Positions 1 through 38,695 of a DNA stretch of 38,695 nucleotides are shown here, piece after piece. This DNA comes from a virus. Both the position numbers and the translations under genes were made by a program. Location of the stretch: the IMG/VR virus record IMGVR_UViG_3300032050_007236, positions 1-38,695 of that record; one strand, written 5' to 3'. Every line of letters starts with the position of its first letter. Position 1 is the stretch's first letter. The notes under the pieces were generated by a model that saw only the letters and a program-made list of their open reading frames with translations, did no database searches and was not told where the DNA came from.

Positions 1-398
1 CAGATGAATACAAGGAACGATTCGTCAAGGATGACCCATCGAAGGGGCCGGTCACTGGTATTAAACAGCAAATCATTTCTATGATTTTCCGTGAAGTGGG
101 AGTCAGTGCGAGTAAGTACAAGCACGGATTTGAGCGTGGTGTATATTACGCTCCCCTTTACGAGAATACCCGTGAGTTCCTCCGTGGGGAGATTGAGAAG
201 GATAAGCTCGTTCCCTTGACAAAGCTGAAGGATGATGTAGATTCTGTATTGAACTGGTGGAAGCCGAAGGCTATTGCCCGATATGAGAAGTTGCATGAAG
301 AGGGTCGGACAAAGGATGGTATTCTGTATTACACCAATATGATTGGAATTAGTTGGGATGAGGCAAAGCGTATATATCTTCCAGAGGTCGGGCGATGA
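1..398 (+). CDS. Partial unknown phage protein (3' end only)
   Basis: The reading frame is open from base 3 to the TGA at 396-398, so this is the last ~131 codons of a gene that begins before the window. An internal ATG at 81 is possible but has no good ribosome site, and the frame is coherent upstream of it. The visible part is charged, with a segment reading GVYYAPLYENTREFLRG and a tryptophan pair (NWWKPKA). I do not recognise the family. The stop overlaps the ATG of the next gene (ATGA), which indicates translational coupling with the glycosyltransferase that follows. Confidence 0.75.
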   Translation, partial: DEYKERFVKDDPSKGPVTGIKQQIISMIFREVGVSASKYKHGFERGVYYAPLYENTREFLRGEIEKDKLVPLTKLKDDVDSVLNWWKPKAIARYEKLHEEGRTKDGILYYTNMIGISWDEAKRIYLPEVGR

Positions 399-1504
399 GC
401 TTCTTTGAAACAACCGTTGACATATCAAAGTGTAGAAAAGTATTGGTGATACCTAATATCACTAATTCTGCGAATATTGAAAAAGACTCCTTTGTGGATG
501 TCATCTACAATCACATTCGAGCATTAGAAAAGCTTGGAGATTATTATTGGCATATTTTGGTTCCAGAGCCAGTTGCTAAACTGAATCTTGAAAATGTTAA
601 GCAACACATCGTAGATATTTCTGGTGATATGATTCATATGCGGGTAACCTTTCCTAGAAAGGCTATTAATCTCTTACAAGATTTGGAATACGATGTAGTG
701 TATTCGCATTTACCCGATTGGTTTATGGTCAAGCGATATACCGATAAGGATATTATTGGATACGCACATTGGTGGGAAATGAAATCGTGTAACGCTGAAG
801 ATAGAAAGAATCGTCAACGAAACATTGTGGCAGAATTGTTGGGTGTATTGGGGATGAAGGTCTGTTATCTCAACACCCAAGACCAAAAGAATCGTGTATT
901 AGACGAGGCACGTCAATGGTTTAGTGACGAAAAGGTTCAAGAATTAGATAAAATTCTTCAAGTCTGGCATTTGGGTGTTCCACAAGGAAAGATTATTTCA
1001 GAACCGACCGAAAAGGAAAAGATTATTGTATTCAATCATCGAGCCGCTGCATATAAAGGATATCCACAATTTATTGAGCTGATGAAAGAGTATCGTGAAT
1101 CCAGACAAGACTTTGTGGTATGGGTTCCTCAGCTGGACGGAAAGCCTGAAGAATCATGGATTGACAATACAAAAGTCCCGAAGCATGAGTACTATACCAG
1201 ACTTCAACGTTGCTCCGTAGGAATCCAAATGCGCCAGTCAAACTATGGTTGGAGCGTGGCAGCTACGGATTGCATGATGAATGGTACTGCCGTCATTTTC
1301 CAAGAGTCTGATTGTTATCACGAAATTGACCCCAACGGAATGTTCTTCAAGTTTAAAAGGGATTTATTTGCGACTCTAGATAAATTCTTTGATGATGAAA
1401 ACTTTAGACACGAACAAGGTGTAAGAAGTATAGCTAGAACCAAGGAATTACAGTTAAATGAAGCTAAGATGATTAAACAATTAAACAATCAACTAACACG
1501 GTAG
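395..1504 (+). CDS. GT-B-fold glycosyltransferase-like protein
   Basis: This 369-residue protein has the two-lobed layout of GT-B glycosyltransferases. The C-terminal lobe opens with a strand and basic loop (IVFNHRAAAYKGYPQF, about residues 210-225), typical of the phosphate-binding entry of GT4-like enzymes. It is followed by strand-helix repeats and an NGTAVIFQES segment where GT4 proteins bind the sugar nucleotide. Overall similarity to named enzymes is weak, so donor and acceptor are unknown. The start ATG overlaps the upstream stop (ATGA) and has AGAGG just upstream. It lies apart from the main sugar cluster and close to the Mom-like gene, so DNA rather than protein could be its acceptor; that is a guess. 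Confidence 0.65.
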   Translation: MSFFETTVDISKCRKVLVIPNITNSANIEKDSFVDVIYNHIRALEKLGDYYWHILVPEPVAKLNLENVKQHIVDISGDMIHMRVTFPRKAINLLQDLEYDVVYSHLPDWFMVKRYTDKDIIGYAHWWEMKSCNAEDRKNRQRNIVAELLGVLGMKVCYLNTQDQKNRVLDEARQWFSDEKVQELDKILQVWHLGVPQGKIISEPTEKEKIIVFNHRAAAYKGYPQFIELMKEYRESRQDFVVWVPQLDGKPEESWIDNTKVPKHEYYTRLQRCSVGIQMRQSNYGWSVAATDCMMNGTAVIFQESDCYHEIDPNGMFFKFKRDLFATLDKFFDDENFRHEQGVRSIARTKELQLNEAKMIKQLNNQLTR

Positions 1505-1510
1505 GAGAAA

Positions 1511-2830
1511 ATGAATCTACTTAATTTTGCGAAGTTCCCGGCGTCTTTCAACGAAAATGAAATCCATCTGGGGAACGCTCCTGCTCAGTATGAGTCTTAT
1601 CTTTATAGATATACCCATCTAGAAACGGGAAAAATGTACATAGGTATTCACAAGGGTAGACTTGGAGACAGGTACTGGCATTCGTCAAAGAACGAAGAAT
1701 TTAATCAAGCACTTTCTACCGAGAAAAATGTGTTTAAGTTTGAAGTTCTTCGGTTCGGCAGCCATCACGCTATGGAAGTTGCAGAAAGTAGGATGTTACA
1801 TGCGGTGGATGCCAAAAATAATCCTATGTACTATAACTTAACAAACGGTATGAAATTACATCAAGATGCACCGCCCGATGTAGAAATGATGCAAATCCTA
1901 GTTGATAAGATTCAGTCTAGAGATGGATTGACAGTTACCATAGAACCAGTTGAAGAGATTGCGGTACTAAAACGTGTACAGGTTCGGTTAGCTGAAGATG
2001 AAGCTCACAAGAGGGAAATCAAGGAACGCATTGAAGACGCCGGCGGTGATACTTCTGGATGTTCTCCTGTGGTGATATACGAAGGTCGTGGACCTAATGG
2101 AGAGGATCTCATTGGTGATGGTAACCACACAGTTATGGCTGCGAGTGAAGCAAAGCATTGTACTGTAATTCCTGTCATTCGTATTCCTAAGAGTGTACAT
2201 AAAGAGTATACCGACGCTGAGTTGAAGGCTATCGGTAATCTTTTGAATAAGAAGCCGGATACTATTAAGAAGCCCGTCAGTCCTGATGACGCTGTAAAGC
2301 ACCTTGAAGATATTGTTAGTAAAGGGGTTACTTTGGAGCAGTTCGCAAAAGATGAAGATGCGCACAGACAGTATTTACAGATTTGTGGATTTACTGGTAA
2401 GCAGATAACAAAGATTATTGGTAGAGTTAAAAAGAGCATTAAGAATCAAGAGTTCCTCAAAGCTAACAAACTTTGGATAGATTACACTAAACCGATACAT
2501 AAAAAGACTTTAGAAAGTACTACCGAAGGTTTTAGAACGGCAGATACTATGGCGATTCATGTAAGTTCTGCGATGTTTAAGTTTGACAACGTTGTAAATA
2601 CGATGTTCGCCCACACAGAAGAAACCAAAAAAGGTCGAGTGACGCAGAAGGACAAAATGGTAGTTGTGGTGTACCATACCGATTCTGATAAGGAGCTGAA
2701 CTGGAAAATGAATGAGCAACCACGTATACTAAATATGATTAGTTGGTTTTATACAAGACTTGGATACAGCGTTAGAATACATGAGATGCCTACGACTATG
2801 ACCCACAACCCGTTTTTAAACAATGAGTAA
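1511..2830 (+). CDS. GIY-YIG nuclease domain fused to ParB-like domain
   Basis: This 439-residue protein begins with a GIY-YIG nuclease fold: LYRYTHLETG then MYIGIHKG (about residues 31-48, YIG at 43-45), an Arg in GDRYW (R54), the catalytic-type Glu in AESRML (E92) and an Asn in YYNLTNG (N109). From about residue 180 it carries a ParB/sulfiredoxin-like stretch, SPVVIY followed by GDGNHTVMAAS (about 202-212) and PVIRIP. That pattern matches the nucleotide-binding loop of ParB-like domains in phage proteins. The remaining ~200 residues are helical and unassigned. The start has GGAG upstream; the end overlaps the clamp-loader gene by 8 bases. It may cut or process DNA; no target can be inferred. 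Confidence 0.7.
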   Translation: MNLLNFAKFPASFNENEIHLGNAPAQYESYLYRYTHLETGKMYIGIHKGRLGDRYWHSSKNEEFNQALSTEKNVFKFEVLRFGSHHAMEVAESRMLHAVDAKNNPMYYNLTNGMKLHQDAPPDVEMMQILVDKIQSRDGLTVTIEPVEEIAVLKRVQVRLAEDEAHKREIKERIEDAGGDTSGCSPVVIYEGRGPNGEDLIGDGNHTVMAASEAKHCTVIPVIRIPKSVHKEYTDAELKAIGNLLNKKPDTIKKPVSPDDAVKHLEDIVSKGVTLEQFAKDEDAHRQYLQICGFTGKQITKIIGRVKKSIKNQEFLKANKLWIDYTKPIHKKTLESTTEGFRTADTMAIHVSSAMFKFDNVVNTMFAHTEETKKGRVTQKDKMVVVVYHTDSDKELNWKMNEQPRILNMISWFYTRLGYSVRIHEMPTTMTHNPFLNNE

Positions 2831-3734
2831 TCACACCATTTGGGTAGAAAAGTATCGTCCGTCTATCTTGGACAATTATATTGGAAACGAAACTCTTAAA
2901 GAAAAGTTCGCCCATTATATTGAAACGCAAGATATCCCGCATCTGCTGTTCTATGGAACGGCAGGTACGGGTAAGACAACCGCAGCAAAGATTCTCGTAA
3001 AGAATATTGACTGTGACCACCTATTCATCAATGCATCAGATGAACGTGGTATTGATGTCATTCGTGAGAAGATTAAGAACTTTGCCTCCACCTCTGGATT
3101 TGCTCCGTTGAAGGTGGTGGTACTGGACGAGGCAGATGCGTTGACTCCTGACGCACAAGCCGCTCTTCGCAATATGATGGAAGTATTTAGTCAAAAGACC
3201 AGATTCATCTTGACTTGTAATTACTTTGAACGTATTATTCCACCTATCGTCAGTCGGTGTCAGACTTCTGCGTTGACCCCACCATCGAAGAAGGAAGTGG
3301 CTATCCATCTCACGAACATCTTAAATCAAGAGGGTGTAACCTTTGAGAAGCAGGCAATCGCCACGTTAGTCAATGCGTATTATCCAGATATTCGTCGTGT
3401 CATCGGAACCGCTCAGCAGCAAACCCGTGATGGAAAGTTGACTGTCAATGTCAACGAAGTAATCGCTGGTGACAGTAAGCTGAAGATTATGGATACTTTG
3501 ACCAGCAATCAACCTTCGACTAATAAGGTTCAAGAAATTCGTCAAATAGTTGCTGACGCTGGTATCCGTGACTTTACCGAACTTTATCGGTTACTCTATG
3601 ATAAGGTTCAAGATTATGCCCCGAACAAGATTCCCCAGACGATTATCCATATCGCTGAAGGTCAGTATCGGGATGCTTTTGTAGTAGATAAAGAAATTAA
3701 TTTTATAGCAACAATGTATAACATTTTAATGTAA
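2823..3734 (+). CDS. 44: Clamp loader ATPase (T4 gp44 / RFC small-subunit type)
   Basis: AAA+ ATPase that opens the sliding clamp and loads it on primer-template DNA during phage replication. Visible motifs are Walker A GTAGTGKT (45-52), Walker B VVLDEAD (99-105), sensor 1 in ILTCN (129-133) and the arginine-finger motif SRC (144-146) of clamp loaders. The N-terminus WVEKYRPSILDNYIGN is the typical RFC/gp44 opening. The 303-residue length fits the family. It overlaps the preceding gene by 8 bases without an obvious Shine-Dalgarno site, so its translation is probably coupled. The partner gp62-like subunit is at 4911, separated by a zinc-ribbon gene and a Mom-like gene. Confidence 0.95.
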   Translation: MSNHTIWVEKYRPSILDNYIGNETLKEKFAHYIETQDIPHLLFYGTAGTGKTTAAKILVKNIDCDHLFINASDERGIDVIREKIKNFASTSGFAPLKVVVLDEADALTPDAQAALRNMMEVFSQKTRFILTCNYFERIIPPIVSRCQTSALTPPSKKEVAIHLTNILNQEGVTFEKQAIATLVNAYYPDIRRVIGTAQQQTRDGKLTVNVNEVIAGDSKLKIMDTLTSNQPSTNKVQEIRQIVADAGIRDFTELYRLLYDKVQDYAPNKIPQTIIHIAEGQYRDAFVVDKEINFIATMYNILM

Positions 3735-3743
3735 GAGGAAATT

Positions 3744-4085
3744 ATGACCAGTAAGTTTATTCCGCCTTCGGGCAAGCCAGACCCACGCCAGATGCAACAG
3801 CAGATGCCCGACCTTTCATTGGCTACGGATATCGTCTGTGAAAACTGTGGGAATCTCACCTTCCAAGAAGTTATGTTGATGAAGAAGATTTCTGCGATTG
3901 CGTCACCAAATGGAAAGGAAGGTATCATTCCTATCCCGACATTCGCTTGTGTGGCGTGTGGATATGTAAACCAAATGTTCCGTCCAGTAAAGTCTGCTAG
4001 AACCGATGAGGAAACTACACAAACTAGAACCAGTGTAGAAACTGCAGAGGAGCCCACTCGGCCGAAGCTTGTATTAGAGGATTAA
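3744..4085 (+). CDS. Zinc-ribbon protein upstream of Mom-like gene
   Basis: This 113-residue protein holds two Cys pairs, CENC (C32, C35) and CVAC (C69, C72), spaced like a four-Cys zinc ribbon. An acidic, Thr/Glu-rich tail of about 30 residues follows. The start has AGAGGA upstream. Its TAA overlaps the ATG of the Mom-like gene (TAATG at 4083-4087). In phage Mu a small Cys4 zinc-finger protein, Com, is encoded just before mom and activates its translation by binding mRNA. The position and Cys pattern here are similar, but sequence homology to Com is not established. It could equally be a general zinc-ribbon phage protein. Confidence 0.8.
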   Translation: MTSKFIPPSGKPDPRQMQQQMPDLSLATDIVCENCGNLTFQEVMLMKKISAIASPNGKEGIIPIPTFACVACGYVNQMFRPVKSARTDEETTQTRTSVETAEEPTRPKLVLED

Positions 4086-4930
4086 TGGAAACTACGTTCG
4101 TAGATAAGTCCCGTGTCACCGTCCGAGAAATCTCAAAGAATGTGGCACGGGATTTTATTGAAACCCACCATTACACGCATAAGTTCAGCTCTACACGATA
4201 TGCCCTTGGGGTATTCTATGTAGAGGATGGTGAGCATGCGTTCTTTGCTGGAGAGAACGAACGTTTAATTGGATGTATGACCTATGGCCATCCAGTAAGT
4301 AATCGCACGGTAGATTCGATTACCGAAGGGCTGGAGCTGGATGAAGTATTGGAGTTGACCAGATTAGTCTGCTTGGATGGATATGGAAAGAATCTGGAAA
4401 GTTTTGTAATTGCTCAGTCCTTTGATTGGATGAAGAAGAATGACCCCAAGGTAAAAGTCTTGGTCAGTTATGCAGACCCTGAACAAGCACATACGGGTGG
4501 AATCTATCGGGCAACGAATTGGCTCTATCAAGGATGTGGATATTCCAAGTTGATGCCAGATTATAGTATTCGTATTAATGAAGATGACCTCTGGACGCAT
4601 AGCCGTACCGTAGGCGCTCGTTGGGGAAATAAGTCTGTAGAGAATCTGGCTAAGACAATCGGCCAGACCTTCTACAGAAAAGAGGAAACAGCAAAACATC
4701 GATATATCTATTTCCTCTGTGGAAAGAAGGAACGGAAACGAATGATGAACAATTTGAAGATTCCCGTATTTCCATATAATGAAATCAAGCCATATACCCA
4801 ACTGATTCAGAAGGTACACGTAAAGGATGGGGTAGTGGACCGCATTGAAATCCTCCAAGGGGTTGACAATGGGTGGTCAAACAAACAGATTGTAATGACG
4901 GAGGATGAAGATGGCGAAGACACTATTTGA
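4085..4930 (+). CDS. Mom-like DNA modification protein (GNAT-type fold)
   Basis: This 281-residue protein resembles the Mom family, which converts adenines in phage DNA to a carbamoylmethyl form and so protects against restriction. Supporting stretches are the N-terminal FIETHHYTHKF (24-34), the strand RYALGVF (38-44), LIGCMTYGHP (61-70), LELTRLVC (89-96) and the late core VSYADPEQAHTGGIYRATNW (127-146), all in the order expected for this GNAT-like fold. The C-terminal ~110 residues extend beyond the core. The gene is coupled by TAATG to a zinc-ribbon protein and overlaps the gp62-like gene. It is inserted between the two clamp-loader genes, so modification may be produced with replication proteins. 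The exact modified base is unknown. Confidence 0.75.
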   Translation: METTFVDKSRVTVREISKNVARDFIETHHYTHKFSSTRYALGVFYVEDGEHAFFAGENERLIGCMTYGHPVSNRTVDSITEGLELDEVLELTRLVCLDGYGKNLESFVIAQSFDWMKKNDPKVKVLVSYADPEQAHTGGIYRATNWLYQGCGYSKLMPDYSIRINEDDLWTHSRTVGARWGNKSVENLAKTIGQTFYRKEETAKHRYIYFLCGKKERKRMMNNLKIPVFPYNEIKPYTQLIQKVHVKDGVVDRIEILQGVDNGWSNKQIVMTEDEDGEDTI

Positions 4931-5342
4931 CCATATTAATGCAATTTATCTTGACCAGAAGAAGAACTATTTCTCTGGATTGGATGATGGGGAGAAGCGA
5001 ACCTATAGTAACTATATGGTCAATCGCTTTCTTTCTATGAACATTCATCAGCTCCCGCTGGTCAATGAGATACAAAAGTACACGCTACCTTCCGATGTTC
5101 ACTATTTATTCTTTGCGACCACGATTCCTCGCGGTAAGCAATATAACAAATATGTGAAGGCTGCAAAAGAAACCAAGTATGAAGAGTGGTTGGTGACCTT
5201 GGTTGCGAAGCATTATTGTGTATCCGAGATTGAAGCGGTCACCTATTTGGAAATCTATTACGAACAAGATAAACCCGCACTTCGGGAACTCTGTGAAAAA
5301 TACGGGATTGATACTAAAGTATTGAAGAAGGCAAAACTATGA
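4911..5342 (+). CDS. 62: Clamp loader small partner subunit (T4 gp62-like)
   Basis: A small protein of 143 residues with the hallmark stretch YSNYMVNRFLSMN followed by VNEIQKY. It matches the Y-x-x-[YF]-[MI]-V-N-[RK]-x-L-[SA] pattern near the N-terminus of T4-like gp62 clamp-loader subunits, which hold the gp44 ATPase ring together. Helical, Lys/Glu-rich sequence follows, as in that family. An earlier ATG at 4905 is only one base from GGAGG. The ATG at 4911 has GGAG at a normal distance and is preferred. It overlaps the end of the Mom-like gene and, through ATGA, the dCMP deaminase gene. The call rests on this motif and on nearness to the gp44-like gene. Confidence 0.75.
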   Translation: MAKTLFDHINAIYLDQKKNYFSGLDDGEKRTYSNYMVNRFLSMNIHQLPLVNEIQKYTLPSDVHYLFFATTIPRGKQYNKYVKAAKETKYEEWLVTLVAKHYCVSEIEAVTYLEIYYEQDKPALRELCEKYGIDTKVLKKAKL

Positions 5343-5851
5343 CACAGGATTTGGTTACTATGGTTAAGTTGAGTTGGTCGGAATATTTCCGAAAGATTGC
5401 GCACACTGTGAAATTAAAGTCAAAGGACAAGACCACACAGATTGGTGCGGTCATTGTCGGCTCTAATAATGAAATTCGTTCCACGGGATACAATTCATTT
5501 CCACGTGGGATTGAAGATTTCCGTGAAGAACGGCAGGAACGTCCAGAGAAGTATTATTGGATGGAGCATGCGGAACGGAACGCCATTATCAACGCCGCTC
5601 GTATTGGTGTTTCTACTGACCGATGCACTTTATTCTTGACTTGTGATATTCCGTGTGTGGATTGCACACGCGCGATTATCAACTCTGGTATCAAGGTTAT
5701 CTTTTGTGAGCGTGACCAGGGTGCAAGTGGTGAACATTGGGATGGACACAGAGAACGTAGTATTCAGATGTTAAAAGAGGCACATCGCACTGTGTGGTAT
5801 TATGGGGAACAGAAACCATTTATTGATATTGGGGAATTGAGAAATGGATAA
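5339..5851 (+). CDS. Deoxycytidylate deaminase
   Basis: Zinc enzyme that deaminates dCMP to dUMP and so feeds thymidylate synthesis. The zinc and catalytic motifs are intact: HAERNAI (H77, E79) and PCVDC (C106, C109). The N-terminal region with TQIGAVIV and an inserted loop (FREERQERPEKYYWMEHAE) is as in bacterial and phage dCMP deaminases. The 170-residue length is normal. It starts four bases before the gp62-like stop and overlaps the IscA-like gene at its end. Its product would be used by the ThyX encoded at 24647. Confidence 0.93.
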   Translation: MTQDLVTMVKLSWSEYFRKIAHTVKLKSKDKTTQIGAVIVGSNNEIRSTGYNSFPRGIEDFREERQERPEKYYWMEHAERNAIINAARIGVSTDRCTLFLTCDIPCVDCTRAIINSGIKVIFCERDQGASGEHWDGHRERSIQMLKEAHRTVWYYGEQKPFIDIGELRNG

Positions 5852-6176
5852 TTTTACAATAACATTTTCAGAAAGTGCTTTAGTGGAAATGAAGTCTTTT
5901 GCCGAAAAGGAAGCAACCGACTATTTCCGTATTTCTGTGATGCCAGGCGGTTGCTCTGGTTTCAAATATAACTTTGAGATAATTGATAATCCAGAAGAAG
6001 ATGATGTAATCGTAGAACAACATAACGGAGTAAAGGCAGTCGTTGACCCGTTTTCCGTACCATATTTAAATAATGTTGTTGTGGATTACATATCTAATAT
6101 GATGGAATCTGGATTTAGATTTAATAACCCTAACGCGTCTGGTGGTTGTGGATGTGGTACGAGTTTTGCAGTATGA
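5844..6176 (+). CDS. IscA/ErpA/HesB-type iron-sulfur carrier
   Basis: A 110-residue A-type Fe-S carrier. It has the three conserved cysteines: C37 in GGCSGFKY and C102/C104 in GGCGCGTSF. The fold pattern SESALVEMKSFAEKE, then FRISVMPGGCSG, then VVDPFSVPYL is characteristic. Such proteins hold a [2Fe-2S] or [4Fe-4S] cluster and pass it to apo-enzymes. Possible clients in this window are the Cys-containing RecB-like nuclease (7020), the BAHT domain (26645) and, if it binds iron, the Mom-like enzyme; this is inference. It overlaps both neighbours by a few bases. Confidence 0.92.
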   Translation: MDNFTITFSESALVEMKSFAEKEATDYFRISVMPGGCSGFKYNFEIIDNPEEDDVIVEQHNGVKAVVDPFSVPYLNNVVVDYISNMMESGFRFNNPNASGGCGCGTSFAV

Positions 6177-6406
6177 CAAATGGAAAAGGTGATACCCCAC
6201 GCCCATTGAGTGTGGATACAGAAACATATAAAAATAATTGGGAACAAACTTTTGGTAACACGCCGCAAAAAGCACAAGCCCGTATATCGGAGTCCTTACA
6301 AGAAGTTCAAAGAGAAATTAACAGACTACGTGATATTGTAGATAACTGTGAGTATAGCGGATTACCTAACACCTCATCATACGAGGTTCACGGTGAATCT
6401 TTATAG
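6173..6406 (+). CDS. Small phage protein with GKGDxPRPLSV motif
   Basis: A 77-residue protein that begins at the ATG overlapping the IscA-like stop (ATGA at 6173-6176). An upstream in-frame ATG at 6146 lies deep inside the previous gene and is rejected. The opening TNGKGDTPRPLSVDTETYKNNWEQTFG matches a small uncharacterised protein seen in many tailed phages (GKGDxPRPLSV then NWxxxFG). The second half is a predicted coiled coil (ISESLQEVQREINRLRDIV). No function is known to me. Confidence 0.75.
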   Translation: MTNGKGDTPRPLSVDTETYKNNWEQTFGNTPQKAQARISESLQEVQREINRLRDIVDNCEYSGLPNTSSYEVHGESL

Positions 6407-6617
6407 AAATCGCAAGGTTGGTCAAACACAGAATGGGTATCGATATGTACTGTTACAAGATGCACCAAATTCCATTCATTTAACTATACAAGATAAAGAT
6501 AAGGCAATGTACGATTTCCTTACCAATCTACAATCAGAAGAAGATTTAAATAACAAAATTTCTGCATTAGAAACAGAATTCACCACTTGGGTAACCACAC
6601 ATGAAGTCACTAACTAA
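6393..6617 (+). CDS. Small hypothetical protein
   Basis: A 74-residue frame that I start at GTG 6393, because GAGG at 6383-6386 sits six bases before it. A GTG at 6348 would make 89 residues but has no ribosome site. The protein opens VNLYRNRKVGQTQNGYRYVLLQD, beta-rich, with a helical end. It overlaps the previous gene by 14 bases and the next by 17. I see no known domain. Confidence 0.5.
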   Translation: MNLYRNRKVGQTQNGYRYVLLQDAPNSIHLTIQDKDKAMYDFLTNLQSEEDLNNKISALETEFTTWVTTHEVTN

Positions 6618-6930
6618 TTATCTCTCAGAAGAACAAGCAGTACAATGCGTGGGCAAGGGATGGGAAAAACTTGTTCGTAAGGTATATAATGCAAAGATAG
6701 GAATGGGGATTACCGTGGGAATAATTCAAGTGAAGGAAAAGTGGGGCGGACTCAGAATATATACTGATTATTACGATTCCCACTTAGAAGAAGTTATTAT
6801 GCAGGTTAGTCGAGACAGTCTAACTATCTGCGAGGAATGCGGTGCTCCTGGTGGACTTGTAGCGAAAGGAACATGGTACCAGACCCGATGTGAAGAGCAT
6901 CGTGGTGAATGGGAGCCAGTACAACACTAA
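6601..6930 (+). CDS. Small phage protein with KEKWGGLRIY and zinc-like Cys motif
   Basis: A 109-residue protein of a widespread but unnamed phage/bacterial family. Recognisable parts are QVKEKWGGLRIYTDYYD (about residues 43-59) and CEECGAPG (C77, C80), followed by WYQTRCEEH. These give three Cys and one His that could bind zinc. It is the last gene of the first plus-strand operon, and a strong hairpin terminator follows 13 bases after its stop. Function unknown. Confidence 0.75.
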   Translation: MKSLTNYLSEEQAVQCVGKGWEKLVRKVYNAKIGMGITVGIIQVKEKWGGLRIYTDYYDSHLEEVIMQVSRDSLTICEECGAPGGLVAKGTWYQTRCEEHRGEWEPVQH

Positions 6931-6941
6931 TAATACCTTAT

Positions 6942-6970
6942 AAAAGACCCCGAAAGGGGTCTTGACTTTT
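6942..6970 (+). terminator. Rho-independent terminator
   Basis: The 8-bp stem AAGACCCC (6944-6951) pairs with GGGGTCTT (6956-6963) around a GAAA tetraloop, followed by GACTTTT. It closes the first plus-strand gene block. Confidence 0.85.
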
Positions 6971-6990
6971 ATGGCCTATTTAGGTATATT
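6962..6990 (+). promoter_or_regulatory. Sigma70-type promoter
   Basis: TTGACT (6962-6967), a 17-base spacer and TATATT (6985-6990) form a good -35/-10 pair. The -35 box overlaps the last bases of the preceding terminator. The promoter would start transcripts about 20 bases before the ATG at 7020 and could drive the long operon that follows. Confidence 0.65.
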
Positions 6991-7019
6991 TAAGATGTCT
7001 AGTATCCTATGAGGAATCA

Positions 7020-7889
7020 ATGAACAAAGTTTCGTACAGTCAGTATACAACGTGGGCTAACTGCCCGCAAGCATGGAAGCTCCGTTATGTGGATGGTCAC
7101 AAGCTGGATGAGGGTTCAATCCACACCATCTTCGGTACCGCCATGCACGAAGTCATCCAAGAATGGCTTGATACTCTTTTCAATAAGAGTGAATCATTTG
7201 CCAACGGTATTGACCTTGATGACAGCTTGAAGGCAAAGTTTCACGAACACTTCAAGGCTGGAATCAAGGAAGTGGACGGGGTAAAGGTATTCCCGTCAGA
7301 CCGTAAGACGCTCGAAGAATTCTACCATCAAGGTACAGAGATTCTTTCGTATGTTCAGGCGAATCAGAAGAAGCTCTTCCCGAACCAGAATGTGTCATTA
7401 GTCGGTATTGAGTTCCCGATTGATGTAGAGGTGCGGAAGAACGTCAAGTATGTGGGGTTCGTGGACATCATCACAAAGAATGAAAAGACGGGATTGATTA
7501 CCATTTACGATTTAAAGACCAGTCGAGCTGGGTGGACACAATCACAGAAGTCTGACAAGACTAAGATTAGCCAATTGCTTCTGTACAAGAAGTTTATTGC
7601 TGAGCATTTCAATGTGCCGCTAGAGTCGGTTCGTGTCGAGTATGTGATTCTCAAGCGTATCATCTCTGAGAATTCTCCATATCCGATTCCGCGTGTCAGT
7701 CCGTTCGAGCCCCCGCATGGGAAGCCGTCAATCAATCGGGCATGGACCGACTTCGAGAATTTCTTGTTCGATTGTTTCGATGAAGATGGTCAGTATAAGA
7801 CCAATACGATTAAGCATAAGGCAAGTAAGAGCGCCTGTAAGTATTGTGTATTCCGTGAGCGTAAAGACCTTTGCCAGTACGGGGTGTAA
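7020..7889 (+). CDS. RecB/Cas4-like PD-(D/E)XK nuclease, probable Fe-S
   Basis: A 289-residue RecB-family nuclease. Motifs in order: SYSQYTTWANCPQAW (5-19), the His of FGTAMHEV (H43), GFVDII (D149), the DLK catalytic pair (D164, K166) and QLLLYK (185-190). C15 near the N-terminus plus C273, C276 and C285 at the C-terminus (ACKYC, DLC) form the four-Cys layout of Cas4/AddB-type [4Fe-4S] nucleases. Likely an exonuclease in recombination or DNA degradation. GAGGA precedes the ATG. A standalone Cas4-like protein is an alternative name; no CRISPR array is nearby. Confidence 0.88.
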   Translation: MNKVSYSQYTTWANCPQAWKLRYVDGHKLDEGSIHTIFGTAMHEVIQEWLDTLFNKSESFANGIDLDDSLKAKFHEHFKAGIKEVDGVKVFPSDRKTLEEFYHQGTEILSYVQANQKKLFPNQNVSLVGIEFPIDVEVRKNVKYVGFVDIITKNEKTGLITIYDLKTSRAGWTQSQKSDKTKISQLLLYKKFIAEHFNVPLESVRVEYVILKRIISENSPYPIPRVSPFEPPHGKPSINRAWTDFENFLFDCFDEDGQYKTNTIKHKASKSACKYCVFRERKDLCQYGV

Positions 7890-7890
7890 T

Positions 7891-8499
7891 GTGGAAAATC
7901 CTATGGTCAACTATAGTAAGCTGATTGCTGAAACTGCAAGTAACCATTATAACGTGCGGGATGAGTACAAGGAAAATACCTACGAACAGAATGTTGCCAT
8001 CACAATGAGTGAGCAACGTAGATTCTCCGTGGGATGTATCAATATCACGGGGGAACTGAATATCGGAATGATGATTCGTTCGGCGTGTCTTTTTGGGGCT
8101 GAGAATTTTTATATCTTTGGACGAAAGAAATTTGATAAACGGTCCACTGTTGGGGCTGAGAAATACATTAATATCGTCCAATATACTTTTGATGACCCGA
8201 TACACGCCGACGAATCAATTCTGAATCAGTTGAAGTTGTTGAAGCACAATATAGTGTTGTGTGAGCATGGTGGTCATGTGATGGGGAAGGACAATTGGAA
8301 GTTTTACGATAGTCTCCACAAGCACAATGAAACCCCACTCTTTATCTTCGGCTCAGAGAGTCACGGAATTCCAGAGGTTATCCGATTCGCAAACTTTGAG
8401 CGTATCAGTATTCCGCAACGTGGGGTACTTCGGTCATATAATGTGAGTGCCGCTATGAACATTATTTGTTGGGACTTTATCAAGGAGATATATCTGTGA
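7891..8499 (+). CDS. SpoU/TrmH-family RNA 2'-O-methyltransferase
   Basis: A 202-residue protein with all three SPOUT motifs: ELNIGMMIRSACLFGAENF (motif 1, R63), FIFGSESHGIPE (motif 2, 152-162) and ISIPQRGVLRSYNVSAAMNI (motif 3, 172-191). These proteins transfer methyl groups from SAM to ribose 2'-OH in tRNA or rRNA. The start is GTG 7891, two bases after the previous stop, with GGGG upstream. ATG 7903 is the alternative, and an upstream in-frame GTG at 7693 lies inside the nuclease gene. It is uncommon in phages, and the RNA target is unknown. Confidence 0.88.
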   Translation: MENPMVNYSKLIAETASNHYNVRDEYKENTYEQNVAITMSEQRRFSVGCINITGELNIGMMIRSACLFGAENFYIFGRKKFDKRSTVGAEKYINIVQYTFDDPIHADESILNQLKLLKHNIVLCEHGGHVMGKDNWKFYDSLHKHNETPLFIFGSESHGIPEVIRFANFERISIPQRGVLRSYNVSAAMNIICWDFIKEIYL

Positions 8500-8894
8500 A
8501 GAAGCGATATAAGCAAATGATTGATACTCGTCGGGTCTATCAATTGGAAACTGATATGTACTACGACCGCAGGTTTGCGTATATCACCAAGCAACGGTCA
8601 TTAGACTATCTGGTACGATATGCCAAGAAGATTTGGAAGGCTGAGAAGATTAAGAAGCAGATGCCTCTTATCCGATTTGGCAAGGGATTACAGAAGTTTA
8701 GTTGGTGTGATGGGGAAACATTGGAACTTGCCCCAACCCAACGGGACATCTTGACTCTTGTACATGAGTTGGTTCATGCGATTGGATACGATGACCACGA
8801 TAAGAACTTTGCGGCAAAAGAGTTGGTCCTACTTGCGAAATATACCTCGGTGAAGGTTGACGCACTGCATGAAATGTTTGAGGTTATGATATGA
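8496..8894 (+). CDS. SprT-like zinc metalloprotein
   Basis: A 132-residue protein starting at GTG 8496, which overlaps the previous TGA and has AAGGAGA at a 7-base spacing. An ATG at 8466 lacks this. The zinc-peptidase motif HELVHAIGYDDHDKNF (H90, E91, H94, third ligand H101 and Phe following) matches the HExxH...HxxxF signature of SprT-like proteins. In cells these proteases act on DNA-protein crosslinks; in phages their role is not known. The basic N-terminal half may contact nucleic acid. Confidence 0.75.
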   Translation: MKKRYKQMIDTRRVYQLETDMYYDRRFAYITKQRSLDYLVRYAKKIWKAEKIKKQMPLIRFGKGLQKFSWCDGETLELAPTQRDILTLVHELVHAIGYDDHDKNFAAKELVLLAKYTSVKVDALHEMFEVMI

Positions 8895-9055
8895 ACGATA
8901 TAGATAGAATTAAAAAAGAAATAGAGTATTGGCAAACCGAATTTGTTCCAAGTGGTAATATGGGTAAGTGGGCCAGACAGGCTAGAATAGATTCTTTAAA
9001 TAGAACTTTGAAACAGCTTGAACAAGATAATCAAAGTGAAAACGGTGAACTATAA
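8891..9055 (+). CDS. Small helical hypothetical protein
   Basis: A 54-residue frame, ATG 8891 overlapping the previous TGA (ATGA) and TAA 9053-9055 overlapping the next ATG (TAATG). The sequence begins MNDIDRIKKEIEYWQTEF and ends in a charged helix; it looks like a short coiled coil. Coupling on both sides supports a real gene. Function unknown. Confidence 0.65.
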   Translation: MNDIDRIKKEIEYWQTEFVPSGNMGKWARQARIDSLNRTLKQLEQDNQSENGEL

Positions 9056-9504
9056 TGGCATGGTGGCATAAACCAGACCCACCAGATATGGAAGGGTATG
9101 TACCTGACAATTTCTATAATGGTCCAGACCCCGATGCATACAAACGATATGCGGAATGGAAACATAGACAAGCACGAGAGAATAAGGTGGCGTGGGAAAA
9201 ATTTCAAAAAGAAAAAAAGGAAAAGGCTATACAAATGAAAAAGAAATTAAAAGAAGCATCGGTATTATTCTTCATTCAGATATTGAGTTATACTATCTGG
9301 TGTATTAACTTCCGAGCGGTTGCTGATACGCATTATCACACAGCGGCAGTAAGTGACTTTATGATTGCCTCTATTCAGTTCTTTGTGATTCGGAAGATTG
9401 CGCATGGACAAGACCAGTTTCATCAATGGGCTGGATATGCACTCGGGTCTGTGGTCGGAAGTTATTTAGGTATTTGGATTTCCGCAACATTCTTGGGAGG
9501 TTGA
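9055..9504 (+). CDS. Small membrane protein with three predicted TM segments
   Basis: 149 residues. The N-terminal 65 are polar, with WWHKPDPPDMEGYVPDN and then a strongly basic helix. Three hydrophobic stretches follow at about 69-86 (VLFFIQILSYTIWCIN), 98-113 and 126-147 (GYALGSVVGSYLGIWISATF). Size and topology would suit a holin or a membrane-modifying early protein, but no lysozyme gene is adjacent and I do not recognise the family. The start is coupled by TAATG to the preceding small gene. Confidence 0.75.
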   Translation: MAWWHKPDPPDMEGYVPDNFYNGPDPDAYKRYAEWKHRQARENKVAWEKFQKEKKEKAIQMKKKLKEASVLFFIQILSYTIWCINFRAVADTHYHTAAVSDFMIASIQFFVIRKIAHGQDQFHQWAGYALGSVVGSYLGIWISATFLGG

Positions 9505-9505
9505 A

Positions 9506-9673
9506 ATGAATGACGAAATTGTTTCATGTATGGCAATAGGAGACAGACCCTATCTGGTTGCCGCTACCAAGGATGGTAAAGTGTTTATTGGATATGTAAG
9601 AACTGGTGATGGTCCTGATGTTGAGTGGACGAGATGCACCGATATTCCATTACACGCATCAAGCACGGAGTAA
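9506..9673 (+). CDS. Small hypothetical protein
   Basis: A 55-residue frame with GGGAGG ten bases before the ATG. The protein is beta-rich (RPYLVAATKDGKVFIGYVRT) with one repeat of a small strand-turn-strand pattern and two cysteines. No known domain. It fits exactly between the membrane protein and the next small gene. Confidence 0.6.
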   Translation: MNDEIVSCMAIGDRPYLVAATKDGKVFIGYVRTGDGPDVEWTRCTDIPLHASSTE

Positions 9674-9675
9674 TT

Positions 9676-9837
9676 ATGGATGTCTTTATATTCATTGCTA
9701 TTCTGTCTCTTGCATTGGGTCTGACTCGTTTGGTAACAGGGCCAGGATATTGTAAGTGTAAGTACTGTGAATATAAGATACGTCAATACGAAATCCACAA
9801 GTGTAAAGTAAGTGGTCGTAGACATACCTGTAAGTAA
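9676..9837 (+). CDS. Small membrane-anchored Cys-rich protein
   Basis: A 53-residue protein. I start at ATG 9676, which has GGAG at 9667-9670; an in-frame ATG at 9625 lies inside the preceding gene. One N-terminal hydrophobic segment (MDVFIFIAILSLALGLTRLV) is followed by a basic tail with C-x-C-x2-C (GYCKCKYCEYK) and two more cysteines, perhaps a small zinc site facing the cytoplasm. Function unknown. Confidence 0.6.
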   Translation: MDVFIFIAILSLALGLTRLVTGPGYCKCKYCEYKIRQYEIHKCKVSGRRHTCK

Positions 9838-9846
9838 GGAGACTAT

Positions 9847-10122
9847 ATGCATTTGCCCAAGAAACGGAAAAAGGAAGTAGTAGAAATGACGAAGGTAAAG
9901 AGTGATACATTGCCACCCTCATTACGACTTGACCTCAACGGGAAAGCCCTGTTGATGTTGGATACCGATGAGTGGGGTCCGATTGAACTCCGTATTGATG
10001 ATAAGGAAACTGCGGTAGAACTCCTTCGGGTTATTGTAGATAATTTGGGGACTATCTCTACAGTAGATTCATATACGAAAGCAGAAGGAAAGAAACTTAA
10101 GAAAATGGTGGAGGGAAAATGA
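9847..10122 (+). CDS. Hypothetical protein
   Basis: 91 residues, with AGGAGA before ATG 9847. It has a basic opening (MHLPKKRKKE), a beta-rich centre (RLDLNGKALLMLDTDEWGPIELRI) and a helix with a basic tail. No family recognised. Its TGA overlaps the ATG of the cupin gene (ATGA). Confidence 0.65.
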   Translation: MHLPKKRKKEVVEMTKVKSDTLPPSLRLDLNGKALLMLDTDEWGPIELRIDDKETAVELLRVIVDNLGTISTVDSYTKAEGKKLKKMVEGK

Positions 10123-10478
10123 TTGAGAAGATTGAGAAGCCGTGGGGTAGTGAACTGAAGTTTGCTCACACTGCTCATTACGTAGGAAAGATACTGGAAG
10201 TGAAGGGTGGTGAAGCCCTGAGTGTCCAATATCACAAGCAGAAGGTAGAGACGATGCATGTATTGGAAGGCACTGGTCGTATCGTATTGTATGTGATGGA
10301 TGAGGATGGAGAACCACAGGTCACTAGTATCAACAAGATGGAGGTTGGTGATACCTTCCACATTCCACCTCGTCAAATCCACCGAATCATCGCAGATACC
10401 GATATGAAGATTGTTGAAGTATCCACCAACCATTTGAACGATTTAGTCAGATTACAGGACCGTTACGATAGGAAGTAA
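10119..10478 (+). CDS. Cupin, mannose-6-phosphate isomerase type II-like
   Basis: A 119-residue single cupin barrel like the isomerase domain at the end of ManC/AlgA proteins. It opens with EKPWGSEL. The metal ligands are visible in SVQYHKQKVETMHVLEG (H39, E44, H47) and IPPRQIHRI (H88). The nucleotidyltransferase half of ManC is missing. If active it would interconvert fructose-6-P and mannose-6-P, the first step to GDP-mannose, which fits the GDP-mannose dehydratase at 12754. A sugar-nucleotide isomerase role is an alternative. Confidence 0.8.
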   Translation: MIEKIEKPWGSELKFAHTAHYVGKILEVKGGEALSVQYHKQKVETMHVLEGTGRIVLYVMDEDGEPQVTSINKMEVGDTFHIPPRQIHRIIADTDMKIVEVSTNHLNDLVRLQDRYDRK

Positions 10479-10479
10479 T

Positions 10480-11145
10480 ATGATTTTACTATTAGGGGAC
10501 ATTCACGGAAACGCATCTATATTGTCACAGGCGTTAGGCATCGCAAAAGAGTCTAACGCTGTTGCGATTATTCAATTAGGTGATTTCGGGATGTTTCGTG
10601 ATAATGAAGAATGGTTTCGTGCAAATATTAGTAATGCTCACATTCCGATTTACTTCATTGATGGCAACCACGATGATTGTAGTAGATGGGATACTTACCA
10701 AGAGGTTACTCGTATTTGGGATGACCGTGAACTGTTCTATGTCCCACGGGGAACTGTGATGGAACTGGATGGCCGTATTCTTGCATTTATGGGCGGAGCC
10801 GCAAGTATTGATAAAAAAATGCGATTAGAAAATAATATGCATTGGGATAGTAATGAAAATATATCACCTACACACGTAGAACGATTGTATAGAAATGCGT
10901 TGGGAAAGAAAATTGATATGTTTCTTACTCATTGCCCACCACATTCTGTAATTGAAAAGAATTTTGACCCTCTGCAAAAGTTATGGTTCGGTGTGGGAAT
11001 AGATTGGATTGACCCAAATCAAAATATCATAGAAGATGCATGGGATAAGTTAAACTATCCACCTATCTATTCTGGGCATATGCATAAACGTGTCCAAGGA
11101 AAAGATTATAGAATTTTAAATATAAATGAATTATTGGCAGTGTAA
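10480..11145 (+). CDS. Calcineurin-like metallophosphoesterase
   Basis: 221 residues with the full metal-binding set: GDIHG (6-10), GDFG (34-37), GNHDD (62-66), THCPPH (150-155) and SGHMHKR (198-204). This family cleaves phosphomono- or diesters; phage members range from nucleotidases to RNA-end phosphatases. The substrate cannot be told. It starts one base after the cupin stop. Confidence 0.88.
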   Translation: MILLLGDIHGNASILSQALGIAKESNAVAIIQLGDFGMFRDNEEWFRANISNAHIPIYFIDGNHDDCSRWDTYQEVTRIWDDRELFYVPRGTVMELDGRILAFMGGAASIDKKMRLENNMHWDSNENISPTHVERLYRNALGKKIDMFLTHCPPHSVIEKNFDPLQKLWFGVGIDWIDPNQNIIEDAWDKLNYPPIYSGHMHKRVQGKDYRILNINELLAV

Positions 11146-11187
11146 CCCACTACTTATTATAGAAGGTTATAGACAAGGGTTATACAT

Positions 11188-11358
11188 ATGCGAAAAGACA
11201 AACACAAATATACTACCATTCAAGTTAGTAAAGAAATAAATAAGCATATACGTGAATTCTGTAAAACGAATTTCGTAAATGCAGGACCATTGACAGAACG
11301 TCTGTGGTCTAATTATATTTCTTCTAGTGTGAGTGGTAGTATTTCTTTACAGGGTTAA
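11188..11358 (+). CDS. Small ribbon-helix-helix-like protein
   Basis: A 56-residue frame from ATG 11188 to TAA 11356-11358. The sequence YTTIQVSKEINKHIREFCKT then AGPLTERLWSNYI reads as one strand followed by two helices, the layout of Arc/MetJ-type ribbon-helix-helix DNA-binding proteins. The basic start (MRKDKHK) fits DNA binding. AAGGG lies 11-15 bases upstream of the ATG. The gene comes just before the sugar cluster and could regulate it; this is inference. Confidence 0.55.
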   Translation: MRKDKHKYTTIQVSKEINKHIREFCKTNFVNAGPLTERLWSNYISSSVSGSISLQG

Positions 11359-11362
11359 TATT

Positions 11363-12757
11363 ATGAGAACTGGTTATATTCCGAAGGACCAACGTAAAAA
11401 GATTCTTCTTCTTTCAGACGATATGCGAGTGACCTCTGGTATCGGAGTTATGTCACGGGAAATCGTTGAAGGAACCGCACATCATTTTAATTGGGTGCAA
11501 GTGGGAGCTGGTGTCAATCATCCAGAGATGGGGAAGACAATTGATATTTCTGCTGCATTAAATAAAGAAATAGGTATAGACGATTCGTATGTTCGTATCT
11601 ATCCGTATAATGGATATGGTGATAGCAGATTGATTCGTCAACTTCTTGAAATAGAAAAGCCAGATGCCATTCTCCATTTCACCGACCCACGGTATTGGAT
11701 TTGGTTATATCAGATGGAGCATGAACTCCGTCAGAAGATGCCAATTCTTTATTATAATATTTGGGACGACCTTCCATTCCCAATGTATAATAAAGAATAT
11801 TATATGTCATGCGACTCGTTGTTCTCTATCAGTAAGCAAACATATAACATTAACAAGCATGTTCTTGGACCAGAGAACCCACGGCATCTTGCATACATTC
11901 CGCATGGTATCAATACTAAGCGATATCACCCACTTCCAGCAGATGATGCAGCAATGCTTGAAACTCGAAAGAAACTATTTGGTGACGCCGAAGTGGATTA
12001 TGTAATTTTCTACAATAGTCGGAATATTCGTCGTAAGCAAACATCAGATATCATTTACGCCTTCAAGGTGTTTATGATGAAGTTAACGCCAGAACAGCGT
12101 GAACGGGTTCGTTTGGTAATGCACACACAACCTGTTGATGATAACGGTACAGATTTACCAGCGGTTATCCGTGATGTCACACCAGAAGTACAAAAGTATA
12201 TTGTGTTTTCTGCTGACCGTGTTGAAGCTGGATTCTTAAATCACCTCTACAACATCGCTGATGTAACTATTAATATGTCCAGTAACGAAGGATTCGGATT
12301 AGGTACTTGTGAAAGTATGGTCGCTGGCACTCCAATCATCGTCAATGTCACTGGCGGTCTTCAAGACCAATGTGGATTTATGGATGATGACTACAATTAT
12401 CTTGACCCAGATGTACACTTTACATATGATTGGGGTAGTAATCACGATGGTAAGTATAAGAAGCACGGTAATTGGGCGTTCCCAATGTTCCCAACCAATC
12501 GTTCCATCCAAGGGTCACCAATGACCCCATACATCTTTGATGACCGTGCGTCATTTGAAGATGCAGCAGACCGAATGATGGAAGTGTATGGATTGTCCCG
12601 TGAGGAACGGAAGCTCCGTGGAGAGCTTGGTCGTCAGTACGCTTTAGGTCACGGTAAGTTTACAGCAGAACATATGTGTAACTCTTTCATTGAGCACATC
12701 AACAAGGGGCTTACTGATTGGACACCACGGAAGCGATTCACATTGGAGAAAGCATGA
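11363..12757 (+). CDS. GT4-family glycosyltransferase
   Basis: A 464-residue GT-B enzyme. The N-terminal lobe begins KILLLSDDMRVTSGIGVMSRE, a glycine-rich acceptor loop. The C-terminal lobe has VIFYNSRNIRRKQTSD (basic phosphate-binding loop) and the nucleotide-sugar motif MSSNEGFGLGTCESMVAGTP with the E-x7-E-like pair. The start is ATG 11363; a GTG at 11333 lies inside the RHH-like gene. Its TGA overlaps the dehydratase ATG. It is the first transferase of the sugar cluster and could use a GDP-sugar made by the next gene. Confidence 0.88.
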   Translation: MRTGYIPKDQRKKILLLSDDMRVTSGIGVMSREIVEGTAHHFNWVQVGAGVNHPEMGKTIDISAALNKEIGIDDSYVRIYPYNGYGDSRLIRQLLEIEKPDAILHFTDPRYWIWLYQMEHELRQKMPILYYNIWDDLPFPMYNKEYYMSCDSLFSISKQTYNINKHVLGPENPRHLAYIPHGINTKRYHPLPADDAAMLETRKKLFGDAEVDYVIFYNSRNIRRKQTSDIIYAFKVFMMKLTPEQRERVRLVMHTQPVDDNGTDLPAVIRDVTPEVQKYIVFSADRVEAGFLNHLYNIADVTINMSSNEGFGLGTCESMVAGTPIIVNVTGGLQDQCGFMDDDYNYLDPDVHFTYDWGSNHDGKYKKHGNWAFPMFPTNRSIQGSPMTPYIFDDRASFEDAADRMMEVYGLSREERKLRGELGRQYALGHGKFTAEHMCNSFIEHINKGLTDWTPRKRFTLEKA

Positions 12758-13770
12758 GCTACGAATTCGAGGTCGATATGCAACTAGGAATTGTAAAATC
12801 TAGGAAAACCGCACTAGTTACTGGTATCAACGGACAAGATGGTTCCTATATGGCTGACTTCCTACTTGACAAAGGATATAAAGTCTATGGAATGGAACGA
12901 CGAGCCTCTGTCAAGAATAGAGAGAACACAAAGCATCTTATTGATAATCCAAACTTTGAGTTTATTATTGGTGACCTTGCTGACCAGAACTCACTCCTTC
13001 GGTGTTTGAAAACTGCAAATCCATCAGAAGTCTATAACTTCGCAGCACAATCGTTCGTCGGTGAGAGTTGGAACACGCCAGAACAAACCAGTGATATTAC
13101 TGGATTGGGTGTTCTTCGGATGTTAGAAGCAATCCGTGAATATGGGGAACCTATTAAGTTTTACCAAGCATCTTCGTCTGAAATGTTTGGTCGTATGGTG
13201 GAGAATCCATCAAAAGAATCCACACCATTCTATCCACGTTCCCCATATGGCGTAGCGAAGCTGTACGGGCACTGGATTACTAAGAACTATCGTGAAAGTT
13301 ATGGAATGTTCAATGTCTCTGGTATCTTATTCAATCACGAAAGTGAACGCCGTGGGATTGAGTTTGTTACTCGTAAGATTACTGATGGTGTTGCTCGTAT
13401 TGCATTAGGATTCCAAGATACAATTGAATTAGGTAATCTTGATGCAGGTCGTGATTGGGGATATGCACCTGATTATGTAGAAGCCGCATGGTTGATGATG
13501 CAACAAGATACACCTGATGATTATGTTATTGCAACTGGTGTTACTAAGACTATTAAACATTTCTTACAAGCAGCATTTTATCAAGTTAATATCTTGGATT
13601 GGGAAAAGTATGTAGTGGTCAACCCCAAATTCTTCCGTCCGGCGGAAGTCGAGGTTCTTCGTGGTGATGCAACAAAGGCAAAGGAAGTATTAGGTTGGAC
13701 ACCGAAGACGCCGTTTGAGCAGTGGGTAGGAAAGATGGTTCACAACGATTTTACAAAGTTACAAGGATAA
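12754..13770 (+). CDS. gmd: GDP-mannose 4,6-dehydratase
   Basis: A 338-residue extended SDR enzyme that turns GDP-mannose into GDP-4-keto-6-deoxymannose, the precursor of GDP-fucose and GDP-rhamnose. The NADP loop TGINGQDG (23-30) is typical of Gmd, as are NFAAQSFVGESW, SSSEMFG (catalytic S/E), YxxxK (Y165, K169) and FNHESERRG. The start is ATG 12754 with GGAG upstream, overlapping the previous stop. An ATG at 12718 is within the GT4 gene. No GDP-fucose synthase is obvious; the SDR at 19584 or the host may finish the pathway. Confidence 0.93.
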   Translation: MSYEFEVDMQLGIVKSRKTALVTGINGQDGSYMADFLLDKGYKVYGMERRASVKNRENTKHLIDNPNFEFIIGDLADQNSLLRCLKTANPSEVYNFAAQSFVGESWNTPEQTSDITGLGVLRMLEAIREYGEPIKFYQASSSEMFGRMVENPSKESTPFYPRSPYGVAKLYGHWITKNYRESYGMFNVSGILFNHESERRGIEFVTRKITDGVARIALGFQDTIELGNLDAGRDWGYAPDYVEAAWLMMQQDTPDDYVIATGVTKTIKHFLQAAFYQVNILDWEKYVVVNPKFFRPAEVEVLRGDATKAKEVLGWTPKTPFEQWVGKMVHNDFTKLQG

Positions 13771-13773
13771 TAT

Positions 13774-15108
13774 ATGAATATAGAAACTAAACCGTTATGT
13801 GTTGTTCGGGCACCATGCGCTACTCGTTCTGGATATGGAGATATGAGCCGTGACATCATTCGTCATATTATTGAATATGATAAGTTTGATGTTAAGGTTG
13901 TATCCGTAAATTGGGGTGAAACTCCAATGAACGCTTTGGATGAAAACAATCCAAAAGACAAGATGATATTGGACCGAATACTCACTGGTCCTCTTACGAG
14001 ACAACCAGATTTGTTTGTGACTATCACAATCCCATCAGAGTTTGAAACGATTGGAAAGTATAATATTGGTATTACAGCTGGAATTGAAACTAGTATCGCA
14101 TCTGCTCAATGGGTCGATGCATGTAACAGAATGGATGCGGTTTTCACTATCTCAGAACATTCAAAGAATGTATTCTTAGCATCTCAGTTTGGTCGTAGAG
14201 GCCCTAACGGAGAAGATTTGGGTACCCTTAAGCTTGAGAAGCCAGTCGAAGTATTACACAATTGCATTGACCAAGCTATCTTTAAGAAGCTCGAATACGA
14301 ATCTGATGTTCAAAAGACGGTCAAAGAGGTATTAGCAGAAGTTCCAGAGAAGTTTTGCTATCTTTTTGTTGGTCACTGGTTGCGTGGAGACTTTGGTGAA
14401 GATAGAAAGAATGTTGGTTTGTTGGTTCGTATATTCCTTGAAACCTTTAAGCAAACAAAGAGTTCTCCACCAGCATTAATTCTAAAGACCAGCGGTGGCA
14501 ATTTCTCCATCTTGGATAAACGAGAAATTCTAAAGAAAATAAATGATATTCGTAATACTGTGCAATTGGAAGCAGGTCAAACCATGCCAAATATTTATGT
14601 ATTACATGGTGAGTTGACCGATAGTGAAATGAATTCATTATATAATCACCCAAAGATTAAAGCACACGTTTCGTTTACAAAGGGTGAAGGGTTTGGACGG
14701 CCATTACTTGAAGCATCGGTTAGTGGGAAGCCAGTGATTGCCTCGGGTTGGTCTGGTCATATGGATTTCTTGAACCCAGAAGAAGCTGTATTGGTCGGTG
14801 GTGAGTTGGCACAGATACATCCAAGTTCTGTTTGGGATAATATTCTTATCAAGGAATCTTCCTGGTTCCGACCAGATATTCAACAGGCAGCCAATGCACT
14901 TGCTGGTGTATTTATGGATTATGAAACCTTCCGTAAGAGGTCTGCAAAGCTGGGTAAGGAGAATTTTAAGAAGTTCTCCTATAATGCAATACAACAAAGA
15001 ACGTGGGAACTTCTTGACAAGTATGTACCAGAGTTTCCAAAACAGGTTCCTATTAAGTTACCTACTTTAAAGAAGGTTGATTTACCTAAACTTAAAAAGG
15101 TTGAATAA
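13774..15108 (+). CDS. GT4-family glycosyltransferase
   Basis: A 444-residue GT-B enzyme. The first lobe begins VVRAPCATRSGYGDMSRDI, an acceptor-side glycine loop. The second lobe carries LFVGHWLRGDFGEDRKNVGLL, a donor-phosphate loop longer than usual, and SFTKGEGFGRPLLEASVSGKPVIAS with the catalytic E-x7-E pair. It ends in a short Pro/Leu/Lys repeat (LPTLKKVDLPKLKKVE), which may be an interaction tail. Donor unknown. AAGGA precedes the start; the stop overlaps the next ATG. Confidence 0.88.
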   Translation: MNIETKPLCVVRAPCATRSGYGDMSRDIIRHIIEYDKFDVKVVSVNWGETPMNALDENNPKDKMILDRILTGPLTRQPDLFVTITIPSEFETIGKYNIGITAGIETSIASAQWVDACNRMDAVFTISEHSKNVFLASQFGRRGPNGEDLGTLKLEKPVEVLHNCIDQAIFKKLEYESDVQKTVKEVLAEVPEKFCYLFVGHWLRGDFGEDRKNVGLLVRIFLETFKQTKSSPPALILKTSGGNFSILDKREILKKINDIRNTVQLEAGQTMPNIYVLHGELTDSEMNSLYNHPKIKAHVSFTKGEGFGRPLLEASVSGKPVIASGWSGHMDFLNPEEAVLVGGELAQIHPSSVWDNILIKESSWFRPDIQQAANALAGVFMDYETFRKRSAKLGKENFKKFSYNAIQQRTWELLDKYVPEFPKQVPIKLPTLKKVDLPKLKKVE

Positions 15109-15509
15109 TGCCTCTACGTAGTGAACGCCGATTTATTAGCCTAAGTAATGTAAAGTCTGGTATGATGATTCAGTTTAGCTATCAGAAAAAATCTGGTGGT
15201 GCTGGGTCGTATACTGTGTTGGTTATAGACCCGAATCGTAAAAGTGAACGGGCAACAGAACCACAGTTACATGGATTTGTAATTGAAGAACTTACCGATG
15301 CACAATTGATTGAATTTTTCGCTTCGTTCGGCACAAGTATTAATATGGACTATGACGACAGACGGGCAAGTGTAGTGGAGAATTTAAATACAGACGAAGC
15401 TTATAAAACATTTTCAACATCACCGTATGTAAAGGGCCGTTCATATCGTACATTTAATCTGAGTGGAATGTCGCAGGTTCGTCAAATCTTACTTGGCTCA
15501 GTAGACTAG
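15108..15509 (+). CDS. Conserved-looking phage protein of unknown function
   Basis: 133 residues, beta-rich in the first half (GMMIQFSYQKKSGGAGSYTVLVIDPN) followed by LHGFVIEELTDAQLIEFF. Small proteins that begin in this way and contain an LHGF/LHGI stretch occur in T4-like phages, but I cannot name the family. It sits inside the sugar cluster without any sugar-enzyme motif. Confidence 0.65.
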   Translation: MPLRSERRFISLSNVKSGMMIQFSYQKKSGGAGSYTVLVIDPNRKSERATEPQLHGFVIEELTDAQLIEFFASFGTSINMDYDDRRASVVENLNTDEAYKTFSTSPYVKGRSYRTFNLSGMSQVRQILLGSVD

Positions 15510-15517
15510 GAGTGAAT

Positions 15518-15796
15518 ATGTCAGAAGAAATTTGTCCACAAGAAGATTGTGTCCCTAAAGAGGACTTACCAAGTGCTATGGAAATGGCAAAGAATCTAAT
15601 GCGTGACGGTACCAAAATTATCAAGAACGCAGTAGAAGGAAACAAGACTCTCGTTGAACAGTTTGTGAGAGACAACAGATGGTCTATTTGCAACGAATGT
15701 CCACGACTACAGAACGATAGATGCTTAGAATGTGGATGCTTTATGAAGGTTAAGGTAGCATTCCAAACTTCAGTATGTCCGTTAGGAAAGTGGTGA
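15518..15796 (+). CDS. Cys-rich phage protein (DUF6171-like)
   Basis: A 92-residue protein starting at ATG 15518, which has AGGAG at 15508-15512; the GTG at 15512 overlaps that site and is rejected. The C-terminal half has two Cys pairs plus one more: ICNECPRL, CLECGCFMKVK, VCPLGKW. This C-x2-C...C-x2-C-x-C...C-P-x-x-K-W pattern is shared by small uncharacterised phage proteins and probably binds zinc. Function unknown. Confidence 0.7.
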   Translation: MSEEICPQEDCVPKEDLPSAMEMAKNLMRDGTKIIKNAVEGNKTLVEQFVRDNRWSICNECPRLQNDRCLECGCFMKVKVAFQTSVCPLGKW

Positions 15797-15797
15797 T

Positions 15798-16499
15798 ATG
15801 CCACCAAAAATAGTAAACTTACCGTATGGAGTATTTTCTGTTTTAGAGAATGCACATCACGACCATGTTCAACGAACTATCGCTTCTGGAAATATATGGG
15901 AACCTGAGATAATCAGTTTGTGTGAGAAATATGTAATTCCAGGTTCAACCGTAGTCGATATTGGGGCAAATTTAGGTGCATTCGCTGTTAGATTATCTCA
16001 GTTAGTGGGAAAGTCTGGAAAGGTTTTTTCTTTTGAGCCCCAAAGAATAATACATCAACAACTTTGTTGCAATATATTTTTAAACGATATCAGAAATGTA
16101 TTTACTTATCAAATGGCTCTTGCTGAAAAAGAAAAGACTGTACATTTGACTCCAATAAATTATGATAATGGTGCTCCTGGAGAAGTAAGAATACACGGAA
16201 ATGAAGGCGAAGAAGTTATTTGCAAACCACTTGACTTTTACAACCTATCGAATGTATCTTTAATAAAGATTGATGCCGAACGGTATGAACCATTTATATT
16301 TGACGGCGCACAGAATACTATAAAAAACAATCGTCCGGTGATATTGTTCGAACTAACAACATTACCATTACCAGATTATCCTACAAATTTTATTTATAAT
16401 ATGTTACATGATATGAATTATAATGTATATCTGGTATCAGAAAAGTCGGGCGATTATTGTGCAATTCCTATAGAAAAAGATACAATACCAAATGTCTAA
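15798..16499 (+). CDS. FkbM-family SAM methyltransferase
   Basis: 233 residues. The SAM-binding motif VVDIGANLGAFAVRLSQ (52-68) is followed by VFSFEPQ (76-82) and the FkbM-type late motif IKIDAERYEPFIFDGA. In most FkbM proteins this reads K-x-D-x-E-G-x-E; here Arg-Tyr replaces Gly-x, so activity may be altered. Likely O-methylates a sugar. It overlaps the next gene by eight bases in a run of glycosyltransferases. Confidence 0.85.
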   Translation: MPPKIVNLPYGVFSVLENAHHDHVQRTIASGNIWEPEIISLCEKYVIPGSTVVDIGANLGAFAVRLSQLVGKSGKVFSFEPQRIIHQQLCCNIFLNDIRNVFTYQMALAEKEKTVHLTPINYDNGAPGEVRIHGNEGEEVICKPLDFYNLSNVSLIKIDAERYEPFIFDGAQNTIKNNRPVILFELTTLPLPDYPTNFIYNMLHDMNYNVYLVSEKSGDYCAIPIEKDTIPNV

Positions 16500-17292
16500 C
16501 AAACCAAATCTATTAATAGGGGCAATAAGTGCAAACTATTCCCCAGCAGATATTGAAGGGTGGGTCACAACATCCAAGTGGGATAACTGCGAACAAGTAT
16601 TACTTGTATACAATGTTACATCAAAAAACAACCCACTGTTGACCTATTTAAAACAGCACAATGTAACGGTATTACAGCCTGATTTTGATTTCTGGGGAAA
16701 TCCTGAATCAGAATTTCAGCATCATACTGGACTTTGTAATTTAGAAACTTCTTACAACTTAATTCATAATCTCAGATTTTTTCATATTTGGAATTATCTG
16801 CAAAATCAAAATTATGAAAAGGTTTTGATTACAGATGTACGGGATGTATATTTTAATCATAATCCATTTGAACGCATTCCCGCAGATAAACTAATAGCTA
16901 CGAGTGAAGAAGTTCTCTATAAAAATCATCAATGGAACCAAACACATCTTCATTATAATTTAGGTGTGATTGGTATGTTTGTGTTACTGGATGAACCAGT
17001 ATACAATGTAGGCGTGTTTGGTGGTTCCGCGGAACTGGTCAAGAACATTTCGTCGGACATTTATTTACTGTCTATTGGTAAGCACAAAGTGGCAGACCAA
17101 ACTTCGTTTAATTATTTGATTCAAACCAAATACAAACATATGACACGGTTCAGCGGTATCAATGATAAGTTTGCCGTACACTTGCATGTGGTCAACGAAG
17201 GACTAGTGCCGTTTGATTATAAGGTAGCAAATGAGTATGCGATTATTCATCAATACGATAGAATCACTAATTGGAATAGTTTAATTATATGA
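16492..17292 (+). CDS. GT-A-type glycosyltransferase-like protein
   Basis: 266 residues with the metal-binding segment KVLITDVRDVYFNHNPF (about 105-121), the D-x-x-D pattern of nucleotide-diphospho-sugar transferases. A late LGVIGMF/YNVGVFGGSAELV region holds the acceptor-side strand. The family is weakly defined. It overlaps both neighbours (ATG inside the FkbM gene end, stop over the next ATG), consistent with coordinated production. Confidence 0.72.
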   Translation: MSNKPNLLIGAISANYSPADIEGWVTTSKWDNCEQVLLVYNVTSKNNPLLTYLKQHNVTVLQPDFDFWGNPESEFQHHTGLCNLETSYNLIHNLRFFHIWNYLQNQNYEKVLITDVRDVYFNHNPFERIPADKLIATSEEVLYKNHQWNQTHLHYNLGVIGMFVLLDEPVYNVGVFGGSAELVKNISSDIYLLSIGKHKVADQTSFNYLIQTKYKHMTRFSGINDKFAVHLHVVNEGLVPFDYKVANEYAIIHQYDRITNWNSLII

Positions 17293-17972
17293 AAATATTA
17301 TATAGAATTTCTGATGGGTCGTACAAGAAAGAAAGATTTCAACATGCCACCAAACAACATTGTGTTGAAAACTTCTTGACACATTTCCCAACAGAAGAAG
17401 TGACCATTTATGCAGATAACGTTCGAGATGAAACACTCGAATGGATTACCGCATTAGGGTGCGAAACTATCCGTACAAATGGTGGAAGTAGCGCTGCAGG
17501 ATTCCGTATCGTGATGGATGCCGCATTACAACTAGCCGATGATGAATCTGTATACTTTGTGGAAGATGACTACTTTCATTTACCAAACTCCAGAACAATA
17601 TTGCTGGAAGGATTAGAGAGGTCACATTATGTTTCCTTATATGACCATAGAGACAAATATATTCCAGCCAGTATGGGTGGTAATCCTTTTATTGATGACG
17701 ATGCAGCAGAACTTACTAAAGTCTTTGTTACTAATTCAGTTCATTGGAAACTTACTAACAGTACAACAATGACCTTTGCAACAAAGGTATCTACATTGAA
17801 GGAAGATGCTGAGATTTGGAAGAAGTATACCTCAGGCACTTATCCACAAGACTTCAAGTGTTTCCTTGAATTACGGGAAAATGGTCGTACGCTTGCTACC
17901 CCACTTCCAGGCTACAGTACCCATTGTGAACCAATGTGGGCATCACCTTTAATTGATTGGGAATCCGTATGA
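17289..17972 (+). CDS. GT-A-type glycosyltransferase-like protein
   Basis: 227 residues. The stretch SVYFVEDDYFHLPNS (about 86-100) is a clear acidic metal site after a strand, as in GT-A enzymes. It is preceded by GGSSAAGFRIVMDAAL, a loop and helix that could hold the uridine or guanosine. No Shine-Dalgarno site is visible at its ATG, which overlaps the previous stop. Donor and acceptor unknown. Confidence 0.7.
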   Translation: MKILYRISDGSYKKERFQHATKQHCVENFLTHFPTEEVTIYADNVRDETLEWITALGCETIRTNGGSSAAGFRIVMDAALQLADDESVYFVEDDYFHLPNSRTILLEGLERSHYVSLYDHRDKYIPASMGGNPFIDDDAAELTKVFVTNSVHWKLTNSTTMTFATKVSTLKEDAEIWKKYTSGTYPQDFKCFLELRENGRTLATPLPGYSTHCEPMWASPLIDWESV

Positions 17973-18700
17973 AGTATTCTATTATTATTCCTTATCGCAA
18001 CAGAGAAGAGCACTTACAAGTATTATTACCTACCTTACTTGAAAGGTTTTCTAATGAGTCATTTGAAATTATTGTATCAGAGCAAAATGATATCGACAAT
18101 TTCAGAATTGCGTGTGTTCAGAACATAGCCTATAATTACGCAAAAGGTGACATATTAATATTTCACCAAGTAGACTATATTCCAAGTGACGATGTTTCAT
18201 ATGAAGTTACGGATGTGCCGGTTCTTCCAGCTCGTCGTGGAATATTTTTAGGCAAGGACCATCAGTCACTAAGAGAGTTCAATGACATTCCTGCCGGATA
18301 TCGTGAATGGTCGCGGGAAATAGACCCACGATTTTATGGTGGAGTTATTTGTATGTCCCGTTCCCACTTTGAAACTATTAATGGATTTAACCCACTGTAT
18401 CGTGGATGGGGCAATGAGGACGAAGATTTGCGTGAACGATTTGTGTGGGCTGGATTACCCGTACACCGCAACGAGGTAGGTACCTTCTACTGTCTACATC
18501 ACGAAGATAACGGGGATATGCAAAATAAAGAACAAGAAATACAGAAAGACTTCTTTGAAGGACGTAAATATCTAATAGAGCAGGCGTATGAACAACGACA
18601 CATCGGGTATAAGAACCTTACCGCTGATGTACAGGAATCACAAACTGATATCCCGAATGTTCGTTGGTTGAAAAGTACTACCTATAAGGTGAGTGTATGA
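17969..18700 (+). CDS. GT7-like (beta-1,4-galactosyltransferase type) transferase
   Basis: 244 residues from ATG 17969, which overlaps the previous TGA; an ATG at 17957 is less likely. The start SIIIPYRNREEHLQ, the metal segment HQVDY (66-70) and the hallmark GWGNEDEDLRER (146-157) with a following Cys-x-His-His (CLHHED) match GT7 galactosyl- or N-acetylgalactosaminyl-transferases. Such enzymes use UDP-Gal or UDP-GalNAc and Mn2+. Confidence 0.85.
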   Translation: MKYSIIIPYRNREEHLQVLLPTLLERFSNESFEIIVSEQNDIDNFRIACVQNIAYNYAKGDILIFHQVDYIPSDDVSYEVTDVPVLPARRGIFLGKDHQSLREFNDIPAGYREWSREIDPRFYGGVICMSRSHFETINGFNPLYRGWGNEDEDLRERFVWAGLPVHRNEVGTFYCLHHEDNGDMQNKEQEIQKDFFEGRKYLIEQAYEQRHIGYKNLTADVQESQTDIPNVRWLKSTTYKVSV

Positions 18701-19587
18701 AGTCCTGTTTGATAGTATGTCACGGATATTTTGGTGACCACTTATTTGCAAATAGTATCGCTGAACATCTGATTGAAGAAGGTCAATTTGATGCGGTCGA
18801 TTATGTTATAGGGTTTCCACAGGTACTTCCATTCTTTGTACGAAACCCGTATGTACGAAATGTATTTATTGATGGAGTGGGCCCATCACCAAGAATCCCA
18901 TCAAATGCGAATACTTATAATAAGGTGTTCCAACTAAGACCTATAACCAGAGTGATACCACCTGCCGTTGAAGTACAAGTCGCTTGCGGAGTTAACAACC
19001 CATCACCGAGATTTCATATAAACACAGATGAAGGAATAGATAAGTTTGTCCGTGATTATTATGGTGAAAAAACTGGATTGGTTGTTGGACTAATGAATGG
19101 GTGGAAAGAACGTTCGTTCCTCTTTACCAAAGAACAATACGACAGAGGAATTGATGTACCAAACCTTGGTTATGGTGGGGCACACAGAAACACTGATTGG
19201 ATTATAGAGCAACTCGAATTAAAGTTTAATACTATACGAGTGGGAACTGAAAAGAATGTTAATCAGTTTGTGGTGCAGCACGAAGGACCGTCATTAGACC
19301 TCACCGCGTCTATCCTAAAGTATTGTGATGTATTTGTTGGTGCGGAAGGTGGGTTGGCCAATCTGGCGTACGCTGTAGGAACGGATACCATCCTTACCTC
19401 CGACTTTGTACATCAATTGTATGGACCAAACGGAGTACTACAGAAGTTACCAGAACCAAAGTTGGGTCCAATATATTATGGTGGTAAGAATACGCACATA
19501 AACTTAGACCCATATCTTACCGATGAAGATGTGTTTTTACGAATAGTAGAATGTTTAGACAACAAGAGAATGGAGATTGAACAATGA
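18697..19587 (+). CDS. GT9/heptosyltransferase-like GT-B protein
   Basis: 296 residues. The N-terminus CLIVCHGYFGDHLFANSIAEHL has the G-x-x-G-D loop of ADP-heptose transferases. The C-terminal CDVFVGAEGGLANLAYAVGT corresponds to the donor-binding D-S-G-x-x-H-L-A segment with Glu-Gly-Gly in place of Ser-Gly. Ligand unknown. AAGGTG precedes the start and the ATGA overlap couples it to the GT7-like gene. Confidence 0.7.
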   Translation: MKSCLIVCHGYFGDHLFANSIAEHLIEEGQFDAVDYVIGFPQVLPFFVRNPYVRNVFIDGVGPSPRIPSNANTYNKVFQLRPITRVIPPAVEVQVACGVNNPSPRFHINTDEGIDKFVRDYYGEKTGLVVGLMNGWKERSFLFTKEQYDRGIDVPNLGYGGAHRNTDWIIEQLELKFNTIRVGTEKNVNQFVVQHEGPSLDLTASILKYCDVFVGAEGGLANLAYAVGTDTILTSDFVHQLYGPNGVLQKLPEPKLGPIYYGGKNTHINLDPYLTDEDVFLRIVECLDNKRMEIEQ

Positions 19588-20618
19588 AAGTGTTAATTAC
19601 AGGGGTAGCTGGACTATTAGGGTCACGCCTTGCAGATTGGATTATTTACAACAAGCCCGGCACTGAGGTCATCGGGATTGATGATTTTAGTGGTGGGTAC
19701 GAAAGTAACATACATCCAAATGTAACATTTTATAAAATGGATTTGGGTAAAGAGTCAGTTGACGCAATTTTTGAACGACACCAACCAGACATTGTATATC
19801 ACTTCGCTGCCTATGCAGCAGAAGCACTGTCTCCGTTCATTCGTCAGTTTAATTATACTAATAATTTAGTTAGCACTGCGGGTATCATTAATGCCTGTAT
19901 CAAATACTCTGTAAAGCGGTTGGTATTTACTTCCTCTATGGCGGTGTATGGAGATAATATCCCACCATTTGATGAAACAATGCCACGCAGTCCAGTTGAC
20001 CCGTATGGTGTTGCAAAGATGGGTTGTGAAATTGATATTCAGATTGCAGGCGAACAGCATGGGTTAGATTGGTGTATCATCCGTCCTCACAATGTATATG
20101 GTGCAAAACAAAACATTTGGGATTCCTATCGTAATGTGCTAGGTATCTGGATGTATAAGCATCTAACTGGACAACCGCTTACTATCTTTGGTGACGGTAC
20201 ACAAATGCGTGCCTTCAGTGATATGACCGATTGTCTCCAACCGCTTTGGAACGCAGGTACCAGTTTCGTCGCATCAAAAGAAATCATTAATCTTGGTGGA
20301 ATACACGAAACCAGTATCAACGAAGCAGCAGAAACATTAATTAAGGTTATGGGTGGTGGAGAAATTGTATATCTTCCACCCCGCCACGAAGTCAAATACG
20401 CATATCCAACATGGCAAAAGTCGGTAGACCTTCTTGGGTTTGAACACAGAACCAGTCTATTTGATGGGTTGACAAAGATGTGGAATTGGGTTAAACTACA
20501 ACCTAGTAGACCACGACAAGTATGGGGAACATACGAATTAGAAAAAGGTATTTATCCATATTGGCAAAAGGAAACATTGATGGCGGAAGCTCCATCTACT
20601 CACCTATTAGAAAAGTAA
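19584..20618 (+). CDS. NAD-dependent sugar-nucleotide epimerase/dehydratase
   Basis: A 344-residue extended SDR protein, GalE-like in layout. TGVAGLLGSRLADWI (6-20) is the NAD loop. HFAAYAAEALSP, TSSMAVYG, YGVAK (Tyr/Lys catalytic pair) and RPHNVYG follow in order. It could epimerise UDP-glucose/galactose or convert the Gmd product; the motifs alone do not decide. GGAG precedes the ATG, which overlaps the previous stop. Confidence 0.88.
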   Translation: MKVLITGVAGLLGSRLADWIIYNKPGTEVIGIDDFSGGYESNIHPNVTFYKMDLGKESVDAIFERHQPDIVYHFAAYAAEALSPFIRQFNYTNNLVSTAGIINACIKYSVKRLVFTSSMAVYGDNIPPFDETMPRSPVDPYGVAKMGCEIDIQIAGEQHGLDWCIIRPHNVYGAKQNIWDSYRNVLGIWMYKHLTGQPLTIFGDGTQMRAFSDMTDCLQPLWNAGTSFVASKEIINLGGIHETSINEAAETLIKVMGGGEIVYLPPRHEVKYAYPTWQKSVDLLGFEHRTSLFDGLTKMWNWVKLQPSRPRQVWGTYELEKGIYPYWQKETLMAEAPSTHLLEK

Positions 20619-20625
20619 TTATAAT

Positions 20626-21432
20626 ATGATAACGGTTATTGTCCCAAGTTATAGGAATCCAAAGTATCTTGACTTGTGTTTAAAATCTATTACAGAAAAT
20701 AAGGTATTAGATTCCACACAAGTTATTGCGGTTATTGATGGGTATGTAGCAGAAAACCAAGAGGTGATGAGTAAGTATCCTACTGTCGGGTTTCTTCCAT
20801 TTGAAGATAATATGGGAATGCAATATGCCATCAACGCTGGCGTGATGCAAGCAGAGACAGAATACGTATTTGTAGTAAATGATGATAACGTATTCCCTAC
20901 GAGATGGGACGAGCGGCTGACGGACTCTATCAAAAAAATTAAGGATGAACAGTTTGTTATTACCGTCAACCAAGTAGAACCGACTGGGCCTGGGATGTTT
21001 AATTTTCCGGTAGTGGACCTGGGACAAAGCGTTGATACCTTCTTGTATGACCAGTTTTTGGATAATGAAACAAAATTAGCAAGCCAACAAATCACCAGTG
21101 ATGGTCATATTTTTCCATTCGTAATGAAGAAAAAGCATTTTATGGCTGTGGGTGGTTTCGATACATTCTATAATAGCCCTAACATCTGTGATTGGGATTT
21201 CTTTTTAAAGTTAGAGCTACTGGACTTTGCGTTTCCACGAATACACTCGTTGCATTTATATCACTTTGGTTCAGTATCTACAAAGAAAAATGCAGAGAGT
21301 GCAACATTCCGTGAAAAGGAACAAATAGCGATGGAACAATATATGTGGAAGTGGGGTACGCCACCATATAATCAAGCCAACATAAACAGTAAAGTTCCGC
21401 CAACTAAACAATTTCGAGGGTTTCGTGTATGA
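20626..21432 (+). CDS. GT2-family glycosyltransferase
   Basis: 268 residues. The GT2 opening ITVIVPSYRNPKYLDLCLKSI is followed by VIAVIDGY, the helix with DNMGMQYAINAG and the metal motif VVNDDNVFPTRWDERL (83-98). The acceptor-side VGGFDTFYNSPNICDWDFFLKL has the expected acidic ED/WD-type position. No Shine-Dalgarno site is evident. It ends the continuous sugar cluster, overlapping the next gene. Confidence 0.87.
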   Translation: MITVIVPSYRNPKYLDLCLKSITENKVLDSTQVIAVIDGYVAENQEVMSKYPTVGFLPFEDNMGMQYAINAGVMQAETEYVFVVNDDNVFPTRWDERLTDSIKKIKDEQFVITVNQVEPTGPGMFNFPVVDLGQSVDTFLYDQFLDNETKLASQQITSDGHIFPFVMKKKHFMAVGGFDTFYNSPNICDWDFFLKLELLDFAFPRIHSLHLYHFGSVSTKKNAESATFREKEQIAMEQYMWKWGTPPYNQANINSKVPPTKQFRGFRV

Positions 21433-21779
21433 CATTTAAAAATCCAGAAGTCGTGAAACAGATAGAAGAACAATATCCAGAGATGATGGCTGAATACAAG
21501 AAAATTATATGGGAACAGTATGAAACATTCTGCTTAAAACAATCCAACTACGGTCCCGGCAATATATCTGTGGGCACCTCTCTAGCAACCCAAGAAGATA
21601 TTAAGTTGTCGTTGACGGGACTCTGGTTCCGTATGAACGATAAGATTCAGCGATTAAAGCAGCTGGTCGTATTGGGTAAACAGGATAATGTAGGTGAGGC
21701 AGTGGAAGATACGTTCCAAGACCTGTCGGTATATGCGGTCATCTGCCAGTTGGTCAATCGCGGTAAGTGGGCAAAATAA
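21429..21779 (+). CDS. Nmad1/DUF1599-like protein
   Basis: 116 residues with YETFCLKQSNYGPGNISVGT, then SLTGLWFRMNDKIQRLKQLV and DTFQDLSVYAVICQLVNRGKW. This matches my memory of DUF1599, named nucleotide-modification-associated domain 1, an all-helical MazG-like fold found with DNA-modification genes in phages. With the Mom-like gene it hints at base modification. The start overlaps the GT2 stop. Confidence 0.7.
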   Translation: MTFKNPEVVKQIEEQYPEMMAEYKKIIWEQYETFCLKQSNYGPGNISVGTSLATQEDIKLSLTGLWFRMNDKIQRLKQLVVLGKQDNVGEAVEDTFQDLSVYAVICQLVNRGKWAK

Positions 21780-21802
21780 CTTTATAACAGGAGTAACTAG
21801 TA

Positions 21803-21988
21803 ATGCCGAAGTGGAGCTTTAATGGGCGTATTGATGAAGAGGACTTTGAATTCGAGGATGATTTCAATGTAGACGAACAATACACAGGATTTCAGAAGAT
21901 TGGACGCCGAAAAAAGGGTGAGGAAGAAGTCAAAGGTGGTAAGAAAAAGTCCAGTATAAAGCACCAGAAACGACCAGATAAGGAATAA
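21803..21988 (+). CDS. Small charged hypothetical protein
   Basis: 61 residues: an acidic first half (DEEDFEFEDDFNVDE) and a strongly basic tail (GRRKKGEEEVKGGKKKSS). AGGAG lies 10 bases before the ATG. It looks disordered; no domain recognised. Confidence 0.6.
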   Translation: MPKWSFNGRIDEEDFEFEDDFNVDEQYTGFQKIGRRKKGEEEVKGGKKKSSIKHQKRPDKE

Positions 21989-21998
21989 ATAAACTATT

Positions 21999-22004
21999 TA
22001 TAAT
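21999..22004 (+). promoter_or_regulatory. Possible -10 element
   Basis: A consensus TATAAT lies 23 bases before the ATG at 22027, but no -35 box is visible 15-19 bases upstream. The AT-rich stretch TTTATAATA recurs at 25964-25976, after the HNH-like gene. It could be a phage-specific promoter that needs only a -10 element, or chance in AT-rich sequence. Confidence 0.3.
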
Positions 22005-22026
22005 AGTACCTTTCAGTGGATGTACT

Positions 22027-23592
22027 ATGAAAAAACTCTTGAAAGAACTATTTTCCTATATAAGAGAAGAGAGTCTTGCTTCAGCAGAAGCCAAGCGTCT
22101 AAAATTAAAATACATTGGGTTCAATCTTTGGGGCCCAGCAAAGGGACAGCCAGCCACCCACAAAACTGATAAAAAGACTGGTAAGTTAATTCCTATTGCC
22201 GCTAAAGAACCACCTAAGGCTGTGCAAAAGCCCCGTGGCCAACAGTCACCGGCCGTAAAATCAGCTAAACCAGCTACAAAACAACAACCTAGTAGTGTAT
22301 CGGATGTTCCTCAAAGTTCTGTTATCCCTATGACAGACGCTCCAGGCAACACTCCTGCCGCTCCCATAGACCCGAAAGCTGCTAAATCAGACCACACAAA
22401 GTTGGATAAGTTACGAAAAGATATGGATTCTATACCCTTTGACAGTGACGAACATAAGGGTAGAGCAACAACATTTATGAAATTGTGGCAAGCGTTCATC
22501 AGTGCCCCAACATACGAAGAGCAAGTAAAAGCAGTTGAGCAGTTAATCGAACAGAACCTGATTCAAGGAACCACAGGTCGTAGTAAAATTTACATTCATC
22601 CAAATGTAGGGTTTGCTGCAAAGGGTATGTGTGGTGAAACCGGCACCTCCGTAACTAAATTGATGCAAAAAATTATTAAGGAACGCAAATTAGATTTAGA
22701 ACCGCGTGATGGTTCTTCTGCTAGTGCTGCAGCCGCAGAAAGTGGTACTACTAATGAAGCCGGAGTTACCGCATTATTAGACCCAAGTGATGCTAATAAC
22801 AGTGCCTATGAAGAAAGAAAGCGTAGATATGCAGAAGTTGGTGGTGATGTAGATGAGATTGACCGACTCAACCGAGATGCAGCAGACGCAATAAGAAGCT
22901 CTTTACCAAAAGGTGCTAAGATTACCAGTTGCTCTCAGGTTGGTGGTGTTGGTTCTACACGATTACAACAACTAGGAATAGACCCAAGAGTTGACCCCAC
23001 TGATATATTACTAGAATATACAGTTAATGGTAAAAAACAAGTTATGAAAATCTCTGCTAAAATATATACCAATCCAAATAGAATTACCATGAAGAACGCA
23101 GGATTGGAAGATGCAGGAGACACCTATCTAGGTAAACCTGAAGGTGATGTGGTTGATAAATTGTATAAAGAATTGCGTGGAAAATATTCGTGGACTAAAC
23201 CCGGTATGTCTGAAAAGGAAAAGAGTGATGCCAAGCGTCAGTTCAGACAAGAATACTTGACCAGGTACTCCGAAGAAATGGAAAAATTAGCACAAACAGA
23301 AAAGGGTCAGCAGCGTTTGTTAGAGACTTGGCAAAAGGTTCATGGTTGTGGTAAAGATGTTCATACGCTAGTAGTTAATAAAGGAAGCGGTAAGTCTGAG
23401 TTAAAGAGTCCAGACCATTACTGTAATCCCACGTTACCATTCAAGGTAAAGTATAATGGTACAAAAGTGGTTATTGAGATGGATTCGGAAGGTCCTGAAA
23501 CCCTTGAATTAAATTTAAAAACAGAATCTAATGGTAGTGTTAAGCTTCTTTTTAACCACATTGTTAAAAAAAGAAAACAAAAAGGTAAATAA
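22027..23592 (+). CDS. Large phage protein, possible nuclease-like core
   Basis: 521 residues. The start IREESLASAEAKRLKLKYIGFNLWGPAKG then ATHKTDKKTGKLIPI resembles the opening of many uncharacterised virion or virion-associated phage proteins. A Pro/Ala/Lys/Gln-rich linker runs from about 58 to 120. Around residues 323-347, DPTDILLEY...QVMKISAKIY resembles a PD-(D/E)XK core with Ser at the E position (D326, S343, K345); this is tentative. The first and last thirds are otherwise unassigned. The stop overlaps the next ATG (TAATG). Confidence 0.7.
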   Translation: MKKLLKELFSYIREESLASAEAKRLKLKYIGFNLWGPAKGQPATHKTDKKTGKLIPIAAKEPPKAVQKPRGQQSPAVKSAKPATKQQPSSVSDVPQSSVIPMTDAPGNTPAAPIDPKAAKSDHTKLDKLRKDMDSIPFDSDEHKGRATTFMKLWQAFISAPTYEEQVKAVEQLIEQNLIQGTTGRSKIYIHPNVGFAAKGMCGETGTSVTKLMQKIIKERKLDLEPRDGSSASAAAAESGTTNEAGVTALLDPSDANNSAYEERKRRYAEVGGDVDEIDRLNRDAADAIRSSLPKGAKITSCSQVGGVGSTRLQQLGIDPRVDPTDILLEYTVNGKKQVMKISAKIYTNPNRITMKNAGLEDAGDTYLGKPEGDVVDKLYKELRGKYSWTKPGMSEKEKSDAKRQFRQEYLTRYSEEMEKLAQTEKGQQRLLETWQKVHGCGKDVHTLVVNKGSGKSELKSPDHYCNPTLPFKVKYNGTKVVIEMDSEGPETLELNLKTESNGSVKLLFNHIVKKRKQKGK

Positions 23593-24389
23593 TGGAAATT
23601 AAAAAGTCTATAAAAGAAATCATTTGTATAGGTACTTCTTTTACAGAAGGAGATGGTCTTAACCCAAAAAATGATACTCACTTTGCGCCAAAGTGGTACC
23701 TTGATAATAAAAATATAAAAGTAAACATGACCGAGTATTGTTGGCCAACGTTACTCGGTAATCTATCTAATACAAAAACTATCAATCTAGGTAAATCAGG
23801 TTCTAGTATAGAATATCTTATACGCAATATAGAAGAAATATTAGAAACGAAAGATTGTAAGGATGTATTATTTATTTTAGAATACTCCAGTTGGGGAAGA
23901 AGTGAACTTTGGTGTACAGACTATAATCAATGGATTGTAGCAAACTGGGGACCGACTGGTGGAGTAGATGCAAAAACGTATGGATACTCCGTGATGCTTA
24001 GTACTGATTATAATTTTGGTCAGCAACTATCCCCTGAGTATCAATCAGTTTACCAATTATTCTTAAAGACGTTTTTCAACGAAAAAGAATATCTCATTCA
24101 AAGAGATAGAAATTTCCTAAATTTATTATATAAATTAGAAACAGAAAATATAAGTTATCAAGTTATTATGTTAGAGAATCCATTCGTAGTAAATTTAAAA
24201 GAGCACAGATTATTTAATTACAAAGAAGTATTGCCTGACAATTTGTGGGGATTTGTGGACAAACACCAGTTAACTATTACACACGAAACTAACGGTGTAG
24301 TTAAAAACGGTCATCCCTCTGTGTCAGGACACAAATACCTTGCCAATTTGTTTTACGATAAATTAACTAAAAAGTATTCATTTGGATAA
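23592..24389 (+). CDS. SGNH/GDSL-type hydrolase-like protein
   Basis: 265 residues. Block I is GTSFTEGDGL (S16 as nucleophile), block II the Gly of NLGKSGSSIEYLI, and the last block NGHPSVSGHKYL (H241). The Asp normally two places before that His is Asn here, so catalysis is not certain. This family deacylates or deacetylates sugars and esters, so it could trim acetyl groups from a glycan. Its start shares MEIKK with the next gene. Confidence 0.75.
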   Translation: MEIKKSIKEIICIGTSFTEGDGLNPKNDTHFAPKWYLDNKNIKVNMTEYCWPTLLGNLSNTKTINLGKSGSSIEYLIRNIEEILETKDCKDVLFILEYSSWGRSELWCTDYNQWIVANWGPTGGVDAKTYGYSVMLSTDYNFGQQLSPEYQSVYQLFLKTFFNEKEYLIQRDRNFLNLLYKLETENISYQVIMLENPFVVNLKEHRLFNYKEVLPDNLWGFVDKHQLTITHETNGVVKNGHPSVSGHKYLANLFYDKLTKKYSFG

Positions 24390-24392
24390 GAA

Positions 24393-24638
24393 ATGGAAAT
24401 TAAAAAAGAAATATTCAAAAGAGTACCACCAGGCGACCGTTGGGTAGCAGTTGACAACCCTGATGGACGGGTGTATACTCCATTAACCGAGGCGTTGGAA
24501 CATTATTTCCAAGAGCACGGGACAAAACAGTATTACATAGACGCTGGAGCTGGTATTATATATAAGGTAGAAACCGCACCAGAACCTACGCCGGTTATTA
24601 AACAATTCTCCATCTATGGAGAATACAATATTACATAA
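24393..24638 (+). CDS. Small hypothetical protein
   Basis: 81 residues. The first 15 bases (ATGGAAATTAAAAA) repeat the start of the preceding gene, but the proteins then diverge. A proline-rich stretch (APEPTPVIKQF) lies near the end. No domain recognised. Confidence 0.55.
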   Translation: MEIKKEIFKRVPPGDRWVAVDNPDGRVYTPLTEALEHYFQEHGTKQYYIDAGAGIIYKVETAPEPTPVIKQFSIYGEYNIT

Positions 24639-24646
24639 GAGGTTAT

Positions 24647-25327
24647 ATGACAGTTAATTTGATTTCATTTACGGTTCCCTGTATTGATGAAATACCCCTT
24701 GATTCTGATATCGTAGATTTGGTTGCCTATTGTGCGCGAGTCAGTAATCCTAGCAATCAACTTAATACAGAAACATCTGATAAGTTAATTAAATATCTAA
24801 TCAAACATAAGCATTGGTCACCATTTGAAATGGCAAATGCTGTACTGGAAATTGAAACGACCCGTGATATCGCTCGACAAATATTACGACATCGTTCGTT
24901 TACCTTCCAAGAGTTCAGTCAACGGTATGCCGACCCCGTAAAGGAGTTAGACTTTACTTTACGAGAAGCGCGATTGCAAGACCAAAAGAATCGTCAGAAC
25001 TCTATTGAAATAAACGATAAGAATTTACAAACTGCGTGGGACATATGCCAACAGGCTGTCATTGACCAAGCAAAGCGTTCATATGAATGGGCAATCCACA
25101 ATGGTATTGCAAAGGAAGTTGCCCGTGCAGTGCTTCCGGAAGGACTTACTATGTCCCGTATGTATGTCAACGGTACCATTCGTAGTTGGATTCATTATAT
25201 AGAAATTCGTAGTGATGTCGCTACCCAAAAGGAACATCGGGACATCGCATTGGCTTGTGCAAAAGCGATTGCAGATATCTTCCCGATGATTACGGAGTTC
25301 ACTCATGAAGAAAGTCGGAGCGAATAA
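24647..25327 (+). CDS. thyX: Flavin-dependent thymidylate synthase ThyX
   Basis: 226 residues. The ThyX signature RHR-x7-S is present (RHRSFTFQEFSQRY, R81-R93), along with HWSPFEM (56-62) upstream and the C-terminal RSWIHYIEIRSDVATQKEHR with the conserved Arg and Gln. It methylates dUMP using methylene-THF and reduced flavin. It completes the route begun by the dCMP deaminase at 5339. AGAGG precedes the ATG. Confidence 0.95.
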   Translation: MTVNLISFTVPCIDEIPLDSDIVDLVAYCARVSNPSNQLNTETSDKLIKYLIKHKHWSPFEMANAVLEIETTRDIARQILRHRSFTFQEFSQRYADPVKELDFTLREARLQDQKNRQNSIEINDKNLQTAWDICQQAVIDQAKRSYEWAIHNGIAKEVARAVLPEGLTMSRMYVNGTIRSWIHYIEIRSDVATQKEHRDIALACAKAIADIFPMITEFTHEESRSE

Positions 25328-25955
25328 TAACTCACGATTTGTTCCAATATCGAAAGCAGATATTGAATACGCCCAATCCCAAACCAAAAGTAATATGGAA
25401 GCTGCTAGGTTTCTTGGAGTTGGGTACATGCGGTATCGTCGGTATGCAAAGATATATAATCTGTTTGACAAACACCTCAATCAAACGGGTATTGGTACAG
25501 CTAAAGGGTATGCAGCTAAAGCCAGTACAATTCCACTAAAGGATGTATTCGCCAATAAACATCCTGGATATAGTTTGATTCGTTTAAAGCACAGAATAAT
25601 TGCCCGTAACTTGATACTGGAAGAGTGTGACCTTTGTGGGTTCAACGAGAAGCGAATCACAGACAGTAAGACGCCACTCCTATTGACCTTCCGAAATGGG
25701 AAAAAGGATTTCACCCAAGACAATCTCCAATTATTATGTTATAATTGTTTGTTCTTGACCACCGGCGCTCCCACGGTTGCTCATAGAGGATATATTGAGA
25801 AATCGTTTGAGGAACCCGATAAGATACCTAAGAACTGGCAGGTAGACCATAGAGCGGTTGATGCGGTTGATATTGGGGAAACCGAACCTGACAATAATGC
25901 GAATGACTTTGCCAGTATGCAGGAAGAAATCTTAAAAGAGTTAGGACGAGACTAA
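25305..25955 (+). CDS. HNH-like zinc protein lacking catalytic residues
   Basis: 216 residues. The N-terminal SNMEAARFLGVGYMRYRRYAKIYNLF is a helix-turn-helix-like stretch. A zinc-ribbon HNH-type core follows: CDLCGF (C108, C111), PLLLTFRNGKKDFTQDNLQLLCYNC (C145, C148). In active HNH enzymes the Leu-Thr position is Asp-His, and His follows the last Cys pair. Here these are Thr and Leu, so it is probably a non-cutting DNA-binding relative. An acidic C-terminal tail follows. It overlaps thyX by 23 bases. Confidence 0.7.
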   Translation: MKKVGANNNSRFVPISKADIEYAQSQTKSNMEAARFLGVGYMRYRRYAKIYNLFDKHLNQTGIGTAKGYAAKASTIPLKDVFANKHPGYSLIRLKHRIIARNLILEECDLCGFNEKRITDSKTPLLLTFRNGKKDFTQDNLQLLCYNCLFLTTGAPTVAHRGYIEKSFEEPDKIPKNWQVDHRAVDAVDIGETEPDNNANDFASMQEEILKELGRD

Positions 25956-25993
25956 TTAATAGTTTATAATAAATATCCAAATTAAATAGGGTG

Positions 25994-26022
25994 TTGACAA
26001 TAGGCCTCCATTGGGGTATACT
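25994..26022 (+). promoter_or_regulatory. Strong sigma70-type promoter
   Basis: TTGACA (25994-25999), exactly 17 bases, then TATACT (26017-26022). Transcription should start near 26029, giving a short leader with GGAGG before ATG 26053. The rest of the 25956-26052 gap is AT-rich and shows no gene. Confidence 0.8.
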
Positions 26023-26052
26023 TAATGTATAACTCTTATGGAGGTTTATCTA

Positions 26053-26394
26053 ATGGCGAAGGCCAAGGTAGTTCGTAATAAGTCTACATCTAGAATCACC
26101 ATGAGTTGTTTCTTTTGCGGTTCGTCCGTGTCCGCAGATGCAGATACACGGGCAGTTCTTTGTTCACGGTGCACTTCCCGACTCGCGGGAACACCGACAG
26201 AGATAAACAAATTTCCCAAAAGGGAGGTTAGTATGACTGACATTGTTGCTAAGCAGACCAAGGCCCCGAAGGCCGCGAAGACCACCAAGCCGACCGCCGG
26301 TTTCGGTCGTGGGTGGCATCTTCGGAAGGAGTTTACCGCTCCGAATGGTGACCGCTATAGCTTCGGTAAGCTCATCACTGTCGAGCAGAAGTAA
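26053..26394 (+). CDS. Small zinc-finger protein with basic tail
   Basis: 113 residues from ATG 26053, nine bases after GGAGG; ATG 26038 overlaps that site and is rejected. CFFCGS (CxxC) and CSRCTS (CxxC) lie 20 residues apart in the N-terminal third, a zinc-ribbon layout. The second half is Lys/Ala/Thr-rich (KQTKAPKAAKTTKPTAG) and then FGRGWHLRKEF. A strong ribosome site (AGGGAGG, 26221-26227) precedes an in-frame internal ATG at 26233, so a separate 53-residue product from the second half is likely. Codons here are GC-richer than in neighbours. Driven by a strong promoter; function unknown. Confidence 0.7.
   Translation: MAKAKVVRNKSTSRITMSCFFCGSSVSADADTRAVLCSRCTSRLAGTPTEINKFPKREVSMTDIVAKQTKAPKAAKTTKPTAGFGRGWHLRKEFTAPNGDRYSFGKLITVEQK
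26233..26394 (+). CDS. Possible internal start giving a 53-residue protein
   Basis: In-frame ATG 26233 has AGGGAGG five bases upstream, stronger than the site of the outer gene. The product begins MTDIVAKQTKAPKAAKTT and ends at the same stop. It would hold the basic, Ala/Lys-rich segment without the zinc finger. Either two proteins share one frame or two genes fused by loss of a stop. Only the sequence signal supports it. Confidence 0.45.
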   Translation: MTDIVAKQTKAPKAAKTTKPTAGFGRGWHLRKEFTAPNGDRYSFGKLITVEQK

Positions 26395-26397
26395 GAC

Positions 26398-26425
26398 TTG
26401 ACATTTTGGAAAACTCCGTTATATT
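26398..26425 (+). promoter_or_regulatory. Promoter nested in a terminator stem
   Basis: TTGACA (26398-26403), 16 bases, TATATT (26420-26425). The -10 box lies within the left arm of the following terminator. Transcripts starting near 26432 would lack that arm and so escape termination, reading into the gene at 26465. Confidence 0.6.
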
Positions 26426-26462
26426 TATGGTACCCAACCCTCTAAATATAGCGGAGTTTTTT
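26410..26462 (+). terminator. Long-stem rho-independent terminator
   Basis: Bases 26410-26427 pair with 26443-26460 over 18 positions with a single G-U wobble, loop 26428-26442, then a run of six T (26457-26462). It should stop transcripts from the promoter at 25994. Confidence 0.85.
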
Positions 26463-26464
26463 CA

Positions 26465-26629
26465 ATGGAATTCGTACAAGAGATAGTCGGTGAACTACCT
26501 CTTTCAGAATTCCGGTCTGTGGCTCAGAAGGTCTTTTTAGGAAACTGGAATGTTGAGTTGTACTACGAAGCGATGGGACTTGATTGGGATGATGAAGTGG
26601 TGGAAAACGAAAACGACAACCTGAATTAA
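26465..26629 (+). CDS. Small acidic hypothetical protein
   Basis: A 54-residue frame, ATG 26465 to TAA 26627-26629, starting MEFVQEIVGELPLSEFRS and ending in WDDEVVENENDN. Acidic, helical, no domain recognised. No ribosome site stands out; the transcript from 26432 would include only a short leader. The promoter before it and the terminator after it support a real gene. Confidence 0.55.
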   Translation: MEFVQEIVGELPLSEFRSVAQKVFLGNWNVELYYEAMGLDWDDEVVENENDNLN

Positions 26630-26641
26630 GGTTGTCGTTTT
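26610..26641. terminator. Bidirectional terminator between convergent genes
   Basis: Stem 26610-26621 / 26630-26641 (AAAACGACAACC and its complement) with the loop TGAATTAA, which holds the stop codon of the small gene. T-rich tails on both strands (TTTTTC rightward, TTTTCGTTTTCC leftward) let it end both the plus-strand gene and the minus-strand glycosylation operon. Confidence 0.85.
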
Positions 26642-26644
26642 TCT

Positions 26645-28735
26645 TTATAGTATCTTTTCTAGTTCTTTGATGACCATATCTGCGGTAATCTCACGGGAAC
26701 ATTCGAATTGTCTCAGAGTTCCTTTATGATCTGGGCACCAGTTCCAATCGCCTGGGTCAAACTTATGTCGGTTCCAACATCCAGAACATTTTCCTTTTGG
26801 TGCAGATATTCTGATACAATCCTGCATCTCATTGAATGGTTCGGTGAACCCACTTATCATCACGGTTGGTGTTCCCACCGCCCAACTTACCCAGCTCAAT
26901 CCACTACTGATACCTATGAATGCCTTTGACCTCTTTAATTCTTCTATAACTTTATCAATAGGTGACCTTGGAAATTGTTCTACCCCAGCAGGATTTCGGT
27001 TTCCCATATATCCATCTTCTTCTTGGGACAGTAGTTTTACGGTATAACCTCGTTCTTTCAACCAGTTTACTACTTCTTGCCACCCAAATGGATTATTCCA
27101 GTATTTAGATTGGGCAGTAGAGTGTGTGGCTATGGTCACTAACTTGGAATCTGTATTATCTATGTCGGGTTGTTTTACTTTTGGTTGTATTTCTTTGTAT
27201 TCTAATCCCAATATATCTGATGCTATTTGCTGTAAAGAAACACTTATCGGGTTGGTTGGGTGTTTATCGCTGTCAAAAGTATTACCTGTATGAAATAATC
27301 CAATTACGTACATAGCCATAAGATTATGAGCTGTCTCACCTGGGGTGACAAATGTAATTTCTGGATATTCTGATATGAACAAGTCATTCCAGAAGGTAGA
27401 GCATATTACTTCGCAATTATGTTTCTTTCTAAATTCATCTACATAAGGAATCCAGGCAAAAGTATCTCCTAAAGATTTAGAATCCAAAGCAATATATACC
27501 CGATTTCCTTTTAATTCTAAATTATATGCCATTGACTGTCCCGTATTCTTTTCGGTAATTTCTACGCGCCAATCAACATAATATTTTATATTTGGTTTTG
27601 CCCAAGAATTACGAGTCAACTCGGTGTTATAAACCACAGTATCGGTTTTCTTATCAATAAACTTTACGGAATATTTTATATCTTGTCCGCCAAGGATTTC
27701 AGCAAACATTCCATTTATACAATTGAAATTAAACTTTCTCACCTGTGACTTCTTTAGTATTGGTGTATTCTTATAGTGATTTATTAATTGTTTTTTCATA
27801 GAAGGTAACTCATTTGTTGTATAGATAGATACTAACTCTTTTGTTCTGTTGTACCAATCTAATAGTTCTGCATGTTTTCTGGCAGAAGTCGTATATGCCG
27901 TGTAATTCTCTATAACACGCTGTATCCCCTGCACAACCGCACCTACTTCCGCCTCTACAATTTCCATACCATCTAAACTATTGTTCTGCTCAAATGTTCC
28001 CACCACTGGTAATCCGCAAGACAAAGCTTCTACCAATGTTAAGTTTGGATGTCCTGCTTCCAACTGAGAAGGATGTAGAAATATACTATGGTTACGATAT
28101 ACTGTCAATAGTTCTTCTTCTGACAAGTCATATAGAATAGTTAGTTTATCGTATGTTGGTGGATTCTTCTCAAAATAATTTTTATTGTTAGATGGACCAG
28201 CGATTGTGATTGGGAGTCCCAATCTCTGTGCTGCTTCTATAGCAATACCAAATCCTTTACGGTCAATTGATTGGTCATACGCATACCCATTATTAGCCAC
28301 ACATAATAATTTATGAATAGGTCTAGTATCTGGTCCAGAGAAATATAAAGTGTCTACTCCGTGAGAGAAATACTCTGGGATTCCCTCAAAATAATCTACA
28401 AGGTATTTTGCAGGAACAAACGATTTTATAGAACCCCGCATGGCCTGTAAGTTTTCTTTATATACTGGAGAATCTTTTCCATATAGATACGCATGGTGGT
28501 CGTGAAATGTAAAATAGTAGGGTATACCAACCTCTTGTAGTTCTAATGCTAAATTTGCAATGTGAACATGTACAACATCATGCTCCCCGTGTTTTACTTC
28601 ACTTCTATATAATATACGAGATTCGTGATTTAGATTTAATAAGTTCTTATGGGTTTCCCAAATAATCTTTTCTACCGCACCCCACCCATTCGGAGGAATA
28701 GGTATAAGTCCAGGCGTTACATTTACTATTCGCAT
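26645..28735 (-). CDS. GT4 fused to TibC/Aah-type O-heptosyltransferase (BAHT)
   Basis: A 696-residue two-enzyme protein. Residues 1-310 form a GT4 glycosyltransferase: GWGAVEKIIWETHK (17-30), the donor motif LHPSQLEAGHPNLTLVEALSCG (220-241) with the E-x7-E pair. Residues 334-696 match bacterial autotransporter heptosyltransferases: YVDWRVEI, RVYIALDSKSLGD (412-424), WNNPFGWQEV (546-555), FIGISSGLSWVSWA (606-619), ISGFTEP, and the iron-finger cysteines C650, C653, C667, C679 (CSGCW, WCPDHKG, FEC). These enzymes attach sugars to Ser in strand-loop-strand repeats of adhesins. It is the last gene of the minus-strand virion operon, close to a Ser/Thr-Gly-rich fibre, its likely acceptor. Confidence 0.88.
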   Translation of the reverse strand: MRIVNVTPGLIPIPPNGWGAVEKIIWETHKNLLNLNHESRILYRSEVKHGEHDVVHVHIANLALELQEVGIPYYFTFHDHHAYLYGKDSPVYKENLQAMRGSIKSFVPAKYLVDYFEGIPEYFSHGVDTLYFSGPDTRPIHKLLCVANNGYAYDQSIDRKGFGIAIEAAQRLGLPITIAGPSNNKNYFEKNPPTYDKLTILYDLSEEELLTVYRNHSIFLHPSQLEAGHPNLTLVEALSCGLPVVGTFEQNNSLDGMEIVEAEVGAVVQGIQRVIENYTAYTTSARKHAELLDWYNRTKELVSIYTTNELPSMKKQLINHYKNTPILKKSQVRKFNFNCINGMFAEILGGQDIKYSVKFIDKKTDTVVYNTELTRNSWAKPNIKYYVDWRVEITEKNTGQSMAYNLELKGNRVYIALDSKSLGDTFAWIPYVDEFRKKHNCEVICSTFWNDLFISEYPEITFVTPGETAHNLMAMYVIGLFHTGNTFDSDKHPTNPISVSLQQIASDILGLEYKEIQPKVKQPDIDNTDSKLVTIATHSTAQSKYWNNPFGWQEVVNWLKERGYTVKLLSQEEDGYMGNRNPAGVEQFPRSPIDKVIEELKRSKAFIGISSGLSWVSWAVGTPTVMISGFTEPFNEMQDCIRISAPKGKCSGCWNRHKFDPGDWNWCPDHKGTLRQFECSREITADMVIKELEKIL

Positions 28736-29553
28736 AGTAGGTAGTCCAATACTTCGTTTGTGGATTTTTCTTCCTTAAACCCGTGATATAATAGAACTTT
28801 ACTAGAGTCATGTATATACTCCCAATCAGCTCCAGTTTCGTCTAAATTCTTTCCAAGTCGCGTGTCAGCTACAGCAGACTCTTCAGTTAATTTAACAGTA
28901 TTGATGTCGTGAGTGTTTACGAATATAAATCCTAAACTCTCAGTACCTCCGCGTTTCCAAATACAAACATTAAATGAAGTTTCATCGTGAAATGGGTAAT
29001 ACCACTTGCGTCTAGAAATTAGATACTCATTCTTACACATAGAAGTGTATTCTTCAAAGAACTCTTGACAGTTTCTATTGAATACATAGAAGCACGACCA
29101 CTGGTATCGCACAGACTTATCTTCTACATTAAAATACTTCATTAATAGCTTTTCATTGTACTCTTGGTAGTTACTTCCATCGGCGTCACGTGACCAAATA
29201 AACGGTAATTCGTGTGGTCCGAACACTCCCAACGCATAGTTGTGATTATGTTTTAGTTTATGAAAGTCCATCCGATGAGAGAAGAGTATGTCTGTATCTG
29301 TGAAGATGAAGTCTTGCTCATCTGGAAACATTTTCATTACATCTAACGACAATTCTGCCTTGTAATAATGGAATGTAGGATAGTTTCTTTCTGGAATCGG
29401 TACTTTTATTAAGTTTTTAGTTTCAAAGGAACTAATGAATCCTATCGTAAAATACACTACTTTAATATCATCGGTCAGATGTGGTTTCATTGACTTGATA
29501 CAAGTAATTGCCTGATGTTCGCAAACTTTATTTGTATATAAAAATATAACCAT
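28726..29553 (-). CDS. GT-A-type glycosyltransferase
   Basis: 275 residues with a clear metal-binding motif DFIFTDTDILF (D86-x-D88) after a strand-rich start MVIFLYTNKVCEHQAITCI. The YQWSCFYVFN and HDETSFNVCIW stretches resemble acceptor and base-positioning regions of GT8-like enzymes. Its start is one base after the stop of the upstream gene, and its end overlaps the next gene by ten bases. Donor unknown. Confidence 0.8.
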   Translation of the reverse strand: MVIFLYTNKVCEHQAITCIKSMKPHLTDDIKVVYFTIGFISSFETKNLIKVPIPERNYPTFHYYKAELSLDVMKMFPDEQDFIFTDTDILFSHRMDFHKLKHNHNYALGVFGPHELPFIWSRDADGSNYQEYNEKLLMKYFNVEDKSVRYQWSCFYVFNRNCQEFFEEYTSMCKNEYLISRRKWYYPFHDETSFNVCIWKRGGTESLGFIFVNTHDINTVKLTEESAVADTRLGKNLDETGADWEYIHDSSKVLLYHGFKEEKSTNEVLDYLLCE

Positions 29554-29554
29554 T

Positions 29555-31531
29555 TTACTTTACCTTAGTTGCGAATATACATTCACTTGTTCCTGCTGCT
29601 TCAAATTGATTTGGCTTAAACTCTTCTACCGTGTATCCCATTAATTTTATTTTATTTAACATCGTAGTATATTTTTGTTTGTAATCCTTTTCGAAGAAAT
29701 GGCATTCTAAGAAAATATTATTTACATTTTTAAAAACCGATGGGTCTGCGTGTAAGATGATATCGTATTCCGCTCCTTCGATATCAATCTTCAATAAGTC
29801 TATTTCACCGTATGTACTGGTCAATTGCTCTAATGTTACAGTAGGAACTATCTCGGTCACATTACCCTTTACTCCAGCCATATGTGATTCCAGTCTATCA
29901 GGAGATAAGGTACTACTGATAACTGGATTATCTGGTGAATGGTAGAATGTGATTGGCTCTGGTGAATGGTGTAGTGCCTTTGCCAAAACAGTAACCGTAG
30001 TATTATGTTTAAAGTTTCTTTGTAAGTCTTTCAATGCTTTCTTGTCACATTCAATCGCAACAATCTTCTTGGCAAAATCATTCATTAACATATATGAACT
30101 GAATACGCCTACATTTGCACCAGCGTCAACAACGGTTTTATATGGCTTGTTTAACCACTTACCGTATTTTTGGTGAACAAAGTATTCTAAGAAATTAAAT
30201 TGGTATGGGACAGAATTACTGAGGGTCAGTGTAGGCAAGTTAACATATGTGTGTACATATGGATGCTCATACAACTGCTCTCCCGTTTCGTTGTTATAAA
30301 TGCAAAGCTTAACCCCCATAAAGTTAGGGTCATGTTCATATGAATGTACATGCTTATCAACCGGACGCATCCAATATTCAATATATGGTGCTAAGGAATC
30401 CATTACCGATGACCAGAGTACCGCATTAGATTTATATTCTTTTAATGAAATTAATATTGGAAAATCTATTGGTTGGTCTACCGAATAATATATTTGTTGT
30501 TCTTGTAGACTCCATCGAGATGTAAACTTATGATTTGATTTCATTTTTATAGAGGGTGTGGGTACATAGTCTTTTACTAACTTTTCTGCAATACGATATG
30601 CATTCTTCTGCAAATCTTCTGTAAGATACTCAATTGTTTCGTATTTGTCAAAGTATCCCATATAAACTGGAAGATTGTAAATCAATGACGGCACCTTCCA
30701 CCCTAATGATTCTCGGATGACAAGGGGCATAGTTTCCATATCAGTTGCGTGACCACGGGAGGTAAATAGGAATAAGTCTGCGGCTTCATAAAAGTTATCC
30801 ACATCTGTCCGTTCATTCCACCACTTACAGTTTGATGGAAAGTCTTTCATCAGTGGTCCCCAATAGAATTTGAAGTTGTCAGCTTGATTCCCAATGAAAT
30901 GGAACTGAATCGGGTAATTTTGTAACACCCGTGCATATTCAATAATCTCCGCTTGGTTCTTACGGGGAGTAAACAATCCTACATTAATTACATGCTTAAG
31001 ATTGGGGTCCAGTCCAAGGTCACGAAGTGCTTGTTCTCTGGTCTTGGTTCTGACTTTATTCTCAATAGGATATTCGACCACATCGCATGGGATGTCAAAC
31101 TTTTTATATAGGTTTTCTTGATACTTACTCACCATCAAGAACTTATCTGGCAAATACACTTTGTTGTCTGTATTATATCCAGAATCGTGTGAGGTTTCTA
31201 TAATAGAATAGTTTCTATCGGATGAATACAGTTTATCTGCCACATCTCCTTGCATGAACAGTTCGGGGATTTCTTGTAGATGAATAATGTCTGGCTGAAT
31301 TTTCTTAATTACATCGAAAAGTTCATGCTTATTTTCCCCAAGGGTAATCAATCGGTCACCTAATAGATTGACTACTTTGTTACGCTGGACAACAAGAACC
31401 CCACCTGTCACATTACCCCATTCAACACAATAGACCTCACAATCATCCTTAATGAGTTCTATTTGTTTGACGAGGTATTGGGGCATTCCGCCCGTTGACA
31501 GATGGGGTGCAATAAAAACCACTTTTTTCAT
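29555..31531 (-). CDS. GT4 glycosyltransferase fused to FkbM methyltransferase
   Basis: 658 residues. The first ~330 are a GT4 enzyme: VFIAPHLSTGGMPQYLVKQ (5-23), NVGLFTPRKNQAEI (183-196), and FTSRGHATDMETMPLVIRESLG (256-277) with its acidic pair. Residues 380-440 form a beta-rich linker like that preceding the BAHT domain of the neighbouring gene. The FkbM domain starts at about 465: VVDAGANVGVFSSY (467-480) and LLKIDIEGAEYDI (579-591), both canonical. It would add and then methylate a sugar. A short gap with an imperfect palindrome (31540-31557) precedes it. Confidence 0.88.
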   Translation of the reverse strand: MKKVVFIAPHLSTGGMPQYLVKQIELIKDDCEVYCVEWGNVTGGVLVVQRNKVVNLLGDRLITLGENKHELFDVIKKIQPDIIHLQEIPELFMQGDVADKLYSSDRNYSIIETSHDSGYNTDNKVYLPDKFLMVSKYQENLYKKFDIPCDVVEYPIENKVRTKTREQALRDLGLDPNLKHVINVGLFTPRKNQAEIIEYARVLQNYPIQFHFIGNQADNFKFYWGPLMKDFPSNCKWWNERTDVDNFYEAADLFLFTSRGHATDMETMPLVIRESLGWKVPSLIYNLPVYMGYFDKYETIEYLTEDLQKNAYRIAEKLVKDYVPTPSIKMKSNHKFTSRWSLQEQQIYYSVDQPIDFPILISLKEYKSNAVLWSSVMDSLAPYIEYWMRPVDKHVHSYEHDPNFMGVKLCIYNNETGEQLYEHPYVHTYVNLPTLTLSNSVPYQFNFLEYFVHQKYGKWLNKPYKTVVDAGANVGVFSSYMLMNDFAKKIVAIECDKKALKDLQRNFKHNTTVTVLAKALHHSPEPITFYHSPDNPVISSTLSPDRLESHMAGVKGNVTEIVPTVTLEQLTSTYGEIDLLKIDIEGAEYDIILHADPSVFKNVNNIFLECHFFEKDYKQKYTTMLNKIKLMGYTVEEFKPNQFEAAGTSECIFATKVK

Positions 31532-31539
31532 ATGTATAA

Positions 31540-31557
31540 AACCTTTAATTAAAAGTT
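31540..31557. repeat. 18-base imperfect palindrome
   Basis: AACCTTTAATTAAAAGTT is self-complementary apart from one G-T pair. It lies in the 32-base gap between the adhesin-like gene and the GT4-FkbM gene on the minus strand. It could be an operator or an mRNA hairpin; no T-run follows. Confidence 0.35.
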
Positions 31558-31563
31558 AATATG

Positions 31564-32817
31564 TTATGGGCATGTACCAGTTGATACAACAGCGCCACCG
31601 TCCCAACTAATATAACCAACGCCACTTGGACCGCCTGGATCTCTGTAATATCCGGCCGATGCGTAAGTACCAGTTTTGTTACTGAATAATTGTAGTGTTC
31701 CTGCTATGGTACCTGCTCCATCGTTATAGAACACCGTAGTAGTTGTTGCAGCACATACTTCGTTGGTTGTAGCATACGGACCAATACCCGTAATAGCATA
31801 TACTCTGATTATTTGTACTGCGTTTTCTAAATTATTAGTAACAACTGTACTAGTGTGCGCAGGTATGGTTGCATCTCTGAACTGTACACTACTTTCTATA
31901 TTGTACTGTGCTCCCGGCCACGACAAACTGTACAAATTTGCAGTAAGACTTGCACTGTAATATGGAAGGTTGTTTGTCGGACTAAGTGGTGGGTCCGTCA
32001 CGGTCACATTTATTGTATCAATAGTTACAAGATTATCTGACCGTATTGTTTTGAAATACAGTAATGCGTCTCCTGCTCTATCTGACAAAAATTCAGGAGT
32101 CCATTGAAGTACTACATACAATGGGTCACCTGCTTCTAAGAAAATTTTGGGAGGATTATCATTATTTGCTACCGGGAACTTATAAGTAAAAGTTTGTGGT
32201 TGACCCGGCGTAAAGTCATCCCACGCAAAATAATTTAAATCCACATCATGCCAAAGACCATGTAGTGTGCGACCCGGATTCGTTCCTAATCTGGTATACG
32301 GACTACCATCTTCAGTAAATGGTGGGGCTATCGGTGTTAGTCCACTTTTAGTTTTTTTAATAGAGGTTAAAACATTGTTAAGTGCATCACCTGCTTCGGT
32401 ATACAAAGTATCACTAATGGTGCCGCCGTCGGCGGGTGAAGCTGCGGTTAAGTTACCATCATCAGTAAAGATTGATGAGGTTGGTCTTGTTCTAAAATCC
32501 GCAGGATACGCTACTCCTGGAATTGCCGTAGTTTTGTATACATTCGTCCACGACAAGTTTCCACCACCACGTGTAATGTTGTTTACATTACCGGCGGTAT
32601 TTGATTGTGGAATGATTGGACCTTGTGTCGGGTCTTTATTAACACCGTCGAGTTGTGCTTGCATGGCATTTGACAAAGCTTCTCGCTTTGTCACCAAAAC
32701 CGCATTCGATGATGTAGTGGACCCAATAACTCTTCTTTCAAAAAAGTTTGCTGTTGAGGCTGTTCCTCCTAATGTGGCCTCAACTCCGTGGTCAAATCGT
32801 GCATAATATCTAGCCAT
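31564..32817 (-). CDS. Probable virion adhesin/tail structural protein
   Basis: 417 residues, rich in Thr, Asn and Gly. ARYYARFDHGVEATLGGT opens it; later segments (LWHDVDLNYFAWDDFTPGQ, LEAGDPLYVVLQW) read as beta-sandwich domains, and the end (TTTVFYNDGAGTIAGTLQLFSNKTGTYASAGYY) resembles modules at the ends of phage tail proteins. I recognise no named family. It has its own strong promoter (32845-32873) and heads the glycosyltransferase genes. Confidence 0.6.
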   Translation of the reverse strand: MARYYARFDHGVEATLGGTASTANFFERRVIGSTTSSNAVLVTKREALSNAMQAQLDGVNKDPTQGPIIPQSNTAGNVNNITRGGGNLSWTNVYKTTAIPGVAYPADFRTRPTSSIFTDDGNLTAASPADGGTISDTLYTEAGDALNNVLTSIKKTKSGLTPIAPPFTEDGSPYTRLGTNPGRTLHGLWHDVDLNYFAWDDFTPGQPQTFTYKFPVANNDNPPKIFLEAGDPLYVVLQWTPEFLSDRAGDALLYFKTIRSDNLVTIDTINVTVTDPPLSPTNNLPYYSASLTANLYSLSWPGAQYNIESSVQFRDATIPAHTSTVVTNNLENAVQIIRVYAITGIGPYATTNEVCAATTTTVFYNDGAGTIAGTLQLFSNKTGTYASAGYYRDPGGPSGVGYISWDGGAVVSTGTCP

Positions 32818-32844
32818 ATTGAATACTCTCTGTATTAATTATTA

Positions 32845-32873
32845 ATTATAATACTTCTATAAATATCTGTCAA
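32845..32873 (-). promoter_or_regulatory. Perfect-consensus sigma70 promoter (minus strand)
   Basis: Read leftward: TTGACA (32873-32868), exactly 17 bases, TATAAT (32850-32845). Transcription would start near 32838, about 20 bases before the ATG of the adhesin-like gene. It contains the 13-mer shared with the region upstream of the fibre gene. Confidence 0.85.
32857..32869. repeat. 13-mer copy 1 (CTATAAATATCTG)
   Basis: Identical to 36246-36258. It lies 40 bases upstream of the minus-strand adhesin-like start and contains TATAAATA on the plus strand, the T4 late-promoter core, which points away from that gene. Confidence 0.5.
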
Positions 32874-32891
32874 GTGTACATTTGTATTTGT

Positions 32892-33425
32892 TTAACATGC
32901 TGATGTATCGCAAAAACCATTACAGCATGCACCAGAACAACAGGTTGAACCATCAATACAAGCGTCCCCCAGCGGAGAACACAGCGTACAGATTTCAGTC
33001 GCAGTTATAGTACCATTAGTAAAGGTATAACAAGTTTGTCCAGAGAATGTACCACCAGAACATGCGGTTGGAGGAATAAACTTAGTGTTTATCAAGGTAG
33101 TACATACATTATCGCCCGTATAATATAATGAATTAAAACTATATACTGAAACGTTGCAACTTACTGCACCATTACATATATTATAACAAGTGTCCCCAGT
33201 TTTACCATCTGCAAAGAACGAAGCCTTTTTACTGTGGTCGTAACTCCACCATTCACTTATTGCATCTGGATTGGTTGGTGTTGGATATGGATTTTCACAG
33301 TTTTGAATTGGACTAAAAAACCCATCCGCTGCGCGACCAATATCAAAACCAGGCTGTGAAGGCACACCAAGTTCTATTCTTATTTGATTAAAACTAATTA
33401 AATTCCCAGTACTTGGTAATACCAT
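32892..33425 (-). CDS. Virion protein with cystine-knot-like Cys-rich end
   Basis: 177 residues. The N-terminus (LPSTGNLISFNQIRIELGV) matches a short domain common at the start of phage tail-fibre-associated proteins (S-x-G-x-ISFxQIxxELG). The middle holds spaced Cys and many Ser/Thr. The last 32 residues contain nine cysteines, with the spacing C149-x6-C-x5-CC-x3-CC-x3-C-x4-C, like an inhibitor cystine knot. Such an end may be a stable receptor-binding tip. It starts three bases after the fibre gene stop, so both are co-transcribed. Confidence 0.7.
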   Translation of the reverse strand: MVLPSTGNLISFNQIRIELGVPSQPGFDIGRAADGFFSPIQNCENPYPTPTNPDAISEWWSYDHSKKASFFADGKTGDTCYNICNGAVSCNVSVYSFNSLYYTGDNVCTTLINTKFIPPTACSGGTFSGQTCYTFTNGTITATEICTLCSPLGDACIDGSTCCSGACCNGFCDTSAC

Positions 33426-33428
33426 AAC

Positions 33429-36212
33429 CTAGTCCGTCCCTAATTTCTTCTTCAATTCATCAATTTGTTTTTGTTGTTCTTTGATTGCTTCAATCAGTAA
33501 TCCAACTATATTGCCATAGGCAACGGAATATTGGTCAATATCTTTTGCATAACTAACCACTTCTGGAATCACTTTCAATGTTTCTTGTGCGATTACACCG
33601 ATACCTCGTTTGTCTTTATCCTTCCAATCAAAGTATACACCACGAAGTTCCATTACTTTCTTTAATGCATCTTGAATAGTTACAATATTTTTCTTTGCTC
33701 GTTCATCAGAATACGCGGTGATATTGTCGGTTCCATAGATTTCGCCGTTCACGTGAAGTGGGTACGATGGAGCACCGCCGATACCCAATCGACTATTGGC
33801 ACTATCCCATCGTAGATTTGCGTAGCTGGTTAACGTAGTTGCTCCAGAGAAAACTGCTACACGGTCTGCCGTACCACCACTAATCGTTCCTGCGCCGGAA
33901 GTACCAGCGGTCCCCGATACTCCCGATGTGCCGGATGACCCGCTGGTTCCGTTGGCACCATTTGCTCCAGAAGTACCAGAACTGCCACTCGTACCATTTG
34001 CTCCAGATGTTCCTGAGCTACCCGATGACCCAGGCGCACCATTGTTACCAGATGTTCCTGATGAGCCACTTGATCCTGGTGCGCCATTGTTACCAGAGGT
34101 ACCAGAGGTACCAGAACTGCCGGATGAACCAGGCGCTCCATTATTTCCTGAGGTACCTGAACTACCTGTTCCTCCACTTGTACCGGATGTTCCTCCACTA
34201 CCAGACACACCTGGGAGTCCCATAGCACCATCTCTACCAGATGAACCCGATGAACCCGAGGTGCCTGATGTTCCTGTAGAACCACTACTTCCAGATGTTC
34301 CCGATGTACCAGAACTTCCGCTTGTTCCTGCCGTTCCACTACTTCCTGCGGTTCCCGATGTTCCCGCACTTCCCGATGTGCCTGATGTTCCTGCCGAACC
34401 ACTGGTGCCAGTTGTTCCAGAACTTCCGCTTGTTCCCGTTGTTCCAGAACTTCCACTTGTGCCCGTAGTTCCTGAACTACCCGAAGTGCCGCTAGTACCA
34501 CTACTTCCGCTTGTTCCATTTTGACCAGATGTGCCTGAGCTTCCATTTTGCCCTGATGTACCGGCACTTCCGCTTGTTCCTGTTGAACCTGAACTGCCTG
34601 AAGTTCCCGTGCTACCGCTTGAGCCAGATGTTCCACTTGTTCCTGAACTACCGTTTATGCCAGATGTTCCAGAACTTCCGCCGCCACCTGTTGGACCCGG
34701 TAATCCCATTGCCCCATCGCGGCCAGAACTGCCAGAAGTACCTGATGTTCCACTTGTGCCCGCGGACCCAGATGTACCAGCAGTGCCACTTGTTCCAGAA
34801 CTACCAGAAGTTCCAGTTGAGCCTGAACTACCAGCTGTGCCAGAAGACCCAGATGAACCTGAGGTACCTTGGACTCCAGATGTTCCAGAACTACCATCAA
34901 AATAGTTAACGTTTTTTATCGGTGTGTATCCAGATGAACCCGCAGTGCCAGAACTACCGGCGGTCCCCGATGTTCCACTGGTTCCTGCTGTACCGGATGT
35001 ACCCACAGGTAGTTGTGCAACAATTAATAAAACATTTTCATCATTTGAGAATGAATATGTTGATTGAACTAATACTATTGGGAATGTCCAGTACGCATTG
35101 GGTCCAGTTTCTACACCAGTCCCCACCGTCCATTTTTGAAAATTACTTGAATTGTCCGCATCTTGTATTACTATCAACGACCCTGATGGGATGATAGCTA
35201 AGAAAATATCTATATCTTCATTATTTTGGTCTAAATGGCTTACGACAAGTTCCGTAGCTGATGCTTGTGTAGCGTTGTTCCAGAGGATATGACCACTACC
35301 AGGATTACCTGATGTTGCATTTGTGTTTGCTTGATATGGGAACAAGTCATTGGACTGTCCGTCTTTACCACTAGTTCCAGCTGTACCAGATGTGCCCCCA
35401 CTACCCGACACGCCGGGTAACCCCATAGCACCATCACGACCTGAGCTGCCTGATGACCCCGATGTTCCTGCGCTACCAGAAGTACCCGAGCTACCAGAGG
35501 TACCTGAAGTTCCTGAACTACCTCCAGTACCAGATGACCCCGAAGTACCAGAACTTCCAGTAGTTCCAGAAGTACCAGAAGTACCATTTATGCCAGAGGA
35601 GCCTGACGAGCCAGCGGTACCAGCGGTTCCACCACCGCCGACTGGGCCTGGAAGCCCCATTGCGCCGTCACGGCCGGAACTACCCGATGTTCCTGTACTT
35701 CCAGAAGTACCAGATGTACCATCTCGTCCAGAAGAACCCGATGTACCCGGATTACCTTGATTACCTTGTATACCAGGAAGACCCATTGCTCCATCTCTTC
35801 CACTTGAGCCTGAGGTTCCTGCCGTTCCTGCCGTTCCAGATGTACCATCTGCTCCAGATGTACCAGAACTACCACCGCCACCTACTGGACCTGGAAGCCC
35901 CATAGCTCCATCTCTACCAGAACTACCTGATGAACCTGATGAACCTGGTGCTCCGTTTGCGCCACTAGTACCGCTGGTACCAAATGTTTCTCCACTAGTT
36001 CCACTACTACCCGCAGAAGAACCGCCGCCTACACCAGCGATTAGATATCCACCGGGTTTATTGTCGCCGGCGTGTAATCGAATAACTCCAAATCCACTTG
36101 CTGTTGTGGATTCTATATCCGCAGTAAGAACGCCAGGCAATCCAACATACGCAGCGTTAGACCCTGACGTTCCTCGTAATATCTGAAATTCTGTGATATT
36201 ATTATTTGGCAT
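33429..36212 (-). CDS. Collagen-like tail fibre with S74 chaperone domain
   Basis: 927 residues. The N-terminal domain (1-60: EFQILRGTSGSNAAYVGLPG then RLHAGDNKPGGYL) resembles the particle-binding start of phage fibres. Gly-X-Y repeats dominated by GTS, GSS and GTA occupy about 62-286 and 404-772, including six copies of GRDGAMGLPG. A globular insert sits at about 287-403, and a short break (YTPIKNVNYFDG) at 429-440. The end (773-927) has a neck then an S74 endosialidase-type self-cleaving chaperone: AYSDERAKKNI with Ser835-Asp836 at the cut site, GVIAQE and a final coiled coil. AGGAA precedes the ATG. The repeats offer hundreds of Ser/Thr for O-glycosylation. Confidence 0.9.
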   Translation of the reverse strand: MPNNNITEFQILRGTSGSNAAYVGLPGVLTADIESTTASGFGVIRLHAGDNKPGGYLIAGVGGGSSAGSSGTSGETFGTSGTSGANGAPGSSGSSGSSGRDGAMGLPGPVGGGGSSGTSGADGTSGTAGTAGTSGSSGRDGAMGLPGIQGNQGNPGTSGSSGRDGTSGTSGSTGTSGSSGRDGAMGLPGPVGGGGTAGTAGSSGSSGINGTSGTSGTTGSSGTSGSSGTGGSSGTSGTSGSSGTSGSAGTSGSSGSSGRDGAMGLPGVSGSGGTSGTAGTSGKDGQSNDLFPYQANTNATSGNPGSGHILWNNATQASATELVVSHLDQNNEDIDIFLAIIPSGSLIVIQDADNSSNFQKWTVGTGVETGPNAYWTFPIVLVQSTYSFSNDENVLLIVAQLPVGTSGTAGTSGTSGTAGSSGTAGSSGYTPIKNVNYFDGSSGTSGVQGTSGSSGSSGTAGSSGSTGTSGSSGTSGTAGTSGSAGTSGTSGTSGSSGRDGAMGLPGPTGGGGSSGTSGINGSSGTSGTSGSSGSTGTSGSSGSTGTSGSAGTSGQNGSSGTSGQNGTSGSSGTSGTSGSSGTTGTSGSSGTTGTSGSSGTTGTSGSAGTSGTSGSAGTSGTAGSSGTAGTSGSSGTSGTSGSSGSTGTSGTSGSSGSSGRDGAMGLPGVSGSGGTSGTSGGTGSSGTSGNNGAPGSSGSSGTSGTSGNNGAPGSSGSSGTSGNNGAPGSSGSSGTSGANGTSGSSGTSGANGANGTSGSSGTSGVSGTAGTSGAGTISGGTADRVAVFSGATTLTSYANLRWDSANSRLGIGGAPSYPLHVNGEIYGTDNITAYSDERAKKNIVTIQDALKKVMELRGVYFDWKDKDKRGIGVIAQETLKVIPEVVSYAKDIDQYSVAYGNIVGLLIEAIKEQQKQIDELKKKLGTD
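33897..35003 (-). repeat. Gly-Ser/Thr collagen-like repeat block 2
   Basis: Encodes residues 404-772 of the fibre: three-residue Gly repeats, mostly GTS/GSS/GTA, ending with several copies of GNNGAPGSSGSSGTSG. Codons vary between copies, so the protein repeat is better conserved than the DNA. One short break occurs at the FDG segment. Confidence 0.85.
35355..36029 (-). repeat. Gly-Ser/Thr collagen-like repeat block 1
   Basis: Encodes residues 62-286 of the fibre. Four of the six GRDGAMGLPG units lie here, separated by GTS/GSS runs. The block is split from block 2 by a non-repeat insert (35004-35354). Confidence 0.85.
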
Positions 36213-36245
36213 AGATTCCTAATAAATCGTTATAAAATACACTCC

Positions 36246-36258
36246 CTATAAATATCTG
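36246..36258. repeat. 13-mer copy 2 (CTATAAATATCTG)
   Basis: Identical to 32857-32869 and at a similar distance (34 bases) from a minus-strand virion gene start. It may be part of the fibre promoter. A TATAAT on the minus strand (36264-36259) is just upstream but has no matching -35. On the plus strand it reads TATAAATA, 133 bases before the CobT-like gene. Confidence 0.5.
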
Positions 36259-36299
36259 ATTATAACGGGTTTATCCAATTATTACCCTATTACGGACCA

Positions 36300-36321
36300 A
36301 AATCTTAATGAAATCTTAATG
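36300..36321 (+). repeat. Tandem 11-bp repeat, Pho-box-like
   Basis: AAATCTTAATG occurs twice without a gap, so TCTTAATG recurs with 11-base phase. That is the layout of PhoB boxes (8-base units with 3-base spacers, such as CTTAACCT in cyanobacteria). A weak -35 (TTCATG, 36322-36327) and TATTAT (36345-36350, 17-base spacer) follow and would drive the CobT-like gene. Confidence 0.45.
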
Positions 36322-36387
36322 TTCATGCACTTTACTTTTTCTTCTATTATAGTAGATTTATAGTATACCTCTTAACCACGGGATTTT

Positions 36388-38532
36388 ATGACCAAGCACA
36401 AAGCACACAGTTCCTATTGGGTTGACGATACTTCCGTCTTTGATTTCGATACGGAGGATGTCAATAAGGATGAGCTTGACGTTTCTGCGGGTATTGACCG
36501 TATCGTGAAGCTTGCTACGATTCGTCGAGCTGTTGCCAACTTCGTTCGTATTCTCACGAATGATTCTTCTATTCATGTTAAGTATTCGTCAGGTCGGGAT
36601 TCATACACCGATGGTAAGACGGTGGTGATTTCGGCTGACCACAATACTTCAAACTTTGACCCGATGGTTGGTCTTGCTTTGCATGAAGGGTCGCACTGTC
36701 TCCTTTCTGATTTCGGTTTCCTTCGTGCGATTAATCAACATCACGAAGTGTTCTACTCTGCGCTTCATCCCGACCTTCGGAAGTTGGTGAAGGTGAAGGC
36801 GGTTCGTGACGGTAATTATGATGTTTATGACAACATGCGTGAGAATCAGGCTATTCTCAATACACTTCGTCGGTATATTCAGCAGTTGATGAATATCATT
36901 GAGGACCGCCGTATTGATTCGTATGTGTATCGTTCGGCTCCTGGCTATCGTCCGTACTATGATGCGATGTATAAGAAGTATTTCTTTAATTCTGATGTGG
37001 AAAAGAATCTCCAGTTCAATCCCGACTGGCGTAAGCCGACTGTGGAGAATTATGTGAATTGGCTTCTTATGATTTTCTCTCCGCACTTTGACAAGAAGGC
37101 GTTGCCGGGGCTGTCCAAGATGGTAGATATGATTGACCTCCAGAACATTCGTCGTTTTGATGAGAAGCATATGCCGGATTCTATCCGATGGAAGAAGTCT
37201 GGTGCGGTTGTATCCAATCCTGTTGCTGATAATGAACTTGTTGTTTACCATTATGACCAGTTCCCGCTTCTGTGGAAGACTGCGAACGAGCTGATGGTGG
37301 AGATTCTCAAGCGCGCCAAGTTCTATGCTGACCAAGAGGATGAGAACAATTCTGGCGATGATGGAATGGATGGTATTCCTATTGAGATGGAAGATGATGG
37401 CAAGGAGCTGGAGGGTGAGGGGATGCCGAATTATGACCTTCCACAGAAGAAGTTTAATGCGGGTAGGGGTAAGAAGGCAATGGAGAAGATGAAGGACATT
37501 CAGAATCAGACTGCTCGTAAGAAGAAAATTAAGAAGAATGAGCAGACGCAGATTGAGTCTATGGAATCTGCGGCGGCTGAAATGTCGGAGAATTCTGACC
37601 CGATTTATGGAAAGGTTCCGTGCCTCGTTACGAAGAAGCTCACGAAGGAAATTATGAAGTCGGATTGGTTCCCATTTGCGAATGTGTGGGCGTTTAGTGG
37701 TGATGGTACGTGGCGCGACTCTGACCGTAACCAGACCTATCGTGGATTCCTTGCTGGGATTCGTATGGGACAGGTTCTCGCTCATAAGTTGCAGGTTCGT
37801 AACGAGCCGCAGATTACACACTTTACTCGTCAAGAGCATGGGAAGATTGACCGCCGTATCCTCTCGCAGTTGGGAATGGATATTGAGAATGTGTTCAAGC
37901 GGACTACGGTTGATTCGTACAATCCGGCTCTTCTCTATCTGTCGGTGGATGCCTCTGGTTCGATGTGGGGTGGCAAGTGGGAGCGTGTGATGACGGTGAT
38001 GACGGCTCTTGCCTTCGCCGCTGATAAGATTCGTAATCTTGATGTGGTGATTTCGCTCCGTGGAAATGTCGGTAGTGGGATTCCGACTGTGGCGGTTGTG
38101 TATGATAGCCGTGTAGATACGTTCGTCAAGGCGAAGGCACTGTTCCCATACCTTGCGTCTAACGGTTCTACTCCTGAGGGATTGTGCTACCACAGCACGA
38201 TTGAGTTGATGCAGGAGTGTGTCAAGACGCACACGGTATACTTCATCAACTTCTCTGATGGTGAGCCGGGGTGCTCGTTCAGCCACAACGGAAAGCGGTT
38301 TGACTATGGTGGTGAGCAGGCGATGAAGCAGACCAAGAATACGGTTCGTATCATGCGTGAGATGGGGATTCGTATTATGAGTTACTTCATTAGTGACTAT
38401 CATTCTCACAATGAGTCCTACACGACGAAGTTCTTCCGCAATATGTATGGGCAAGAGGCGGAGTTCGTGGATGTAAAGAATGTGGTGAATGTTCTTAAGA
38501 CCTTGAACAAGCTCCTACTGATTAAGGAATAA
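36388..38532 (+). CDS. CobT-like protein: HExxH metalloprotease-like domain + VWA
   Basis: 714 residues. An N-terminal zinc-peptidase-like motif, LALHEGSHCLLSD (H99, E100, H103), is followed by NIIEDRRID with a candidate third ligand (E172). Residues 330-410 are an acidic then basic low-complexity linker. A C-terminal von Willebrand A domain has an intact MIDAS: DASGS (D521, S523, S525), T595 in GSTPEG and D624 in FSDGEP. This matches CobT/DUF2201-type VWA proteins that work with a MoxR/CobS-type AAA+ ATPase; such pairs occur in T4-like phages. No ATPase is in the window. Codon choice is GC-richer than in the sugar genes. Confidence 0.85.
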   Translation: MTKHKAHSSYWVDDTSVFDFDTEDVNKDELDVSAGIDRIVKLATIRRAVANFVRILTNDSSIHVKYSSGRDSYTDGKTVVISADHNTSNFDPMVGLALHEGSHCLLSDFGFLRAINQHHEVFYSALHPDLRKLVKVKAVRDGNYDVYDNMRENQAILNTLRRYIQQLMNIIEDRRIDSYVYRSAPGYRPYYDAMYKKYFFNSDVEKNLQFNPDWRKPTVENYVNWLLMIFSPHFDKKALPGLSKMVDMIDLQNIRRFDEKHMPDSIRWKKSGAVVSNPVADNELVVYHYDQFPLLWKTANELMVEILKRAKFYADQEDENNSGDDGMDGIPIEMEDDGKELEGEGMPNYDLPQKKFNAGRGKKAMEKMKDIQNQTARKKKIKKNEQTQIESMESAAAEMSENSDPIYGKVPCLVTKKLTKEIMKSDWFPFANVWAFSGDGTWRDSDRNQTYRGFLAGIRMGQVLAHKLQVRNEPQITHFTRQEHGKIDRRILSQLGMDIENVFKRTTVDSYNPALLYLSVDASGSMWGGKWERVMTVMTALAFAADKIRNLDVVISLRGNVGSGIPTVAVVYDSRVDTFVKAKALFPYLASNGSTPEGLCYHSTIELMQECVKTHTVYFINFSDGEPGCSFSHNGKRFDYGGEQAMKQTKNTVRIMREMGIRIMSYFISDYHSHNESYTTKFFRNMYGQEAEFVDVKNVVNVLKTLNKLLLIKE

Positions 38533-38552
38533 AAGAATAAATCGGAAATAGG

Positions 38553-38583
38553 AAACCTCCACAGAAATGTGGGGGTTTTCTGT
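38553..38583 (+). terminator. Rho-independent terminator
   Basis: AAACCTCCACA (38553-38563) pairs with TGTGGGGGTTT (38568-38578) with one G-T pair around GAAA, followed by TTC and T-rich sequence. It ends the CobT-like transcript. Confidence 0.8.
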
Positions 38584-38624
38584 TATTATATCCTATTTAT
38601 ATATTGACCTCTTTAGGTGATTAT

Positions 38625-38695
38625 ATGACACAGCACAAGATTGTAAAAATACCAGATTGGGTAACGCCAGAATCGGAAACATTTTTAAATGAAGT
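38625..38695 (+). CDS. Start of an unknown gene, cut by the window end
   Basis: ATG 38625 with AGGTGA four bases upstream opens a frame (MTQHKIVKIPDWVTPESETF) that is still open at the last base. About 23 residues are visible, too few to classify. Confidence 0.55.
   Translation, partial: MTQHKIVKIPDWVTPESETFLNE

Follow-up and report, generated by a model that had tools for sequence, protein, structure and literature searches.

A run of six genes on the minus strand of an aquatic virus of bacteria was found to have the make-up of a cassette for glycosylating the virion, and we put the probability of this reading at about 0.7. The reading builds on observed protein families, an enzyme fold, conservation of the catalytic base and of the iron-finger cysteines, the co-occurrence of enzyme and repeat genes in viruses and the pairing of the enzyme with GTS-type repeat proteins in bacteria. 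In the order of the enzymes that we infer, the BAHT-like half of the GT4-BAHT protein would act first, in the infected cell's cytoplasm, and attach a sugar to Ser/Thr hydroxyls along a (Gly-Thr/Ser-Ser)n fibre stalk, with heptose supplied by ADP-heptose as the likeliest choice. The GT4 halves of this protein and of the GT4-FkbM protein would lengthen the glycan and the FkbM domain would O-methylate it, so that the product would be a densely glycosylated collagen-like tail fibre.

The window, by which we mean the whole stretch of DNA analysed, consists of a single virus record (38,695 bases, 40.7% G+C) in which no tRNA was found. The first-pass annotation had placed six open reading frames in the minus-strand run 26645-36212, and each of them was found at the positions listed in Table 1. 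A second run of sugar genes lies at 11333-21432.

Table 1. Genes of the proposed glycosylation cassette, in window positions
Product	Position	Strand	Matches and features
Collagen-like tail fibre, 927 aa, stalk and C-terminal S74 chaperone; proposed acceptor	33429..36212	-	PF01391, PF13884
Cys-rich protein, 177 aa, no assigned function	32892..33425	-	16 Cys, no family match
417-aa protein, no assigned function, possibly virion	31564..32817	-	no family match
GT4 and FkbM methyltransferase fusion; proposed glycan extension and O-methylation	29555..31531	-	PF00534, PF05050, TIGR01444
275-aa protein, possibly a glycosyltransferase	28726..29553	-	no named family match
GT4 and BAHT-like protein O-glycosyltransferase; proposed initiating enzyme	26645..28735	-	TIGR04414, TibC fold

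The fibre protein matches Pfam Collagen at 231 bits (cut-off 27.2) and Peptidase_S74 at 54.5 bits (cut-off 22), as well as tail-fibre families of PHROG. These PHROG matches, together with the genes for tail sheath, tail tube and baseplate hub that come after the module in one relative (L003), suggest that the fibre is located on the virion tail. The stalk spans residues 78-775, where 573 residues lie in G-x-y runs of at least five triplets, close to the figure of about 590 Gly-Ser/Thr repeat residues given earlier; 1000 shuffles of the protein gave a mean of 12 and a maximum of 81 residues in such runs. Ser/Thr account for 262 of the 573 residues, and the triplets GTS and GSS occur 64 and 48 times respectively. 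The repeat is kept at the protein level, since Gly, Ser and Thr are each written with a mixture of codons and the arrays in the DNA match at only 65-80%, with the exception of one short perfect array of 25 bases. Other collagen-like phage tail fibres with PF01391 and S74 have the same Gly-x-y stalk and S74 chaperone, whereas the fibre in the window mostly has Ser/Thr at x and y, where the others are Pro-rich, and has the gene of a BAHT-type enzyme next to its own. Gly-x-y repeats bearing O-glycans occur in Bacillus BclA, where the sugars are methylated, and in mimivirus collagens, although these involve other enzymes and another repeat composition.

The GT4-BAHT fusion proposed at first pass was borne out. 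Its product matches TIGR04414 (the TibC/Aah family) at 294.3 bits against a cut-off of 200, the BAHT part covering approximately residues 350-695, and in a phmmer search of the PDB it matched TibC (196 and 192 bits), with two further weak matches to its GT4 half. An AlphaFold model of the BAHT-type enzyme made from a 30-row alignment (pLDDT 92.0, pTM 0.90) was used for a structure search of the PDB, in which the top 21 hits were TibC chains (best TM 0.90, to 4rap), followed by GT9-type enzymes such as WaaC with TM near 0.5. According to the accessible text of eLife 03714, Asp110 of TibC is the catalytic base, Thr226 and Lys230 touch the phosphate, Trp305 touches the heptose, Arg286 touches the adenine and Cys339, Cys342, Cys358 and Cys370 hold iron. 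The same residues are present in the window protein as Asp424, Thr540, Lys544 and Trp615 for the base, phosphate and heptose positions, and the four iron-finger cysteines are kept as Cys650, Cys653, Cys667 and Cys679.

Two positions differ from TibC. The position of Arg286, whose replacement by Ala abolished or largely diminished the activity of TibC (eLife 03714, accessible text), is occupied by Val596 in the window protein. Arginine was found at this position in 39 of 40 classical rows of our alignment, in 10 of 74 phage rows (L600, L603, L116 and seven diverged fusions among L099-L115) and in none of the eight bacterial GTS-type rows. Pro300, which sets stereoselectivity in TibC and corresponds to Ser294 in Aah, is Ser610 in the window protein, as in Aah, and glycine occurs there in 53 of the 74 phage rows and in all eight bacterial GTS-type rows. 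Because Arg286 is lost, the donor of the window enzyme is uncertain, "glycosylation" is surer than "heptose", and we file the enzyme as a BAHT-like branch and not as a classical BAHT.

In the available portions of PMC7029224, PMC12619734 and PMC10202952, the glycosyltransferases of phages are mostly given the task of altering the host surface or DNA. Remodelling of host lipopolysaccharide, for example to exclude competing phages, would agree with what has been proposed for the glycosyltransferases that pelagimyophages encode in their host-recognition region (PMC7029224, in part) and with the second sugar-gene run in the window. However, the enzyme is of TibC type by both fold and residues, with TM about 0.9 compared to about 0.5 for WaaC and WaaF, and its branch pairs with repeat proteins in bacteria, and we consider a host-surface role quite improbable. 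Modification of the phage DNA, a role often given to such enzymes (PMC12619734 and PMC10202952, in part), is at odds with the BAHT fold and residues, with a location next to the gene of a fibre and with the way bacterial relatives pair with GTS repeats, and appears highly improbable.

The virion-glycosylation reading has its closest precedents in TibC/TibA and Aah/AIDA-I (eLife 03714, in the text available), which resemble the window in sequence, fold, catalytic base, Lys230, Thr226, Trp305 and the four cysteines, and in having the enzyme gene beside that of a Ser/Thr-rich repeat protein. The window enzyme differs from both in belonging to a separate branch (support 100/100), in having lost Arg286, in being fused to a GT4 and in being carried by a phage, and the neighbouring repeat is of the Gly-x-y and not the strand-loop-strand type. 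A search of the three upstream proteins for the strand-loop-strand family TIGR04415 gave no match at E 0.01. The earlier proposal that the Ser/Thr-rich fibre is O-glycosylated is supported by the comparative genomics described below, with the acceptor being a Gly-x-y repeat instead of the strand-loop-strand acceptor of TibC and Aah.

The remaining genes of the module showed differing degrees of agreement with their first labels. The GT4-FkbM fusion was confirmed by matches to PF00534 (40.7 bits), PF05050 (63.1 bits, cut-off 22.7) and TIGR01444 (90.7 bits, cut-off 37.7), the last two over cut-off. The 275-aa protein had been called a GT-A enzyme, a label for which no support was found: at E 0.01 it matched nothing in Pfam or NCBIfam, PHROG gave a single weak hit to an unnamed family, and the AlphaFold model was poor (pLDDT 45.7, two-sequence alignment). 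Its homologue in L002 is 54% identical. For the 417-aa and the 177-aa proteins, searches of Pfam, NCBIfam and PHROGs at E 0.01 found nothing, and both have homologues in L001, 66% identical for the former and 37% identical and in the same place for the latter. The "adhesin-like" label of the 417-aa protein was thus left without family support in the three databases, and of the description "Cys-rich tip-like" for the 177-aa protein the cysteine richness stands while the tip-like part has no family match behind it.

BAHT relatives are common in IMG/VR, occurring in 220 of 227 candidate stretches, and two architectures were observed, namely the GT4-BAHT fusion and BAHT alone behind a GT4-methyltransferase protein. 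A scan with the GT4 half gave 37 loci, all of them with GT4 and BAHT in one open frame, and a GT4 resembling that of the GT4-FkbM protein lies upstream in 23 of the 26 loci with at least 4 kb of upstream sequence. A Collagen match was found in 21 of these 37 records overall and in 19 of the 20 with a length of 28 kb or more. Of 36 records from the BAHT-alone lineage (L005-L010 being near copies in the genes compared), 14 showed a Collagen match, eight of them over the cut-off; the nine records of at least 60 kb comprise six with at least 29 Collagen matches, one with a single weak match and two with none. The first-round loci were the best 80 of the 220 relatives, and at the 76 that belong to the BAHT-alone lineage no S/T-rich Gly-x-y repeat was found in the fetched flank. 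We considered these 76 loci as a refutation and rejected this, as S/T-rich Gly-x-y open frames are present elsewhere in the long records, some 40-50 kb from the BAHT gene. In the six BAHT-alone records from which repeats were fetched, five of at least 60 kb, Ser and Thr together fill 74-90% of the x and y positions, with Pro at 0-1%; the stretch fetched from L406 held no repeats.

The BAHT-alone lineage also supplies evidence for a different acceptor. The neighbour of BAHT in this lineage is a giant S/T-rich protein, with an S74 match in 39 of 40 loci having at least 6 kb of upstream sequence, while the Gly-x-y fibres are far off. In L059 a Thr-rich open reading frame lies near BAHT. The enzymes might glycosylate another virion protein, be it the 417-aa or 177-aa protein, a giant S74 fibre, the tube or the capsid, with the Gly-x-y fibre a mere neighbour. 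Mycobacteriophages offer a parallel, since their glycosyltransferases modify virion proteins (Freeman et al. 2023, as cited in the accessible part of PMC12619734), although the acceptors there are C-termini in the capsid and the tail tube and not, as proposed for the window, a Gly-x-y stalk served by a BAHT-type enzyme. Nevertheless, bacterial relatives outside any phage context pair with GTS repeats and viral records with S/T repeats are strongly enriched in BAHT, and we regard a different virion acceptor as unlikely.

The enrichment was observed when viral records were picked by a DNA pattern for S/T-rich Gly-x-y or for Gly-Pro-x repeats, blind to BAHT, with a third set picked by a ThyX motif that is also present in the window phage, the ThyX label being based on the motif and not on a family search. 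Each of the three pattern scans gave at least 120 stretches. The median S/T share of x and y was 0.84 in the S/T set and 0.21 in the Gly-Pro-x set, where the median Pro share was 0.23. At least 12 Gly-x-y triplets were counted by script in 103 of the S/T loci (L119-L238) and 81 of the Gly-Pro-x loci (L239-L357), and because only 81 of the latter reach this length, some Gly-Pro-x records are chance matches. The S/T pattern in turn samples just part of such fibres, since it demands Ser as TCN at some positions. The searched records were 50 of the 51 S/T records of at least 40 kb (the shortest omitted), 49 Gly-Pro-x records of at least 30 kb (34 of them at least 40 kb) and 50 ThyX records, made up of 20 listed ones of at least 30 kb and 30 unlisted ones of any length, 19 of the 50 being at least 40 kb. 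L125 was matched by both repeat patterns and was counted in the S/T set alone, and BAHT was located by tblastn.

BAHT over the cut-off was found in 27 of the 50 S/T records, in none of the 49 Gly-Pro-x records (Fisher 1e-10) and in one of the 50 ThyX records (2e-9), and the comparison with the ThyX records of at least 40 kb (1 of 19) gave p 2e-4. The main weakness of these comparisons is the lack of phylogenetic matching between the viral sets, which also include some near-identical records. Clamp-loader relatives were considered as a matched control and rejected, nearly all of the 38 records being short. Long S/T repeats are present in the single BAHT-positive ThyX record. Just one more ThyX record had at least 10 Collagen matches; it showed no BAHT match, and its fetched stretch held no S/T-type repeat. 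No BAHT over the cut-off was seen in 23 of the 50 S/T records, which may be fragments. In 15 of 27 records the distance from BAHT to the S/T pattern is at most 10 kb, against an expected 6.2 (p 1.5e-4), a test made without a 28th match of 193 bits that falls below the cut-off. A correlation between BAHT and Ser/Thr repeats among relatives had been named beforehand as a test, and both it and the joint presence of repeat fibre and BAHT were found here and in 19 of the 20 longer fusion records.

Co-inheritance in a few large aquatic phage lineages that happen to carry both genes, with no functional link, would account for such figures in unmatched viral sets, and both genes were indeed found in large phages with T4-like parts. 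The placement of phage BAHT closer to the S/T pattern than random argues against this, as does the recurrence of the pairing in methanotroph chromosomes with differing gene order and orientation, and we judge co-inheritance alone to be very improbable.

The bacterial pairing came from two surveys. A scan of GTDB gave 67 BAHT relatives, and in all five of the closest (46-48% identity) a GTS-type repeat protein adjoins BAHT, four being found by script and the fifth, L532, by eye; one of the five, in a 'Rickettsiaceae' MAG, looks like a phage contig. The script found no GTS-type neighbour among the other 62. In the order to which Methylobacter luteus belongs, TIGR04414 exceeded the cut-off in 11 of 201 genomes, seven of them at 304-327 bits and four (five loci) at 654-663 bits. 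A GTS-repeat protein is adjacent in six of the seven lower-scoring genomes, upstream and in the same direction in some methanotrophs and downstream and convergent in others, and in the seventh no such neighbour was found within about 4.5 kb. At the four classical loci scanned, three have a TIGR04415 strand-loop-strand neighbour and no GTS repeat was seen. The two BAHT branches thus go with two repeat types within one order. The GTx pattern occurs in 13 of the 201 genomes, which include six of the seven, none of the four classical ones and seven others, so that it is present in 6 of 7 genomes with phage-like BAHT compared to 7 of 194 others (Fisher 1.4e-7).

A tree of 82 of the 123 non-redundant BAHT domains separates a classical branch from a branch of phages and methanotrophs with support of 100/100. 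The seven diverged fusions that keep Arg286 fall beside the phage branch in this tree; a smaller tree, drawn with a midpoint root, puts them on the classical side of that root. As the same BAHT branch pairs with GTS-repeat proteins in bacterial chromosomes, the acceptor assignment is stronger than co-location in one phage would make it. The Gly-Ser/Thr repeats are therefore likely to be the O-glycosylation acceptor and are probably sites of sugar attachment, given that the pairing recurs in many viruses and in some methane-eating bacteria. We further think it rather probable that this is a new BAHT-like branch with a donor pocket changed in most members and a (Gly-Thr/Ser-Ser)n class of acceptors, from which phages would build glycosylated stalks and methanotrophs secreted GTS-repeat proteins. 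Within the new-branch reading, the loss of Arg286 might reflect another nucleotide donor and the sugar may not be heptose, a possibility to which we give well below even odds.

Genes bearing on the donor were looked for in the window and its relatives. No heptose-synthesis gene was seen in the window. In the BAHT-alone lineage, 52 of 72 loci with at least 1.5 kb of downstream sequence have an RfaE2-like gene after BAHT and 41 of 72 an RfaE1-like gene. For both, the best NCBIfam matches are to domains of ADP-heptose synthesis, at scores below cut-off (rfaE_dom_II 100.7 against 181.5, rfaE_dom_I 116.9 against 345). The RfaE-type gene of a related phage matches phrog_7878 at 134 bits, and related kinases from cyanophages carry the annotation carbohydrate kinase or ADP-heptose synthase. 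A search for GmhA gave one of 46 records.

BAHT was also found in GenBank phage records, in Microcystis phage Mel-JY01 (PP395634) and in three huge-phage records. In Mel-JY01 an open frame with S/T repeats is followed in a row by a 'structural protein' and by a fusion with a C-terminal BAHT. In LR756501 an S/T-repeat open reading frame, a GT4 which by eye is like that of the GT4-FkbM protein and a GT4-BAHT gene stand side by side, and LR756504 is an exception, having BAHT and no Collagen match in 636 kb.

The BAHT enzyme family itself is already known, including one phage member named 'Glycosyltransferase Aah/TibC' in UniProt (A0A6J5SVC1). Among the papers listed by searches of open-access literature, nothing was found on phage-encoded BAHT, on GTS repeats as BAHT targets, on the link to Gly-x-y repeats, on the phage GT4 fusion, on the branch without Arg286 or on the pairing shared by phages and methanotrophs.

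An enzyme-acceptor pair linked by its repeat in many large phages and in bacterial chromosomes points to a concrete function for these glycosyltransferases, namely glycosylation of a receptor-binding fibre, and any benefit to the virion could lie in fibre stability, host recognition or phage diversification. From the pairing a new rule for acceptors would follow in an enzyme family whose structure has been solved, and cultured phage Mel-JY01 and named methanotroph strains are organisms to which it applies. If the new-branch reading is true, large aquatic phages would make 'glyco-collagen' stalks for their tail fibres.

Ser/Thr-rich repeat proteins were also found in other phages that carry the BAHT (TibC/Aah-type protein glycosyltransferase) domain. 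In the GenBank record of Microcystis phage Mel-JY01, two hypothetical proteins are annotated on the opposite strand across the repeat frame; the strand given for them is probably incorrect. In viral locus L059 the Thr-rich ORF precedes the GT4 and BAHT genes at a distance of two larger genes and is a further candidate target of O-glycosylation.

Features annotated in the window and in related loci
Feature	Location	Strand	Remark
714-aa protein	window, 36388-38532		beside fibre module
Sugar-gene run	window, 11333-21432	+	GDP-mannose 4,6-dehydratase, epimerase, GT4, GT2, galactosyltransferase-type genes, FkbM gene
296-aa protein	window, 18697-19587		
1016-aa open frame	Mel-JY01 (L647, PP395634), 2-3049	+	21 Ser/Thr Gly-x-y runs
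455-aa ORF	L059, 4215-5579	+	mucin-like Thr-rich repeats
RfaE2-like and RfaE1-like genes	viral locus L008, 11098-12229; equivalents in L005-L080		phage-encoded, immediately after BAHT
BAHT and 871-aa Ser/Thr Gly-x-y protein	L534 (JAIOYD010000068.1)		7.5-kb contig in Rickettsiaceae MAG bin; virion-like neighbours
Gly-Thr-x repeats, no TIGR04414 over cut-off	G254, G258, G284, G304, G364, G391, G400		

Among the bacterial hits, JAIOYD010000068.1 looks like a phage contig misbinned into a Rickettsiaceae MAG. Acetic acid bacteria (L581, L585, L586 and L587) have a tandem pair of BAHT-type domains, with the upstream copies forming a separate branch in the BAHT tree. Seven genomes of the Methylobacter order carry Gly-Thr-x repeats and have no TIGR04414 match over the cut-off.

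The 714-aa protein gave no match in Pfam or NCBIfam and its PHROG matches are weak. It is 99% identical in the viral relative L001, and the adjoining fibre module has diverged between the window and L001. The 296-aa protein, located within the second sugar-gene run, has a partial and weak hit to TIGR04414 (20.9 bits), and Pfam gave none at E 0.001; it is perhaps a distant GT9-like enzyme.

Directly 3' of BAHT, an RfaE2-like gene occurs in 52 and an RfaE1-like gene in 41 of the 72 viral loci among L005-L080 having enough downstream sequence. These genes resemble ADP-heptose synthesis domains, with scores below the cut-offs, and ADP-heptose could possibly be supplied by the phages themselves.

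Follow-up and report, generated by a model that had tools for sequence, protein, structure and literature searches.

The locus considered here raises two questions: what would a TibC-like BAHT domain, joined to a GT4 glycosyltransferase, do in a phage, and on which acceptor would it act? The window, i.e. the whole stretch of DNA that was analyzed, is a virus contig of 38,695 bases bearing phage-type genes (an S74 tail fibre, a Mom-like protein and an exonuclease). The gene for the GT4-BAHT protein lies in a same-strand gene run, or operon, that is headed by a collagen-like S74 tail fibre (Table 1), whose repeats comprise 195 G-x-y-G triplets, including 64 GTS and 47 GSS, and span positions from about 33894 to 36173. 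The 275-aa protein encoded directly upstream of the fusion gene returned no match in Pfam and PDB searches; it is kept beside other GT4-BAHT fusions (L003/L004, L411) and, judging from its DTD motif, is probably a GT-A-type glycosyltransferase. The 658-aa GT4-FkbM protein is a probable enzyme of glycan extension and O-methylation.

Table 1. Features of the fusion gene and of the gene run that contains it
Feature	Coordinates	Strand	Basis
GT4-BAHT fusion gene, 696 aa, ATG start	26645..28735 (stop codon included)	minus	ORF and family profiles
BAHT (TibC-like) domain, residues 334-696	26648..27736	minus	TIGR04414, 4rap, AlphaFold, Foldseek
Iron-finger motif, residues 645-680 (C650, C653, C667, C679)	26696..26803	minus	
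D424 codon, equivalent to TibC catalytic base D110	27464..27466	minus	Alignment
GT4 domain, residues 1-330	27746..28735	minus	Pfam, alignment of fusions, Foldseek
275-aa protein, directly upstream of the fusion gene	28726..29553	minus	DTD motif
GT4 + FkbM methyltransferase fusion, 658 aa	29555..31531	minus	Pfam and NCBIfam
417-aa protein, between fibre and glycosyltransferase genes, kept in L002	31564..32817	minus	
177-aa protein, kept in L002	32892..33425	minus	
Tail fibre, 927 aa, collagen-like, C-terminal S74 intramolecular chaperone	33429..36212	minus	Pfam Collagen and Peptidase_S74

The plus strand of the window carries a second glycan cassette (11333-21432), separate from the GT4-BAHT operon, with genes for two GT4-like glycosyltransferases, two nucleotide-sugar epimerases, an FkbM-like methyltransferase and GT2/galactosyltransferase-like proteins; a 444-aa glycosyltransferase of this cassette has relatives in Microcystis phage Mel-JY01 and Flavobacterium phage immuto. 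The same strand encodes a Mom-like DNA modification protein (4085-4930; phrog_1384, E 3e-52), a 439-aa protein with a weak homing-endonuclease-like match (1511-2830) and a 714-aa protein, kept in L002, with weak PHROG matches, one of them named cobalamin biosynthesis (36388-38532).

In a search against NCBIfam, residues 350-695 of the fusion protein matched TIGR04414, the Aah/TibC heptosyltransferase family, with 294.3 bits against a cut-off of 200 (E = 1.2e-87), and the best phmmer match in the PDB was TibC (4rap, E = 6.6e-57; 4rap and 4rb4 about 1e-56). TibC (4rap) was also recovered when an AlphaFold model was searched with Foldseek (TMt 0.84 over ~373 columns, E 3.7e-32); this model was computed without templates, while TibC may have been in the training data, and has a mean pLDDT of 79, with the BAHT part mostly at 80-98, and a pTM of 0.56, so that the orientation of the domains is unreliable. 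As expected of a family member, the predicted BAHT part shows the TibC fold with an N-terminal beta barrel, a beta-rich portion (residues 334-405) being followed by a GT-B core. An earlier note, made from the letters of this DNA, had assigned a BAHT domain, and neither of the two outcomes that would have spoken against this, no match to the BAHT family and a predicted fold unlike TibC, was seen in these searches. The note had further placed four iron-finger cysteines at residues 650, 653, 667 and 679; they lie at exactly these positions, align column for column with C339, C342, C358 and C370 of TibC and are invariant in an alignment of 39 phage and 68 bacterial homologues.

The window enzyme also keeps the equivalents of TibC T226 (T540), K230 (K544), W305 (W615) and F368 (F677). 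The counterparts of D110, T226, K230 and W305, which were among the residues tested in TibC, D110 as catalytic base and the other three in donor binding (eLife 2014, PMC4358343), are invariant in the 39 phage sequences. S610 occupies the position of TibC P300 and AAH S294, which sets the choice between D,D and L,D heptose in these two enzymes (PMC4358343). The thumb residues F265/V266, part of the hydrophobic beta-hairpin associated with the TibC dodecamer, correspond to Y576/M577 in one alignment and are gapped in another; the TibC dodecamer is a ring with inward-facing active sites (PMC4358343).

One donor-site residue has been exchanged. TibC R286 is replaced by V596 in the alignment of the window enzyme to TibC. 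Among the 39 non-redundant phage sequences, 38 have a residue other than arginine at this position, as do 14 of the 68 bacterial sequences, the latter nearly all in the phage-containing branch described below. R286 contacts adenine in TibC, and an R286A exchange abolishes or largely diminishes activity (PMC4358343); the nucleotide or the sugar used by the window enzyme may therefore differ. It is thus a serious, if tentative, possibility that the acceptor is the one we propose below but the sugar is other than heptose, with the lost arginine marking a different nucleotide-sugar. Consistent with such a change, some phages with a BAHT of this branch are without HldE-like genes, and the plus-strand glycan cassette of the window includes two nucleotide-sugar epimerases; however, the remaining donor-site residues (D110, T226, K230 and W305) are kept, and HldE-type genes flank many sister BAHTs, albeit with scores below the curated cut-offs.

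Standalone phage BAHT genes are immediately followed by these HldE-like genes for a kinase and an adenylyltransferase (clusters 4 and 7, with 54 and 42 loci, respectively). The heptose-1-P adenylyltransferase-like gene scored 95.6 bits with rfaE_dom_II versus 51.6 bits with the glycerol-3-P cytidylyltransferase profile, and the heptose-7-P kinase-like gene scored 91.4 bits with rfaE_dom_I, its best match found, both below the respective curated cut-offs. HldE-like genes occurred in 17 of the 25 records searched, with none in the window, the L002 contig or the complete Mel-JY01 genome. Among the records searched, GmhA (PF13580, SIS isomerase-like) was detected only in LR756504.1, ~27 kb from the BAHT gene; given this distribution and the lack of HldE-like genes in the window, a full phage-encoded ADP-heptose pathway was rejected. 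The donor is the least certain point of our interpretation, as the HldE-like neighbours favour ADP-heptose while the lost arginine speaks against it, and we regard heptose as a moderately probable first sugar.

A quick tree of the 39 phage and 68 bacterial sequences together with TibC is split by a long branch with an SH-aLRT of 100. On one side lies a classical branch with TibC and enzymes of Burkholderia type and from Lentisphaeria, Desulfovibrio and Bacillota; on the other side lies a second branch, of unreliable inner order, which unites all phage enzymes with those of Methylococcaceae, several gammaproteobacterial MAGs and a few others. Four of the bacterial records in the second branch (L085, L091, L098 and L118) could be contigs of phages that were assigned to bacterial bins. 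In one bacterial class surveyed, true BAHTs are rare, with one of 274 genomes, the centre genome itself, scoring above the TIGR04414 cut-off; weaker matches in this survey look like GT9 relatives. The autotransporter target repeat TIGR04415 was present in 12 of 12 classical genomes tested and in none of the 32 second-branch records searched, among which the window is a fragment, and an autotransporter was rejected as the acceptor on this basis. Because the enzyme lacks the R286 equivalent and its record the autotransporter partner, we file it, though homologous to BAHTs and scoring above the family cut-off, as a putative distinct branch that would work like a BAHT, rather than as an autotransporter heptosyltransferase.

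A different partner recurs beside the second-branch enzymes. Next to the genes of their bacterial members lie genes for short repeat proteins (GTSGTSGSSG...) that are secreted or lipoprotein-like, a pairing that we first noticed by reading neighbouring genes and afterwards tested in three ways. In association counts based on partly redundant loci, in which related phages are not independent, a stricter triplet pattern was found at 15 of 20 second-branch bacterial loci but at 0 of 60 classical loci (Fisher 2e-12); a looser G-[S/T]-[S/T/A] array pattern, sought within ~6 kb, was found at 17 of 20 and 0 of 60 of these loci, and, applied alike, at one of 78 control viral loci. For comparison, the background frequency of five-triplet arrays in the Methylobacter class is low, at 3 of 274 genomes. 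Conversely, when viral contigs were picked solely by a four-triplet DNA pattern, TIGR04414 was detected in 19 of 50 contigs with triplets versus 0 of 49 controls (p = 5e-7), and in 7 of 18 versus 0 of 21 contigs of 40-100 kb (p 0.002). Stretches fetched around the 19 BAHTs recovered in this manner contained a triplet-rich ORF in 12 cases, often of 1000-2600 aa.

Triplet arrays accompany the GT4-BAHT fusion at all seven loci, two of which (L003 and L004) are near-identical. In Mel-JY01, an isolated phage, triplet repeats are likewise encoded, and the gene for a triplet-rich protein lies upstream of that for the BAHT. The 735-kb phage LR756501.1 (L082) holds ~780 four-triplet G-S/T-S/T matches, almost all on one strand, against none to the reversed pattern, and the same kind of search found none in LR756504.1, where a BAHT is present. 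In phages with a standalone BAHT, the arrays often lie tens of kb from the BAHT gene. From this association, we consider it likely that the triplet array is the acceptor, which in the window would probably be the Gly-Ser/Thr triplet (collagen-like) fibre rather than an autotransporter.

The pairing also bears on two other readings of the locus. In cyanophages, pelagiphages and jumbo phages, clusters of glycosyltransferase and rfaE genes are usually interpreted as modifying the host surface (PMC7824862, PMC7029224). The present cassette might likewise alter host LPS or capsule to block superinfection, the more so as a Pfam GT9 match reflects a distant relationship between BAHTs and the LPS heptosyltransferases of that family, and the LPS heptose donor is made by HldE. 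We judge this unlikely, since BAHTs form a protein-modifying branch apart from GT9 WaaC, since the second-branch bacterial enzymes adjoin secreted triplet-repeat proteins and since the pairing of BAHTs with triplets would be left unexplained. Assignment of the window enzyme itself as an LPS heptosyltransferase (GT9, WaaC/WaaF) was rejected, as it scored only 35.5 bits with heptsyl_trn_I (TIGR02193; cut-off 185.3 bits) and TIGR04414 was its best equivalog. Alternatively, the substrate of the BAHT might be a different protein of the virion, with the triplet fibre a mere neighbour in a tail/host-recognition region; phage glycosyltransferases and tail fibres generally cluster (PMC7029224), and the conserved 417- and 177-aa proteins sit between the fibre and the enzymes. 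This reading is improbable to a similar degree, as the same pairing is seen in bacterial contigs, where the BAHT gene adjoins one for a short triplet protein of secreted or lipoprotein-like type.

Why, then, are the two glycosyltransferases joined? Full-length homologues with the same domain order are encoded by L002-L005 and by the huge phage LR756501.1 (43% identity), and a search of public phages retrieved a 1227-aa GT4...BAHT protein from Mel-JY01 and a standalone, divergent BAHT from LR756504.1 (L084). That the fusion arose through faulty sequencing or assembly, or that the gene is degraded, has nothing in its favour beyond the metagenomic origin of the contig and is effectively ruled out by these independent homologues of the same architecture (43-65% identity), with intact frames and conserved catalytic residues. 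At least 220 stretches in IMG/VR encode relatives of the fusion protein. Most of the others specify a standalone BAHT of ~384 aa within a conserved block of T4-like structural genes, close to those for terminase and portal; a GT4-methyltransferase fusion gene precedes the BAHT gene, and an S74 fibre of ~2400 aa is encoded upstream. Elsewhere, the BAHT is joined to other GT4s or built into longer multi-enzyme chains (L405, L410, L412, L420). In two cassettes (L407, L416), the window-type GT4 is a free-standing gene next to the BAHT gene. Shorter BAHT-like ORFs (~294 aa) occur in L417, there adjacent to a full BAHT fusion, and in L419; their match to the family profile begins late, so that they seem to be without the N-terminal barrel. 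One family of small ORFs (cluster 0; about 90-129 aa) is represented repeatedly around the fibre-BAHT-HldE block in L036, L010 and their sisters.

The GT4 assignment itself rests on Pfam matches above cut-off in residues 159-276 (Glyco_trans_1_4, PF13692, 31.5 bits versus 27; PF00534, 29.7 bits versus 26.4) and on Foldseek matches of this part of the model to PimA/MshA-type GT-B enzymes, which ranked after TibC. A LEAGHPNLT..EA motif common to all four aligned fusions resembles the E-x7-E signature with a spacing longer than canonical; with this altered spacing, the domain is likely, though not certain, to be catalytically active. Together with the phage-type genes and the same-order homologues, these matches confirm the observation of a GT4-BAHT fusion in a phage, on which the earlier note was built. 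The note also suggested that the GT4 domain could extend the first sugar, a plausible idea to which the L407 and L416 cassettes, with this GT4 encoded by a gene of its own, lend support; fusion here and separation elsewhere is the pattern expected of two enzymes acting successively on one product, and there is a fair chance that the fused domain has this role. The description of classical BAHTs in the note, as bacterial proteins of a single domain, agrees with the classical branch, but in phages, fusions of BAHT domains are common. The earlier interpretation is thus partly supported, and is incomplete in that the fusion is one of many and standalone phage BAHTs are widespread.

Taken together, we favour, with reasonable though limited confidence, a phage cassette that O-glycosylates its own collagen-like tail fibre, with the GT4-BAHT protein as one of its enzymes. 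In the cytoplasm of the infected cell, before assembly, the BAHT domain would add a first sugar, most likely heptose from ADP-heptose, to Ser/Thr residues of the G-[S/T]-[S/T] triplets of the fibre. The fused GT4, the GT4-FkbM protein and the probable GT-A protein would then elongate and O-methylate the glycan, and through the fusion, the first and second transfers would take place on one assembly. Such a coat might stiffen the fibre, shield it or tune adsorption. Glycosylated Thr/Ser residues in triplets could stabilize proline-poor triple helices, as in collagens with glycosylated Thr.

More broadly, and with the odds only slightly in its favour, the whole branch may have exchanged autotransporter beta-helices for collagen-type Gly-Thr/Ser-Ser triplets as its acceptors and represent a prokaryotic and viral collagen glycosyltransferase, with which phages, among them LR756501.1 with its ~780 pattern matches, would build densely sugar-coated collagen-like fibres, some using phage-made ADP-heptose or another NDP-heptose. 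In a literature search that lay mostly outside subscription journals, we found no paper linking phages with BAHTs or BAHTs with collagen-like triplets. If our proposal holds, it would provide a concrete enzyme-acceptor pair for the usually unexplained glycosyltransferase/rfaE genes of aquatic phages, with the fibre itself rather than the host envelope as the target. The same pair would account for the long collagen-like stretches of GTS/GSS repeats, likewise usually unexplained, in phage fibres and in surface proteins of bacteria, and might supply small systems of enzyme and substrate with which collagen-like polymers could be O-glycosylated.

Compared with known systems, the window enzyme resembles TibC and AAH in its predicted fold, its four cysteines, its conserved Asp, Lys, Thr and Trp residues and a score above the curated cut-off, but differs from them in the fusion to GT4, the replacement of R286, the separate branch in the tree and the presence of a triplet-repeat partner in place of the autotransporter target repeat. 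Its N-terminal domain is similar in fold and sequence to PimA/MshA-type GT4s and to cyanophage GT4s of phrog_33732, whereas the window GT4 is covalently joined to a BAHT domain. Triplets of the type proposed as the phage acceptor, GTS and GSS, are known from the Burkholderia collagen-like protein Bucl3 (PMC4565658); the respective paper makes no mention of glycosylation, whereas here a glycosyltransferase is genetically linked to the triplets. Finally, virion proteins are glycosylated in mycobacteriophages (Freeman 2023, as cited in PMC12619734), as we propose for the window phage; as far as the citing paper relates, the sites there are the C-termini of capsid and tail tube proteins, whereas here a BAHT enzyme would modify the triplets of a collagen-like fibre.
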